From Onthophagus taurus (Eukaryota > Arthropoda > Insecta > Coleoptera > Scarabaeidae): a stretch of 64,000 nucleotides of DNA. The stretch spans positions 20,894,001 to 20,958,000 of the forward strand of contig NC_091973.1 of assembly GCF_036711975.1 (NCBI RefSeq), given 5' to 3'. Shown here piece by piece: positions 1-64,000 of the stretch. Both the position numbers and the translations under genes were made by a program. The notes below the pieces were generated by a model. It was not told the origin of the DNA, made no database searches, and saw nothing but the letters and a program-made list of their open reading frames with translations. Position 1 is the stretch's first letter; each line of letters begins with the position of its first letter.

Positions 1-990
1 TTGGGGAGGAATTGGAACTTTAATTTAACTTTACATTACTAATAACATCAAGGGAACGATGTTCATTTTATTGGGACGAGATTTGAGGTTATGGACGTAT
101 CATGCAACGGTGCACAGTATACTTTGCTAATATTTATTTTTGAACCTTGATAGGGCTCAAACCAATAAACATACCCTTCCTTAGAGGCGCCAACCCAGAG
201 TTTATAGCCATATCTTATTGGCTTGCCATAAATGAACTGCTTACAGGAGTGACGACCGAAATACGGAATCATGGTTTCATCTATTGAATGGTTTTTTGTA
301 CGAATTCCTTTTCCATAAATTTTTTGTTCAAATGCTCGAAAAGAGGTGTAACCTTTGCAAATTTGTCTTGTTGATCTAGCGTGGAATTGTCAGCCAAATG
401 AAAGTTTGATAAAATAAATTCAAACTTATCTCTACTGATACATTCTGTTACCATACTATTGTTAGCGTCTCTATCACGTTCCCAAAACATTCTTCGCCGT
501 GGAGTAATTACGTATCCACTAATAATAAGAACTCCAAGAAAAGCTTTTATTTCGGATTCCAGAACTTCTTGAAAACGATTCTTTTCTTTAGCGTATCTAT
601 TTGTTTCAGTTGTTATTAGGTTTATAAGATCTTTATCAAAAAAATCTAGGACCACTCAAGAGGTGTTTTGTTTTCAGAAGAAAAGTTTTCTTGCGATTCA
701 TCACAAAAACTTGGAGGTAAATCATTTTTTATCCAATGATAAGTTTTCCTTTTTTTGTACATTTTTTTCTTGTTTTGAAATTTTCTGGCCAACTCTGATA
801 ATGGGATATTATCATCAGTATCATACGAACTACTAACATGATCACCAAACAATTCTACAGTTGCTTGCAATTGAGAACCTGGTAAATTGTTTATTGACAT
901 TTGATCTTCTTCCCCTGAATCTTCGTGAGTGAGATTACCACACGCATTTATTGGTTCTAACATGGTAATATTCTCAACACGTCCAACCAT
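1..990 (-). pseudogene. piggyBac-family transposase, frameshifted and cut by window edge
   Basis: Three consecutive reading frames on the minus strand (646-990, 281-655, 63-272) read as one piggyBac/PGBD-type transposase. The first holds an acidic N-terminus. The second contains the FLGVLIISGY and FERDRD-like region (seen as MFWERDRDANNS) of the DDE_Tnp_1_7 domain. The third has the DETMIPYFGRHSCKQFI block followed by GKPIRYGYKLWV, which is highly typical of the family. The frame breaks near 650 and again near 272-285 inside the DET block, so the gene is dead. The C-terminal half lies beyond base 1. Family membership is clear from motif order; activity is excluded by the frameshifts. Confidence 0.85.
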
Positions 991-1983
991 TTCTTCGTCT
1001 TCTTGTAATAAATGGTTCTTTCATATTCTTTGGTTGTTACAAGTTTAAGTGTTCGTTATAATAAAACTAATAACATTTTTCTAAAAAACTGTTTATTCTT
1101 TGATATGTTGTTATAGACTGCTCAATTCAACGTATCCAAAGTTATACATTCAGTTCGTTTCATAACGGATATGCATCGTCGACAAGTATCTAATTGTTAC
1201 AATATGCTGATGCATATCCGTTCAACTTACTTGTATTTCTTGTTATACATATATTTAATTCTATTTATTTTATAGTTTTATTAATTCTTAATTTCCCCAT
1301 TACACTCTTCAAGCATTGCAAGTGCTTCATTGAGTAAAACATTTCTGAAATAAATTGTATGCTATGTTCCTGGCGTACTACATATAGGACATCAAAAAAC
1401 AATTTTGATTTACTAAGATTTATGGAAAGCATTTCGATTCAAACAACTGCACATCGAAAGATGAACATATTTTTAATAATAATATAAGAAAATTTTAATT
1501 TTCGTCGTTTTTACCGATTTATAAACCCACGATGATCTCATACGACGGTGAAGTTGTTACTGAAGGTATATACGCGAGTGGGCGAGGAAAAATTACTAAT
1601 ACCTAAATCGTGTTACAACTTGTTCCTGGTGTCCTACATGTAGGACGCTAGGCATATCTGGGTTAAGTAACCTCGGGTGTTGGAGGGGTGCAATCACCTT
1701 GGTGCAAATCGCCTGGATGTCCCCGGCACCTGGGGCCAATCCAAAATACGGGGCGGATGTTTTACAATAATTTTCTGAACCAACGAGGGAATTTGAGAAA
1801 GGGAACAATTTTTGACCACGGGGCCGGAAGATAACATCCGCCACTAGCTAATCCCAAAAATCATCACATAATTCTCAAACTGTCTTGGCGTAAGCGAACC
1901 CTCGCCCTTACACGTATTTTCTCCCGGCATCTTCCCTTCCATCAGGACGCTGGCGAAAGTTGTGTCGTTTATCACTAACCCTT
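991..1983. other. Non-coding spacer with small inverted repeats
   Basis: No convincing gene. A 13-bp inverted repeat (AACGGATATGCAT at 1164-1176, its reverse complement at 1210-1222) can form a hairpin and may belong to the 5' end of the piggyBac element. A perfect 16-bp palindrome lies at 1631-1646. An open frame at 1596-1844 (minus) has no recognisable domain and I do not call it a gene. Confidence 0.4.
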
Positions 1984-2583
1984 CTATGTTTTCCCATAGA
2001 AATGGTACAGGCGATATGTCCTGTGCATCTCATAACACATTTCCTTGTTCACCGGGTAGATGTATGACGACAATCCGTTCCGTACGGCTGACATATGGGA
2101 GTGCATATCGCAGTGACTAACCATCCTAGTCATGTGGATTTTACACTGGACGATGGGTATCATCTCCACCTCGTTGAATTGAACAAGTTGCACCTTCTCC
2201 ATCGACTCCGTGACGGTGTTGGCTCGCGTCTTGCAGGCTCCGATGTCCGTGAGGCTGAAGGTGATGATGTTCATTTTCGTGTTCTGGCAATCGTAGGTGA
2301 TAATGGCTCCGCAGGCGACAATGCTGAAGATGCCACGAACGCGATGACCTAGAGATGTAATGTAGACGGGGAAGAACACTACCGCCACCAATGTAACGTA
2401 GGCGGAGGAAAGGGACACCCGCCACCAATGTAACGGGCGCTGCCGCCAATATAACGTGGACGGGTTAAAGGGAACACCGCCACCAACGTTATGCGGACGG
2501 AAAATGAAAGAAGTACGGTAGCGTGTACTTACAGAAAAAGAGAAAAAATTATAGAAGATTTTTGAGATGCTGCCATCAGGCAA
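1984..2583 (-). pseudogene. Chuvirus-like glycoprotein fragment (endogenous viral element)
   Basis: The C-terminal two thirds of this 199-codon frame show the cysteine pattern of the N-terminal ectodomain of chuvirus-type glycoproteins, which insect BEL/Pao retroelements are known to have captured. Visible pieces are ITYDC, a FSLTDIGAC segment, a QLVQFNEVEMIPIVQCK segment, a CDMHSHMSAVRNG segment and a later Cys before a Met-His pair. The first ~70 codons look like read-in from non-coding repeats (GGG/ACC-rich direct copies at about 2380-2490). No transmembrane anchor or fusion domain is present downstream, so only an N-terminal fragment survives. The family call is from remembered motif spacing, not from a search. 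Confidence 0.55.
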
Positions 2584-2599
2584 GTTACGTACTTGGCCG

Positions 2600-3260
2600 A
2601 ACGGTTTAAGAAGTTAATGAGTAAAAGGAGGGAGGATCGTAGCCCTTGTGTTGAAATTGAAATAATACGAAACAAGAATTTATATAAAAAAATATTAATA
2701 TATTAAATTAAGGAAAATAAAATATTAAAAAAAAAATAGAAAAATAAAACAACCAAAAAAATCAAGTTAAAATATTAAAGAAGAAAAAGAAAACTAATTG
2801 AACAAATTTTGGATAACGGAACGTTAATTATGGATACAAATACTAGCGATGGTTATGAGTTTCAAGAACAATAGTAATTAATTATGCTTACTTATTCTAC
2901 GCCACGACGACACTCTTCCACTAGGATTCGGACGCTTCAGGAGCTGGCTTCAAGGCACAATTTCGATAGAAGGATTCGATTTCTCTAGCAAATTACCCAG
3001 CACAAACCACCAGCGTATTTAGAGCCTTTCCGAATTTAGTATTCAGAATTTAAATTAAAAATAAAATAAAATGGATCGAACTCAAGGGGAGGGCTGTAGC
3101 TTCTATATACCTTGGTAGTTGGTACTCAACTCCTCGAGTCGAACTCGGTGGCGCATCAACGCCTCACGCGATAAAGCTGACTTAAGCAAAATAATTATAC
3201 AAAACGCAATTTAATATACAGGGCGGTTTGTTACATCACCCCCTTCCTTAGAAAGGAATG
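2600..3260 (-). mobile_element. LTR-like segment with polypurine tract
   Basis: On the minus strand a purine tract (AAGGAAGGGGGTGATG, near 3228-3244) is followed by TGTAACAAACC, the arrangement of a 3' polypurine tract and LTR start in BEL/Pao or gypsy elements. The LTR body would run towards about 2640. No partner LTR was found, so the borders are uncertain. The A-rich stretch at 2660-2870 holds no gene. Confidence 0.35.
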
Positions 3261-3612
3261 TGTGCCTTGAGGTGCCATTCCTATTGCGTTAATCCCTTAC
3301 AACGCAGAAGAACGTACAACGCTTAAAGTTGTACACAAGTTGTAAACCTTAAAACTAACACCATTAAATTCTTCAACGACACCCACTTCTAAAGTTCCTA
3401 AAGATCACTTTCATACTACAGTCCCTTTCACATTCCAGTAGGTAGGTGCGTTGAGTCTACAAAATAAGATAAAAATATTACCAGTAACAGTTTACAATAA
3501 AAGTTAAAAGATAATAATAATTAATGATTGAACAGTTTACAGCAATGAAGACAATGGGATTATATTATTTAGCTTTTTAGAATACATGTTGTGGTAGTCC
3601 CTTCGTAATTGT

Positions 3613-3852
3613 TTATACTGTTTCTCTGGATACTCCTCTTCTTACCACACGTCGTTTTATGTGTCTTGTGTACGCCTTGAGTACTTTAATAACGAAGCTA
3701 ATAACCATCATGACAAACAGGATATAGAACATAACGGTGAGATCATTTGATACGGATAGATGGGACTCTTGAACCACAAAGTTCGCATTAATGGCTCCAT
3801 TTTCGATGAGTTCCTGATTAGGGTGAACCTCTTTTGACTGCGTTTTTCCCAT
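3613..3852 (-). CDS. Small predicted N-myristoylated membrane protein of a retroelement
   Basis: A 79-residue ORF from the ATG at 3852. It opens with MGKTQSK, a good N-myristoylation signal (Gly2, small residue at position 6, Lys at 7). About 20 hydrophobic residues follow (TVMFYILFVMMVISFVIKVL), then a basic tail (RHIKRRVVRRG). Small proteins with an MG-x-x-QSK start, one transmembrane helix and a basic tail recur in insect transposon-rich sequence; their function is unknown to me. It lies just upstream, on the same strand, of the polypurine tract and LTR-like segment, so it may be the last ORF of that element. An upstream frame extends to 3966 but lacks the myristoylation start. Confidence 0.5.
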   Translation of the reverse strand: MGKTQSKEVHPNQELIENGAINANFVVQESHLSVSNDLTVMFYILFVMMVISFVIKVLKAYTRHIKRRVVRRGVSRETV

Positions 3853-4154
3853 AGTTGTTTTTCGGCTCGGTCGTTGCGATATTATTACCAAACTGATACC
3901 ATACTGCTTGTGGACGGAGGCGTCTTTATATATGTGTTCATAAAGTGTGCCAAGCTGACGGTGCACAACAATTAGTTGTTATTTCCCAATCACTTTATAA
4001 CATCCGCATTATGATATTGAGCTAACCTCTATTTATTGACGGATTTCCCGACTTGGTAGGAGCATCCAATAATTATAGATATGTATCTATATCTATTTAT
4101 ATATCTATTTATCATATCTATATCTTTATTATATTTCTATCTTTGTACCATTTT

Positions 4155-5500
4155 ATATGGGGTATATATATTCTGTATTTATTATATTTATATCGTTTTA
4201 TATTTCTATGTATTTTATATGGGGTATATATTCTGTATTTATTATATTTATATCTTTTATATTTATATGTATTTTATATGGGGTATATATATTCTGTATT
4301 TGTTATATTTATATCGTTTATATTTCTATGTATTTTATATGGGGTATATACAGGGTGTATCTGAATGACGTGCCCAAACTTCAGGGGGTAATTCTTTAGG
4401 CAATTTTAAGGGTACTTTCTCATATAAACTATCAGCGATTTCGACTCCCCTGCGGAGCTACGCCCCTTCAAAAATTGCGAAAAATTTTGGGTTATTATAT
4501 TTTTCCCGAAAACCATTAACACCAAGAAAATGAAATTTGGGAAATATGTTTAGCTTATAATAGGGCATGTTTCGAGCCTATTTGTACTTTCAATCTTCTC
4601 TTCTAAGTTACTAAACATAACCACCCCCGTTCAATTTTTGTCTAGATCTTTTTTATGACGATGATAAATACCTTGGAAATATTTTATTTAGATAGACCAA
4701 AATATTCTAAAACTTTTTTGTCTCTCTGATGTTCTTCGAAAAGTTAATAGTTTCTGAGAAAAAAATTAATTAAGCAAAGACTAACTGTTAAGCTGTAGCG
4801 TTGTTAATCGAAAGTTGGAATGAATTTTTAAAGAAAAAATCTTAGCAGGCTTAGCAATCTTTGTCAGAAATATTTTTGACGTTTAAATGTCAGTGGTTTT
4901 CTTACTATTATTATTGTTTTATTTAAAATTTTGAAACATCGAGTGAACGAGCGTAAATGCGGTAGAACTTTATTCATAAATTAATTTTCTTTTTAATAAA
5001 TAAAATTTTGACAAAAAAAATTAGTAGTTTTTGGAAAAATTTTAGAGAGACAAAAAAGATTTAGGATACTTTCATCTACCTATGTAATTTTTTTTTTAAT
5101 GTATTTACCCTCTGCATAAAAAAATTTTAGCAAAAATGTAAAGGGGGTGGTTACGTTTAGTAGTTTAGAAGGATAGGTTGAAAGTCCAAATAGGGTGAAA
5201 ACGTGCCCTACTACCAGTTAAACATATTCCCCAAATTTCGTTGTCCTAGCGTTTATGGTTTTTGAGAAAAAAAAATTAAACCAAAATTTTCCGCCATTTT
5301 TGGAGGGGTGTAGCTCCTTAGGGGAGCCCAAGTCGCCCATGGTTTATATATCAAAGTACCCTTAAAATTGCCTAAAGAATCACCCCCTGAAGTTTGGGCA
5401 TGTCATTGAGATACACCTTGTATATTCTGTATTTATTATGTTTATATCTTTTATATTTCTATATATTTGTATGGGGTATATATTCTGTATTTTTTATATT
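4155..5500. repeat. AT-rich ~60-bp minisatellite, interrupted by a foldback element
   Basis: Units containing GGGGTATA followed by TATTCTGTATTTATTAT recur at about 4159, 4221, 4280 and 4341, with periods of 62, 59 and 61 bp. The next copy is at about 5473. The array was split by the element at 4351-5420. Long open frames here come only from the repeat. Confidence 0.8.
4351..5420. mobile_element. Foldback DNA transposon / long-TIR MITE
   Basis: The left end reads CAGGGTGTATCTGAATGACG and the right end is its imperfect reverse complement (ends ATACACCTTG). The two arms stay complementary with substitutions for at least 350-400 bp each, including the paired segments around 4400-4440 and 5350-5400 and the 'cataaccaccccc' / 'gggggtggttacg' blocks near 4620 and 5150. 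The element is therefore essentially one large imperfect palindrome with no coding capacity. It sits between TATA steps of the surrounding minisatellite, consistent with a TA-type target duplication. Superfamily unassigned. Confidence 0.75.
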
Positions 5501-6359
5501 TATATCTCTATCTCAAGACACGATCATATTTCTTCTAACGGGTTCATAAGTCATACCCTTTTCTACCTCTAAACTCTAAACCTTTTCCATACTTTTCGGA
5601 TTTAGAAGGAGGGTCTTCCTTATGGAGATCGTGGTCAGACGACCATACCTCACTGAACGTATCGGCTCTCGTGAGCGGTAACCCATCATTGGAGAAGGGT
5701 ACTAAGTCACACACTTTTCTACCTCTAAACTCTAAACCTTTTTCATACCTTTCGGATTTAGAAGGAGGGTCCGGCCCACATCTGGTCGCCGAAGCCAAAC
5801 AATATGAGGCGCCGTTATTATTTGGATGGATTAATATAGTGAGGATAATTCCAACATTATTCTTTCCTCCAGTTTTGCTAATAGGGTAGCCCCAAAGTGT
5901 CGATGTTATCTGGAAACAGTGTACGAGCATCAGAGTTCTTCGAGACATAATTATACCAAAATACAATAAAAAAAAATGTATCCAGTTTGATTTTTAAACA
6001 GTTCAAAATAACTTTTACAACATTATTACACATTATTAACATTAGTTATCAGAGTTCCCAAAAGGGTTACAATATTTATTATGATTCCTTACTTACTTTA
6101 ACAATAAAATGGAAAGAGAAAAAAAAATTCATAAAACATAAAATGAATTTTTACGGAAACATTTAATGTTGGGAGAAGAAAAAGAAGAAAACAAACAAAT
6201 CATATTAGTGGATAAACCTTCTCCCGTATTCATCCACTAATCCTCTCCACCCTGGTGTTAAACCACTTAAAATACCAGCGGTTGACCCTAGCTCTGTTCA
6301 AAGAGACGACAGCCTGCCTAGAGCTGGTAAGTTGGCATCACCCATAGGATACAATTTAT
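5501..6359. other. Non-coding region with a partial direct repeat
   Basis: A ~60-bp motif (CTACCTCTAAACTCTAAACC and neighbours, through GAAGGAGGGTC) occurs twice, at about 5560-5620 and 5720-5775. It creates a repetitive open frame on the minus strand that I do not regard as a gene. The rest is A/T-rich without recognisable content. Confidence 0.4.
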
Positions 6360-6818
6360 AAACCTATTGCGTTTAACCATTTTTCTTTATTGTCTAAGAA
6401 TATTTTTAGTAAGTTTAATATTTCATTGGCTTTCTCAAATAACAATTCCATTCTTAAACTTTTATCCAATTATCACTATAAAGATTTTAATCATTTGAAG
6501 GAAAGTGGGGTGTACTCTATCAGTTGCTCTAATTGTAATGGTATTTACATTGGTCAAACAGGGAGAAAATTGGAAACTCGTATTAGCGAGCACAAACACA
6601 AAATACAATCCAACGTTTACAAACACAAAATTGAAACGGGGTATAAAATTGATTATGACAACACATCTTTAATTCACAAATGTCAGAAGGGTTTTAGGTT
6701 GGATCTTTTGGAATTGCTGGAGATTCACAAACTGAATTTAAACAATAATTATACAACTTTAAATGATCAAATTCCAAATTTGTATAAACCTTTATTTACA
6801 TACCTAAATTTAAAATAA
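6360..6818 (+). pseudogene. Penelope-like element, C-terminal GIY-YIG endonuclease fragment
   Basis: The frame has the GIY-YIG nuclease start GVYSISCSNCNGIYIGQTGR with the element-specific CxxC insert, then LETRISEHK (catalytic Arg) and a tail ending in LYKPLFTYLNLK. This is the 3' end of a Penelope-like retroelement. The reverse transcriptase upstream is missing and no ATG opens the frame (it continues from about 6360), so it is a 5'-truncated copy. The family call rests on the GIY...YIG and CxxC arrangement. Confidence 0.8.
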
Positions 6819-7503
6819 TAATTCAATTTACAAGTTATATTCATTTTTGGCGCTCTTCAAATTCTATATTTCGTTTTCACTTTTTCCTTTTTTCTCTTTT
6901 TCTTTCTCTCATTTCTTTTCAGTGTGTTTTTCACATTTGTCCTCAGTCTCGTTTCATCACGTCTCTTTAAAGGATCAACATATTTTTCAACAAGGTAAAT
7001 CTTTGTTATTAAGTGATTTTTACCTGCGTTTAGTTGTTTTTTATATTTTTTATTTTATTGTTTTTCTTTTTTTTTTCTCTCCTTTTTTTGTCTAATTTTT
7101 TATTTTTCTTCTCCTTTTTAGCGTTTAAAATAACGTTTTTTTGCTGTCGCCATTTTAATCGTTTTGCTGTACACGTTTAACAACGCATTATATTGCCTTC
7201 AGCTGTATACATGCTTTCAATTTGCTTTGTTTCAAATGCTTTGTGATGATCTTCAGTTTACAATATTAGTCTTCTATTGACAGTAAGTAGTTTTTTGGAA
7301 TTTTATATTTTATATTTTTAACATGTTTTAATGTGTTTTTTAAATAGTTTTTGTAATTTTATTATAAAAATTGTGACATCATTCCCTCCTTTATTTCTAA
7401 AACTCCAATTATAACGACGTTTCGGGAAATATGGGAACATTTCCCATATTATGACATATTCATATTACTATGGTAATTCAATATATACTATATTATAAAC
7501 ACG
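6819..7503. other. T-rich 3' tail and ribozyme-like motifs of Penelope-like elements
   Basis: T-rich sequence without genes. Two minus-strand segments (about 7228-7255 and 7411-7450) have the order CTGA(A)GAT...GAAAC or ATGGGAAA...CCGAAACG around a short stem, resembling the degenerate hammerhead-type ends of Penelope-like elements. Support is by eye only. Confidence 0.3.
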
Positions 7504-8373
7504 ATGAACAATTATATATATAGAGCGATAAAATTGACAGATAAACCCTTTTTGAAAGAAATGAAACAAAAAATTTATGATATTTTGTTAAATAATTTTT
7601 ATCCCAAGCACTTGATCAATAACTCATGGTTTACGATACTAAATAATATACAAAGACTGGAAGTCACAACAAATAACACAACCACACAAGATAATCATCA
7701 AAAAACTGGGAATGCAGATGCAGAAAATGGAAAAGGAGATATGAACAAAAAGAATAAGCCAATTTTTAGACAATCCTTAATTACATAATTCATACCTAGA
7801 CAGAGTAATATAGAGCAGATTTGTCAGGAAAACGATGTTAGTACTCAAGGAATTAATAGCAAAAGTACTCATAATAAAGAATTTTGTAAAATCAAATATA
7901 TACCAGCACTAACAAATAAAATAACGAACATCTTTAAAAAGTATGAAATATCCGAAATAAAATTCGCTAAATACAATAACAACAAAATCGGCACCTTAAT
8001 ATCAAACATGAAGGACAAAATCAAAACTTTAGATAAAGTAGATACTATATACCAATTAAATTGCATGGATTGTAATAAAATATATATAGGGGAATCAAAA
8101 CAACATCTTAAAAAACGAATACAACACAAATACGATACTAAACAAATAAAAATTCAAAACAAAACAGCTTTGTGCCAACATTCTGTAACTTTAAGTCATA
8201 AGTTTGATTTCGATAATCCTAAGATATTAACAACAAATAAAAACATACAAATAAGGAAAAATTTAGAGTCAATCTTCATAACAAAAAATAATAATAAAAC
8301 AGTTAATTTTAAAACCGCTGTAGGAAGAATAGGGGCACATTATGCGGATATTTTAAATAAATTAGTGATATAA
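7504..8373 (+). pseudogene. Penelope-like element, RT end plus GIY-YIG domain (second family)
   Basis: Frame 7504-7788 reads NNYIYRAIKLTDKPFLKEM..., matching the end of the reverse transcriptase in Penelope-like elements. After a stop/frameshift near 7785 the sequence resumes in other frames and reaches a GIY-YIG-type domain at about 8008-8373: YQLNCMDCNKIYIGESKQH, then LKKRIQHK, with an E in LESIFI. It differs clearly from the copy at 6360-6818, so it is a separate lineage. The 5' end is truncated and the ORF is broken. Confidence 0.7.
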
Positions 8374-8647
8374 TAGAATATAGGAGAGAAAACAGGTTTA
8401 GGACAAAGGAATACAATTGTTATCTGACCTTGTATGAAAATTTCTCTTAGACTTGATTCGTAAGCATGATAAGATGTATCGGAATAAATTTAAGAAACAA
8501 TTAGTGATAAAAATTGATAATAGTCTTAGGTAAGAATCATATTCTATAAACTAAACAAAAAATCTTTTGTGAGTTAAGTGTATGGAGATTGTTTTTCATG
8601 TTTGTAATAGTAATTATGTTATTTTTAATTTGGTAATTCGTGTTTCT
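8374..8647. other. Non-coding spacer
   Basis: A/T-rich; likely the 3' untranslated end of the preceding Penelope-like fragment. Nothing else seen. Confidence 0.3.
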
Positions 8648-9321
8648 TTAGGTACTTCCAAATTGAACATTGTCTAATTGTTGAAGCGATGGGATTACGT
8701 CATTTTGCAAAATGTTTAAATACTTATGACCATTTAAATTTCCTTCTATGAAAAAAGGACCGATAATATGGTCACCTACTAAGCCAGCCCAAACATTTAA
8801 TTTTTGGGGATATTGTGTACGAGCCGCATAAACTTTGTGTTCATTGTCACGACTCCAATATCGAGCAACGCTGGGATTATGCCGACCATGCAAAAGAAAT
8901 GTAGATTCATCGATAAATAAAATGTTTTTTATAAAATCCACATTTCCGTTGGCCATTTCCATCACAGTAAAGCAAAATTCCGCCCTGGTAATATTATCGT
9001 TCTCGCAGAGTTCCTGACGGCAACATGGCTGATAGCAAACGTCTCCGCAACTTGTCTGCTTGACTGATTTTTATTGCGTTCAACATCAGCACATATCATC
9101 GTATCACGTAACTCATCTCTTTTACCCCTTCGTAATTTGTGTTTCTGTGGAGACACACATCCATGTCGCTCAAAGTTTTTAATAATATTTGAAATTGTTC
9201 CGCGACTAGGAATTGATCTGTTTTCACAGGCCACAGGAAACAAATTAATTATTTGGGCTACAGAATTGCCACCATAAAACCATTTTATAATCTGTACCTT
9301 TTCCGCTACAGTAAACAACAT
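8648..9321 (-). pseudogene. Tc1/mariner-superfamily transposase, two-frame relic
   Basis: The upstream frame (9321 to 8962) begins MLFTVAEKVQIIKWFYGGNS and continues with a homeodomain-like helix-turn-helix ending VSPQKHKLRRGKR, the DUF4817-type N-terminus of some insect DDE transposases. The second frame (8965 to 8648) has the first catalytic block FIDESTFLLHGRHN, then VWAGLVGDHIIGPFFIEG and LNILQNDVIPSL, typical of the DDE core. The frames meet with a shift at about 8962-8965. The third catalytic acidic region is missing because the sequence ends at about 8648, so the copy is dead and 3'-truncated. Confidence 0.75.
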
Positions 9322-9615
9322 CTTAGTTTTTTTTTGCTAGGGTTAACTGCAAAGCGATGCGACCAACTTCGCCTCTCAACAATCTATGAACGATTCAATT
9401 TGTGCATTACCCTTACGCTTGTTTATCCCCCACTTAACGACACCGAATATACACACACACGTATACTTATACGTACGTCCGTGTTGGGTGTATCTCCTAA
9501 AATTAAAGTTACCAATCGGTATATTTTATAAGTTTAATTGCAATATTGTCCAAAATTAATTTAATATATTCTCGAGTGATTTTAACTTTATGTTTTCTCC
9601 TTTTAAATTTAGTTA

Positions 9616-9650
9616 TCACTGAGGATGGGGCTAGCCCCGAAACTAGTTTG
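9616..9650 (+). other. Hammerhead-like stem at a Penelope-type terminus (degenerate)
   Basis: CTGAGGATG, a perfect 12-bp palindrome GGGGCTAGCCCC (9627-9638), then GAAAC (9639-9643). Penelope-like terminal repeats carry minimal hammerhead motifs of this layout (CTGATGA, stem, GAAAC). Here the first core block is altered, so self-cleavage is doubtful. Confidence 0.35.
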
Positions 9651-9651
9651 A

Positions 9652-10110
9652 CTACAAATATATTAAATATAGCAAGTTAAGAAGTTTTTTCGTTTTATTT
9701 TTTAAATAATTCACTTGCAACATGGATCTACACTCTAAATCCTTTTCTTTAGCCTCCCGATACCCTAGGAGGGGGGGGATGTTGAGATTATTTTTGTTAA
9801 ATAGCTTCAAATCTGGTTGGGGGTTTCTCATTCTATGAGATCTTCTCAGGAAGTCAGTATCATCGGTTTGGGTTAAATCGATGAAATCTGTAATTACTTC
9901 CTTAGGAGCAGTTGACGAATTACCATGTAGTAAAATATTAAAAGGGTTCTTTACTTCGTTTTCCTCCTTATCGCCCTCAGACAATGTTACCCTACCTAAA
10001 GTTGGTTCAACCTGAGTATTAATAATTTCTTTTTCATTTTTGAGATATTGTTGCTCAATTTTGTCCTCTACTTTATCATTGTACGTTGGTTGTTCAAGAT
10101 ACTTTTTTAA
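9652..10110 (-). pseudogene. Ty3/gypsy polyprotein tail fragment (copy 1)
   Basis: The frame includes KEVITDFIDLTQTDDTDFLR, the basic RRSHRMRNPQPDLKLF and IPPLLGYREAKEK. A near-identical segment lies at 39666-39935 next to a gypsy integrase, which identifies it as the region downstream of integrase in that family. Upstream codons (to about 10110) continue open as a charged linker. No integrase remains here. A DLTQTDD stretch resembles a SUMO-interaction motif but may be chance. Confidence 0.6.
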
Positions 10111-10556
10111 TTTATCTAGATGTACATGTAGATAAACATGTACATGTAGACATCAATCTAAAATGGCGTGAAATTGCTGAATCGATTTAAACTGGTTGAA
10201 AATTATCTGAAATGTTTTAAAACCTTGCAAAATGTTCTAGGAACACATAAAATTAGCTGCAACCGCTTAAAATCTAGTAAACTCATTTAAAATTAGTTAA
10301 GATAATCCAAAATTGTCTTCAAGTCATCTAAAATTGTTCAAAATAAGGATTAAAATAGTGTTGCTGTTAAACCAACTAAATGATGAAAAATTTAGAATCA
10401 AATGAATGTTACTTTAAAGTTATATGTAGGGCTATAAAGGGTTAAAGATTTATATTCCCAAAATGATTTCAGTTTTGCCATCTACGTTTGAATCGTCCAG
10501 ATAATAAAACACAAGGATTTAGTAAATACAAAAGCAAATATATTTATGTTTATTTA
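10111..10556. other. Non-coding spacer
   Basis: Contains an imperfect palindromic TACATGTA-rich stretch (about 10106-10155) and A/T-rich sequence with scattered 'aaattgtc/aaatta' words. No gene seen. Confidence 0.3.
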
Positions 10557-11984
10557 TTAATAATGGGTGTAATAGTCATTGTTTTCTATACATTCCTCTA
10601 ATCTTCTTCTCATCGAATTTGCCAGCACCTCACACAAATTTTTCCCCCGTAAGTCCTCCCACCTTCGGTGAATTTTATTTTCGAAGGCAGCAACATTATG
10701 CGTTTCCTCTGCGTGCCATTTCCGGATCATGGCACTCCAAACCTCCTCTATGGGGTTGAGATCTGGAGATCTTGCTGGCCAGCGGATTACCTCAATCTCA
10801 GGATGTTCTGTAAACCAGTCCCGCACACACCTCGCCGTATGTATTGGACTATTATCCTGCACAAATGAAATTTGTCCTTCTCCATACATCGCTCTTGCAG
10901 ATGGTAACAAGACATCCTCCAGAACTTCTATATACCTAATGGCATTGAAATGAGGTGGAGATACTGTGACCAATTCTCCAGGTCCATCTGCAGATATCCA
11001 TCCCCATACGATTACAATAATAATAATCGTATTAATATGAACCGAAAGATAAAGAAAATTTTACCTAAGGACATCCTTCCACTACGTTTATTAGGTATAA
11101 CGTGTTCCATGGAGTGACGCGTTTTTTTTTCACGCTACACTCGTCGCGAATCCTTTTCGTTTGTCTGAAACGTTTTTTCATCAGAAAATACATTATTCCA
11201 ATTCCTATTCAAATTAGCGCGGTAAAATTCAAGCCGTGCCTCGGTATTGCGAGGCGTAATGTCAACCTTATGCGCAGGAATTCTAGAATTTAATCCTAAA
11301 AATAAAGTAATCCTATTTTGAAAAAAAAATGTCATAAAATGTTATTCTTATTTTTCTTACCATTTGCATTCGAATACCGTCTAACGGTTAGCGGCGTGCA
11401 ACTTAAATTTAAATCTGCTACCAACGTTTTTGACGTGACAAATGGATTATTCCTCACATACTCAATCAATTGATCGCCTTCTTCAGGAATTACGGATTCA
11501 GGATTATTATAATTCTTCGGTAATTACTTTCCGACGTCCGCGACCGACTGTCCTCAAACCTTCGATTCCATTTTCAGTCCCACGCTGAATCCATCGTCTT
11601 ATTTGCAATTCCTGTAATGCAATCAACATATAACAGTAGTATATAACAGTCCCTTTGATTGATTTGGTCTATAAAACGTCGACAGGTATGGTAACACTCC
11701 ACTGCATAATTAACCAGACATTATGATTTTCGGACACATACAAGATGTTTTTCTGAGCTAAAAACGATATGATAAAGACGAAGACGAACATTTATTATCT
11801 GTGATAAATAATATCCAATATTTTAAAATCAATTTTACAATATTAAAAAAAATTGAAAAATTTTAATGTCAGGTTAATTTTGCGGTCGAGTGTAGTATTT
11901 AAAAAATAAATCAGTAAAATCTTACCGATATATTAACATGTTGGGATATCTCATTGAGTGAAGATCCGGCACGCGCCATTGAAT
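10557..11984 (-). pseudogene. Tc1-like transposase, 3' portion of a spliced gene
   Basis: Minus-strand blocks, in order: an exon with ARAGSSLNEISQHV (ATG at 11979, GTAAG donor after 11926); a helix-turn-helix exon at about 11520-11620 (ELQIRRWIQRGTENGI); the first Asp region NWNNVFSDEKTFQT (11135-11335); and the C-terminal catalytic part (10557-10973) with FVQDNSPIHTA and WPARSPDLNPIEEVW, the D-x34-E core of Tc1-like enzymes. Stops and frame changes between the blocks (about 11340-11520 and 10975-11135) show decay. The remaining 5' exon is at 15536-15629, separated by the transposon at 11985-15535. Confidence 0.75.
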
Positions 11985-14900
11985 ATATCGCTCACCGGCG
12001 ACAATAGTGACACAACTCAAAATTAAACTTTGTGGAGAAATCTCAATTTAAAGTTTTGGATATTTTTCTCCCCATGTTCTAAACGTCATTTGATTAAGAT
12101 CAATGAAATTGGCAGTGATTATTAATTAGTTTTTACGGTCTAAAATAGTGGGAAATTTCAAAATATTTTTTCTTTTTTAAAAAAGTCCATATTTGTAAGA
12201 TATGCCACTATTGTCTAAACTACATGGCATAGTTTTGGGAAAAAAATTTTGAAAAGTGCTACAAAAATGTTAATGTGACATTCAATAAAACGAAAATATT
12301 CAACAAGTTTCTTTATTTTATTGGAACAAAGAAAATTAAAGGAAAAATACAGATGGAAAGTATACAAAAAAATCAATTTTTGCGTCTAGTCATTCATTTC
12401 ACTCTGAACTTAAACTAGTATAAAAGTAACTGTGGCATTTCTTTATAGCGTTGGTTTTCACTGAATACATCAGATCCTCATATTTTTTTTTAGCAATAGG
12501 TAGAGGATTACTGTAAACTTTTTCATTTCAAAACCTGAAAAAGTGGAGAGAGGTGTCCTTGAACGTCTTCCACTAATTAATTTGACTTCTTTAAAATCTG
12601 GGCACTTAAAAGATGTCTTATAAAAAAACGAGTCTAAGTGACTTTTCTCAACCCTAATTACTGAGGCGTCAGCCATTTTGAAAGTCTCTCCGTCTGTGTT
12701 TTTTTGAAAATTTACAGTGGTTTGTTCAGTTAAGTGCTTTAAGTCAAAAAAGTCTTCATGCGACAGCTCTATAACGTTATAAGGTTTGCCAGTTTTTTTT
12801 GAGGTTTGTATTATAGCTGCATACTGAGATGGCGTATAAATGGGACCTGATTTTAAAGCCCTTTTGACGTTTCTTTCTATTAAAGAATGGACGTTGTCGC
12901 CCTCATTCTGCGTATGCCCAGTAATAAGGTATTTATGATTAATTGCTTTGATTGTATAATTAGCTACGGCATACAAATAAGCTGCAATGATGAATTTGTT
13001 TTTTTGTTGGCCTGTACAATTATCAGAATAGAATACTATTTCAAGATTGTCATTACAGACAGCAGCTTTTTCTTTTAAGTAGTGCAATAAACATGTTCCT
13101 ATTTCAATTGCTCCTCTCTTCCCTTGTCCCTCATGCCACAAGTAACAGTTTACAGATCCTTGTCCTTTTTGAGTAAGATCTGCCACCGTAAAATTGTAAG
13201 TTGACAATTTGGATCTGTAATAAAACGATGAGACTTGCCCGTTAGGAGTTGGTAGAGTAGCCTGCAAATCGAAACCAGCAACTTGATACAAGGAAGAACT
13301 TCTCTCTTTGTCTGTTTTCTTTTCTTCCCTGCTTAATCCTTTTTCTTCAATGTGGGAGTTATGTTTGTCTTCTAACTTTTTCTTCTCTTCTTCACTAGTA
13401 TTTTCAAAAGTGACACAAGCTTGGCACTGATCTTTTTTTGGCACGAAGAAGGCTATATTAAACTCGTGATTAAAGATGTTTCTGTACATCGTTAAATTTG
13501 CAAAAGGTTTTCCCTGGTTTTCGCATTCAGTTTTATAATCACGATGTAACTGAGCAATGGTCTTACTTCCTTCGATATACAGTTTTTCAGAATGCTTTCT
13601 TGTATAATGACTCTCGATGGTAGGAATAGAGGAGATGTGAGCCCGAACACCTTCTTTTATACTCTTGTCAACTTCTTTATGGTTAGAATGTTTTCCTCTG
13701 TTATCTTCGCTCAAAGTACAATTTTTAATTTTTGATTTTATTGTTCGGATGCAGCGCGCAGTAATACCCAGGGTTGCTATGAAAAATGTTTTACAGACTC
13801 TCAATTTCTTACCATCTTTTATGCGTGCTTATGCGTCTTTTATGCCCTGCTTTCGGTATTGCGTGGATACTTGTATGTAGGGTTAACTTCTTGCATAAGT
13901 GATAGAATGTAAGTACGTTGTTTTACAATATCACCCATGTCCCAATAGTTTTGAAACAAAAACAACCTTTCTTCTTCAGTAAATTTGGTGCTGCATTTCT
14001 GTTTGCACTTAGAATCATCACATGGTGGTTTTATTTGTCGTCCTGCAACTTCTAATCCTTTTCCCAACGTTTTGTACGATTTGCCAGAGTTTCTCAAACG
14101 TTTAGCACGGAACTTTTTCCAGTCTGATGGTTCTGCTTTTCTTTTCCTTGTTCTTTTCTTCTTAACGGCTGATTTTCAACAGTCTTAAACAATTTATTAT
14201 GTAAATCTGAACTTGACGATGAATCCGTGTTATAATTCGGATCTTTAATTGAATCATCTGATGAATAGGGTTCACTGTCAGACGAGTCACTCGATGAAGA
14301 TGAAGAATCGTCTGAATCGTATTGTTTTTCCTCGTCATCTTGCTTGCTTTTATCTGAAATTTGCGTAGGTTCACTGTTAATAACATTAAAAAATGAAAAA
14401 AAGCGCAGTTTACCACTAAGTCTAAGCAGTTGTTGTTGTGCTCCAGAAGCTACATTTTCTTTAACATCAAGAATGATAATATTTTAATCATTTTGAACAT
14501 TAACGTAAATATTATCGTTAGCACTTAGAATAGTGGAATATTGTTTATTCCTATCAAACGTGTGACCTAAAATTATATAGATTAATGGGTATTTATACGT
14601 ATAATTGTTAAATCACAATGTACCTGCATTTTCTTTCAAAGCGTGGAAAGATGGTTTATCTTTTGTGTCTATAGTTGATCCACTGTGAAGCACTTGCGTA
14701 AACGTTTCTGCAAAAAGATACTCACCAAGTTAATGTTATCCCTATATTTACTATGAAGTCTAAAAAAAATTACCACAGGTTTCAGAAGATGGAATTGCAG
14801 TGCCGTCTAACTGGGGGATTGAGACAGCAGTTAAAATAGAAGCTTTCCACTGTTCACTTTGTTGTGGGTCTCGTTGCTTAATAGCAGTATTATTTTTCAG

Positions 14901-15535
14901 CCTAAAATTTGCATTGCATTTATTCAATATTTTTTTATTAACTTTTCTGGAATTTATTATTTCATACTTTATTCCAATGATTGACAACATCTTCTCTCCT
15001 CTCCCACCTTTTGTGCCAAGAGTGCTATCCATTTTCTATAGTTTATTACCATTTATCATAAACCACAAAACGACGAACAATGGTCTATACCGGCACAGCT
15101 AAGAAAACGACTTTAAATCTTCAGGCAATATCGTCATAAGTCAAAATAATCATCACAGTGTATCACCTATACTGGCACATTTAATGAAAGTGGCCAACAA
15201 CACAAAGTCTAGAGTGGCATAAATCAAAATGTGCCACTAATGCATACTCAAATCGATGCTACTTCTTCAGATGTGTCACTATTGCTTACACAAAACAGGA
15301 CTTTACCTCGAACATGCAACGGCACACTAAAAATATGCCACTATTGAAGTAACAGGATTGATGGAACACATGAAATGCATTAATGACACATTGTGCCATC
15401 TAGTAGGGACTATTCGAACTAATATTACACCAGTGTTGATGGATGAAACTGCATCAAATTTTATATTTATACTTGTGTTTAAAGCCATTTTGTATTTTTT
15501 TGAGATGTGCCACTATTGTCGCCGGTGAGCGATAT
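11985..15535 (-). mobile_element. 3.55-kb DNA transposon encoding a DUF7869-like protein
   Basis: Terminal inverted repeats of about 25 bp start ATATCGCTCACCGGCGACAA at 11985 and end with the complement at 15535. They continue into CAATAGTG(A/G)CAC. The flanks are TTGAAT (11979-11984) and TTGTAT (15536-15541), a 6-bp target duplication with one mismatch. The element lies inside the first coding exon of a Tc1-like transposase; removing it restores an open frame across the junction. The core TG(C/T)CACTATTG recurs subterminally at about 12004 (minus), 12202, 15274, 15335 and 15508, likely transposase-binding repeats. The boundaries are seen directly; assigning a superfamily is not possible from memory. 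Confidence 0.8.
12470..15032 (-). CDS. DUF7869-like putative transposase, multi-segment
   Basis: Transcribed leftwards inside the transposon. A short first segment starts at the ATG at 15032. An acidic region spans 14162-14416. A segment at 13840-14097 carries RNSGKSYKTLGKGLEVAGRQ and a Cys cluster (CDDSKCKQKCSTKF). The large 3' segment at 12470-13804 has ARCIRTIKSKIKN, KDQCQACVTFEN, a coiled acidic stretch, GFDLQATLPTPNGQVSSFYY and the core FYSDNCTGQQKNKF, followed by ITGHTQNEGDNVHSLIER. The YSDNC-x-GQ-N and GHTxNxGD motifs recur in insect proteins I recall as DUF7869; the Asp and His/Glu residues suggest a DDE-type nuclease. Frame changes at 13804-13840 and 14097-14162 could be introns or decay. 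Function is inferred from location within matching TIRs. Confidence 0.6.
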
Positions 15536-15629
15536 TTGTATTAGTTCCGCAATGCTCGTTTCCACTTGACCGAGATTTTTCATTTTGTCTAATTGCGCCA
15601 ATAAATAATAATTGTTTACTTTTACTCAT
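15536..15629 (-). pseudogene. 5' exon of the interrupted Tc1-like transposase
   Basis: ATG at 15629 opens MSKSKQLLFIGAIRQNEKSR on the minus strand and runs open to the transposon border at 15536. On the far side (11984) the same frame continues into ARAGSSLNEISQ, as expected for a Tc1-type N-terminus. It documents insertion into coding sequence. Confidence 0.6.
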
Positions 15630-16375
15630 ACTTAATTTAAATTGCCAGATTTTACTAAATTACCGATTACATTAACATTTTAATTAATTTTAAATACTTA
15701 CGGTTTTATTGTTTTTATACTGAAAAACACTATGTCTAAATAAAGTCACTATCTTGTTTCAACTAACACTTACACTAGCACTAACAATAAATTTCTAATA
15801 TTAACAAAAACAAAACTTAAAAGTAAAAAAAAAATTTTTTCGCAATGTCAAAACTAAATCTTTACTCGCACTGAAGAATCGCAGAGAAATGACTTAAAAG
15901 ATAACTGAATCATAATATTACATATTTACCTGATATTGCGCACATTTAGCCAAACTTTAAATTTATGAGCAAAATCATAAATTAACACATTTATTACATT
16001 TAAATTACATTAAATTACATAAAAATTACATTAATTACATTTAATTAATTTCGAGGGTTGTAAAATGACACAAAGGCGGCATTTTTACTTATTTCCGGGA
16101 ACGATCGCAAGACAAAATATAAATAAAATAAAATAAAAAAATAGTTAACTGGTTTGTATAAATACTGACATTTATTATTAAACAAATCTTAATACTTTAT
16201 AATGTTCAGGTGGTGTGTTTTGAAGCCGTATGTTTTCATTCAGATTTGGTAGGGATACGATAATTTAATTGGTTGAAATATACAAAAAATTAAAACGGAG
16301 CAAAAAAACAAAAAACTTTTAGTGACAAAACGTTCCACGTACGAAATTGATTTAAATTAGGAACAATAATTGAAA
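15630..16375. other. Non-coding flank of the Polinton
   Basis: A/T-rich, probably the 5' end of the Tc1-like element plus unique sequence. A 24-bp word, AAATTGATTTAAATTAGGAA plus CAAT, at 16344-16367 recurs at 36287-36310 on the other side of the Polinton. No gene seen. Confidence 0.35.
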
Positions 16376-16381
16376 CACATT
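16376..16381. repeat. Left target-site duplication CACATT
   Basis: CACATT directly precedes the first base of the left terminal repeat and is repeated exactly after the right one (36152-36157). Six bp is the usual Polinton duplication length. Confidence 0.95.
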
Positions 16382-16745
16382 AGTAGTATAGTAATGCCGG
16401 TTCTGGAGCGGAAATGGCTCCCACGTCACGTGTGACGTCAGAGATAAGTGTGTGACGTAATGTATGACGTCATGGAGTGCGCCATCTGTTGGAGAGTGTC
16501 GGCGGTGTGGGTAATGTAGGTTTCTGTTGTGGTGGGGGTGAAGCCTATCTTTTGGAGAGTGTCGGCGGTGTGGGTAATGTAGGTTTCTGTTGTGGTGGGG
16601 GTGAAGGCCATCTGTTGGAGAGTGTCGGCGGTGTGAGTAATGTAGGTTTCTGTTGTGGTGGGGGTGAAGCACCTTCCGGCCCGCGAGTGCATGCAGGCAC
16701 CTAGCGGTGGGGTGGTGTTGATGGGTTAAATTAAAACGAATTAAG
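16382..16745. repeat. Left terminal inverted repeat of the Polinton
   Basis: 364 bp, matching 35788-36151 in reverse complement to the base at both edges. It contains a cluster of TGACGT sites (TGACGTCA at 16433-16440 and 16465-16472, TGACGTAA at 16453-16460, one inverted at 16423-16428) and three copies of a 63-bp unit (about 16482-16670) whose length keeps all frames open. The open frames on both strands here are products of that repeat. Confidence 0.95.
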
Positions 16746-16765
16746 TAAATAACAGTTAAACAATT

Positions 16766-17236
16766 TTATTTAATACAATCTAAAATCATTGTTGAGAAAA
16801 TCATACAACTTTGACGTACGACAAGTGGAAAAAATATACAACTATAACTAATGGTAATAAATATAATTACTGAGGCGGCTATAAGAAGTATCCTATTAAT
16901 ATAACACAATGAAATAGTATTGGTATTGTATAAGATCGATGTCCAATTTCCATTAATAACATTATTATTTTCTAACGTGTACCGCAACTTAAAAGTAATA
17001 ATCTCACTGAATGTGGTATTGGGGGGAACAATTTGAAAAACGCTATCATCCCCATAGTCATCATAATCAACGGTGGTAGTGTTCGGCTTCATCATTTTCA
17101 ACCATTTTAAATCATTATCACTAGCAGGTTTACTGGTATAATCACTAATGAAAGAAATTGATACGTTTTTAACTTCAGTAGGAAATTTAATTAATAAAAC
17201 TCCATGTAGTATAGTGTAAAATATTGTCGAGTTCAT
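16766..17236 (-). CDS. Predicted single-pass membrane protein next to the left TIR
   Basis: 156 residues from the ATG at 17236. It has a hydrophobic N-terminal stretch (FYTILHGVLLIKF), several N-glycosylation sequons (NVS, NTT twice, NWT) and a strong transmembrane segment near the C-terminus (ILLIAASVIIFITISYSCIFF). The order of glycosylated ectodomain then anchor suggests a type I or tail-anchored surface protein. I recognise no family. It is the last gene of the leftward cluster, 179 bp downstream of the polymerase stop and 20 bp from the terminal repeat. It could be a captured host or viral glycoprotein; Polinton capsids are not known to be enveloped, so its role is open. Confidence 0.6.
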   Translation of the reverse strand: MNSTIFYTILHGVLLIKFPTEVKNVSISFISDYTSKPASDNDLKWLKMMKPNTTTVDYDDYGDDSVFQIVPPNTTFSEIITFKLRYTLENNNVINGNWTSILYNTNTISLCYINRILLIAASVIIFITISYSCIFFPLVVRQSCMIFSTMILDCIK

Positions 17237-17415
17237 AGTTGTGGTGTATGTATGCGAACGCGGCGACGACTGGTTAGATTTGAATTAAAACTTAAACTAA
17301 AATTATGAAAATAACGTTGCGAGATTTTATACATATTTTATCGCTATAAAAACCGCAAAGCAATATAGATAACATGTATGTATCATAAAGTTATATAGAT
17401 TACATAAATAAATAC

Positions 17416-20400
17416 TTATCTATTATTAATAATATTGTGGTGACCCCAAGCTAATGTATTAATATAATCAGAATCAATCCATCGCTTAGAGTCATAAGGT
17501 GATAGGACCAATTTATTCTGTAAAACGGTAAAAATGTCATGATTGAAACTTCTGAAGATGAGCTGTTTTTTAAATAAAACCGATTTCGTACTCAAACAAT
17601 CTAAATAATTTTCAAAAGTGATTTTACGTTTAACAATAGCCTTTCTAACCCCTTTCGATTTTTTTGTAATACGTTCACCTGAAACACGATTCGCATACAC
17701 CTTTGACCTTAAACCAACGAATTCCAGCATTATATTACCACAATTCTCATCTTTCATGAGTCCTAAAACAGCTTTATTTTGGAGCGGGATGTTAAACTGG
17801 TTATCTGGACTATAATTCGATGTGTCAAATTTATCTAAATTCAATTTAACCTCATTATAAATGTCATCTGTATAAATTTGAACGGTGAAGCTATCTGTAT
17901 CCATATAGCATAACCGAATATCTTCACCATATTTCGGCTTTAAATAAGCGTAGTAGAAATCATACATTAATAATTTTGATAGCTCTAAAACGGTAAAACC
18001 TATGTATAGAGGTTTATCGTAAATTACGTGAAGCCGCTCCATCTCAATAGCTGAAAACGTTTTAGTGAAAATTTTTATACTTTTAAAATTTAACTTTGAA
18101 ATTAAACTACGCGCTCCAAGTCGTGGTCGACCACGACCACCTGTATGAACATCATCCCAGCTAGTGACTAATTTTACATCAACTCGCTTATCAACGTTCT
18201 CCATTGTTTTCCCGAATACAGAATTATTCATCAATTTAAAAAAATCTTTCTCAAATGAATTGTTTGCCATCTGACGTAATTCTGTATTTTTGTTAATGTA
18301 AGACTTTAACCAAGCCGACTGCTTAAACGATAAAACTCTATTCACACTACTAACTTTAAGGCCATGAGCGACAGCTTGCTTTAAGTTTCTATAATGTATA
18401 ATATAATTTTTCTTGCTTAATAAATTCGGGATTAAACGTCTATCACTTTCACATTTACCATTAGGTGGGATTATGTTTTCAGGTAGAAAAGGTAGATCGT
18501 TATGTAGATCGTGTAAATTTTTAGGGTATTCAACATCCACATCTAAAATATAGCCAAAATCAGAGCAATCGGATACATCATTAAAATTGAAATTTCGAAT
18601 TTGGTTTTCATTTAACCACGTGAACTCACCAACAGGCATAGGTTGCGACATCGCCCACCCATACAAATTGTTGGCATCCCAATACATTAAAAAATTTGAG
18701 GGTAAATTAGTATCAAAATGTTCCATAAATTTATTATTAGCTCTGGCATGACGTAATGAACATTGAGAAATACCACCACGAATACCTTTTTTAATAAAGT
18801 GAACTTGATCTATATCCGTTAGTAATTCCAATTTAATTTTTGTAAATTTCAACATTGAATCCCACGAAAGACTAGGAGCGGTATAATAATTCGCAGGATC
18901 CAAACCGTATGTTCTAAAACAAACTTGCCGAAATTTTTCGAAAACATCAGCAAGTAAAAGAACATCCGACTTTAGATATAGATCCGAATAGTCTTTTAGA
19001 GTTTGACACATAAATGTTTCCCACACAGTTTGCGCGTGTAAATATTGTTCATCGGTTATAGCTTCTAAAGTGAGTTTATTGAAAAACGCATCTTTACAGG
19101 GTAGAACTGTATCATTAAGTTTATCAAAAGAGTTCATGTAATTATATGGAAATATTCCTTTTTTAGTTAATAATTTAAATTGATTGTTGTGTGGGAAAAA
19201 TTTACGCACATTTTTAAAATCACAATTATCGAGAGTGCTGACTAAAGAATCTAATGAAGATGCCATAAATCTAAACGAATCCAGAAATTTTAGTTTCATA
19301 AAAACATCTTCAAACTGATTATTTTCCTTTTCAACTCTATCAACAAGCACCCTTTTACTAAAACTGATGTATCTCTCTTTATTGTTAGGTAATACATCAA
19401 GCCCATCACCAAGTTTAGCTATTTCTTTGATAAATAAATGGCAATCATAACCGCTAAAATTATGGAAAAATACTGGAACGAAATGTTGAAGTTTATAATT
19501 TAGATTACAGTTTGTATGAGCCGGCCCGCGATATCTGCCACTTATGTGACAGTGATCCCGCACCTTAGTTTGGTCTATTGTGAAAGGATTTTGACAAATG
19601 AAACAAAATTGTGCAATATCGAAATTATGTTGCTCTTCAGTCGTTAAAGGTAGCATAGGTTTTACGGTTTTAAAGTATTCGCTATAGATAAATTTAGTAT
19701 CGTTAAGTAATTTTGTGATAAAAACTTGTGATGCATCAGGACCCGTGTAAGTTTCAAATTTATTATAACTATCATCCACTGTGGATACTATGTAATATGC
19801 GAAACTATAGGGTAAATGCATCTCAATTTTTTCGGTGAAAGATTGGGTTGAATTGGGTTCACAATGCTGGATCGGTAGTAAAAGAGCCTCAAAATCCGCA
19901 TAAATCACAAACGGGCACATTTGAGTGAATTTATAGTTATTGAATTCTAAAATATTTTGCGGGGTTAATTGTCCAAAAAAATTTGGTGTTGGTTTTACAT
20001 CTTTCGATGGTATGATGGTCATTTTATGGTTACAATCATTAAGTTGATGTACCTGCAGCTTATTAACGGATGGAAATCGTAATAAACAACCATCACATAT
20101 GTAATTCGCATGTTCGTGGTTTGAAAGCCGACTAGAAATAAGTCGTGATAGGTTTTTTATTAAAACGAAATGACCTATACCGTTTTTAAATAAATATAGG
20201 AGATTAATATGTATATCCCGACGTCGTTTAGTAAAATAAATTGGTCCTTCCACCGTGCATCCACCATAATTATCTACAACTAATTCATAAACATTAATAC
20301 TTAAATTATTCATTAATTCTATTTTAACTAAGTCCTTTAAATGAACTGGGAACATTATACCATTTAAATTAAGTACTGTGCTATAATGTGGATAGCTAGA

Positions 20401-21264
20401 AATCCGATCCTGAGTAAAATCGGTGGGATAGAGGGCCGCTGTCAAACACCACGCTAAACATGCATCATCATCATAGTTTTTAATATTGATACATGCATGT
20501 TTTTTAGCGATTTGCTCTGGAAGTCGGATGTATGATGACCCAGACAGCGGCTCATATTTATTGATATTAAGCAGAAGGTTGGATATAGCTAAGAAAGCCC
20601 AACCAGATCCACGCTCCTGAAACTCCTCACTCTGATTTAAAATATCACGAGTCATGTCATTGTACACCGCATCCAACTCCGTAGTAGGTGTAATAACTTT
20701 AAATTTTGAATTAAAATTTTTTTCCGAAACAAGCACACCCTCTAAGTTATCATCACCGTTTTCATCTGGATCGGATTTAATGAAAAATGCTAATAGTTCA
20801 ATTTGAACTTTAATAGAATTAAATTTACCTATACTATCCATAATTAATCTAAATACAACATTACCACATTTCTTTAAGTATGATGGTATGTCATCATCGC
20901 GCGTTGCACCTTTCACTCTATAAACGGCGATGCGGTTTTTAAAACATGTAGCTATCATTTCCACATCGTTTTCACCATCAACCGGAGATACATGTTCAGC
21001 GCAAAGATGCGCTCGAAGTGTTGAAATTGATGGGAACATTTTAGCGCAGATTCCACATTCCTTAAACTTAGAGCTTGAAGAGGTTGTAGCCGCAACATCA
21101 ACGACATCGGCAGCGGATGTTGAAGGTATAGGTCCAGGAACATCCACAGCGGATGTTGAAGGTGTAGGTCCCACATCCATCAAACCATGATTTACATTTT
21201 GCAAATGGCGTAAAAGATTTTTCTTTAAAGTGAATACTTGATTACAGAATTCGCATGAAAACAT
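17416..21264 (-). CDS. Protein-primed family B DNA polymerase with EndoVII-like zinc module
   Basis: 1282 residues, ATG at 21264. C2H2 zinc fingers lie at residues 4-26 and about 69-92, with a third near 390-415. A Cys/His module CFICQ...DHCHISGRYRGPAHTNCN (about 553-588) matches the endonuclease VII-like insert of Polinton polymerases. Exonuclease motif I is YADFEA (D457, E459), motif II FHNFSGYDCH, motif III YLKSDVLLLAD. Polymerase motifs are DANNLYG (D863), KLMNNSVFGKTMEN (N1013 region) and YMDTDS (D1122, D1124). All catalytic acids are present, so the enzyme should both proofread and synthesise. It would replicate the element from its inverted repeats by protein priming, as in adenovirus-like systems. 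Length is normal for the family. The insect-type N-terminal zinc fingers may bind DNA or carry the priming domain. Confidence 0.97.
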   Translation of the reverse strand: MFSCEFCNQVFTLKKNLLRHLQNVNHGLMDVGPTPSTSAVDVPGPIPSTSAADVVDVAATTSSSSKFKECGICAKMFPSISTLRAHLCAEHVSPVDGENDVEMIATCFKNRIAVYRVKGATRDDDIPSYLKKCGNVVFRLIMDSIGKFNSIKVQIELLAFFIKSDPDENGDDNLEGVLVSEKNFNSKFKVITPTTELDAVYNDMTRDILNQSEEFQERGSGWAFLAISNLLLNINKYEPLSGSSYIRLPEQIAKKHACINIKNYDDDACLAWCLTAALYPTDFTQDRISSYPHYSTVLNLNGIMFPVHLKDLVKIELMNNLSINVYELVVDNYGGCTVEGPIYFTKRRRDIHINLLYLFKNGIGHFVLIKNLSRLISSRLSNHEHANYICDGCLLRFPSVNKLQVHQLNDCNHKMTIIPSKDVKPTPNFFGQLTPQNILEFNNYKFTQMCPFVIYADFEALLLPIQHCEPNSTQSFTEKIEMHLPYSFAYYIVSTVDDSYNKFETYTGPDASQVFITKLLNDTKFIYSEYFKTVKPMLPLTTEEQHNFDIAQFCFICQNPFTIDQTKVRDHCHISGRYRGPAHTNCNLNYKLQHFVPVFFHNFSGYDCHLFIKEIAKLGDGLDVLPNNKERYISFSKRVLVDRVEKENNQFEDVFMKLKFLDSFRFMASSLDSLVSTLDNCDFKNVRKFFPHNNQFKLLTKKGIFPYNYMNSFDKLNDTVLPCKDAFFNKLTLEAITDEQYLHAQTVWETFMCQTLKDYSDLYLKSDVLLLADVFEKFRQVCFRTYGLDPANYYTAPSLSWDSMLKFTKIKLELLTDIDQVHFIKKGIRGGISQCSLRHARANNKFMEHFDTNLPSNFLMYWDANNLYGWAMSQPMPVGEFTWLNENQIRNFNFNDVSDCSDFGYILDVDVEYPKNLHDLHNDLPFLPENIIPPNGKCESDRRLIPNLLSKKNYIIHYRNLKQAVAHGLKVSSVNRVLSFKQSAWLKSYINKNTELRQMANNSFEKDFFKLMNNSVFGKTMENVDKRVDVKLVTSWDDVHTGGRGRPRLGARSLISKLNFKSIKIFTKTFSAIEMERLHVIYDKPLYIGFTVLELSKLLMYDFYYAYLKPKYGEDIRLCYMDTDSFTVQIYTDDIYNEVKLNLDKFDTSNYSPDNQFNIPLQNKAVLGLMKDENCGNIMLEFVGLRSKVYANRVSGERITKKSKGVRKAIVKRKITFENYLDCLSTKSVLFKKQLIFRSFNHDIFTVLQNKLVLSPYDSKRWIDSDYINTLAWGHHNIINNR

Positions 21265-21327
21265 TGTACACTTTGTTATTGTAGGAACTAGTATTAAAGT
21301 GACGCATTAGGTCGCATAAGCCGGCTT

Positions 21328-22056
21328 TTATGTGTGTGTGTGGGGGGAGGTGTTATTGTCATCATGTGGTTTGCACGACATTTCCAAATATTGCATCACA
21401 TAAAAGTTAATCTCACATATGTTTTCCGAACAAAATCGTCTAACTAAATCCAACTTATCCTTTGAAAACTTAGATGATGAGGAAGATGAGGTCATTATAA
21501 AATGTATATAATTTTTAAGATTTAAATTATCCAATATATTCAATTTGTATGAAATTAAAACCGTCTTGGATAAAATTTCACGCACATCTTCCAAGGTTAG
21601 CATTATTGGTATAAAATATCTATTTTTAGATCCCACATCATCAACATCATCACCATCTTCATGTTCATATGTTATGTGAATATAATTATCACCATCTACA
21701 CCATCGTTAGCAGCAACTCTAAGAATTCCTTCAGCTAATGGGATTGTTTCATATGAAAAGTTTAAATTGAAGTGGATGAGCTTAAGCGTATTTATTAATA
21801 TCATCCAATCATCCCTCAGCAATGTGATTAAATGATTTTGGGATTCAATTAATTTTGAGGTTAATTTTACACAGGTTATAAAACCTCTCGCAGCACTAAT
21901 TCCAACTTTAATACAAAAATTTTCAGTGGAAAAGTCCGTCTCACCAATAAATTTATTTTCTTTCTCTATAGCAGCCTGAGACTGTTTCCACTGTTTATTC
22001 AGTGAGGTCCAGTAAGAGATTTCATCAGAAATTTTACAAATGCTGGTAGCATCCAT
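21328..22056 (-). CDS. Unknown Polinton protein upstream of the polymerase
   Basis: 242 residues, ATG at 22056, ending 63 bp before the polymerase start in the same direction. The first half is mixed alpha/beta with KVGISAARGFITCVKLTSK, the middle is strongly acidic (HEDGDDVDDVGS), and the second half has a YFIPIMLTLEDVREIL segment and a serine run (MTSSSSSSKF). I recognise no family. The beta-rich RGFITCVKL start followed by an LTLEDVREIL helix loosely recalls PC4-like single-stranded DNA-binding proteins, which would suit a replication partner, but this is weak. The ORF is intact and compactly placed, so it is probably expressed. Confidence 0.6.
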   Translation of the reverse strand: MDATSICKISDEISYWTSLNKQWKQSQAAIEKENKFIGETDFSTENFCIKVGISAARGFITCVKLTSKLIESQNHLITLLRDDWMILINTLKLIHFNLNFSYETIPLAEGILRVAANDGVDGDNYIHITYEHEDGDDVDDVGSKNRYFIPIMLTLEDVREILSKTVLISYKLNILDNLNLKNYIHFIMTSSSSSSKFSKDKLDLVRRFCSENICEINFYVMQYLEMSCKPHDDNNTSPHTHT

Positions 22057-22130
22057 TTCGCAAAGAGATTGAATGTAAACTAAATCGATTGATCGATGTT
22101 GACTCCTTTATATTTCATGTCAAACATTTT

Positions 22131-23759
22131 TTAATATTCAGCGGGAATTGGTAGTTTGTATGAAATGATCGCAGATAATACATATTTAAGTTGATCTAAT
22201 AGAGATTTATAGGGGCAAGATATACCTAAAATAAATAAACTTTTATCTAAACTATCTGTAACTTCCTTTAAATATTCATCATAACGAATAATTTTATCTC
22301 CAACGATGAAATTCAATAAACCATCAGGTGTTTTGTATACTCCATTAAATTTCGTTGGCATCCCAGGAAATAGATCGACAACTGATGTAATAATTTTGTT
22401 TCTATTGTAAAATGACTCATCCACCCCAATCGCATAAATATCATCAAAAAATATATATGTTAATCCATAATTACTCGTTACAACACCTCTAACCTTAGAT
22501 TGATCATTTAAACCTAAATCAGTTTCTGAAATTTTCCATTTATAGCGTATGGTTATACTAGCAATTTCAATTATATAGATTGTATCACGTATGATAAATA
22601 TAAATTGACCGTTAGGACCTATCGAAACTACATAATCATCATCCTCTTTTAAAACCCCTCTTAAAGGACGTATCCAATCCACAATGTTTACAGGTTTAGA
22701 CCAAATTGGTTTTTTTGTTTTTAGATCGATTAACCAAACCCATTGTTTATAGAATACATAAATTTGTTTATTGTAAATTAAAAATCCTGAAAACTTATTG
22801 TCCACATCACATACCTCCGCGTGTGCTAGATTCGACAATGTTGGTGTTGAAGATGTAGATGTTAGGGAATGTGTAATATAGGCGGGGGGTGTTGTATTTA
22901 ACGTAGGTGTTGGATTAACAGTGGTGGTTACACTTTCTGTTGAATTTCCATATAATTGTTGTATATTATAAATATCTTCACGACTTAACGTGAAATTTTC
23001 AATATTTATGTTACCATAAATCGGATGCATCACCGAGTTGAGTCGTACATTATGATGTAATCCTAAGGCGTGCCCTATTTCATGCACCATAACTAGAAAT
23101 AGGTTATGTTTACCTTCTATTGTGGTATTGGTTATATCCCAATCTTCATCTAAATCTACATGAATTTCAACTTTGGATTTTTTAATATGTGGATAGTATG
23201 CGTGAGCTAACACGCGCCCTTTACCATCTAAAGAACTCCGACAATATATCGTTGAATTTCGTATACACGTATGATTTTTCGATAGGAAACCTATTAAAAT
23301 ATTAGCGCCCGCAAACGTCCTTTCAAACTTTACGTTAATGTATTTAGACCAAACGTTAAAGGCTCTTTCCACCACGGTTGTAAAACCGGGATATGAAGAT
23401 GTGTATACATTCCATCTAAGTGTTGATAGATTCCATCTTCGAGTCGTGATTGGTTTGGAACTTAAATTTTCGAATAAATCCACATTACCACATCTAGGCG
23501 TCCAAAGTAACTCCAAGGTGTCAAAATTTGCTTGTCCTGTGATTGGGAGATTAAAATATTTTTGGAAATTATTTATACCATCCCTCAACATTTCATTCTC
23601 AGTTTTATGCACGCTTATTTTACCAGTACCAGCATTAGCATCTTGTCTGATATAACCATACTTATCTAGAATATTATAAATTTCCACTTCATGCTCGGTT
23701 AGCAACCCCGTGATATGTCTTAACATATACATCCAAAGAATCAACAATAATACCTTCAT
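22131..23759 (-). CDS. Matrix metalloproteinase cargo gene
   Basis: 542 residues, ATG at 23759. It has a signal peptide (residues 1-19, LLLILWMYMLRHITGLL), a peptidoglycan-binding-like prodomain ending in the cysteine switch PRCGNVD (C90), and a catalytic domain with HEIGHALGLHH (H226, H230, H236; E227) and Met-turn VMHPIY. A Thr/Pro-rich hinge (TTVNPTPTLNTTPP) precedes a hemopexin-like propeller from VCDVDNKF to a closing Cys in GISCPY. Every element of a secreted, autoinhibited animal MMP is present in one intronless ORF. There is no membrane anchor and no furin site that I can see. It sits inside the capsid/polymerase gene cluster in the same direction, so it is cargo rather than a neighbour. 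A role in breaching basement membrane, as proposed for baculovirus and granulovirus MMPs, is an inference. Confidence 0.93.
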   Translation of the reverse strand: MKVLLLILWMYMLRHITGLLTEHEVEIYNILDKYGYIRQDANAGTGKISVHKTENEMLRDGINNFQKYFNLPITGQANFDTLELLWTPRCGNVDLFENLSSKPITTRRWNLSTLRWNVYTSSYPGFTTVVERAFNVWSKYINVKFERTFAGANILIGFLSKNHTCIRNSTIYCRSSLDGKGRVLAHAYYPHIKKSKVEIHVDLDEDWDITNTTIEGKHNLFLVMVHEIGHALGLHHNVRLNSVMHPIYGNINIENFTLSREDIYNIQQLYGNSTESVTTTVNPTPTLNTTPPAYITHSLTSTSSTPTLSNLAHAEVCDVDNKFSGFLIYNKQIYVFYKQWVWLIDLKTKKPIWSKPVNIVDWIRPLRGVLKEDDDYVVSIGPNGQFIFIIRDTIYIIEIASITIRYKWKISETDLGLNDQSKVRGVVTSNYGLTYIFFDDIYAIGVDESFYNRNKIITSVVDLFPGMPTKFNGVYKTPDGLLNFIVGDKIIRYDEYLKEVTDSLDKSLFILGISCPYKSLLDQLKYVLSAIISYKLPIPAEY

Positions 23760-23924
23760 ATTTAAAATTTTTTTCCACGTCTACACTGTGTGAGAGTTAG
23801 TGAGTAAATGATTAAATATCAAGAGGTTATCGATTTATATAATTATTATGGATAAAATAAAAAAATAGTTTCCAATAAAAAAGTAATATTTATTTATTTA
23901 CATAGAATTTACCAATATATACAT

Positions 23925-24055
23925 CTTTAGAACGAACGATTAACAGAATACATCTCTAGAGCGGGTACTACACAAACATTTTTTAAAATTAACACAATAT
24001 CTAGAGCGAACGATTAACAGCATACATCTCTAGAGCGGGTACTACACAAAAATTT
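23925..24055. repeat. Tandem duplication between MMP and the next gene
   Basis: A unit of about 75 bp containing GAACGATTAACAG, CATCTCTAGAGCGGGTACT and ACACAAA plus an A/T run occurs twice. The inner copy includes the 3' end of the ORF at 24014-24529, so that protein's C-terminus comes from the repeat. Confidence 0.7.
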
Positions 24056-24529
24056 TTTTAAAATAAACACATTGTTTTGAGAACAGATTGCTGGGGCACT
24101 AATGTGGAACCAGCACGGAGTGATGGTTAAATTTAATTTATTGGTACTGTCTTCATCAAATTCGACTCCAATATCGGTTATAATACATCTACCAGCGCGC
24201 GCTTCCAAAAAATGGGCTTTTTGATTACCCTTAACGTAAATTTGATTATAATTGGATAATAAATCATCAATTATATTTAAACCATCTGATTGTTCCATCC
24301 ATCCATCGTTGTACGATAATTTATGGTGATTACGCTCTAAATATCTCACCGATCGCTGATCTTGTGTAGATAACCTCTGGTATGGTATGTCAGACTTCAA
24401 GTTTAGATGCACCACATAATCACTAGTGAGATCAAGAAGTGTAAACTCTTTTACCATAAAGTCTGAATTAATATGAAAACCTTGAAGGTCTGCGATCGCT
24501 CTTTTGAACATCTTGATGTAAACTAGCAT
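24014..24529 (-). CDS. Unknown Polinton protein downstream of the capsid gene
   Basis: 171 residues, ATG at 24529 (a second Met at residue 7 is possible). It starts 18 nt after the capsid gene stop. It contains QGFHINSDFMVKEFTLLD, then LLSNYNQIYVKGNQKAHFLE and a Cys/His-bearing C-terminus (CWFHISAPAIC). The IYVKGxxKxxFL segment recalls a motif in insect and virus-derived proteins of unknown function that are often found near Polintons; I cannot name a domain. The last residues are encoded by the tandem duplication and may be a recent extension. Confidence 0.55.
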   Translation of the reverse strand: MLVYIKMFKRAIADLQGFHINSDFMVKEFTLLDLTSDYVVHLNLKSDIPYQRLSTQDQRSVRYLERNHHKLSYNDGWMEQSDGLNIIDDLLSNYNQIYVKGNQKAHFLEARAGRCIITDIGVEFDEDSTNKLNLTITPCWFHISAPAICSQNNVFILKKFLCSTRSRDVCC

Positions 24530-24547
24530 GCGGTAAGTAAGCGCACT

Positions 24548-25789
24548 TTAATTTATAATGATAGATACCTCCCCACTTAAAGGTTTATATGCATACATGG
24601 ATTCTTGTATCAAGAGACAGTAAGCCTTCGTATCAGGCGGAAAATCCATATCGCTTTGAATTTCAATACGTACTTCACATGAAGTAGATGGCGCTGCTTC
24701 TTCATCATTATTTTTTGTAGTATCAACAACAAACAACGATCTCTCTTTAAAGCTTTTGAAATCCATAAGCGGCTGTTTTCGCGAAGATTCCCAAATGTAG
24801 GGTTGAAACTCGGTGTACATTTTATATAATTCCACATAATTTTCCTTTGCGAAGTTTAAATTCATAGATTCGAACGGATAACAGTATGAGTTAAGATATA
24901 CTTTAAGATCAACGATGTTTAAGTGATCGAAGAAAGTGCAGTCGGAAGCGACGTGATCTTTTCTCTTAGTTTGAAACCCAACTATAACGTATTGAGGTCG
25001 ACCCCTGTTGGACGTTGATGTGACCGACCATATCTCCTTATTACCTTTTCGCATTGATGGTAGCTCGTAAAAGGACCATTTACGAAATGGTACTAGAATA
25101 TTTGAATTTTTATTTAAACCATCTAAAAGCTTCATTTTTATCGTTGGGCTAGGATAGACATGTTTTGCTAACAATGTAACCGTTTTTATAGCAAACTTTG
25201 CACTACTAGGTTTTGCTTTGACGTTTGATGTGGCTTTGTAGCAATTAGAGTCCGTCCGACTTCTAACAAATCTGAATTTAAAACGTCCTCGCATAATGTG
25301 ATTATAATCTCGGAATAGACCGAATATATGACTAAGTGGTATTTGAAACATGAAATTGTTGTTTGCATCCACCGTTGGTAGATCTCCTTCAGGCGGCCAT
25401 TTTAAACCAGCGATTTCTAAAGTTTTACACTCCACATCGTTTAATTGGAGTAGAGTTCGAATGAGTGATGTTAAACCTGGCTCTCGAACCCGCTCAATTT
25501 CCGTTCCATTATGCTCAAATGCGATGTATTCAAATAGAAAAGTTGGTAGGTTATGTGTTAATTGAATAACATCATTAGCAGGATCACCTAAAGTTTTTGT
25601 AAAATTACCTTCGATGCGTAGATAGCTTTCAAAAAATGAAAATAGGACGTCTTCTTGGTTCAACTCGATGATAAATACATCATTGTTTTCAAAAGAATTT
25701 GTAGATGGATGATAGCTATGCACTTCCTCTCTAGCTATGGAATTATCCGTGATAGGTTCGCGGTATATATTTAATTTTTTTGTTGACAT
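24548..25789 (-). CDS. Major capsid protein (double jelly-roll)
   Basis: 413 residues from the ATG at 25789 (MSTKKLNIYREP). A longer open frame without ATG extends to 25873 but overlaps the preceding gene, so the later start is preferred. Features of the Polinton capsid family are the N-terminal SYHPSTNSFENNDVFIIELN block, then QEDVLFSFFESYLRIEG, a FEYIAFEHNGTEIERVREPG turn and, in the second jelly roll, LVPFRKWSFYELPSMRKGNK and LKVYLNSYCYPFESMNLNF. It would trimerise into hexons of an icosahedral virion. It overlaps the upstream small basic ORF by 47 nt and is followed after 18 nt by another ORF. The frame is intact. Assignment rests on motif order and neighbours. Confidence 0.85.
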   Translation of the reverse strand: MSTKKLNIYREPITDNSIAREEVHSYHPSTNSFENNDVFIIELNQEDVLFSFFESYLRIEGNFTKTLGDPANDVIQLTHNLPTFLFEYIAFEHNGTEIERVREPGLTSLIRTLLQLNDVECKTLEIAGLKWPPEGDLPTVDANNNFMFQIPLSHIFGLFRDYNHIMRGRFKFRFVRSRTDSNCYKATSNVKAKPSSAKFAIKTVTLLAKHVYPSPTIKMKLLDGLNKNSNILVPFRKWSFYELPSMRKGNKEIWSVTSTSNRGRPQYVIVGFQTKRKDHVASDCTFFDHLNIVDLKVYLNSYCYPFESMNLNFAKENYVELYKMYTEFQPYIWESSRKQPLMDFKSFKERSLFVVDTTKNNDEEAAPSTSCEVRIEIQSDMDFPPDTKAYCLLIQESMYAYKPLSGEVSIIIN

Positions 25790-25961
25790 GATAACCCAGT
25801 TTCTCGAGGAAACGTCGGTTGTCCGCTCGCAATGATGTCTTTTTGTATACTGCTCTAGAACCCTTCTTTCCAATCGAGTTATAACGTTTTTTTGTAGTCG
25901 AAGGATGTTGATGTCGTTGAGGATCGCTGCTGCTGCCTTCCGTCAAAAATATTAATCCCAT
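25743..25961 (-). CDS. Small basic protein between penton and capsid genes
   Basis: 72 residues, very basic (TTKKRYNSIGKKGSRAVYKK, then NKKIKYIPRTYHG). Its ATG overlaps the penton stop in a TAATG arrangement at 25961, and its 3' end overlaps the capsid start by 47 nt. Position, size and charge suggest a core or DNA-condensing virion protein like the small basic proteins of adenoviruses, but I recognise no family. Overlap on both sides supports it being a real gene and not a chance frame. Confidence 0.5.
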   Translation of the reverse strand: MGLIFLTEGSSSDPQRHQHPSTTKKRYNSIGKKGSRAVYKKTSLRADNRRFLEKLGYHVNKKIKYIPRTYHG

Positions 25962-26740
25962 TATATTGTACGTTTCAATTCTAACCTAACAACTATTTCT
26001 TCACCTCGAAAATTAACCAAATTACCACGCTGATCGAGCAATCTAATTGTGATGTTCGATATCGCGTTGTCTGAATTGATTGGTAAATAGATGGGGTTCC
26101 TAGGTTCAATATTTATACTGAAACCAGGATCCACCGTTGGAGCAAATTCGTATAAAGTATGTGATAGCTTGCTGTTGTAGTATGACCCAGAAATTATATT
26201 ACACTCCACTCTAATGGTTGTTACGCGAATTATGTTGACTGGGAGATCGGAGTAGTGTTTTATACCTGCAGGTAGAGTTCTACCCTCGGAAAACCCCAAT
26301 ACCGAAGCTAACGTATTAGGCTTAGAAAAATCAACCCCAAAATAATCGCTCTTTAATTCGCACTTTAAGGTATTATTATTAGCTTTGAGGGTGAAATACT
26401 TATTAGGATCGTCAACGGTATCATCTAAACCAACAATTCGTAGAATCTCTTTTTGTAAATATTTCTCGATATCAGTAATTTCGTAAGAACCTGTAGGAAT
26501 TGTGATAACATTTATTGCTGGTCCCACGTCTATAATCGCTTGTCGAGCGGAATTTATCGCGTTTTCTTCAGTAAAATAAAATATATTGTTAACTCCTTCT
26601 TCAATATTAGGTATACTATTGTAGGTGTGGAATCCAATAAGCCCCAAAGAGTAGTTTAATTTAGGATTCAAATCTATTAGTGGATAATAATCTTCAGAAA
26701 TTTCGCTTTTTCTACCAACCAGTGTGAACGTTTGAGACAT
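25961..26740 (-). CDS. Minor capsid protein, penton-like single jelly-roll
   Basis: 259 residues, ATG at 26740, two nt after the protease stop. It begins MSQTFTLVGRKSEISEDYYP and continues with LNYSLGLIGFHTYNSIPNI, then a GSYEITDIEKYLQKEI segment and a LASVLGFSEGRTLPAG turn, ending with ITIRLLDQRGNLVNFRGEE. The ITIRLLDQxGNLVNFRGEEI ending is characteristic of the Polinton minor capsid (PY/penton) protein, as is placement between protease and capsid. It would form the pentameric vertices. The ORF is intact and its stop overlaps the next ATG. Confidence 0.85.
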   Translation of the reverse strand: MSQTFTLVGRKSEISEDYYPLIDLNPKLNYSLGLIGFHTYNSIPNIEEGVNNIFYFTEENAINSARQAIIDVGPAINVITIPTGSYEITDIEKYLQKEILRIVGLDDTVDDPNKYFTLKANNNTLKCELKSDYFGVDFSKPNTLASVLGFSEGRTLPAGIKHYSDLPVNIIRVTTIRVECNIISGSYYNSKLSHTLYEFAPTVDPGFSINIEPRNPIYLPINSDNAISNITIRLLDQRGNLVNFRGEEIVVRLELKRTI

Positions 26741-26742
26741 TT

Positions 26743-27131
26743 TTAATCAAATGATGAGTTTTCGGTGTTTAACAGGAAATTTATACATAAATGTCCACAG
26801 TTAAAGGGGTTCTCTTTTTGAAAATTTTCATGATTGTACACAATTCGACAATTTTTCAAATAATTCAGTAGTTCAAAGGGAGGTTTAAGATCGCCATAGC
26901 TGTCGAAGTACAACGCTTGATTACCATTCTTTTTATAGGCTACCCAATGGGTTCCGCGACCGTTTCGATCATCTAAATTTATAACTGCTGATTCCTTATA
27001 TTTAGGACCGCTCTTAGGTAATTCATTCCGCATAAATACACCGCGAAAATTTGAAATTTTTAGAGCTTTAACGAATTGAATTATATCAAGATTTGTTAGA
27101 GGTCTGTTGGGTAGCCTATCTACAAGTTTTT
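26743..27131 (-). CDS. Adenain-like cysteine protease, probably a -1 frameshift product
   Basis: The catalytic set is visible: THWVAYKK (His), YFDSYG (Asp) and Q-x6-C in FQKENPFNCGHLCINFLLN; counted from the internal ATG at 27033 these are H29, D44, Q72 and C79, with adenain spacing between Q and C. The protease matures capsid precursors. Conserved N-terminal sequence (LTNLDIIQFVKALKISNFRG) lies upstream of that ATG in the same frame and stays open back to about 27131, but no ATG exists there. The frame instead overlaps the end of the PLA2/pX gene at an A_AAA_AAC heptamer (27132-27126). The simplest reading is translation as a -1 frameshift extension of the upstream protein. Initiation at 27033 would give a 96-residue form without the first helix. 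Confidence 0.85.
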
Positions 27132-27132
27132 T
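27120..27132 (-). promoter_or_regulatory. Putative -1 ribosomal frameshift site
   Basis: On the minus strand the zero-frame codons are CAA AAA AAC TTG TAG. They contain the slippery heptamer A_AAA_AAC two codons before the stop. The -1 frame enters the protease. A small GTAG/CTAC hairpin can form just downstream; a larger pseudoknot was not established. Confidence 0.65.
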
Positions 27133-28079
27133 TGTTTCTTTTTTTTACTTAAATATAAACCCAATCCTTTTTTATATTTCTTGATGTAGAGACCATTACC
27201 CGATTTACCTATTGCGATAGCTTCCATCTGTTTATTATGCCGTTCAGCCTCTTCTAATTTCTCTTTAGCCTCCTGCCCACTCTTTATAGCCCGATACACT
27301 CCTGCCGTACCACCGGATAATGCTCCGAGGGCTGAAAGCCCAGCAAATATGGCAGGTAAAATTGGAAGAATACCTCCCCTTTTAATCGGTAACGGTATTG
27401 CTCGAGGGATTTTTATTTTTTTCCTACCACCAACAGTTTTCACGGCTATACGAGCGCTCTTTAGCGCTAATTGAGCTGCTTCCCGTAAATTATCAGTAGA
27501 TTTTGGTAGATCTTTAACTATGCGGTTTACAAGCGTGCGTTTAAATGCTAGCGGTTTATTAGATTTATATTTTAAAGCTCCTCCTTTTTCTACTCCTCGA
27601 ATTATATTTTCTTTTTCACATCGTTTTTTTTTCTTCGAAATTTTTCTTTTTAAGACGCCCGTTGACGGCGGTTTTGGTTTAGTTTGACGACGACTCCGCC
27701 TTTTATGGCCGAGGCCTAATTTTCGTTTTGCTTTCATAACGTTTGTAACCATCCAAGCTGATGCCTTTTCACCAAACGTTGAGTCTTTAGCCTTAACTCT
27801 TTCCCAAGCGTTTTCCTCCAAACGCTTATCGGCTTCGTGACGTCGATCTAAAGTATTACTATTAGAATACGCTATATCGTGTTCTCTACAAGCACGATCT
27901 AGCGGGTTAATACCAGTATCCCCACGTGCTAGACGCTTCTTTAATTTTGTGCCCGGTCCACAAAATTGATAGCCTGGAACGTGTAACTCGATTGGTAGTT
28001 TGTTGATAAGCGTATTAAAACCACCTCCTCCTCCTAACGTTGTAGGTGATGATATGATGCTGTTATCACGTATGAACAT
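27120..28079 (-). CDS. PLA2-domain / pX-like minor virion protein
   Basis: 319 residues from the ATG at 28079 (MFIRDNSII); an upstream ATG at 28175 would overlap the divergent ATPase transcript. Residues 33-72 hold a phospholipase A2 module of the parvovirus VP1 type: PGYQFCGPGT (Ca-binding loop) and CREHDIAY (catalytic His67, Asp68). Next come basic clusters (HKRRSRRQTKPKPP, ISKKKKRCEKE), then GGILPILPAIFAGLSALGAL, an amphipathic, membrane-active-looking segment seen in Polinton pX proteins, and a Lys-rich end. Such proteins probably help virions cross membranes and bind DNA. The final codons form the slippery site for entry into the protease frame. Catalytic residues are intact. Confidence 0.85.
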   Translation of the reverse strand: MFIRDNSIISSPTTLGGGGGFNTLINKLPIELHVPGYQFCGPGTKLKKRLARGDTGINPLDRACREHDIAYSNSNTLDRRHEADKRLEENAWERVKAKDSTFGEKASAWMVTNVMKAKRKLGLGHKRRSRRQTKPKPPSTGVLKRKISKKKKRCEKENIIRGVEKGGALKYKSNKPLAFKRTLVNRIVKDLPKSTDNLREAAQLALKSARIAVKTVGGRKKIKIPRAIPLPIKRGGILPILPAIFAGLSALGALSGGTAGVYRAIKSGQEAKEKLEEAERHNKQMEAIAIGKSGNGLYIKKYKKGLGLYLSKKKKQKNL

Positions 28080-28157
28080 CACATTGAAATGGTGGTATTT
28101 TAAAGTTTCCAACAAATATATAGTTGATGTGGGGTGTGTTTCATATTTAGTAGCATA
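28080..28157. promoter_or_regulatory. Divergent promoter region of the two Polinton arms
   Basis: About 80 bp separate the ATG of the leftward PLA2/pX gene (28079) from the ATG of the rightward ATPase (28158). It contains AAATATATAG near 28116-28125 and a TTTTAAA near 28099, TATA-like in both directions. Promoter function is inferred from the gene layout. Confidence 0.45.
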
Positions 28158-28868
28158 ATGCGCATTGTAAAGCATCCATCGCTGTCTATGTCATCCATCG
28201 ATCTAGATCGGCTGGTGATGACTCAATCTACATCCGATCGACGTCAACGTCATGGTGAGCTCATGCCGAATAGTTTGCGGGCGATAGTATGCGGTCCAAG
28301 CGGATGTGGGAAAACAAATTTAATGCTAAATCTTATTTTCGATATAAATGGTTTAAAATTTGAAAACATTTACATCTATTCTAAATCACTACATCAACCG
28401 AAATATGAATTGTTAGAAAAGGTTTTAAAACGGCTACCAGATGTGGGGCTTTATCGCTTTGCAGATAATGAATCAGTTGTCGATCCAGCTGAAGCTAAAG
28501 AGAACTCAATCTTTATATTTGATGACGTAGCGTGTGATAAACAAGACAGGATTCGAGCGTTTTTTTGTATGGGTAGACATAAAAACATTGATTCATTTTA
28601 TCTTACACAAACTTATACGAGAATACCTAAACATTTAATTAGGGATAACGCTAATGTTTTAATGTTATTCAAACAGGATGAGCTTAATTTGAAACATGTA
28701 TATGATGAACACGTTAACACCGATATGAAATTTGATGTTTTCAAAGAGGTTTGCATTCGGTGTTGGAATGATGGTGGGCCGTACACACCGATGATTATTA
28801 TGAAGGATTTTGAAATTAAAAATGGTAGATACCGTATGGGAATGGATAAATTTCTCCACCTAGACTAA
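28158..28868 (+). CDS. FtsK/HerA-type DNA-packaging ATPase
   Basis: 236 residues from the ATG at 28158 (Met at 28188 also possible). Walker A is GPSGCGKTN (K52, T53), Walker B is SIFIFDDVA (D122, D123), and the downstream sensor-like region reads FYLTQTYTRIPKHLIRDNAN. This is the A32-like genome-packaging ATPase found in Polintons and other double-jelly-roll viruses, which pumps DNA into the capsid. It is the first gene of the rightward arm. The frame is intact and the length is typical. The N-terminus before the Walker motif is short and polar. Confidence 0.93.
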   Translation: MRIVKHPSLSMSSIDLDRLVMTQSTSDRRQRHGELMPNSLRAIVCGPSGCGKTNLMLNLIFDINGLKFENIYIYSKSLHQPKYELLEKVLKRLPDVGLYRFADNESVVDPAEAKENSIFIFDDVACDKQDRIRAFFCMGRHKNIDSFYLTQTYTRIPKHLIRDNANVLMLFKQDELNLKHVYDEHVNTDMKFDVFKEVCIRCWNDGGPYTPMIIMKDFEIKNGRYRMGMDKFLHLD

Positions 28869-28905
28869 ATTTAATTATTCATACATAGGTTTTCACAATG
28901 TAAAC

Positions 28906-29850
28906 ATGTCACCATCACATAATCGATCTAATAATAATAAGGATGTTATGAAATCAATGCGTGAAAGAGATAAAGCTATAATTAGTATAACGAATAATAT
29001 TAAGAAAAAGTATCTGGCTCTTAAACTCGGTCGTGATAGAGATGATAAACTCATCGCTAAACTTCATCAACCGTTGCTTGAACCGCTGAAGGACATCACT
29101 AATAAATTAAACGATGGAAATAAAGCTACACATTTCCATCACCACTACCCACCACCACCACCGATAGGGTTAAAACCTGATGATGAGGGAATCGAAGAAT
29201 TTAAAACCCCCACCTTGTCCGGAGTTAGTGTGAAAAAAAGGAAATTACTACTAACACCTGAATCGAAAGTAAAGTCTGATGAGACCTCAATTGAAAATTT
29301 ACCGCTCCAAATTCAGCAATATTATCTTAAAAGGGGGATTATTGATGATAGGATGGGTATACGGCGCTCCTCTGGCGATAACGGATGGAAGATTGGATCG
29401 AAGGCAGTTCAATTTAAGCCATCCCATATTATCATAGGTGGTGAAAAACAATTTCAAGCTACCCCCGGTCTATATGAGCTCATACAATTAAAGGAACCTA
29501 AACACTACACAGATGATGATTTAAAACAATATAAAGCGATTTTACAATATACCAGCGCGCATAGACATAATTATGAGTATGATGGTTATATTACGGGAAA
29601 TAGATCATCCAAGTATGTTAAAATAATTAAACCCCTATTTAACGTGGGGGATGGAGAGGGGCGAGGAATTTCGGATAAATTTCTAGAAGTTAACAGTAAA
29701 TCCATTCAGTATAAATACTGGGATGATGTTAATGAATTGGTAGATCGTTTGAGATTGTTGCATGCATCACAAGTGGCTGGTAATAATTCACATATCAATG
29801 AAATTACTTCAATTATAGAGGAATTGAAAGAAAGCAACATTATTTCCTAA
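28906..29850 (+). CDS. DUF8207-like Polinton protein
   Basis: 314 residues, ATG at 28906. A helical N-terminus (ITNNIKKKYLALKLGRDRDDK) is followed by a poly-Pro stretch (HHYPPPPP), an acidic linker and a C-terminal domain with QFQATPGLYELIQLKEPKHY, TDDDLKQYKAILQYT and a RSSKYVKIIKPLF ending. The TPGLxELI...Y(T)xxDLxxYKxIL pattern is one I recall from insect proteins annotated DUF8207, commonly next to Polinton genes; the function is unknown. The stop overlaps the next ATG as TAATG, so the two are probably expressed together. Virion or assembly role inferred from context only. Confidence 0.7.
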   Translation: MSPSHNRSNNNKDVMKSMRERDKAIISITNNIKKKYLALKLGRDRDDKLIAKLHQPLLEPLKDITNKLNDGNKATHFHHHYPPPPPIGLKPDDEGIEEFKTPTLSGVSVKKRKLLLTPESKVKSDETSIENLPLQIQQYYLKRGIIDDRMGIRRSSGDNGWKIGSKAVQFKPSHIIIGGEKQFQATPGLYELIQLKEPKHYTDDDLKQYKAILQYTSAHRHNYEYDGYITGNRSSKYVKIIKPLFNVGDGEGRGISDKFLEVNSKSIQYKYWDDVNELVDRLRLLHASQVAGNNSHINEITSIIEELKESNIIS

Positions 29851-30773
29851 TGCACTCAGCCGTTGTTAGTATTGATAAATTTGGTCGCACTTCATGGAGT
29901 AAATCAGATGGTGGCGATGAAGGTGGTAGATTTGCATTTCAACGAAACATCGGATTCTCTTTGACCGCCGATGGTGATTATGATGTTCAGGGTCGAAAAT
30001 TATCAAACGTTAAGCGACCTGAAGCCGCTGATGATTGTGCTATAAAACAAAACGTGGATGAAATGGATAAAGAATGGGGTGTTAAGTTTTTAGAAACAAC
30101 AAAATTATTTATTGATACTAAAAATGAATTTACTAAACACTGTAAAGATTTAGAAGATAATCTCATAATGTATGTTAGAAAACAAATAACGGATATAGAG
30201 AATAAAACAGAGCATAAAATAGACTATACTAATAGGAAACTTAAACAATATGCGGATGAAACTTGTAAGAATAAAATCTTAAAGGAAGTTGCTGATAAAA
30301 TAATTGATACTAATAAGAAACTTAAACAATATGTAGATGAAACTTATATGAAATATAAGGATGAAATCTTGAAGGAAATTGATAAAGCTAAAGCGGAAAT
30401 TACTTTAGATCATCGCTCAAACTTCGTTAATTTGAAAAATCTCACCGAAACCTCTATAAATAACTGTGCAAACGAAATCATAAACATTAAAAAGCAAATT
30501 ACTGATCATAAAACATACATTGATAAGTCATCTGCGACGATAAACAATCTTAGCGCTGAAATTCCAAACCTTAAAACTAAAATTGATGAAAATAAGGTGG
30601 AGGTAGATAAGGAATTCATATATTTCAACGGTACTTTGTTTGATATTGTAAACTCAGTTAAAACATCCAACGAGAATATTCGAAATAGCATTACGGATGT
30701 TCAGAAGCGAATTGATTCCCTAGATGCGGATCTAAAATCACGTATTGATAAACTGGATAGTAGAATCCCTTGA
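29850..30773 (+). CDS. Coiled-coil fibre-like protein
   Basis: 307 residues; the ATG overlaps the previous stop. The N-terminus has SLTADGDYDVQGRKLSNVKR followed by PEAADDCAIK, a motif resembling the 'shaft-start' repeats of phage tail fibres and of Polinton fibre candidates (..RKLxNVxxPxxxxDAVxK). From about residue 75 to the end it is almost entirely predicted alpha-helical coiled coil, rich in Lys/Asp/Ile heptads, with an internal duplication (KLKQYADET and KLKQYVDET). There is no globular C-terminal knob, so it may be a stalk that ends near the integrase gene or lacks a receptor head. A structural or attachment role is inferred. Confidence 0.65.
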   Translation: MHSAVVSIDKFGRTSWSKSDGGDEGGRFAFQRNIGFSLTADGDYDVQGRKLSNVKRPEAADDCAIKQNVDEMDKEWGVKFLETTKLFIDTKNEFTKHCKDLEDNLIMYVRKQITDIENKTEHKIDYTNRKLKQYADETCKNKILKEVADKIIDTNKKLKQYVDETYMKYKDEILKEIDKAKAEITLDHRSNFVNLKNLTETSINNCANEIINIKKQITDHKTYIDKSSATINNLSAEIPNLKTKIDENKVEVDKEFIYFNGTLFDIVNSVKTSNENIRNSITDVQKRIDSLDADLKSRIDKLDSRIP

Positions 30774-30796
30774 ATTGAAGAAGAATAATACCATCA

Positions 30797-31738
30797 ATGG
30801 CTAAAGTATCCAAAGCAAAGGAGACCATAGTTGAAGAACTACATCGTCCGACTAGACGTATATTTCCTCGACGAAGAACTATACTAAAGGGGATCGATGA
30901 TCTATGGCAAGCTGATCTTATTGAAATGATTGAGTTCGCTAAAGTTAATTCCGGAAATAAATACATTCTAGTTGTTATCGATTGTTTTTCAAAATACCTA
31001 TGGACTCGACCGCTAAAAACCAAATCAGCCACGGATGTTACTCACGCGTTACGCACAATCTTATCTGAAAACGGACATCGCACGCCTCGCAACCTACAAA
31101 CGGACAACGGTAAAGAATTCTACAATAATCAATTTAAAAAATTGATGGAAGAATTTAACATTAACCATTATTCTACGTTCAGCGTTATGAAAGCTTCGAT
31201 GGCTGAACGTGTTATTAGAACTATAAAACAAAAATTGTATAAATTGTTTAGTCTTTACGGAAATCATATATGGCTGCAAACTTTAAAAGATGTAACATTA
31301 AAATACAACAACACAAAACATAGTACCACAAGGTTAGCACCAGCTCAAATTAATTCGAAATCCGTTGAAAACGAACTACTTAAAACGGTGTACAACCACA
31401 TTAAGATTGCCGGTAAAGGAAAATTTAAAATTGGCGACGTCGTTCGAATTAGTAAATATAAACATGTTTTCGATAAAGGCTACTTACCCAACTGGACTAC
31501 TGAATTATTTAAAATTGTTAAAGTGCAAATTACAAATCCTGTAACCTATATATTGGAAGATATCAACGGGCAGCCGATTAAAGGCGCGTTTTATGAATTT
31601 GAACTTCAAAAATCTAGACAATCGGATGCATATCTTGTTGAGAAAGTGTTAAAACGTAAAAAGAATATGCTATATGTAAAATGGCTAGGTTTTGATTCAA
31701 CACATAATAGTTGGATATCTAAAGATAATATTGTTTAA
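30797..31738 (+). CDS. Retroviral-type integrase with chromodomain
   Basis: 313 residues, ATG at 30797. The RNase H-fold core has LWQADLIEM (D40), NLQTDNGKEF (D103) and MKASMAERVIRTIK (E137), the D,D,E triad with Polinton-like spacing. An SH3-like segment follows (FKIGDVVRISKYKHVFDKGY), then FELQKSR and a C-terminal chromodomain (YLVEKVLKRKKNMLYVKWLG). It would insert the linear element and make the 6-bp duplication seen here. The chromodomain could steer insertion to marked chromatin. No HHCC zinc domain is obvious at the N-terminus, which is basic. Intact. Confidence 0.95.
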   Translation: MAKVSKAKETIVEELHRPTRRIFPRRRTILKGIDDLWQADLIEMIEFAKVNSGNKYILVVIDCFSKYLWTRPLKTKSATDVTHALRTILSENGHRTPRNLQTDNGKEFYNNQFKKLMEEFNINHYSTFSVMKASMAERVIRTIKQKLYKLFSLYGNHIWLQTLKDVTLKYNNTKHSTTRLAPAQINSKSVENELLKTVYNHIKIAGKGKFKIGDVVRISKYKHVFDKGYLPNWTTELFKIVKVQITNPVTYILEDINGQPIKGAFYEFELQKSRQSDAYLVEKVLKRKKNMLYVKWLGFDSTHNSWISKDNIV

Positions 31739-31969
31739 TTTTTAAGTTTTATAAATTATAATTTTTTAAAAAATCTACAAGGACAATTTTATTTTATAAA
31801 CAAATTGATATTAACAACCATAGAAACCGAGTTTTCCGGAGATAATTAAAATGATTCATATTCAAACCAAATCTTCCTGTTTTCGTTAATTTTTTTAGAT
31901 ATCATCTCTCGGTATAAATAGCGTGTCTTATGTTTTTACAGTTAGTTTAAAGAAGGTTTTTAGTGCAAT

Positions 31970-32606
31970 ATGAACAATAACAATAACAACGCAAATGAAT
32001 ATGCGGCAATCCCCTGGGATCTAATCCGGGGGATTTGTGAATTACATCATCCAAATGTAAGTTATACCTATACTAGAATTAATTTTTCAATATGTAATAT
32101 TAATTTTTTAGCCCATTATGATTGTAACAACTAATGGCGGTTTGGAGGACTCGCTCGTGCAGGGGGGGCGCATAGTTTATAGCTATGTGACCCCCACAGA
32201 TTTTTTAATAATTTCTGAGAGCGAGGTCGTGCCATCTCATTTTTTTATACTCTGTAAGTATTTTTTCTTTTTACTTTAATTTTGTATTAATTTTTTATAC
32301 TTTTATTTATAGTCGGAGGAGTAATTTTACCACCGCCACCGCTTATCCCATTAGATATGGTCGATTTAACCGGTGAAGGTAATGATGACTTAGTTGGTTT
32401 TTTACTTTTTAATTAATTTTATTTTTACAGAGGAATTGATCGATCTAACGACGGGTGCCGGTGGTGGTGTAGGCGCTGTTAATTCTGTGGTAATAGAAAT
32501 AGACATTACCACAGATAACGATTCAGCGGTAATTGATATATTTTTATTTTATATTCAGTTGGCTTTTATACTTTTATTTCATTTTATTTATAGCCGGAAG
32601 AGTAAT
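31970..32606 (+). CDS. Five-exon accessory gene with SUMO-interaction-like motifs
   Basis: No long single ORF exists, but GT-AG micro-introns join open segments in phase. Exons are 31970-32056, 32112-32253, 32313-32378, 32431-32528 and 32595-32606; introns are 55, 59, 52 and 66 nt, starting GTAAGT, GTAAGT, GTAATG and GTAATT and ending TAG, TAG, CAG and TAG. The ATG follows a TATA-like GGTATAAATAG (about 31911-31921). The product is 134 residues: a poly-Asn start, AIPWDLIRGICELHHP, a beta-rich middle, a PPPP turn, then MVDLT (32357-32371) and EEELIDLTTG (32436-32450), which match SUMO-interaction motifs with flanking acids. If intron 4 is retained the frame runs to 32630. Function unknown; a link to SUMO is inferred. 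Confidence 0.6.
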
Positions 32607-32940
32607 TTTTGCTGCCGCTTATCCCATTAGATATGGTTGACGTAACCACTAAAGGTGATGATGACTTAGTTTTTTACTTTTTAATTAATTTTATTTTTTT
32701 ATAGAGGAAGTAATCAAACGCTGTTAATTCTGCGGTGCAGTATAGCTATGGGCGTTCTGGACCAAAATCCCATAAGATTTAACATTGGGGGTCCGAAATC
32801 ACATTTTATCCCCACCATTATCTGTTGAAGGCAATGATGATGTAGTTGGTTTTTTACTTTTTAATTAATTTTATATTTTTTACAGGTGGAGTTATGGTAT
32901 CGCCACTGGTGTTGGTAATGATGACCATGTGATCGTTATC
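32595..32940 (+). repeat. Decayed tandem copies of exon 3 / intron 3 / exon 4
   Basis: Sequence from the CGGA(A/G)GAGTAATTTT start through CTTATCCCATTAGATATGGT and the intron words TTTTTTACTTTTTAATTAAT to the acceptor is repeated at about 32595-32740 and, more weakly, at 32820-32900. These copies carry stops and altered motifs (MVDVT) and appear non-coding. Confidence 0.65.
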
Positions 32941-33092
32941 GCTGACTCCATGAGCGCATCACATTTAGTATTTTATAAAATCTTTAATTTGTTATGTTTG
33001 ATTACAGTATTGTATTGTATAAAATTAAATGAATATATATAAGAAATTAATTAATATATTTTATTTAACTTATTTTATTTAACATGTTTTAT

Positions 33093-33380
33093 TTACATTT
33101 CATTGAATATCCTATGTACATGTGATGAGCATTCCGTTTTTAATAGCAACCTGAAGTTGGGGCGTCTTAAACAAAAGTTACACCAATTTCCAAACTCTAG
33201 AATAGTATCACCACACTCTTCTGTTGAAACTATTTCATGATCGATTTTACATTCTTCATATGCTACTACGAACAGCCGTTCCGCAAAAAAATCTTTGAAA
33301 CCTCTAACATATATGTTATAGCGCCTTATACAATCATGACACACCCCACCATGCGTTGTTTTATAATAGCACCACCACAT
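33093..33380 (-). CDS. Cys-rich accessory protein, possible zinc-binding
   Basis: 95 residues, ATG at 33380. Cys/His clusters include CYYKTTHGGVCHDC at the N-terminus, EEC and CGD in the middle, and WCNFCLRRP with TECSSHVHRIF at the C-terminus, giving enough ligands for one or two zinc sites. I recognise no family; RING-like cross-brace spacing is not clear. It is on the strand opposite to the spliced gene and the integrase, in the accessory zone. Probably a small regulatory protein, unassigned. Confidence 0.45.
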   Translation of the reverse strand: MWWCYYKTTHGGVCHDCIRRYNIYVRGFKDFFAERLFVVAYEECKIDHEIVSTEECGDTILEFGNWCNFCLRRPNFRLLLKTECSSHVHRIFNEM

Positions 33381-33470
33381 ACATATCTGCTGATTATCTT
33401 CAAAGATTGCATCACTTTGAAATTTTTATAAAAATTAGCATCCGTTGTTTATTCATTAATTTGCTCCTAC

Positions 33471-33794
33471 CTACCTATAACTACTGAAATGGAATGATAG
33501 CGCTTTTATACACCGATGATTCATTTCATAATTAAACGTTTCCCGTTCGATACATAGCATTTCATAATTTATATTGTGATCATATGCACCCACCATCTCA
33601 TCCCAATTATCTTCAACCCAGGTGTTCCATAGCGCTAATACTAACCCCCAGGGTAAATACAAATGTAGTCTTAAAATTCCCACTCTGTTATTTACACTTA
33701 AATTTATACGTTTTAATGCTATGTCGCGTAAAGACACTGGTTGGAATTTATATGAACTCATTTTTACTAATATTAAAAAATTACTATCATACAT
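33471..33794 (-). CDS. Accessory protein with SOCS-box-like segment
   Basis: 107 residues from the ATG at 33794 (second Met at residue 12, MSSYKFQP). Residues 18-60 show PVSLRDIALKRI followed about 18 residues later by LYLPWGLVLALW. This resembles a SOCS box: a BC-box (SLxxxA/CxxxI) that binds Elongin B/C, then an LP-rich Cullin box. The rest (NYEMLCIERETFNYEMN) is unassigned and there are no ankyrin or SH2 repeats. If correct, the protein could bring targets to a Cullin ubiquitin ligase, a common viral strategy. The similarity is short and seen only by eye. Confidence 0.4.
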   Translation of the reverse strand: MYDSNFLILVKMSSYKFQPVSLRDIALKRINLSVNNRVGILRLHLYLPWGLVLALWNTWVEDNWDEMVGAYDHNINYEMLCIERETFNYEMNHRCIKALSFHFSSYR

Positions 33795-33912
33795 CCTTAC
33801 TTATATATGTCCGTCCCACACCACATCCGTTATCCCTTGCAAATGAAATGTTTAAATACATAAAATTCTGAAATTAATTAATCAGTTACATATTTAACTT
33901 CTAAAAGAAAAC

Positions 33913-34347
33913 ATGTATAAAATGATGTCTCAGGAAGAATTTAGATGCGCATTGAAGGTGTTTTTAAACGATATTATTCTACATGCTGAAAACTCTGAAA
34001 TCGAGTTGAAACTATTAAATTTAGAAGACCTGGACACTGAATTATTTGAAAATGTTGAGTTCATTATGTATTGTGATTATTTATCGATAAACTGGAAAAT
34101 CTATCGGAATGGAAATACGTTCTATGCTGGAAATAGTGATGTATTTGAATTTCATAATAAATTTAAAAGTTTTTTAAAAGAAAAAGGACACTTTATTGAA
34201 AATGAAAACGCTAAATTAATCATTATGGATAATGCTTTATCTTTCAATAATAATATCGAACATGTGGAATTTTGCTACTTTGATTATGCTGTTTGGAGTT
34301 TATATCATAAAAATAATGTGATTTTTGCTGTATTTATAAGATATTAA
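33913..34347 (+). CDS. Unknown accessory protein
   Basis: 144 residues, ATG at 33913. Acidic and hydrophobic throughout: EEFRCALKVFLNDIILHAE, LNLEDLDTELFENVEFIMYC, INWKIYRNGNTFYAG and a C-terminal WSLYHKNNVIFAVFIRY. No signal peptide or membrane segment. I recognise no domain. The intact frame with a good start, in a zone where other sequence is full of stops, suggests a real gene. Its neighbours are the SOCS-like gene (divergent) and a minisatellite. Confidence 0.45.
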   Translation: MYKMMSQEEFRCALKVFLNDIILHAENSEIELKLLNLEDLDTELFENVEFIMYCDYLSINWKIYRNGNTFYAGNSDVFEFHNKFKSFLKEKGHFIENENAKLIIMDNALSFNNNIEHVEFCYFDYAVWSLYHKNNVIFAVFIRY

Positions 34348-34399
34348 ATAGATTTATTATACATGTTATATTTAAATTTCCCATTTTTGATTTCGCATA

Positions 34400-34925
34400 C
34401 ATCCTGTTTTTGTGACCATGACTTCCCGGAAATCCCCCCTATTTCTTCTTTCATGTAACCATCCTGTTTTTCATAAAAGATATAATTATCTTTATGGTCC
34501 ACCGCAACTTCCCGGAAACCCCCTCTATTTCTTCTTTCGTGTCAACATCCTGTTGTTCATAAAAGAGATAGTCATCTTTATGGTCTACCACAACTTCCCG
34601 GAAATCCCCCCCTATTTCTTCTTTCATGCAAACATCCTGTTTTTCATAAAAGACATAATTATCTTCATGGTCTACCGCAACTTCCCGGAAATCCCCCCCT
34701 ATTTCTTCTCTCATGTAAACATCCTGTTTTTCATAACAGACATAATTATCTTTATGGTCTACCGCAACTTCCCGGAAACCCACCCTATTTCTTCTGATGC
34801 GTCAACATCCTGTTGTTCATAAAAGAGATAGTTATCTTTATGGTCTACCACAACTTCCCGGAAATCCCCCCTATTTTTTCTTCTCAACCAATGAAAGTTC
34901 TGTAAACATCCTGTTTTTTATTTCT
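34400..34925. repeat. Minisatellite, 86-87-bp unit, six copies
   Basis: ACTTCCCGGAAA recurs at 34421, 34507, 34593, 34680, 34767 and 34853. Sequence variants (TGTTGTTCATAAAAGAGATAG versus CTGTTTTTCATAAAAGACATAAT) return every third unit, suggesting a higher-order trimer of about 260 bp. The near-multiple-of-three spacing leaves open frames on both strands that I treat as artefacts. Confidence 0.85.
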
Positions 34926-34975
34926 AGATAATTCGAAATGACGTGAAATTTAGGTATATAAGACGGCTTTTAATT

Positions 34976-35332
34976 ATGAGTATTCTAGTTAAAGTCAAAA
35001 CTGCTATACCAAGTATGTCACTATCGCATTTAAATAAGTTGGGGCTCTGTGAATTCCCACAGAAGAAGAAATTGGTTGATTTGGGCTTGAAAATTCCTCA
35101 TCCTATAAAACAAGCAAAACGTGTGACAACGTTGAAATGGCCATCAGTTGTTCTCGAATTAGAGGATGGTTTTTCGGTGTTTTTGCCGAAACGGATGGCT
35201 GAGGAGATGACTGATGAAGACATCCAGTCGCTAAGTTCAATGTGCATCATCTATGAAGGGGAGAAAGAAGTTGGGCAAGTCAACAATGCGCACCTTATAT
35301 CGTTTTGTGAAAAATCTCCCCAACCAAATTAA
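34976..35332 (+). CDS. Unknown accessory protein near the right TIR
   Basis: 118 residues from the ATG at 34976. It contains AIPSMSLSHLNKLGLCEFPQ, a KWPSVVLELEDGFSVFLPKRM core, then TDEDIQSLSSMCIIYEGEKE. The LELxDGxxVFLPxRM...TDEDIxxL pattern is one I associate with short insect proteins of unknown function linked to transposons. No membrane segment. Good codon start, intact frame, and it is the last gene before the right inverted repeat. Confidence 0.5.
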   Translation: MSILVKVKTAIPSMSLSHLNKLGLCEFPQKKKLVDLGLKIPHPIKQAKRVTTLKWPSVVLELEDGFSVFLPKRMAEEMTDEDIQSLSSMCIIYEGEKEVGQVNNAHLISFCEKSPQPN

Positions 35333-35787
35333 GTTAACATAATGTATATACTATTTTTTTAGCAATAAAATTACATTTATACGTTAATATTCTTTTTATT
35401 TCAAACATATTAAATTTACATTATTTTTATTTCAATCCTATAATCTCATACTATGTTGCTCTACTACACCATCCTCAATTCTGATATGTTCCTAGATATG
35501 TTTCACAATTAACACAATAATGATCAATGTTCATACACGTGTCCATTAAGTATGGTATCCAAATACAAGGCCAGCATCTATAATTTAAATATTTATTAAA
35601 TTTAAAAATCTCTTTATACTATAATTTATTTACCCAAACAAACATAATATTAAACTGAATGTGTGAGTTCTTGTTGTTATTTTAGATTTAATCCTAGTTT
35701 TACCTTCTTGCCCACAATGCGAGCATACGATATTTTGACTTTCTGTTCCGTAAGCTATGTGTGACATGTCTGCTCACTTGCTGTTCG
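35333..35787. other. Non-coding spacer inside right end of Polinton
   Basis: A/T-rich 3' flank with AATAAA at about 35363 that could serve as poly(A) signal for the gene at 34976-35332. No other gene seen. Confidence 0.35.
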
Positions 35788-36151
35788 CTTAATTCGTTTT
35801 AATTTAACCCATCAACACCACCCCACCGCTAGGTGCCTGCATGCACTCGCGGGCCGGAAGGTGCTTCACCCCCACCACAACAGAAACCTACATTACTCAC
35901 ACCGCCGACACTCTCCAACAGATGGCCTTCACCCCCACCACAACAGAAACCTACATTACCCACACCGCCGACACTCTCCAAAAGATAGGCTTCACCCCCA
36001 CCACAACAGAAACCTACATTACCCACACCGCCGACACTCTCCAACAGATGGCGCACTCCATGACGTCATACATTACGTCACACACTTATCTCTGACGTCA
36101 CACGTGACGTGGGAGCCATTTCCGCTCCAGAACCGGCATTACTATACTACT
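35788..36151. repeat. Right terminal inverted repeat of the Polinton
   Basis: Reverse complement of 16382-16745, same 364-bp length, with the same three 63-bp units and TGACGT cluster. It ends ...CTATACTACT at 36151. Confidence 0.95.
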
Positions 36152-36157
36152 CACATT
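36152..36157. repeat. Right target-site duplication CACATT
   Basis: Exact copy of 16376-16381 directly after the right terminal repeat. Confidence 0.95.
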
Positions 36158-36639
36158 AAATAATTGAAACTGCACAATCAATACAATCGAATCAATTGTT
36201 CGAAAATCATCTAAATTAAGTTTTATTGTAATAATATTATTATTTAATATTTTTTCTGTATTTATATTTTAATAGTTATCACCATAAAATTGATTTAAAT
36301 TAGGAACAATTTTTATTTGTTTTCCAAAAATCATTTTTTAATAAAACATAATACATTAAATAATTTATTATGCTATTTTCGATAATTTAATCGAATATTT
36401 AGCTGGTTTCTATTACAATAAACCTATTTAAAAATCCCGTAGTGGCAAATTCTAAATTACTCCTTCTCTACCTGCTTTGGCCGTCATGATTACTCCGGCC
36501 CTTTAGCCTTGCGCCGGGTTTCAAAGTAAACCAACCCGACCGTCCCCGACTCCGAGCTAGCCATCCTTTTTTAATTTTCATTTAAAAAGATCACGAGTGT
36601 ACTACTAGATCTGTTCTCTTACCCAATTTCCTAATTTTA
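36158..36639. other. Non-coding flank
   Basis: A/T-rich. Contains the second copy of the 24-bp flank word (36287-36310) and a short GC-rich block at 36470-36565 of unknown origin. No gene seen. Confidence 0.35.
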
Positions 36640-36935
36640 TAATTTACCGGGCTCTTTTGTTTTAAAATTCTAAAAGGTGCTTCCCACGGTTTTGATAATT
36701 TTTTACTGATACCTTGTTTCGCTATTGAATTATACAAGTATACCAAATCACCAATTTTAAAACATTTTTCTTTAGAGTTTTTATTAAATTGTTTATGAAC
36801 TTTATCTGTGTTTTTTTCTAAATGATTTCGAACTTGATTGAAAACAATACATAATTTTGAAATTAGTTCTGAAGCATAATTTTGGTCTGAATCATAAAAT
36901 ATCTTGTGTGGTTTGATGAAGTCATCTAATGTAAG
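36640..36935 (-). pseudogene. Ty3/gypsy integrase C-terminal fragment (copy 2)
   Basis: Minus-strand frame reading FIKPHKIFYDSDQNYASELI, then a KCFKIGDLVYLYNSIAKQG segment and KPWEAPFRILK: the region after the integrase catalytic core. It overlaps in sequence with 40230-40310 of the gypsy copy to the right, so it is another fragment of the same family, cut where the Harbinger element begins. Confidence 0.65.
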
Positions 36936-37059
36936 CCATACACGCTACGATCTACTGGAGAGGTCATCTGTGCAGGTATGCCTGCGCAGGTCAACCAAAC
37001 ATTGGTAGCGTGTATGGGGACGTTCCGGTGTACCGGAGCGGTCTTCAGTTCTTTTTGCG

Positions 37060-38570
37060 ATGGCATCGAATGAGGACGATGACGCGCTGGCATTGCTAGG
37101 CCTTGCTTTAATTTTGAAGATAAAAGATACAAAAACAGTGAAAAGGAAGCGAAAAAAGTGGTGTAAGCATTGGTTATTGAAAAGGAAAACATATAGTCAT
37201 GTTAATTTATTGAATGAATTAAAATTTGAACAGGAAGATTTTAAAAACTATTTCCGACTGGATGAGAAAACATACCTTAAATTACTTGAAATGGTTACTC
37301 CTATTATAAAAAAAGAAGACACAGTTATGAGAAATAGTATTTCTGCGCACGAAAGATTATCAGTTACATTGAGATTTCTCGCAACTGGCAGAAGTTATGA
37401 TGACCTTAAATTTTCAGCAATTATTTCGCCTCAGGCGCTTGGAAAAATTATTCCTGAAACATGTGAGGCCTTGTATAAAGTTCTTAGAAGAGATTATTTG
37501 AAGGTAAGTCATTAAAACACTGTTATATTACAGATAATATTTATAGAAAAAAATACCATTTTAATCATTAAAGTACAAAACTGTCGCGTACAAATTATGC
37601 ATTATCAACATTGAAATTATTTAGGAATGTCGCTGCCGAATCTGGAATCGATAAAACTACCTCTGTTTCACCGGGCTGATTTCCCGGAATTGTAGGTGTT
37701 CGCATTTGTGTAGAGTAGGGATTGCATTGGGAACTGTTGAGTAGATGGCTAGTTTGAAATGATTGAGAAAGATACTCTGAATTTTGACTGGTGAGAAATG
37801 GAAGGCAGGGTGCGCTAGGACTTCCGGAAGAAACAAAACTTACAGGGGTATATGCCCTATTGGAATTAGGAGAGGATTGATATACATATGTCGATACTTA
37901 TTGTATAAATGATAAATCTGTTATTTTTATATTACAGTTTCCTACATCTGAAGAAGAGTGGAAAGAAATAGCAAAGATGTATGAAGAACGATGGAACTTT
38001 CCTCATTGTCTTGGTGCAATAGATGGAAAGCACATAGCGATTGTTCCACCGGCTAATAGTGGATCGTATTTTTATAATTATAAAGGGCAACATAGTGTGG
38101 TTCTTATGGCAATTGTTAATGCAAAATATCAATTTGTGTACATAAACATTGGCATGAATGGTAGAATATCCGATGGAGGGGTTCTACAAAACACAAAATT
38201 TTTTGAAAAATTAGAAAATAGTGATTTACATATTCCAAGCAGTGAATTGTTAACAGGAAGTAATCGAAATTTACCATATGTATTTGTGGCAGATGACGCG
38301 TTCCCATTACGCCCCGATATGATAAAACCGTTTCGGCAGGCAGACTTAACATCGCGAGAAAGAAAAATTCTGAATTACAGATTATCTCGCGCGAGGCGCA
38401 CTGTTGAAAACACTTTCGGAATAATGGCATCACGATTTCGGATATTTTATACTCATATAAATTTAGAACCCGAAAATATCGATAAAGTAGTGAAAGCTTC
38501 TTGTGTATTACATAACTTTTTAATTGAACACTCAAAAAAGTCTTATGCACCTCAAAAATGTTTTTATTGA
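37060..38570 (+). CDS. PIF/Harbinger transposase, two exons
   Basis: Exon 1 37060-37503, intron 37504-37937 (GTAAGT...ACAG), exon 2 37938-38570; the splice keeps phase 0. The product is about 358 residues. Exon 1 has FKNYFRLDEKTYLKLLEMV and ERLSVTLRFLATGRSYDDL. Exon 2 carries the DDE blocks FPHCLGAIDGKHI (first D), then FVADDAFPLRPDMIKPF (second D) and NYRLSRARRTVENTFGI (E). All three catalytic residues and the flanking LSRARRxVENxFGI signature are present and the frame is open, so this copy may encode active enzyme. It would need its partner MADF protein, which is damaged here. Confidence 0.88.
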
Positions 38571-39390
38571 GAAAACTTTGAAAACGGGACTATAATTTCT
38601 GAAGGATACAATGCACAAAATAGTACCATGGAAAACTTGGAAAGAAGAAACCCAGGAAATACTTTGAACAACGCGAAGATAGTCCGAAACAATTTTATGA
38701 ATTATTTCAATCAGGAGGGAAGGGTACCATGGCAAAATGATCATGTAAATTAAAAAATTATACTAAACAGGCGGAGTAGGTAGTTCTAAATACATAGTTA
38801 TTAGTGATGTACCGGATCGTTAAAAATGTATATCCGCGGATACGGATACGGATCTTTATTTTCGATGATGCGGATTTCCGGAATATCACTAATAGTTATA
38901 TTATAAGCTTTGGTGAAATTTAGAATGACGGTAAATACAAAATAATTGTTCTATGTATTCAACTTAATAAAAAATTATACTACAAAGTATGAAATATTTT
39001 ACTTACCTCACAACTATTTTCGTCATCACTATCTAAGTTGGATGAAGATTCCCTTGGAGTGCATTGATCATGAACGAAATTGAACAAATCATAGTACCAC
39101 AGTTTAATACTGTACACATCATCAGCAGATGCCCCAGACTTTAAAGATTGGTCATATTTCTTCTTTTCCTTCCTAACATTGCTTCTTAAATTATTGATCT
39201 TTTTCACAACTACATCTTTGTTAGCATCTGGCTCAATTTCTCTAAATTTTTCTATGAGTAATTTTTAAGCAGCTTGTTTTTTGTCTCGATTATGGTAATC
39301 TTTGTTTTTAATTTGCCAAAGACATGGATTACTTTTATAAATTTCGATAAAATCTTCAAGGATTTTTTTAGTTGAATGTAATGGCGCCAT
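37595..39390 (-). pseudogene. MADF/Myb-like partner protein of Harbinger, premature stop
   Basis: From the ATG at 39390 the frame reads ILEDFIEIYKSNPCLWQIKN, hits an in-frame TAA at 39267-39265 where a Trp is usual, then continues as FREIEPDANKDVVVKKINNL, a KSGASADDVYSIKLWYYDLF segment and a donor (GTGAGG/GTAAGT, about 39004-39012). A Ser/Pro-rich last exon appears at about 37886-37595 (QSSPNSNRAYTPVSFVSSGS ... FLNNFNVDNA-stop). That last exon lies antisense within the transposase intron, and the long intron spans transposase exon 2. MADF proteins bind the terminal repeats and import the transposase. The exact acceptor is uncertain. Confidence 0.6.
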
Positions 39391-39665
39391 TTTCAATTGC
39401 TGTATTACGTGGCAATACGATGCGAGCGACGAGACAACCGTTCGAAAGAAACACTAGAAAACAACTGACGCGACCTGCGCAGGCGACCGGAGTACACGCA
39501 CAGGTACATCGGACGGTGTCGCTAGAAAGAATTGATTTTCGATCTTGCACCGGTCGCCTGCGCAGGCGCAAAAAACTGGCTACGAGGGATTATCGAATAA
39601 TTCCACCCCGTAGTTGAGTGATGCCCCACGTGTGTGTCAGAACTTTAAAAAAAAATTAACAACTA

Positions 39666-39955
39666 CGCCTTAATGGTACGGCCTCCTTTTCTTTAGCCTC
39701 CCGATACCCTAGGAGGGGGGGATGTTGAGATTATTTTTGTTAAATAGCCTCAAATCTGGTTGGGGGTTTTTTCATTCTATGAGATTTCTCAGGAAGTCAG
39801 TATCATCGGTTTGGGTTAAATCGATGAAATCTGTAATTGCTTCCTTAGGGGCAGTTGACGAATTACCATGTAGTAAAATATTAAAAGGGTTCTTTACTTC
39901 GTTTTCTTCCTTATCGGCCTCGGACAAATTCAGTTTTTATTAAATTGTTTATGAA
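39666..39955 (-). pseudogene. Ty3/gypsy polyprotein tail (copy 3)
   Basis: Near-identical to 9652-9984: the same ITDFIDLTQTDDTDFLR and NLNIPPLLGYREAKEK words on the minus strand, with stops. At 39927-39955 it fuses, after a deletion, to sequence of the integrase C-terminal region. Confidence 0.65.
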
Positions 39956-39959
39956 CTAT

Positions 39960-40225
39960 TGTTACGAGGTGTGAATAGGAATCCACCCGAAGAACGAACG
40001 ATGGATTCCTAGAAAGAAGACGAGATAACAGAAAACGTATAAAAGGAGCGAACCGTTTACCAAATGATATAGTAACCGGTCGCGCTCCAAATCGCACAGC
40101 TCCGTTATTATAAATTGTAAAACTTAGAATTAATCAATAATAAACTTTGTAAATCATTTGTTTTAAGAGTATAATAAAATCTTATTTTTTAAAAAAACAA
40201 ATACAATCTTTCTAAAATCGAAAGT
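39960..40225. mobile_element. Solo LTR inserted in gypsy integrase region
   Basis: 266 bp starting TGTTACGAGG, containing GTATAAAAGG (TATA box, about 40038) and AATAATAAAC. Flanked by CTAT at 39956-39959 and 40226-40229. The related gypsy copy at 36798-36815 preserves the uninterrupted site (GAACTTTATCTGTGTT), confirming the insertion with a 4-bp duplication. LTR family not identified. Confidence 0.7.
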
Positions 40226-40239
40226 CTATATCTGTGTTG

Positions 40240-40965
40240 GTCTGAATCATAAAATATCTTGTGTGGTTTGATGAAGTCATCTAAGGGTAAAATAGGATCT
40301 CTACCGTGCAATATAAAGTAAGGACTGAACCCAGTAGCACTATGAGTATGCGTGCGATAAGCCATTAGAACTAATGGTATCCACTCATCCCAATCTCTTT
40401 GATACTTGTCAATGTAATAAGATGGAATATCTTTGAATACTCTATGACTTCGTTCAATTAAACCGTTTGACTGGAGTCGATAAGGAGTAGTATGAATACT
40501 TTCTATATTTAAAATTTTCCAAACATCTTTCATTATATTCGATAAAAAATTCGCACCCTTATCAGAAATCCAGATTTTCAGGGTTCCGTGTCTAGTTATC
40601 ACGTGATCTACTAGTGCTCTAGCTATTGTTTCAGATTTCTGATCTGGCAAGGGGATAGCCTCGGGATATTTCGAAAAATGGTCTTGGAAAGTAAGAAAAT
40701 AACGATTACCTTTATAAGTACCTTTATAAGGGCCCTATTATATCCATTGAAGTTCTTTCGAATGGTTCAAAAATAGTTGGAAACTTTTGAATAGGAGAAA
40801 CTCCTAAATGCGGACTACTTTTCCTTTGATTACATGAATGACAACTTTTAACATAATTTTCTATTTCCGTATTCATTTGAGGCCAAAAAAATATAGATGA
40901 AATTAATTGTATAGTTGTTTGAATTGTATGATTTGACCAACAAACGGCAAGTCATGATAAGTTTT
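40240..40965 (-). pseudogene. Ty3/gypsy integrase core, broken
   Basis: The frame at 40650-40240 reads ARALVDHVITRHGTLKIWIS, DKGANFLSNIM (second Asp), TPYRLQSNGLIERSHRVFKD (Glu) and ALVLMAYR-like WIPLVLMAYRTHTHSATGFS, ending at FIKPHKIFYDSDQ where the LTR-interrupted region begins. Further upstream (40660-40965) pieces of the integrase N-terminus survive with stops, including the catalytic start YFLTFQDHFSKYPEAIP. It is the 3' continuation of the RNase H and macrodomain segments and is not functional as it stands. Confidence 0.8.
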
Positions 40966-41712
40966 TCAAGTTTTGAAAATGAAGCTGTTTGGAATTACTA
41001 ACTGATCGACTAATAATTTAGTGTCTTTTCTGTATAAAATATTATCTTTATCCAAAAAATACGTTTCCACAATCTCTTTACAAAATGGATCTCTCTGCTG
41101 AGCTAATCTGATTGAGTCTCGATCCCAAACAGGAGTAACTATCGGTTCTGAATCATTATTGATACTGAAAACTGAGTTATTTTCGGGTAAATCAAATATC
41201 GTAATTAAAATGTTGTATTTCTCAAAAGTTTTTTCTAATAATAATTTTACAGCATTCCAATTTAATTTGTCAAGACCACATGCAATTTGTGGCATAGCTA
41301 GTTTTCTAATTTTTCTTTTAAAGCAAAATACAGCTAGTTTTTCTAGACATAATTGCAATGATTCTAAAGTAGGTTTTTCATAAAATTTCCATTTGGTAAT
41401 TAGATAAAATAAGTAATGTTGACCATTTCTTAAATAACAAAATTCACCAACTTTCCTATTTGGATTTACTAAATAAGTTACATTTCCGAACTTTTCTTTG
41501 AAGATTTTCGCTATCCCCTTTCCCATCCTTAAATCCTCAGAAACACAATGTGCTAAAGAACTTGAATTTTCTACACTAAACAAATCGCCAACTTTCTCTT
41601 GAATTTTTGTATTTAACGGGGTTTTATTGATTGCATTAACACTATCATCCCTAATAACCTTATTATCAAGATTTTGATACATTCGACTCAGAGCATCAAC
41701 ATTACCATTTTC
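40966..41712 (-). pseudogene. TARG1/OARD1-like macrodomain within a gypsy polyprotein
   Basis: The frame starts in RNase H linker sequence (NVDALSRM, where ATG 41682 is the first Met) and runs to 40966. Residues about 25-165 form a macrodomain: KVGDLFSVENSSSLAHCVSE, DLRMGKGIAKIFKEKFG, YLFYLITKWKF, KLAMPQIACGLDKLNWNAVK and ILITIFDLP. Counted from the Met at 41682, Lys97 and Asp138 occupy the places of the catalytic Lys84 and Asp125 of human TARG1, with the same spacing of 41. TARG1 removes ADP-ribose from glutamate. After the domain the frame reads DRDSIRLAQQRDPFCKEIVE and YFLDKDNILYRK, the usual linker before the integrase zinc domain. The domain is therefore embedded in the Pol polyprotein. 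Upstream and downstream frames are broken, but the macrodomain itself is uninterrupted. Confidence 0.85.
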
Positions 41713-42289
41713 CCATCGCGGTGAATTGCTTCAAAATCGTATTCCAACAATTGTAATGCCCAACGCATCAATCTCGAACTGTTATTATTTTTCAGAGTTA
41801 ACAGCCATTTCAACGGCCGATGATCAGTTATTATTTGAAATTTTCTACCGTACAAAAAATATCTATATTGTTTGATACCCCAAACTACAGCTAAACACTC
41901 TAACTCCGTAACAGAATAATTCCTTTCAGCTTTATTTAATTTCCTACTGGCAAAAGCAATCGGTTTTTCGAAATTATCACGCTTTTGACTTAAAACTGCA
42001 CCTAGACCTATTCCACTGGCATCCGTAGCCAAAATGAACGGTTCGTTGAAATTTGGATAAATTAAAACACTATCTGAAGTTAATGAAAATTTTAACTTTT
42101 GAATTGAATTTTGAATTTCGGGGGTAATTTTAAAAGATGAATATTTTTTCGTTAATTCAATAAGAGGGTTTGCCAACTCTGTATAACGCGGTATAAATTT
42201 TCTGTACCAACCAACTAGACCCAAAAATCCTCTAACTTCCCTAATATTTTGTGGAATGGGGTAATCGATTATAGCTTGAATTTTTGTGG
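41688..42289 (-). pseudogene. Ty3/gypsy reverse transcriptase end and RNase H
   Basis: Starts at a truncation near 42289 with the RT thumb ([20 protein letters not shown]-like; [19 protein letters not shown] visible). It proceeds through [40 protein letters not shown] (RNase H Glu) and [13 protein letters not shown] to [18 protein letters not shown] 1-nt loss in an A run at about 41715 throws the frame out at the DALSR site, after which the macrodomain follows in the neighbouring frame. This shows RNase H and macrodomain were one polyprotein. Confidence 0.85.
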
Positions 42290-42855
42290 GGTCGGGCTAT
42301 GATCCTGTTCGTCTGCATAATTTTGTCTTTCATGCGACAAACTCAACTAAAACACATCAAACAAAACTAAAATCAATGCTACGGTTACAAGTGCAATCGG
42401 TACTACTCATGCACTAATGCTACAAAAACTAAAAAAAAAAATAAAACGATAATTAAAAATCATGCGAAACGCTTAAATGCGTTTTTGGAAGAACCCAGTG
42501 TTACCGTGGTATTTTTTGTTAAAAGCAGACGGTTGGTTTGAATATGTTTATTTACAGTTATATACTAGGGATATTTACAAGTGTTATATACAAGGATTAT
42601 ATATACAGATACGGCGAATGACGACCATCGACGGAGAGCGTCGAAGGCAGGCGTCGTTTGAATATGAGACTTGTTGGACGTGTTGGATCTTCTTGACGTT
42701 GTACTGTTGTCGCTGTTTGGTTGGAACTGTCTTCTTTGGTGAACGGTGAACATGACGGGCCTCTTGAGGTACCTGGAATTTCTTCCCTAACCCTCTTCAT
42801 CGGACCTAAAACAAACGGAAAATATATTACAAAATTTTCACTAATTAATAGTGAC
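42290..42855. other. Unassigned segment with LTR-like start
   Basis: TGTTACCGTGG at about 42499 resembles the start of the solo LTR at 43726 but diverges. The rest has no convincing gene; short open frames on both strands overlap without domains. Confidence 0.3.
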
Positions 42856-42897
42856 ATCGGAAGTGGAATTGGGAAGGACAGTCGGACTCCTGGATCG

Positions 42898-43585
42898 TCA
42901 GACGAGAAGCAACCTTGGCCGTTTGTGGCGAAGGTGTTCAACGTCGTAATCCGTTAATCCCGCTAGGAGGGGATTGGGGTGGTTTTCGAGCCGCGTAAAC
43001 TCGGTACTGGCCTTGTCACGAATGAATTCCTCGATGGTCGCCATCTGGGAATCATTGTGCAGTGTCGCATTACTGACAAACCAAGGTGCATCAAATGCCA
43101 TCCTTAGGACCTTGTTCTGAACAACTTGGAGTTTTTGCACGTGCGAGTGCGCGGCGTAACCCCAGACGGAAGAGGCGTAAGTCATCGTAGGTCTGATAAC
43201 CGCTTTATAGAGTCGAATCTTCCGTAGAGGATCCAACTTACTTCGGCGATTTATCAGAGCGTACAGATTGACCAGAGCTGCCTTCGCCCGGTTCGCCATC
43301 GACTCGATGTGACTTTTCCAAGTTAGTTTAGAGTCCAGAATGACACCCAAATACTTGGCTTCAGAACGCCAGGGGAGCTCGTACCCTTGCAGTACCATCG
43401 CATCGGGGGGTCTCTGTCTACGCCGAGTAAAAAGTATTGCGGTACTTTTATCAGCGTTGATTTTGACCCGCCACTTTGCGAAGTAGTCTAGCAGTTCGTC
43501 CGATGCTGCCTGCAGTCTACGAGCGGCGACCTCGGGGGACCAAGATCTGCTGTAGATGCACACATCGTCGGACTGTCTTCTTTTT
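42898..43585 (-). pseudogene. Jockey-like LINE, RT C-terminal fragment (copy 2)
   Basis: From about 43585 the frame reads DDVCIYSRSWSPEVAARRLQ, then YFAKWRVKINADKSTAILFT, KYLGVILDSKLTWKSHIESM, RLYKAVIRPTMTYASSVWGY and a C-terminal FTRLENHPNPLLAGLTDYDV. It starts inside the RT active-site block (only DDV of YADDV remains), so it is 5'-truncated. Nearly identical to 56963-57640, showing the family is young. Sequence upstream (43590-43720) is unrelated. Confidence 0.85.
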
Positions 43586-43725
43586 GTCCTCACCCTTCTT
43601 TTAACCCCAAGGGTGGCTAGGGTGAACAAAAGCGACCAATCGCTGAGCGGCACCGCTATCCGAACTGCCGGACCAATGGCGTGGGCCGAACAGCACCCTG
43701 GTGGGGGTTGCGGGGGTAACACCAG

Positions 43726-43982
43726 TGTTACCGGAGATGGGGGGGAGGAGAGTAAACACGTGGTGGAGTCAAATTCCAAAAACGCTTAACTTGGTTTTTT
43801 ATTTACAATTTACAATACTTTTCTACACGAGATTAATATAGAAACTATGTTTGTAGTATAATGTCCTCTGAGTCGAACGGCCTTCCTTTTTAACTCGGCT
43901 CCATGAATGCCGACCAATGGGGTGCGTCCGACCATTCGGCACGGCCTTCCCAGTGTTGGAAGGGAAGGTAAGCGTGGTAACA
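43726..43982. mobile_element. Solo LTR with 4-bp target duplication
   Basis: 257 bp, TGTTACCGGAG ... GCGTGGTAACA, with inverted TGTTACC/GGTAACA ends and flanking CCAG at 43722-43725 and 43983-43986. A truncated copy of its first ~95 bp occurs at 56814-56908. Confidence 0.8.
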
Positions 43983-43989
43983 CCAGCTG

Positions 43990-45300
43990 TGTTCCGGCGC
44001 CGGTCCTCGACTTTTCAGTTGGTACCTCATGGGTACCAGTTTCTTCGATTTTTTAAGATTATGTAGTAATTGTGCTGAGTCTTCGTGTATTGTATGTCCG
44101 TTGTTGTTGGTGTATTTGTAAACTGAAGAATTGTTGTTATTTTTGTGCTCATTCAGCCTAGTTCTTATACTTCGTCCTGTCTGACCTATGTATATATGGT
44201 CGCAATCAGCGCAGCTTATTTCATAAACACCGCTTTTTTGCTCCTTCTCTATCCTGTGTTTGCAATTGATTAAACTGTTTTTTAGTTTCAGATTATTCCT
44301 GTAAACGATATCTATATTAAACTCTCTTAACTTCCCTCGAATAATATCATAGGACTTATTATAGTTCACTGAGATAAATTTCTGTTTCTCTTTATAGTGT
44401 GGATAAATCATTTGTACTATGTTCCTATTCTGTACCCGGTTTTGGACAAAATCTACCCTGTATCCATTATTTAAGGCCAATTTCAAGATATATTTTATTT
44501 CTTCCGCAAAGTTGTGTAGCGAAAGAGGTGTTGGTCAATCTGTTAAGCAGAAAACGGAATGCAGCTTCTTTGTGTTTTATGTCGTTATACGAGTTTTTGC
44601 GAATAATCGTGTCGGTTGTGGTGGGTTTGTGATAAATTTTGTAATCAATCCTATTCTCCACTAGATTTTTAATCAGAGTGATATCCAGAAAATTTAATTT
44701 ATTGTCCTTTTCTTTTTCAATAGTGTATTCCAAATTTTCCAGGTTATTAAGAAGATTATGTAGTGCTATAAGACCGGCATCTGAACCGTTATAGATTAAT
44801 AAAATATCATCTACATACATATCTGATATCTGAGATATTGTTGGTAAAAATATTATATTTACTTGAAAATAGTTTTGCTTCTATGGAATCTACGTAGATA
44901 TTAGCTAAGAGACCGGATAATGAGGAATCCATGGGTATTTAGCATTGGGCATTTTATAGTATTTTTCTTCATATATAAAAAAGTTTTGTTTTGTCATGTG
45001 TTCTAATATGTATGTGATGTTATGTATGTCCTTCTCCTGAATTGAATCTAATTGTTTCTTATTGTTTCCTGTGTAGGGATGTTGGTACATAGATTTTTTA
45101 TATCAAATGATATAAATTTGGTGTTATTGTTTATTTTTAGATTTTTTAGTTTTTCTATGAGTTGAGCGGTATTTTTGATTGAATATTTAGAAACGTAACG
45201 AAAATTATATAATACGATGTCGTGAATGCTCTTGGTTAAAAGTTGAGTTGGTGTGTTTTTATTATTAATAATAGGTCTAATTGATTTTTCTAATGGTCCA
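43990..45300 (-). pseudogene. Penelope-like element, RT plus GIY-YIG (third copy)
   Basis: Minus-strand pieces in order: RT fingers (45048-45326, ...NNTKFISFDIKNLCTNIPTQ), a palm piece at 44905-45090, the active site MYVDDILLIYNGSD and KLNFLDITLIKNLVENRIDY (44467-44820), then the linker and GIY-YIG domain GVYEISCADCDHIYIGQTGR with SIRTRLNEHK (43990-44486). Frame shifts near 44470, 44840 and 45060 disable it. The 5' end is fused at about 45280-45300 to a gypsy integrase fragment, so the element is truncated or inserted there. Confidence 0.85.
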
Positions 45301-45425
45301 ACGATATCGATGGATACCAACTCCATCGGTTGATTGGCCGTGATGAAACGTTGAAGAGGCGCTAGTTTCTGTTTCGGCGCTTTTCTTTCGTTGCAGGATT
45401 TGCATTTCTTATCAACCCAAAATCA
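45285..45425 (-). pseudogene. Gypsy-type integrase fragment at Penelope junction
   Basis: The frame reads WVDKKCKSCNERKAPKQKLA, then LQRFITANQPMELVSIDIVG and PLEKS: the end of an HHCC zinc domain followed by the start of an integrase core (first Asp in SIDIVGP). It is cut by the Penelope-like sequence. A different gypsy lineage from that at 39.7-42.3 kb. Confidence 0.7.
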
Positions 45426-46104
45426 GGTTTCTCATGGTAACTGTTTGTTAATTGCATTATGGAACTTTTCTTTTTCATTCTTCTATTTTTTATCTTCTTC
45501 CCAAATTACAATCTTCTCATCAAATTACTTCTTTTATTTTATTTATTCCAAATAATTCTTCCAAAATTGCTTTCTACGAATATCTTCGAACGTATTGTCC
45601 AATTCGTTTACACTTTAAAGTATTTGACCCAATGGCAATATGATATTGTTTCCCTTCCTCTTATAATTTCCATATTCCCAGGAACATTGGTTTGTTACCA
45701 GTTTTACTTTTTCCATGTTCTTCTTCATTAAGTAAAAACCCCCTTCCGTCAAGTATTTGATTGAATAATACTGGGAAATGTATTACGAGGTGAAAGTATT
45801 CTTACTTTGATCGGCGTCTTTGGCCTTTTCGGTTTCTGCAATTCTTGGTTTTTCTTCCAATAAAAATGGAAGAAAATTGGAAAAACACTTATAATTCTGT
45901 TACAGAATCCACACAACTCAATCAGTTGGATTGATCAAATGGATTCTGATGTCAGGATATACTGATTTATTGGTTGGAGGTGCACTTGGTTTAGGTGCTT
46001 CTCGTTGAATTGGTGGAATCTCAGGAACTTCAATAGGTTCCTGCTGATTTTCATAAGCGGTTTTGTTGATAGGCCCGATGAATACACCAGGTTGTCAGAG
46101 ATGT
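45426..46104. other. Degraded retroelement sequence
   Basis: Minus-strand reading gives scattered coding-like words (for example EVPEIPPIQREAPKPSAPP near 46020-46060), probably gag or linker of a gypsy element. No intact ORF. T-rich 45450-45720. Confidence 0.35.
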
Positions 46105-46342
46105 CCAGAAGCTAGGGATGTGCAAAATTTTGTAAATATCGATATTAACATCAATTGATATATCGAAAGAAAAATCGATGTTTCAAAAATATCGATATTG
46201 TAAAATATAGGTATTTTGAAACTAAAACTAGGTTCATTCATTACATACGATTTAATTTATTTTTTATATACTTAAACGATAGAAAAAAATATACGGAAAA
46301 TCAAAAATAAAACTGTTATGTACATTTAAAACATATCAGAAC

Positions 46343-48531
46343 TAGTGATGGGCATAATCGAATGACCATAACCGATTGTACACGATCATTCGAGATATCG
46401 ATTATTCTAAAAAATAATAGATTGTAAAATAATCGATTATTTTTCTATTCGATTATTTTTTCATTCGATGTTGAAAGTTAAAATAAAATTCTATATAAAA
46501 TATTGACTGGCATGCTACTTCAGGGCTGTTTTGGTAATTTACCGACTTCTCTGAACGTCTCATTTTAATATATAAATTAAATAGAGTCTCAAATGATAAG
46601 TAGAATCCACGTTTTATGTTTGTATTCATTACTAGTTGTTTAATATGAAGTAAAAAAAGAATGATTATTTGATTCCCCATGATAATATGGAGGATGGTCA
46701 GTCAAAATACATATTTCAAAGAAAATATTTACTGCACTACATATTACTATTCAAAAACATGATTTCGTTGATCATATTGCTGCTTAACCTACTCCTTCTG
46801 TCCTTTGTTAACTCGCCTGCTTTTGAGAATACCCTCTCAGATGGCACTGATGTTGCTGGCACGCAGAGGTACTTATTTGCAAGTTTATATAGTTCCGGGA
46901 ACATCTCCTTCTTGGACTCCCAAAAGTCTAAAGGATTCAGCTTCCTATCTACCTATATTACCATTTATTACCTTATCGAAGGCCAATATCTTTAATCTGG
47001 GGTCCAATAATGTCGCGTAAATTTTTTAAGATTCAACATAAACCAATCTCCTCAATATCATGAAAATTAGTTTGCAATATCTTTCCCGTGGAAGTTATTG
47101 GTTGTGCATTCTCAACAGCGTGTTGGACACCACGAATTAAGGGGATGACAATGGACAACGTTATATATTTTTCTCCCGACAACTCGGAAGTCATAGCTTC
47201 AATAGGTTTTAAAATACATATGCAGTCTTTAATTAGTGCCCAGTCTTCCGATGACAAAAGTGAAGGTGATCCGGGAAGATTGGACATTGCTGCTTACAAC
47301 GGAACTTTTAATTCCTGTAATCTTTGCATCATCGCCAAGCAAGAATTCCATCTTGTTGAAACGTCCTGTTTCACTTTTACCAGAGGAAGTTTCATTTGAT
47401 CCTGCATTTTGGCCAATTCACCAGATGCTACAGTGCTTTTTTTAAAGTGTCTCACAATATTTTTGCATCTCTCGAGCAATTGCTGTAGATCTGCATGTAT
47501 CCCAACTTTCAAAAACTTCGCGAAATGCGCTCGCAACATTTCCTGCTGAATGACGATCAACCAATTGTTTTATTTCCAGTAGGTAACTGTTCAATTGGCT
47601 TCCGTTTATATAATGAGCAGTAACTGCCAAAAATGCTTTCGTAGATGATGATGTCCATATATCTGTTGTTATAGACAAATTTGACGACAAATTTAACACA
47701 TTTTTAACCTTACTCAACGTCGCTGTATATATATGGTATCAGGGAAGTTGTAATTTTTTTTCGACTTGGTAAGTCATAATGCGGATTAAGTTTATTTGTA
47801 TATTTTATGAACCCCTTGTTTTCAACAATGGATGTTTGTGTTTTTCCGTAAAGAGCAAGATGACGTTTACGTTTGGAAGGCGGTGGGTGTATTATAGAAT
47901 GTTGTGAGGAAGTTTCAGTTGTGGAAGTTGACGGGAGTGTACCTCGAATTTCTTCGCATGATGTATCTTCAGTAAGTTTAGATTTTTGTAATAATAAGGC
48001 TGGGTGCTTTCGTTTTAGGTGTTCACTTAAATTTGTAGTATTGCCAAAGAATTTAAATTCTCGCTTACATTCACTATACATTGAGAGATCTCCTCTTCGT
48101 ACAAAATGATCCCAGACGAAGGATCTCTTTGCAGTTTGTCGCGGCATATCGTTAAATCTTAATAAACACAGAACAATACACAAACACTTGAGCTGGTTGC
48201 AAAACAACACAACAGTACTGCCGAGTAGTTTGTGCTCGAGTGAACGACGAACGTAGTTCGGGTAGGGGTGTGCACTTGTATATACATCGAGTTTCAAAGA
48301 ATTCGGTAAATCCCCGAAACAGCCCTTTAAAGTAGTAATACCGTAAATATTTTAGATAGAATTTTATTTCAACTTTCATCATCGAATGAAAAAATAATCG
48401 AATGGAAAAACAATCGATGATGTTATAATCGACAATTTCATTCGATTATTTTATAATTGATTATTTTATTCGATTGTAAAATAATCGATTAATAATCGAT
48501 TATTCATATATCTCGCTTATGCCCATCACTA
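46343..48531. mobile_element. Inner hAT element nested in the outer one
   Basis: TAGTGATGGGCATAA at 46343 and complement TTATGCCCATCACTA ending at 48531. The flanks ATCAGAAC (46335-46342) and ATCATAAC (48532-48539) form an 8-bp duplication with one mismatch. Subterminal regions are rich in ATTCGATTAT-type words. It carries the transposase relic at 46680-48147. Confidence 0.85.
46680..48147 (-). pseudogene. hAT transposase with BED zinc finger, decayed
   Basis: ATG at 48147 (MPRQTAKRSFVWDHFVRRGD). A BED finger follows with TTNLSEHLKRKH, but the first Cys of the CxxC pair is replaced (MYSEC). Later blocks: DLPSRKKITTSLIPYIYSDV; LNLSSNLSITTDIWTSSSTK and LAVTAHYINGSQLNSYLLEI (start of the RNase H-like fold); VSTRWNSCLAMMQRLQELKV; and LKPIEAMTSELSGEKYITLS. 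The C-terminal dimerisation block is only faintly visible near 46800-46900. At least four frame changes (about 47713, 47500, 47290, 47030) make it a pseudogene. Confidence 0.85.
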
Positions 48532-48873
48532 ATCATAACCACAACTTTGTAAAAATAATAATTTTTATAAACGTTTAACTTTTAATTTATTTCGCTGCTG
48601 AGTTAAAATCAGCCCAGCCTTAGAAAATAATCTTTCCTAGGGCACTGAAGTAGCCACCATACTCAAATATCTTGGTGCTAATTATATTAAAAATTATTTT
48701 GTACAAATAAAAAATATCGGAAAAAAATATCGATATTTCCGATATATCGATATACGATGCGCAACCCTACCAGAAGCTTTTTTGGCTAAGACTGATTCTA
48801 AGTTCATCGTAAAAAGATAATAGAAATTCCCAAAAGACGATGAAAATTGTTAAATTTATTAAATTATTTCGGT

Positions 48874-48908
48874 GCTACATGTTTCGACAGTACATTGTCT
48901 TCATCGGG
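48874..48908 (-). other. Penelope-type terminal motif, hammerhead-like
   Basis: Minus strand CCGATGAAGACAATGTACTG followed by TCGAAACATGTAGC: GATGA, a GAC/GTC stem and GAAAC. Matches the recurring PLE terminal motif; the first core base pair is altered (CCGATGA instead of CTGATGA). Confidence 0.35.
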
Positions 48909-49159
48909 CACAACGAAGAATAATAAACAAAAAAGAAAAAACATGTCAAAAAGAAATTAAAATTACTATATCAAAAAAAAAAAACCATCAAAGTCAACAG
49001 CGGCGCACCATTATGGTAACAATAGAAGGGAGGGAAAATGTTAAAAAAGGAGGGGCCTGGAGATTATATTTTTTATATTAATTGCTGATTGATAAGGCCG
49101 TATTTATATTATGGGATGAATTTATGGTGTAAATCAGTTTACTTTAACCAACTATATCG
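48909..49159. other. Non-coding spacer
   Basis: A-rich; no gene or clear repeat. Confidence 0.3.
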
Positions 49160-49433
49160 TTGTTGTCGTACGGTACGTATCTCGTATGTGTGGTGACGGA
49201 TTGTAGTCCGATTCGAGCCTTGAAGAGAGCAATATCGCCTGGAGAGAAGTTGAAGAATTCGTCCGACCTGCTGCGTGAGCGAAGGAAGGGGGAAGGTTCA
49301 TTTTCTACCTGGGTGACCTCGTCAAGGCGTAATCCGGAGCAGATAAGTTTCTTTCGAAACGAAGAGCGCCCTTTTTAGGGTTGTTCCCGCAAGGGAACAA
49401 GGGAGTTTTTGCCTCATAATTTAATCGGCAGAA

Positions 49434-51496
49434 ATGCCTTTTAAATTTGGAAAGGGCACGTCCGCATCGTGTGAAGACTTTAGCTTGCTAGCAAGCTTGG
49501 TCGACACACACACCGTCGACAAGAACGGGAAGCTGGTTCCTGTTCTTCCCAGCCGTCCGCCTTCCCCGATGGAGGCGGCGACAAAACATTCAGGCCCGGT
49601 CAGTTCCGCCACCTCCGTGGAGGCGGCAGCCAAAGCGTCATGCCGTCCGCCTTCCACGTTGAAGGCGGCGACAAAACTTCCGCGTACGGTCAGTTCCGCC
49701 TCCCTCGTGGAGGCGACAGCCAAAAAGTCAGGCCGTCTGCCTTCCCGGTTGAAGGCGGCGACCAAGAAAGCTCGACCGGCAAGTTCCGCCTTACCCGTGG
49801 AGGCGGCAGCCAAATCATCAGGCCGCACCGCCTCCCTTGTGAAGGCGGCGACCAAGACACCTGTCACTGGCAGAACTGACTCCCCAGCGGAAGCGGCAGT
49901 CAAGGCAGCTACAACAGGCCGTACTGCTTCCCTAGAGGATGCGACGACCAACGCGGCAGGCCGCACCGCTTCCCTTGAGCAGGTGGCGACCAAACGCGCA
50001 CTTAAGGTTAGTACCGCCATCCCCGAGATGGCGGCAACCGAAACCACCCCCGTCCTTGGCAGCACTGCCTCCCCAGTGGAGGCGAAAGCCAAAGCACCAT
50101 CAGGCCGTACTGCTTCCCTCGAGGATGCGACGACCAGCGCGGCAGGCCGCACCGCCTCCCTCGAGGAGGCGGCGACCACGTCCACTCCGAGGTCATTCGC
50201 CGAGGCGTTAACTTCCATCCCGGCGGGTAAAATGGATGTCGACGTGGCAGTCGGTCCATCCAACGGCAAAAGGAAGGCCAGCAGCGACCTGGAGGACGAG
50301 TACTCGGAGGCCGTGCGTCCTCGATTGGAACACGTTTCCAAGCGGGTCTCCCCGGTAATCCTTCATGCGAAGGAAAACTGGGATTCCATTTCGGCGGAGA
50401 TGGCGAGACTTCGGATCGCCTTTTCGAAAGCCAGAGCGGTTCCGCAGGGAATCAAGATTGAGCTCCCCACCGCGGAAGCCTATCGCGCCCTGGTGAAGAT
50501 GTTGATGGCTGGTAAACACCAGTACCACACATTCTCTCTACCGGAGGAAAAGCCGTTAAAGGTGGTTTTTCGAGGCGTCCCTACCAGTATCGTGGAGGAC
50601 AGCATTGCTGCCGACCTGAGAAAACAGGGATTCTGGCCCGATACGGTAAAACGTATGCGCCAGGGCTCTGAAAGGAGGCCGATCCCGTTAGTCCTGTGCG
50701 TCTTGAAAAAGACCGCGGACGCCAAACGGATCTTTAACCTCAAGACGGTCATGGGTTTAACCACAACTGTCGAGAGCGCCAAGAAGAAGTCGGCCAGTGT
50801 CATCGTTGTCAGCGTTACGGCCACTCCCAACGAATGTGCAACGGTGCACCTCGTTGGGTGAAGTGCGCTGGTGACCATCCGACGGCTTCCTGTGCCACAG
50901 CAAAGGATGCGCCAGCCAAGTGCGTCCTTTGCGGTGGCCCTCATACCGCCAACTACAAAGGGTGCCCAAAACACCCGAAGGCGGCGGAAACGAGGGTGCC
51001 GGCGGCAGCCCCAAAAGTCAAAGCGACCGTTCCCCCGAAAGCACCTATTCAGGCGGAAAAGGGGAACAAAAAGGCTCCAGTAGTCGCGGCGAAACCCGTG
51101 AAGGCGGTTAGTAGTCAGGCGAAAAAGCCGAAAGGCAACGCTAACGTTGCCCCCAAAGCGAACGCTCCAGCTACCAAGATAGTTCGGAAAGCGGTCGCGG
51201 CGCCTAAAGCTAAGCTCAACGAGCCGAAGCAAAAGGCGACCGACGACCCCCCGAAGCTGTCGAGGTCGCAGAGGAGGCGTCACAATAGGAGGCTTCGTAA
51301 AAGCGGGTCGATCGCGGTGGCTGAAACACCATTCCCGGTCAATGTTGCGGCACAGGCGGCGGTTGAACCCCCAACCGACCCCCTCGTCAACATACTGGCG
51401 ATGATGAGCGAGGTCATCCAAATCGACAAATCCCATAGGGACGCACGAGTTAAGTTGTGCGTCCAAATCATGTCCGAGATGATGAAACTCTTATGA
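49434..51496 (+). pseudogene. Jockey ORF1 (Gag-like), alanine-rich repeats and zinc knuckles, frameshifted
   Basis: ATG at 49434 (MPFKFGKGTSASCEDFSLLA). Residues 40-240 are a tandem array of 19-20-residue units of the kind GRTASLEEAATK. A globular part follows (VSPVILHAKENWDSISAEMA, GIKIELPTAEAYRALVKMLM, VVFRGVPTSIVEDSI), typical of the Jockey Gag. At about 50800 the frame shifts and continues as QRYGHSQRMCNGAPRWVKC, AGDHPTASC and CVLCGGPHTANYKGCP, three zinc knuckles, ending at TGA 51494-51496. This TGA overlaps the ATG of ORF2 (51493), the arrangement used for reinitiation. Gag would package the LINE RNA. The frameshift disables this copy. Confidence 0.85.
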
Positions 51497-52041
51497 TGAC
51501 TCATCGAAGACCGAGAGTACCGCATTCGCTTGAGTTGGCTTATTGGAACGCCAACGGCCTTGTCTGTAAACAGAATGAACTTCGCGAGTTCGCCGAAAGG
51601 TACGACCTTGATGCGATACTCATTTGCGAAACCCATCTGCGAGCGGGCGACAGGCCACGGCTGCCCAATTATCGCTTCTATCGAAACGATAGAGTTGGAG
51701 CAAGAGGCGGCGGGACAGCCATCTTTGTAAGGACCAGTTTGGATCATTACGAAGATCTGACTCCCCCTCTTCAACATCTCGAAGCTACTATGATTGTGGT
51801 ACGAACACTATCGGGGTGCGTCCGCTTGATCGCCGCCTACAATCCGCCGAATCGGCGGTTGTTGGAAGACGATCTAACGGGTGTCTTGGATAGGGACAAA
51901 GGCGTGGTTATCGCCGGCGACCTAAACGCTAAGCACCCATCGTGGAGCAGTCGGATCGCAAACGCGAACGGTAAAATACTGCGGAGTTTTACCGACGAGA
52001 CGGGCATTGTCACCGATGCCCCCGCCGACCACACGTATTAC
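51493..52041 (+). pseudogene. Jockey ORF2, endonuclease domain 5' part
   Basis: ATG 51493 (MMTHRRPRVPHSLELAYWNA). Apurinic-type endonuclease: YWNANGLVCKQNEL, DAILICETHL (Glu), GGGTAIFVRT, CVRLIAAYNPP, GVVIAGDLNAKHPSWSS (Asp-Asn) and a C-terminal stretch cut at YY by the inserted LINE. The remainder resumes at 55954. Before the insertion the domain would have been intact. Confidence 0.85.
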
Positions 52042-52310
52042 GTATTAAACACGTATTAAATTTGTTTATTTGCTTTGGTTGGTATTGAGATTATCGTAGC
52101 GATTTCATTGCTCGGTAAGAAACAGGATTGATTTGCTATCGCACTCTGGGTGGTGTATTGTCTCCTTCGATCTACTCCTGACTCTCTCTTTATCCGTTTT
52201 CCTTCTCCGGGGCCTGCCTTTCTGTGTTGTCAGTCACCGTAACGGGCACTACAGGTGTGAAGAGTGTTATCCCTTCTCCTTCCTTTTAGATCGTCGTGGA
52301 CATACGCCTG

Positions 52311-53054
52311 ATGGATAAATGTGCCTGTTGTAATCGCCAGTGCGAACAGCATCGCACTGTGAGGTGCTGCGTCTGTAGCAAGATATTTAATATTAGTTGT
52401 GTCGATGTCTCTGCGGCTGAGGCGCGCAAGGTTCATGCGGGGAAGGGTCTCTCTTTCTCATGCGTCTCGTGCGTTTCATTGGGGAATGACTTAAACAGTC
52501 TGAAAGCCGTTATACTCTCTCTCCAGAAGGATATTGCTGCTCTGAAATCAAATGTTACTCCGCCGTCTTCACATTCTTTAACTGATTTTGATTCTGAAAA
52601 AATTATACACGAAGTGATGGAACGCGAGCGTAGGAAGAATAATCTGATGATTTATAATATTCCAGAATCCCACGGTTTATCACGGAAAGAACAAGGTGAT
52701 GCGGATGTTGCCTTTCTAAGCAAACTATTTACGCATTTGGGGGTTACTGAACCTATTATTCAGCCTTTTCGCTGTGGTAAATTTGACGCTTCTAATACCG
52801 CGAGATCTAGGCCTATACGAGTAAAATTATCAGATCATAATTCTTTTAAGCTTATTTTTCGTAATATGCGGAATTTGAAATCTCATAATGAATTTAAGAA
52901 CATCTCTGTCTCGAATGATCGTACTCCTTTCCAGGTTGATCTTTATAGGAGGGCGAGGACTGAATTAAAAACAAGAACTGAGTCTGGCGAAAAGGATTTG
53001 ATACTAAAGTACATCCGTGGCATTCCCTCAATTGTCAAGGCTTCGGAAAACTGA
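52311..53054 (+). CDS. LINE ORF1 with PHD-like finger
   Basis: 247 residues from the ATG at 52311. The N-terminal zinc finger CACCNRQCEQHRTVRCCVCS ... CVDV ... CVSC has the C4-H/C-C3 look of a PHD domain. A coiled coil follows (LNSLKAVILSLQKDIAALKS), then an RRM-like/CTD region (ERERRKNNLMIYNIPESHGL, FRCGKFDASNTARSRPIRVK, FRNMRNLKSHNEFKNISVSN). PHD-plus-RRM ORF1 proteins occur in several insect LINE clades and bind the element RNA. Intact frame. It ends 15 nt before the ATG of ORF2. Confidence 0.8.
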   Translation: MDKCACCNRQCEQHRTVRCCVCSKIFNISCVDVSAAEARKVHAGKGLSFSCVSCVSLGNDLNSLKAVILSLQKDIAALKSNVTPPSSHSLTDFDSEKIIHEVMERERRKNNLMIYNIPESHGLSRKEQGDADVAFLSKLFTHLGVTEPIIQPFRCGKFDASNTARSRPIRVKLSDHNSFKLIFRNMRNLKSHNEFKNISVSNDRTPFQVDLYRRARTELKTRTESGEKDLILKYIRGIPSIVKASEN

Positions 53055-53068
53055 TTTTGCCCAACAAA

Positions 53069-55815
53069 ATGTGTCAATCTGTTAATGTATACTATCAAAA
53101 TGTTAATGGTCTTCGTACAAAAACGCGTGAATTTTATGTTAATTGTTCTGATTGTACCTATGATTTGATTGCTCTATCGGAAACTAATTTAAATTCGGAT
53201 CTTGGATCTAATGAATTATTCGTGGATAAGTACAGAGTCTTACGAGCTGACCGTAAGTTTGATTTGGTTGGACATAACAGAGGTGGTGGAGTTCTGCTTG
53301 CTGTAGCTAGTCATCATGATGTTGAGCTGGTTGACTCTATAGACATTCAGGCTTTAGTACCACTTGTCGATGTGTTGATTTGCAAGTGCTCTTTATGGTC
53401 TGTGACCTTATATATCGTGGTGTTGTACATACCTCCTGATAATCCGCAACCTGATTTACTATGTTTCTTGGACGCCCTAGAACATAAAGTTTTGAATTAT
53501 CCTGTCCTTATCCTTGGTGATTTTAATTTGCCTGAATATATTAAGGCGCCTGGTATGTCAACCAAATGTGGAAAAACGGAGTTATTTCGTAACTTTTGTG
53601 ATTTTCTGGACCTTCGCCAACTCAATCATGTACTGAACTATGACAATCGTCTATTGGATTTGGTTCTGACAAATACTGACCATCAGTTTGATCTTGTTCA
53701 TGATGATTGTCCCTTCGTCTACGAGGATCAGTACCATCCTGCCTTAGATATTACAATGAATTTACTGACGGCAAATGATGGTTTGCCGAACTTTCCGTCT
53801 TTGGGTGGTCGATATAATTTTCGAAGAGCCAACTTTCCTGGCATATATGGTAAACTACTTTACACGGATTGGTCTTTTCTCAATGTGGAGGTTAATGCGG
53901 ATGATGCTTTGCGAGCTTTTTATAAAAAGTTGTATGAGATTTTGGATTTATTTGTTCCTAAGAGATTGAGTCGGGGATCCTCATACCCCATTTGGTACAC
54001 CCCAGAAATTAAGCGGCTATTAAAGTTGAAAGAGTATTATAGGAGGAAGTGGAGGAGAAGCAATAGTGCTTTCTATTCAGCGGAATATAAAAGACTGAGA
54101 TGTTTGACTAAACAGAAAATCTCTGATGCGTATACTTCTTTTACTATTAGTGCTGAACAATCGCTTAGTTCTGATCCCCGTAACTTTTGGAATTATATAA
54201 GACAGAAAACAACGACCTCTCGACTTCCTGGAAAAATGATGCGTGATAAGTCCACCTACACTGATCCCGAAAAAATAGTTAATGCTTTTGCAGATCAATT
54301 CTCTGGAGTATATTCTGGTGTCTCTGCTTATAACATGGTTGATGTACACTCTACGTATCCTCCAGTATTTGTTACCGATGTCACCGAAGAAGAGGTTCTT
54401 CATTTCCTAAAAAGGTTACCTAATAAATTTACTGCTGGTGATGATGATCTTCCTGCATTTTTCATTCGTGATTGCTGTGCAGTTTTTGCAGTTCCGCTTC
54501 ATTTAATAATTAACCTATCCTTAAGCACTTGCTCGTTTCCTAAACTTTCGAAGCGCTCACGCATTGTTCCTGTATTCAAGCATGGCGAACGTACCAACAT
54601 TACTGATTATCGACCAATATCGTTATTGTCCAATTTCGCTAAGGTATTTGAACGGATTATTTACAAGATGATTTATCCACAGGTTCAGTCATTTGTGTCA
54701 CCATATCAGCATGGGTTTATCAAGCGTCGTTCGACCATTACCAACCTCGCGGTGGTTACTGAGGTAATTTGTGAATCTTTGGATAGGGGCGGTCAGGTAG
54801 ATGTGGTATACACTGATTTTTCTAAAGCATTTGACATGATTCATCATGACGTCCTCTTGTATAAACTTAGTGCTTTTGGCTTATCTCCTAAGTTTATGAA
54901 ACTATTTGCCTCTTACCTATCGGGTCGTATAAATTATGTGTACTACAACGGTTATGCGTCTCTGGTGTTCCTCAGGGCTCAAATCTAGGAGCCCTACTAT
55001 TTGTTATCTTCTTGAATGACCTTCTGGACAAATTTTCATCAAGCGTACTAGCTTATGCGGATGATCTGAAACTATTCCGACCTATTTTTGCGGACCGTGA
55101 TGTTGTCAGTCTTCAGTCGGATTTGGACGTCTTGGTGGAATGGTGTAGCCGTTATCAGCTAAAGATTAATGCCAATAAGTGCGGTGCAGTTAGTTTTACA
55201 CGCAAGCTGTCTCCTCTTCCATCTTCTTATTATATAGAAGGTGTTCTTCTTGAGAAATTATCTACAATCAAGGATCTGGGAGTAACTTTTGACCGCAAAT
55301 TGTCTTTTGTACCTCACATCGAAAATATTGCATCTTCTGCTGCGAGGATGCTTGGTTTCGTTTTGCGCACCTCGCGTGCTTTTTCTGATATCGGTGTGTA
55401 CAAGACCCTATTTTCGACCTTTGTATTGTCCAAATTGGAATATGGCTCTGTAATTTGGTCGCCACATTATGTGTGTCATAGACTTATATTGGAGAGAATT
55501 CAGAGGAGATTTCTCAAATATTTGTCTCTACGCCTGGACGGATCATACCCGGATCGTGGAATGGATTACGCATCCCTGCTGCGGCGTCACAGTTTTTCTG
55601 CACTAGACGTAAGAAGAGATGACCAGTGCATCAAGTTTTTGCAGAAGTTAGTGCAAGGTGAATTGGATTGTGGTTGGTTGTTGTCGCGGATCATTTTCAC
55701 GGTGCCTACGCGTGCAACACGTAGTACAAATCAGTTTTATTTGAGGAATTGCAGATCCAATGTTTTAGCCAACTCCCCGGTGCAGAGGATGTGTAAACTA
55801 ACTAACAATCAATAA
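53069..55815 (+). pseudogene. LINE ORF2: endonuclease and reverse transcriptase, one frameshift
   Basis: ATG at 53069. Endonuclease motifs: YYQNVNGLRTKTREF, LIALSETNLNSD, LILGDFNLPE and the Asp-His end region. RT motifs: SRIVPVFKHGERTNITDYRP, ISLLSNFAKVFERIIYK, HGFIKRRSTITNLAVVTEVI, VVYTDFSKAFDMIHHDVL, a VPQGSNLG block, then VLAYADDLKLFRPI. A 1-nt change at about 54950-54960, just before the VPQG block, breaks the frame (first stop at 54986-54988); the second part (55012-55815) is otherwise open to the end. The copy is recent but inactivated unless the shift is a sequencing error. Confidence 0.88.
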
Positions 55816-55953
55816 TAGTGTAAGAGTGTTTATGTGAATTATATTTGTTTTATGGCATGTGTTATTTCTTATTTTCTTTTTCTTGTAATATTGTCCTGTA
55901 ATTGATCTTTGTTGGGCAATAAAGTGAATTATTATTATTATTATTATTATTAC

Positions 55954-56812
55954 CCGTCGAACGAAGGGCAACGATCTGACGTTTTGGACGTGGTTGTAAT
56001 GAAAGATGTCCGACTAGTTCATAGAGTTACCACGCTCAACGAACTTAGTTCCGATCATCTCCCTGTGCTGCTGCAGCTAGGAGACGTCCCGGACGTTCGC
56101 GTCCCGGTTGAACGTTCCACTGTATCGTGACCGGCTTTTAGCGACCACTTGCACCACAATATGGGACAAATACGACCGATCCACAACGCTCAGGAACTGG
56201 ATGAGGCTGTTGAACGACTCACGGTCGCAATCGAGGATTCTCTTCGATACGCGACCAACACGATTCCCGTAAAGGACCATCGATGGGTGCTATAACTTAT
56301 GCGGGAGCGTGATCGCGTCAGGCGGACTTATCAGCGCAATTGGGATCCCGATCTCAAGCGTCGCTATAACCGTCTGCGCGGTGATGTGAGAACGCGTCTT
56401 TCGACGCCAAACTCGACGCCCTGAACACCGAAGACGATTACTCCTGTTGGAAGATGGTGAAGGTGCTGAAGGGGAACACGACGCGTATGCCGCCCATTCA
56501 CGGTGAAACCGGAATGGCTTTCACTCTCGAAGAGAAAGCAGAGGCTCATGCCGATAACTTCGAAAACCAGTGCAGCCCGCTATGCGACGATGACGAAGAT
56601 GAAGATTTCATCGATCGAGTCGAACGCGTAGTGAGCAGGCGGCTGGCCGTAGAAGATCGTCGGCACATCGAGCACGCTTCTCCGTCCGAGGTGAAAGAGG
56701 CAATCGCGAGATGTAAGTCGAAGAAGGCATCGGGACCGGACGGAATAGGAAACGCTGCTTTAAAGGCCTTGCCTTTAAAAGCGGTCGTTTCGCTGACGGG
56801 AATCATCAATGT
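55954..56812 (+). pseudogene. Jockey ORF2 continuation (copy 1), decayed
   Basis: Resumes the endonuclease (RSDVLDVVVMKDVRLVHRVT, LNELSSDHLPVLLQL with the catalytic DH). It passes stops at about 56129 and 56293, then MVKVLKGNTTRMPPIHGETG and RRHIEHASPSEVKEAIARCK to KKASGPDGIGNAAL of the RT N-terminus. It ends in the LTR fragment at 56814. Confidence 0.75.
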
Positions 56813-56813
56813 G

Positions 56814-56908
56814 TTACCGGAGATGGGGGAGGAGAGTAAACACGTGGTGGAGTCAAATTCCAAAAACGCTTAACTTGGTTTTTTATTTACAATTTACAAT
56901 ACTTTTCA
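56814..56908. mobile_element. Truncated LTR, same family as 43726-43982
   Basis: TGTTACCGGAGATGGGGGAG and ~75 following bases match the start of the solo LTR at 43726; it stops at AATACTTTTC and joins the 3' end of the reverse-oriented Jockey copy. Confidence 0.65.
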
Positions 56909-56962
56909 TCGGAAGTGGACATCGGAAGTGGAATTGGGAAGGACAGTCGGACTCCTGGATCG

Positions 56963-59900
56963 TCAGACGAGAAGCAGCCTTGGCCGTTTGTGGCGAAGGT
57001 GTTCAACGTCGTAATCCGTTAATCCCGCTAGGAGGGGATTGGGGTGGTTTTCGAGCCGCGTAAACTCGGTACTGGCCTTGTCACGAATGAACTCCTCGAT
57101 GGTCACCATCTGGGAATCATTGTGCAGTGTCGCATTACTGACAAACCAAGGTGCATCAAATGCCATCCTTAGGACCTTGTTCTGAACAACTTGGAGTTTT
57201 TGCACGTGCGAGTGCACGGCGTAACCCCAGACGGAAGAGGCGTAAGTCATCGTAGGTCTGATAACCGCTTTGTAGAGTCGAATCTTCCGTAGAGGATCCA
57301 ACTTACTTCGGCGATTTATCAGAGCGTACAGGTTCGCCATCGACTCGATGTGACTTTTCCAAGTTAGTTTAGAGTCCAGAATGACACCCAAATACTTGGC
57401 TTCAGCACGCCAGGGGAGCTCGTCCCCTTGCAGTACCATCGCATCGGGAGGTCTCTTTCTACGCCGAGTAAAAAGTACTGCGGTACTTTTATCAGCGTTG
57501 ATTTTGACCCGCCACTTTGCGAAGTAGTCTAGCAGTTCGTCCGATACTGCCTGCAGTCTACGAGCGGCGACCTCGGGGGACCAAGATCTACTGTAGATGC
57601 ACACATCGTCGGCGTACATCGCTAACTGAGTGCCCTCAGAACGGGGTAGGTCGCTCACAAAGATACAAAAGAGTATCGGTGAAAGCAACGACCCCTGAGG
57701 GACGCCTGCAGTTAGGATTCGCTCTCTCGAACGCGTACCTTTCAATTTGATGCGCGCCTTCCTACCGTCAAGGTAGGACGCGGTCAATTGAACTAACGCC
57801 AGGGGCACGCCCGCTTCTAGCATTTTGAACAAAAGTCCTTCATGCCATACTTTGTCGAACGCTTTGGCAACGTCGAAAAACACAGCACAAGTGCTTTGAT
57901 TTCGATTGAAGCCATCGGTTATGTGTTCGACAAGTCGCAGTACCTGGTGTACGGTCGAATGTTTGGGTCGGAAACCAAACTGTTCGTCCTGAATGAGGTT
58001 AAGATCTTGAACGGATCTTTGTAGCCTCGTCTGGACGACTCTCTCACATACCTTGCCGAGACAAGAAAGCAAACTGATGGGCCTATAATTTTGCGGGAAC
58101 GTTGGATTCGCACTGGGTTTCGGTAACACGACGACGTCCGCGCTTTTCCACTTGGTGGGAAAATGGCGCAGCCGGAGCGTCGCGTTGATAATCCCCGTTA
58201 GCGAAACGACCGCTTTTAAAGGTAGAGCCTTTGTTACGTGCCAAATTTTCATTTACCTTTGTTTTGTTTTGTGTTGTTACTTTGTGTGCTGAGGTGAAAT
58301 ATGAGTTGCATTTCGCGTTTAGGGTTTTGAATTTATTATTTTGATTTATTGTTTTTTTTATTTTAATTACACTTTATTTCAGTGACGATCGTAATGGAGT
58401 TTCCTTTAATCCTTTTTTTTTTTTCCTGAACTAAGTTTTCCTATTATTTAATTCTTTTCTTTAATTTCTTATTTTAAACTTGTTATTTTTCGTAATCTTT
58501 CCTTCTTTTATATTCTTCCGTCTTTTCTTTTCTTTGAGCGTTCCGAGTTTGCGTTAAGGATCTGATAAGGTGGGGGTTGTTAGATATCGGAAACGGATAA
58601 TTGACATCTTGATCATTATTGGTCCATCGACGATACGTTGAAGAACTGTGTGCATTAGTTGAATTTTGGTGACGCCATTACGGCATTTTGGAAATTAGTA
58701 GCTTTTCTCCGATTTTCGGGATTTTACACAGTTTCTTTGCTGTTGGAAAACGAAGTTTTCGTTATTCCGATTACGGATTTATCCGGATATATATCGTATT
58801 TGCTTATAAATTTTTTTTTGGACCTAAGCCTCGTTAGATCTTGAGGTGAGTTGTTTTTTTTTGCATCTCGGAACATTTCTTTTTTTTTCTTCTCTAATTC
58901 GTTTTTTTTTCCTTCTATTCCTTTTAGGCTTTTTAGTTACGGTTATCGTAACATTCAATCGTTTCCAATTTTTCTTCGCCCATCAATTTTTTTTTTTGCT
59001 GGGAGCATTTTGGAACCAAGGAACCCATCGCCATTTTGACGTTTTCGAAACCTTTCCTAACTCCACGCGACGCCACGGGAATAAAGGAAAAGATCTGTTA
59101 TCAAGGTTGGGATAAGGTCAGATATTTTATTTTAATAAAATTCGTCGGCGGAAATTTCATTTTTAAAAATTCAAGGGAAACAAAGAATTGGAATAAGAAT
59201 TTTGCGTTTCTTTTTTTTGGATATCGTTTTTTTTTATTAATTTTTTTTGTGTATTAAGCGCTTCACGCGTTTTTTTTTTTATAATTTATAGTTACAATTT
59301 TTTTTGTGCTTCCAACTCATTATTTTTTTAATTTGTAATATTAAATTTTATTGGCCCGTTTTTTTTTTTTATTTTCTCCGTTGATTTTGATTTTTTTTTT
59401 TAAACGCTTTCGGAGAAAACTTGAGCTCAGGGTACTCGGGAACGTACGCGAGTTCAATTAAGATTTTTTTTTAATTTGAGTTTTTCTTGTTTAATTTGTT
59501 TTTTTTGGCTAATAATTTTTTTTATAATTTTTTTTTGTTGTTATTGGAACACTCATTTTTTTTTTATTCAAATATTTACCTTTTCCTTTTTATAGATACA
59601 GCCAGTCGCCTGCTCACCACGCGCTCGACTCGATCGATGAAATCTTCATCTTCGTCATCGTCGCATAGCGGGCTGCACTGGCGTTCGAAGTTATCGGCAT
59701 GAGCCTCCGCTTTCTCCTCGAGAGTGAAAGCCATTCCGGTTTCACCGTGAATGGGCGGCATGCGTGACGTGTTCCCCTTCAGCACCTTGACCATCTTCCA
59801 ACAGGAGTGATCGGCTTCGGTGTTCAGGGCATCGAGACTCGGGACGCGTATCGGAACTCGGCGAGTTCCCTTCTCACTTTATCGCGCAGACGGTTATAGC

Positions 59901-60799
59901 GTCTTTTGAGATCGGGATCCCAATTTCGCTGATAAGTCCGTCTGACGCGATCACGCTCCCGCATAAGTTCCCTGATGCGCGCTGGTAGCGCCCATCGACG
60001 GTCCTTTACAGGAATCGTGTTGGTCGCGTATCGAAGAGATTCCTCGATAGCGACCGTGAGTCGTTCAACAGCCTCATCCAGTTCCTGAGCGTTGTGGATC
60101 GGTCGTATTTGTCCCATATTGTGGTGCATGTGGTCGGTAAAAGCCGGCCACGATACAGTGGAACGTTCAACCGGGACGCGAACGTCCGGGACGTCTCCTA
60201 GCTGCAGCAGCACAGGGAGATGATCGGAACTAAGTTCGGTGAGCGTGGTAACTCTATGAACTAGTCGGACATCTTTCATTACAACCACGTCCAAAACGTC
60301 AGATCGTTGCCCTTCGTTCGACGGGTAATACGTGTGGTCGGCGGGGGCATCGGTGACAATGTCCGTCTCGTCGGTAAAACTCCGCAGTATTTTACCGTTC
60401 GCGTTTGCGATCCGACTGTTCCACGATGGGTGCTTAGCGTTTAGGTCGCCGGCGATAACCACGCCTTTGTCCGTATCCAAGACACCCGTTAGATCGTCTT
60501 CCAACAACCGCCGATTCGGCGGATTGTATGCGGCGATCAAGCGGACGCACCCCGATAGTGTTCGTAGTTTCTATCGTGTTTCGATAGAAGCGATAATTAG
60601 GCAGCCGCGGCCTGTCGCCCGCTCGCAGATGGGTTTCGCAGATGAGTATCGCGTCAAGGTCGTACCTTTCGACGAACTCGCGAAGCTCATTCTGTTTACA
60701 GACAAGGCCGTTGGCGTTCCAATAAGCCAACTCAAGCGAATGAGGTACTCTTGGTCTTCGATGAGTCATCATAAGAGTTTCATGATGATTTGGAGGCAC
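56963..60799 (-). pseudogene. Jockey ORF2 in reverse orientation (copy 3), interrupted
   Basis: The minus-strand order is: endonuclease start (60799, RPRVPHSLELAYWNANGLVC), an internal deletion near 60570, LIAAYNPP to LSSDHLPVLLQ (60540-59824), a frame change, then TRMPPIHGETGMAFTLEEKA to VVSRRLAV at about 59601. After the insert at 58232-59600 it resumes at about 58231 with the full RT: PLKAVVSLTGIINATLRLRH, QNYRPISLLSCLGKVCERVV, FGFRPKHSTVHQVLRLVEH, VFFDVAKAFDKVWHEGLLFK, AGVPQGSLLSPILF, QLAMYADDVCIYSRSW, ending PLLAGLTDYDVEHLRHKRPR. About 35 residues around the insertion are missing. The RT segment alone is open. Confidence 0.88.
58232..59600. mobile_element. T-rich LTR-like insertion in Jockey copy 3
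   Basis: It begins TGTTACGTGCCAAATTTTC and ends TTTTTATAGATACA, 1369 bp, extremely T-rich on the + strand, with many T8-T10 runs and no coding sequence. TG...CA borders and lack of genes suggest a solo LTR. Flanking Jockey sequence is missing about 100 bp, so a clean target duplication is not visible. Confidence 0.5.
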
Positions 60800-61250
60800 A
60801 ACTTTACTCGTGCGTCCCTATCGGATTTGTCGATCCGGATGACCTCGCTCATCATCGCCAGTATGTTTACGAGGGGGTCGGTTGGGGGTTCAACCGCCGC
60901 CTGTTCCGCAACATTGACCGGTGATGGTGTTTCAGCCACCGCGATCGACCCGCTTTTACGAAGCCTCCTATTGCGACGCCTCCTCTGCGACCTCGACAGC
61001 TTCGGGGGGTCGTCGGTCGCCTTTTGCTTCGGCTCGTTGAGCTTAGCTTTGGGCGCCGCGACCTCTTTCCGAACTACCTTGGTAGCTGGAGCGTTCGCTT
61101 TGGGGGCAACGTTAGCGTTGCCTTTGGGCTTTTTCGTCTGACTACTAACCGCTTTCACGGGTTTCGCCGCGACTACTGGAGCCTTTTTATCCCCTTTTTG
61201 CGCCTGAATAGGTGCTTTCAGGGGAACGGTCGCTTTGACCTTTGGGGCTC
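60769..61250 (-). pseudogene. Jockey ORF1 C-terminal fragment (copy 3)
   Basis: Matches 51007-51496 in reverse: KGNANVAPKANAPATKVVRK, then LSRSQRRRRNRRLRKSGSIA and VEPPTDPLVNILAMMSEVIR. Cut at about 61250 by the 5' end of the R1-like LINE. Confidence 0.8.
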
Positions 61251-61253
61251 TTC

Positions 61254-62331
61254 AGTCGTGTTTTCGTATTCAGAGTGAACGCACGCTTGTCGGCTGCGCT
61301 CATATTGAATCGTGAATTACGGTGATTTCTTCGCATTTTATTGCGAGTTTGTTGTTGGCCAACGTTAAAGGACCATATTAGTAGTAGTTTAAAGTTAGTT
61401 TAGAGTTAATTAGCCTAGTTTTGTGAAAGTTATTAACGTTTTAATAAATAAGTTTTGTGTCGGTGTACGTAAGGACTAGAGTCGCTCACTGGCTTCGAGT
61501 CAGTGTGCGACGAAAAAGGTCGGTGTGCGACTGAGAAAAGCACATAAAGGGACTGATTGAAAATTTCTTGTGGTGACGTCAGCAAAAGATTACATACCGG
61601 GTGAGTAAATTTTTACTACTCCGTGCGGTGAACGGAAAAACGGCCGTAACTCCTAAACGGAGGCCCGGAGAGTGTTTTTGAGGGTGGTTTTGCCCCCCTT
61701 TAAGAAACCCCCCGACTCCTCGAGGGGAACATATTGGGACGGGTGCACTTCCGGTTTGACCGGAAGTGAGTTTTACGGTTGTGTAACGAGGCTTTCTCGT
61801 CGTGGGTGATTGCTGGGGGTGAGTGGAGCATCACTCCTCTTGGAGACTTCCGGTGGGTGGCGGTTTGCTGCGCGGAGCCTCCCTGTGCTGCGATCTGCCA
61901 TCGCGTGTCGTCAGGTGCCGTCGGGTGCCGTCGGGTGCCGTCGGGTGCCGTCGGGTGCCGCCAAGTGCCGTCGGGTGCCGTTGGGTGCCGTCGGGTGCCG
62001 TTGGGTGCCGTTGGGTGCCGTCGGGTGCCGACGGGTGCCGTCGAGTGCCGTCGGGTGCCGTCGAGTGCCGCCGAGTGCCGTCGGCTGCCGTCGGGTGCCG
62101 TCGGGTGCCGTCGAGTGCCGTCGGGTGCCGCCGAGTGCCGCCGAGTGCCGTCAGGTGTCGTGGTCTGCCGTGGTGTGCTGCGGTCTGCCGTGGTGTGCCG
62201 TTGGGTGCTGTGCGTTGTTGAGGCGTGCGGCGGTTTCTCGTAGTGTGCAAATCTTTGCCACTTGCAGTTGTGCGAAAGTTATTTCCGGGACCGTGTGTAC
62301 GCGCAGCCCTAAAAAGGGCTAGTGTCGTGCG
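61254..62331 (+). mobile_element. 5' region of an R1-like LINE
   Basis: A sharp change from reversed Jockey sequence at about 61253 to GC-richer sequence leading into the ORF1 at 62332. It contains the 10-bp repeat array at 61901-62220 and no separate gene. I read it as the 5' untranslated region; the exact element start is uncertain. Confidence 0.5.
61901..62220 (+). repeat. 10-bp tandem repeat TCGGGTGCCG
   Basis: From 61911 to 62160 there are 25 consecutive 10-bp units with single-base variants (TCGAGTGCCG, TTGGGTGCCG, CCGAGTGCCG). More degenerate units stay in exact 10-bp register to 62220 and one unit upstream. All three forward frames are open because 30 bp encode ten residues (GCRRVPSGAV); these are artefacts of the repeat. 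Confidence 0.9.
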
Positions 62332-63999
62332 ATGAGCAAAAAAGATCCGGGCGAACATGTGTTTAAACCGTCGACGGTTTTAGCCAGATCACCGGTCGGG
62401 TCTAGGGGTCCGGATGGGAGAAGGAGAGAGACCTCTGAGGGTAGTAGCCACAGGGGGGAGGAAGCTGAGAGGACTACAGTGGGGGAGAGAGTGAGAGAAA
62501 TGGAGGAATCTGGAGCAGAGCGGAAGAAGGAGGCCGGAAAGAAGAAAGAAGGTGAGACTCGCAAGAAGAAGGAACCAGAGAGGAAGAAAGAAACTGGGAA
62601 GAAGGATGAAGAAACGATGAAGGAAGAAGAAGTACGAAGAAGGAAGGCTGAAGAAACGAAGCAGAAGGTGGCGAAACTAGTAGCCGAAAGGGGGGTGGCG
62701 CTGGCTGCGGAGACGGCTAGGGACGTGGACAACTGGGTCCTTGACTCGGGTTCTGTTGTACCTTCTGATGGCAGTGAGTCTATGCAAATGGGAGATGAGC
62801 AGAGGAAGAGACAAAGAGACTCTGACAGTGAAGGCGAGAGGGATAGGGAGTCCTCTAAGAAAGGCCGCAGCGTGGGTGCGGCGTATGTATTTGGGGGTGG
62901 CCTGCGTGGGTCGCCTGGGGCAAAAGGTGATGACTGCTACGAAAAGACTGAGATAGTCAAAAGAGAAAGAAATGCCATACAGCAGTACCTTTTATTACCA
63001 TCGGCCAAAGTTAGCAAAGAGGCCACGGCAGTTATCCTCCAGAGGTGGAACGTCATGGAGGACACGCTGCGAGAACTAATTGTGGAAAACCTGAAATTAA
63101 AAGAAGAAAACAAATACTTGCGTTTACAAAAAAACTCACCTGAAGGGGTCGGAGTGACGGGGTCTACTGCTTCTGCGGTGTCCTACGCTGGGGCTGCTGC
63201 CAGGGGTCTCGCTGCGGGTCCCTCTTCGTCCGGGGTGAAGCCGCGCCAGGGTGTCGTTCCAATGGAATCTGAAACAGAAAGAAAAATACTGATTAAACCT
63301 GTGGAGGGCTCTAAAGTCGCCAGAGTACCGTCGTTGAGGAGGAGATTTCCAAGGTACTGAGGAACGAACTTAAGAATGTGAAGGTCAGGGCTATGAGGAC
63401 GACGAGGAGTACTGGTATACTGTTGGAGGCGGCTGACAAGCGGGAGGTAAGTAAAATCTTAGCATGTAAGAAAATCGGGGAGCTCGGTTTCAGGGCAGAA
63501 AAGCCAAGGACGATGATGCCTACGGTCCAGGTTTACGACGTCCCCTTGGAGCTGAAGGATGACGACATCAGGCAAGATATCTTCAACAGAAACCTGGAGG
63601 AGAGGGGTGTCCGATGGGAGGAATTCAACAGGGATACCAAGGTGCTGACCCGACTGGGGAGGAAGGAGACCAGCAGCGCCGTTGTGTTGGAGGTGGCGCC
63701 TACCGTTTGGAGGGAGCTGCTCAATCTCCAGCGGGTGTACGTGGACCGTAGAGTCTGCAGGGTTGTGGATTACGTCCCGGTAACGCGATGTTTTAAGTGC
63801 CTGGAGTTTGGGCACATCGCGCGTGTGTGCACCGGTGAAGAAACTTGCAGACATTGCGCCGGTAAAGGACATAATGAAAAAGATTGCCCTAATAGGGAGC
63901 GACCGCCGTGTTGTAAACTGTGTTCCGGTCGGGGTAGGTCGAGCGACCACCCCACGACGTCGGGTAAGTGTCCTGAATTTGTCCGGCAGATTCAACTAA
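62332..63999 (+). pseudogene. R1-like LINE ORF1 (Gag), frameshifted, runs off window
   Basis: ATG at 62332 (MSKKDPGEHVFKPSTVLARS). A long Lys/Glu-rich helical stretch (residues about 55-125), an acidic/serine linker and a coiled coil (LRELIVENLKLKEENKYLRL) lead to 63360, where the frame stops. In the next frame it continues as the Gag core (VLRNELKNVKVRAMRTTRST, VQVYDVPLELKDDDIRQDIF, VYVDRRVCRVVDYVPVTRC) and three zinc knuckles: CFKCLEFGHIARVC, CRHCAGKGHNEKDC and CCKLCSGRG...C. Knuckle number and spacing fit R1-clade Gag proteins, which bind element RNA. The shift is near 63335-63350. ORF2 must lie beyond 64000. Confidence 0.85.
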
Positions 64000-64000
64000 G

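What the first reader, a model, noticed from the sequence alone, without database searches (positions are those of the whole stretch)
40966..41712. TARG1/OARD1-like macrodomain embedded in a Ty3/gypsy Pol polyprotein
A complete macrodomain lies between the RNase H end (DALSR) and the pre-integrase linker of the same polyprotein. Residues equivalent to TARG1 Lys84 and Asp125 are kept with identical spacing (41). A retrotransposon with its own ADP-ribosyl-glutamate hydrolase could counter host PARP-type defence or DNA-damage signalling during integration.
Basis: partly seen in the sequence, partly recalled or inferred. Interest (0 to 1): 0.87.

Follow-up and report, generated by a model that had tools for sequence, protein, structure and literature searches.

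The report
ADP-ribose-removing enzyme inside retrotransposon Pol
A family of virus-like jumping genes in this animal genome carries, fused into its replication polyprotein, a close copy of a host enzyme (TARG1) that strips ADP-ribose marks, which suggests that ADP-ribosylation is something these elements have to undo.

The parts
41188..41637 (-). TARG1-type macrodomain (aligned to human TARG1 residues 3-152)
41392..41394 (-). codon of the Lys84 equivalent
   Evidence: position worked out; K in 44 of 44 rows of alignment A6
41269..41271 (-). codon of the Asp125 equivalent
   Evidence: position worked out; D in 43 of 44 rows, the exception being the DarG-like row L002
40966..41730 (-). open frame: RNase H tail (DALSR) - macrodomain - pre-integrase linker
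41688..42296 (-). RNase H of the Ty3/gypsy Pol, in another frame (break near 41710)
   Evidence: RT_RNaseH 2.5e-42; best PDB match Ty3 4ol8, 5.9e-29
40969..41175 (-). linker between macrodomain and integrase
   Evidence: no Pfam match
40727..40951 (-). integrase H2C2 zinc-binding piece (frame broken in front of it)
   Evidence: PF17921 1.7e-12
40189..40734 (-). integrase core
   Evidence: rve 6.4e-8; best PDB match PFV integrase 1.8e-7
36591..36944 (-). integrase C-terminal piece of the same or a second copy, beyond a 3.3-kb interruption flanked by an identical 48-nt repeat (36882-36929, 40237-40284)

Best explanation
A clade of Ty3/gypsy elements, at least some with gag, pol and a fusion glycoprotein, has captured a TARG1-type macrodomain and keeps it inside Pol, either between RNase H and integrase or upstream of RT behind the protease. 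Shown here: identity of the domain, its place in open Pol frames, conservation of the Lys/Asp dyad in the multicopy families, long-term constraint, and near-identity of copies. Inferred: it is a working (ADP-ribosyl)hydrolase that is made with RT and integrase, travels with the cDNA complex, and removes mono-ADP-ribose that host ADP-ribosyltransferases put on Asp/Glu of element or chromatin proteins or on cDNA/RNA ends, so that reverse transcription or integration is not blocked.
For: TARG1 identity, dyad and fold. Open frames of 1692 aa (F2), 1613 aa (F3) and up to 1681 aa (F4) holding the domain. Pfam on separate pieces: RVT_1 upstream and an integrase C-terminus downstream in F2; protease-like stretch and RVT_1 on either side in F3. 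F2: 20 fetched copies, median difference 0.51%; F3: 9 copies, 0.43%. Omega 0.087 for 11 macrodomains against 0.066 for 8 RNase H; omega=1 is worse by 2dlnL 393 for the macrodomain. K and D both present in 52 of 63 fetched stretches with a profile match, the window itself, two host-gene stretches and one place fetched twice included. In BFVD the closest folds include a Kadipiro virus protein (40% identity) and thrips and virga-like virus proteins. Published: TARG1 removes Glu/Asp-linked ADPr, ADPr at nucleic-acid phosphate ends, and DarT-made thymidine-ADPr (passages of PMC7050489 and PMC9411070).
Against: No activity, substrate or host defence was tested. If the host is an insect (not known), a passage of PMC7729036 speaks against: insect-restricted alphaviruses have lost catalytic macrodomain residues, which its authors link with antiviral PARPs of mosquito genomes. 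F4 changes the conserved MGxGIA loop to MSQGIA. The window has Ala at position 121, where 41 of 44 rows have Gly. F1 copy L092 has Asn for Asp125. Related lineages keep degenerate versions: the dyad is gone in L126-L128, L132, L151, L152, L160, while L129-L131 still have K and D at the aligned places. Omega rests on saturated synonymous divergence (tree length 18), and differences among the young F2 copies show no constraint (macrodomain 1 synonymous, 5 non-synonymous). All from one genome.
Confidence: 0.54

Rival explanations
1. Reader, not eraser: the macrodomain binds ADP-ribose at sites of host PARP activity and steers Pol or integrase to broken or transcribed chromatin.
For: In F1, F2 and F4 it lies upstream of integrase; F4 and the window copy carry changes in loop residues.
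Against: In F3 it lies upstream of RT, with a linker of about 100 aa and no macro signal before integrase. The catalytic Lys/Asp, not needed for binding alone, is kept in the F2, F3 and F4 stretches with a full-length match.
Confidence: 0.18
2. Structural spacer: a captured fold serves as a linker or stabiliser in Pol and the catalytic residues are leftovers.
For: Degenerate macrodomains in the RNase H-integrase linker of L129, L130, L151, L156, L160 and upstream of RT in L126-L128 and L132, the latter with Gln/Gly for the dyad. Long RNase H-H2C2 linkers (202-244 aa) also occur without a clear macro signal in L154, L157, L158, L159, so this linker tolerates varied inserts.
Against: The families with many near-identical copies keep the dyad and the TARG1 signature, with low omega over the long term.
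Confidence: 0.17
3. Not a Pol domain: a chance insertion of a host TARG1 cDNA into one dead element, or an assembly artefact.
For: The window copy alone is broken.
Against: One open frame runs from the RNase H tail through the domain into the linker; same arrangement in F1, F2 and F4 with many places on several contigs. RNase H to H2C2 is 266-276 aa in F1/F2/F4 against about 122 in Ty3 (my subtraction from chain positions); length alone is not diagnostic, since some lineages without a macro signal also have long linkers.
Confidence: 0.01
4. Regulation of host metabolism or signalling (for example O-acetyl-ADP-ribose or PAR release) rather than protection of the element's own complex.
For: TARG1 also hydrolyses O-acetyl-ADP-ribose and can release whole PAR chains (passages of PMC7050489).
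Against: Fusion inside Pol ties the dose to the particle rather than to the cell; this is inference only.
Confidence: 0.1

Closest known systems
Human TARG1/OARD1/C6orf130
   Different: Stand-alone host protein; here a domain inside a retroelement Pol
Macro-domain ORFs in fish epsilon-like endogenous retroviruses (Basta et al. 2009, not seen; cited in a passage of PMC4977317)
   Same: A macro-domain protein carried by a reverse-transcribing element
   Different: Described there as additional open reading frames in epsilon-like retroviral sequences; here inside Ty3/gypsy Pol at two positions. Subfamily of the fish domain not known to me
TARG1-like folds in arthropod viruses (Kadipiro virus VP8; thrips flavi-, negev- and virga-like viruses)
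   Same: Predicted fold match, up to 40% identity (BFVD, 50 of 1172 rows shown)
   Different: RNA viruses; their catalytic residues were not examined here
Orchid Ty3/gypsy elements with an AlkB RNA demethylase (PMC9289625; abstract, outline and passages)
   Same: Eraser enzyme captured by Ty3/gypsy
   Different: Separate ORF, other mark (m6A), plants
Anakin BEL/Pao elements with chuvirus glycoprotein (PMC7642597, abstract and passages)
   Same: Chuvirus-type fusion glycoprotein as env
   Different: BEL/Pao; no macrodomain in the passages seen; here Ty3/gypsy
DarG antitoxin macrodomain
   Different: Keeps only the Lys of the dyad; toxin-antitoxin pair; weaker similarity than TARG1

Membership tests
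TARG1 subfamily of ALC1-like macrodomains | Macro fold, closest to TARG1 | tested here: met
TARG1 subfamily of ALC1-like macrodomains | Catalytic Lys84 and Asp125 | tested here: met
   Window: both. Fetched genome stretches: both in 52 of 63; the 11 without are L092 (Asn), L124, L125, L135 (truncated or broken), L126-L128, L132, L151, L152, L160 (degenerate)
TARG1 subfamily of ALC1-like macrodomains | (ADP-ribosyl)hydrolase activity | not testable with these tools
   needs protein
Ty3/gypsy (Metaviridae) LTR retroelement | Ty3-type RNase H, and integrase downstream of RT-RNase H | tested here: met
   Best PDB match of the window RNase H is Ty3; order RT-RNaseH-(macro)-IN in copies
Ty3/gypsy (Metaviridae) LTR retroelement | Paired LTRs | tested here: inconclusive
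   No repeat between the flank pieces compared for one F3 and two F2 copies; similarity between the two F2 copies ran to the ends of the pieces, so these may still lie inside the element
Env-bearing (endogenous-retrovirus-like) element | Envelope ORF downstream of pol | tested here: met
   One F3 copy: PF24664 at 5.1e-97 and 8.3e-87 in two abutting pieces; one F2 copy: 1e-26 in a 138-aa frame. Window family F1: not tested
Viral counter-defence macrodomain | Reverses host antiviral ADP-ribosylation | not testable with these tools
   needs cells

The most novel reading that the evidence does not exclude
Env-bearing Ty3/gypsy elements have taken up an active TARG1 more than once, or moved it, into two different Pol slots, and keep it because the host restricts reverse-transcribing elements by ADP-ribosylation; the TARG1-like domains of arthropod RNA viruses are the same answer to the same defence.
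Probability: 0.33. Interest if true: 0.9.

Novelty: new variant of a known kind. Interest (0 to 1): 0.79.

Why it matters
The natural series of active-looking, changed and degenerate domains in two Pol positions, with many near-identical copies, makes it testable.

Tried and rejected
IMG/VR scans with the window macrodomain ORF, its alignment with human TARG1, the RNase H and the integrase found no relatives; later scans found stand-alone TARG1-like ORFs, and the window RNase H and integrase pieces had no match (E <= 1e-3) in the loci held then. A first structure job on three sequences was poor, pLDDT 52, and was replaced by one on 44. A macro tree with IMG/VR rows joined the window with human TARG1 only weakly (91/67). 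Number of captures: one clade of all 12 retroelement macrodomains is not rejected (p-AU 0.43), nor is one clade of the 9 RNase H-integrase ones (0.40), so single against repeated capture is open; trees with degenerate rows suffer from long branches. The RNase H and integrase trees are only partly resolved, and F3's exact place differs between them. A first macro profile had two rows in a wrong frame; it was rebuilt. LTR dating failed. One or more F2 rows inflated the maximum difference (13.09%) and the integrase counts, probably by an indel; no row was dropped. One of the ten F3 stretches was left out of the F3 comparison for unequal length. Pairwise dN/dS within families rests on few changes and is mixed: F1 pair 0.030/0.080, F3 pair 0.005/0.023, F4 pair 0.008/0. 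Rejected: chance open frame, single insertion, assembly artefact. Literature: searches showed no paper on a macrodomain in Ty3/gypsy Pol; most subscription journals are not held.

Full report
WHAT IS THERE. On the minus strand, ORF 40966-41730 begins in the tail of a Ty3-type RNase H, continues through a macrodomain and ends in a pre-integrase linker. RNase H lies upstream (RT_RNaseH 2.5e-42; best PDB match Ty3). The H2C2 piece, core and C-terminal piece of the integrase lie downstream. The window copy is dead: a frame change between RNase H and macrodomain, a broken H2C2 region, no RT seen upstream, and a 3.3-kb interruption in the integrase that holds a DDE_Tnp_4 transposase.

OTHER COPIES. 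The window lies in a genome of 290.8 Mb in 33 contigs. The ORF has 77 matches at E <= 1e-3. I group them by identity and flanks (by eye). F1 is the window family: the window and four places at 79-92% identity; C8:20204879 has RNase H, macrodomain, H2C2 and integrase in one frame of 744 aa. F2 has 22 places, 17 of them with a 1692-aa frame (one of these with a stop inside the match). F4 has 6 places at 43-44% with frames of 346-1681 aa. F3 has 10 places, 8 of them with a 1613-aa frame. The remaining matches are fragments, single elements, divergent forms and host genes. In F1, F2 and F4 the order is RNase H - macro - linker - H2C2 - integrase (some F1 and F4 copies are broken or cut short). RNase H to H2C2 spans 266-276 aa in one copy each of F1, F2 and F4. 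In Ty3 the same points are about 122 residues apart (chain positions 993 and 1115; my subtraction), so the excess is about one macrodomain. Length alone proves nothing: L154, L157, L158 and L159 have linkers of 202-244 aa without a clear macro signal.

A SECOND SLOT. In F3 the macrodomain lies about 880 nt upstream of RNase H. Pieces scanned apart show protease-like matches upstream of it (best E 0.0011, below Pfam's cut-offs) and RVT_1 (1.8e-35) downstream. The RNase H-integrase linker of one F3 copy is about 100 aa with no macro signal. So related families carry the macrodomain in two different places. The integrase tree puts F3 with F1, F2 and F4 (100/100, together with long-branched L155); the RNase H tree groups F1, F2 and F4 (94/88) and leaves F3 unresolved.

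DO RELATIVES LACK IT? Of the 150 RNase H matches scored (of 1856 candidates), the first 43 by score all lie next to a macrodomain match (23 F2, 6 F4, 11 F3, 3 F1; my comparison of coordinates; in at least three of them, L123, L125 and L136, the macrodomain is truncated or frame-broken). The next two (L130, L131) have degenerate ones. Of ten further places fetched (RNase H plus 1.5 kb downstream only, so the slot upstream of RT was not examined), four have a degenerate macro signal in the linker (L151, L152, L156, L160), five none (L153, L154, L155, L157, L158) and one is unsure (L159). The other 95 rows were not examined, apart from C3:11705064 (L121) and C11:9958195 (L129), which lie in stretches fetched for their macrodomain. 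L129 is degenerate too. A group with a degenerate domain and no dyad sits upstream of RT (L126-L128, L132). L121 has an intact-looking domain within the second RNase H clade, whose other macro-bearing members are degenerate.

SELECTION AND AGE. For 11 macrodomains the GY+F3X4 omega is 0.087 (RNase H, 8 rows: 0.066); fixing omega at 1 costs 196.5 and 232.9 log units. Synonymous sites are saturated between families, so the value is rough. Twenty F2 copies differ by a median of 0.51% and nine F3 copies by 0.43%, which suggests recent spread; no LTR age was obtained. Among the F2 copies the macrodomain shows 1 synonymous and 5 non-synonymous differences and one codon position with a stop, as expected for copies drifting after insertion.

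ORIGIN. The genome has an intron-bearing TARG1-like gene at C1:43968965-43969470 with a 50-nt GT...AG intron; the retroelement macrodomains compared run through that point without interruption, in keeping with capture through RNA. The macro tree groups F2 with F4, L101, L103 and L150 (100/98) and F3 with L122 (95/91) but leaves F1, L121, host and human unresolved. One single clade of retroelement macrodomains is not rejected (p-AU 0.43). Single capture with relocation and repeated capture both remain possible.

VIRUS-LIKE PARTNERS. One F3 copy and one F2 copy have downstream frames matching the Monjiviricetes (chuvirus-type) fusion glycoprotein, and gag-type matches upstream. Chuvirus glycoproteins are published for BEL/Pao elements (PMC7642597, abstract and passages); here they accompany Ty3/gypsy Pol. 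BFVD lists TARG1-like folds in arthropod viruses: Kadipiro virus VP8 (40% identity), thrips flavi-, negev- and virga-like viruses (50 of 1172 rows shown, many without a name). Perina et al. report TARG1-like homologues in numerous viral genomes, few with all active residues (PMC4245714, section 3.7 read), and that flies have TARG1 but no MacroD (section 3.3 read).

MECHANISM. Shown: identity, place, conservation, near-identity of copies. Inferred: activity and role. TARG1 removes Glu/Asp-linked ADP-ribose, ADP-ribose at nucleic-acid phosphate ends, and DarT-made thymidine adducts (passages of PMC7050489 and PMC9411070). A Pol-fused TARG1 would be made in fixed ratio with RT and integrase and could keep the element's proteins or cDNA ends free of ADP-ribose. 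The F3 arrangement speaks against a role that depends only on being next to integrase. Degenerate domains in related lineages speak for a second, structural use or for loss after the pressure ended. Against a PARP-based defence in an insect host: a passage of PMC7729036 describes loss of catalytic macrodomain residues in insect-restricted alphaviruses and links it with antiviral PARPs of mosquito genomes.

NOVELTY. Capture of eraser enzymes by gypsy elements (orchid AlkB, PMC9289625; abstract, outline and passages) and macro-domain ORFs in fish endogenous retroviruses (PMC4977317, passage, citing Basta et al. 2009, not seen) are known. Nine literature searches showed no TARG1-type domain inside Ty3/gypsy Pol; listings and abstracts were seen, few papers were opened. 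I file it as a new variant of a known kind.

Noticed in passing
L163:961-2001(-), L164:1-987(-) (one F3 copy), L166:867-1280(-) (one F2 copy): Chuvirus-type fusion glycoprotein (PF24664) downstream of pol in macro-bearing Ty3/gypsy families F3 and F2; the published association seen in passages is with BEL/Pao.
   Followed up: partly
window 16382-36151: Maverick/Polinton-like element (name recalled): identical 364-nt inverted ends, double-jelly-roll domain, A32-like ATPase, integrase core.
   Followed up: partly
window 22134-23780 (-): Within that element a 549-aa ORF with a matrix-metalloproteinase domain (Peptidase_M10, 9.9e-35); an unusual cargo as far as I recall.
   Followed up: no
L003-L009, L011-L090 (IMG/VR): Stand-alone TARG1-like ORFs in many IMG/VR contigs (120 confirmed stretches, 80 kept); the rows aligned keep the Lys/Asp dyad. 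Possible anti-DarT role (guess).
   Followed up: no
L126-L128, L132: Macro-like domain with Gln/Gly for the catalytic dyad upstream of RT.
   Followed up: partly
L133; L134: Host TARG1-like gene with a 50-nt intron, and a second, decayed-looking copy.
   Followed up: partly
L002:3275-4461: DarT-like ORF (named from recall) directly before the DarG-like macrodomain in a Dehalococcoidia MAG.
   Followed up: no
window 9740-9984 and 39684-39927: Two 96% identical pieces whose minus-strand reading looks like the C-terminal end of a gypsy Pol, perhaps of the same element.
   Followed up: partly
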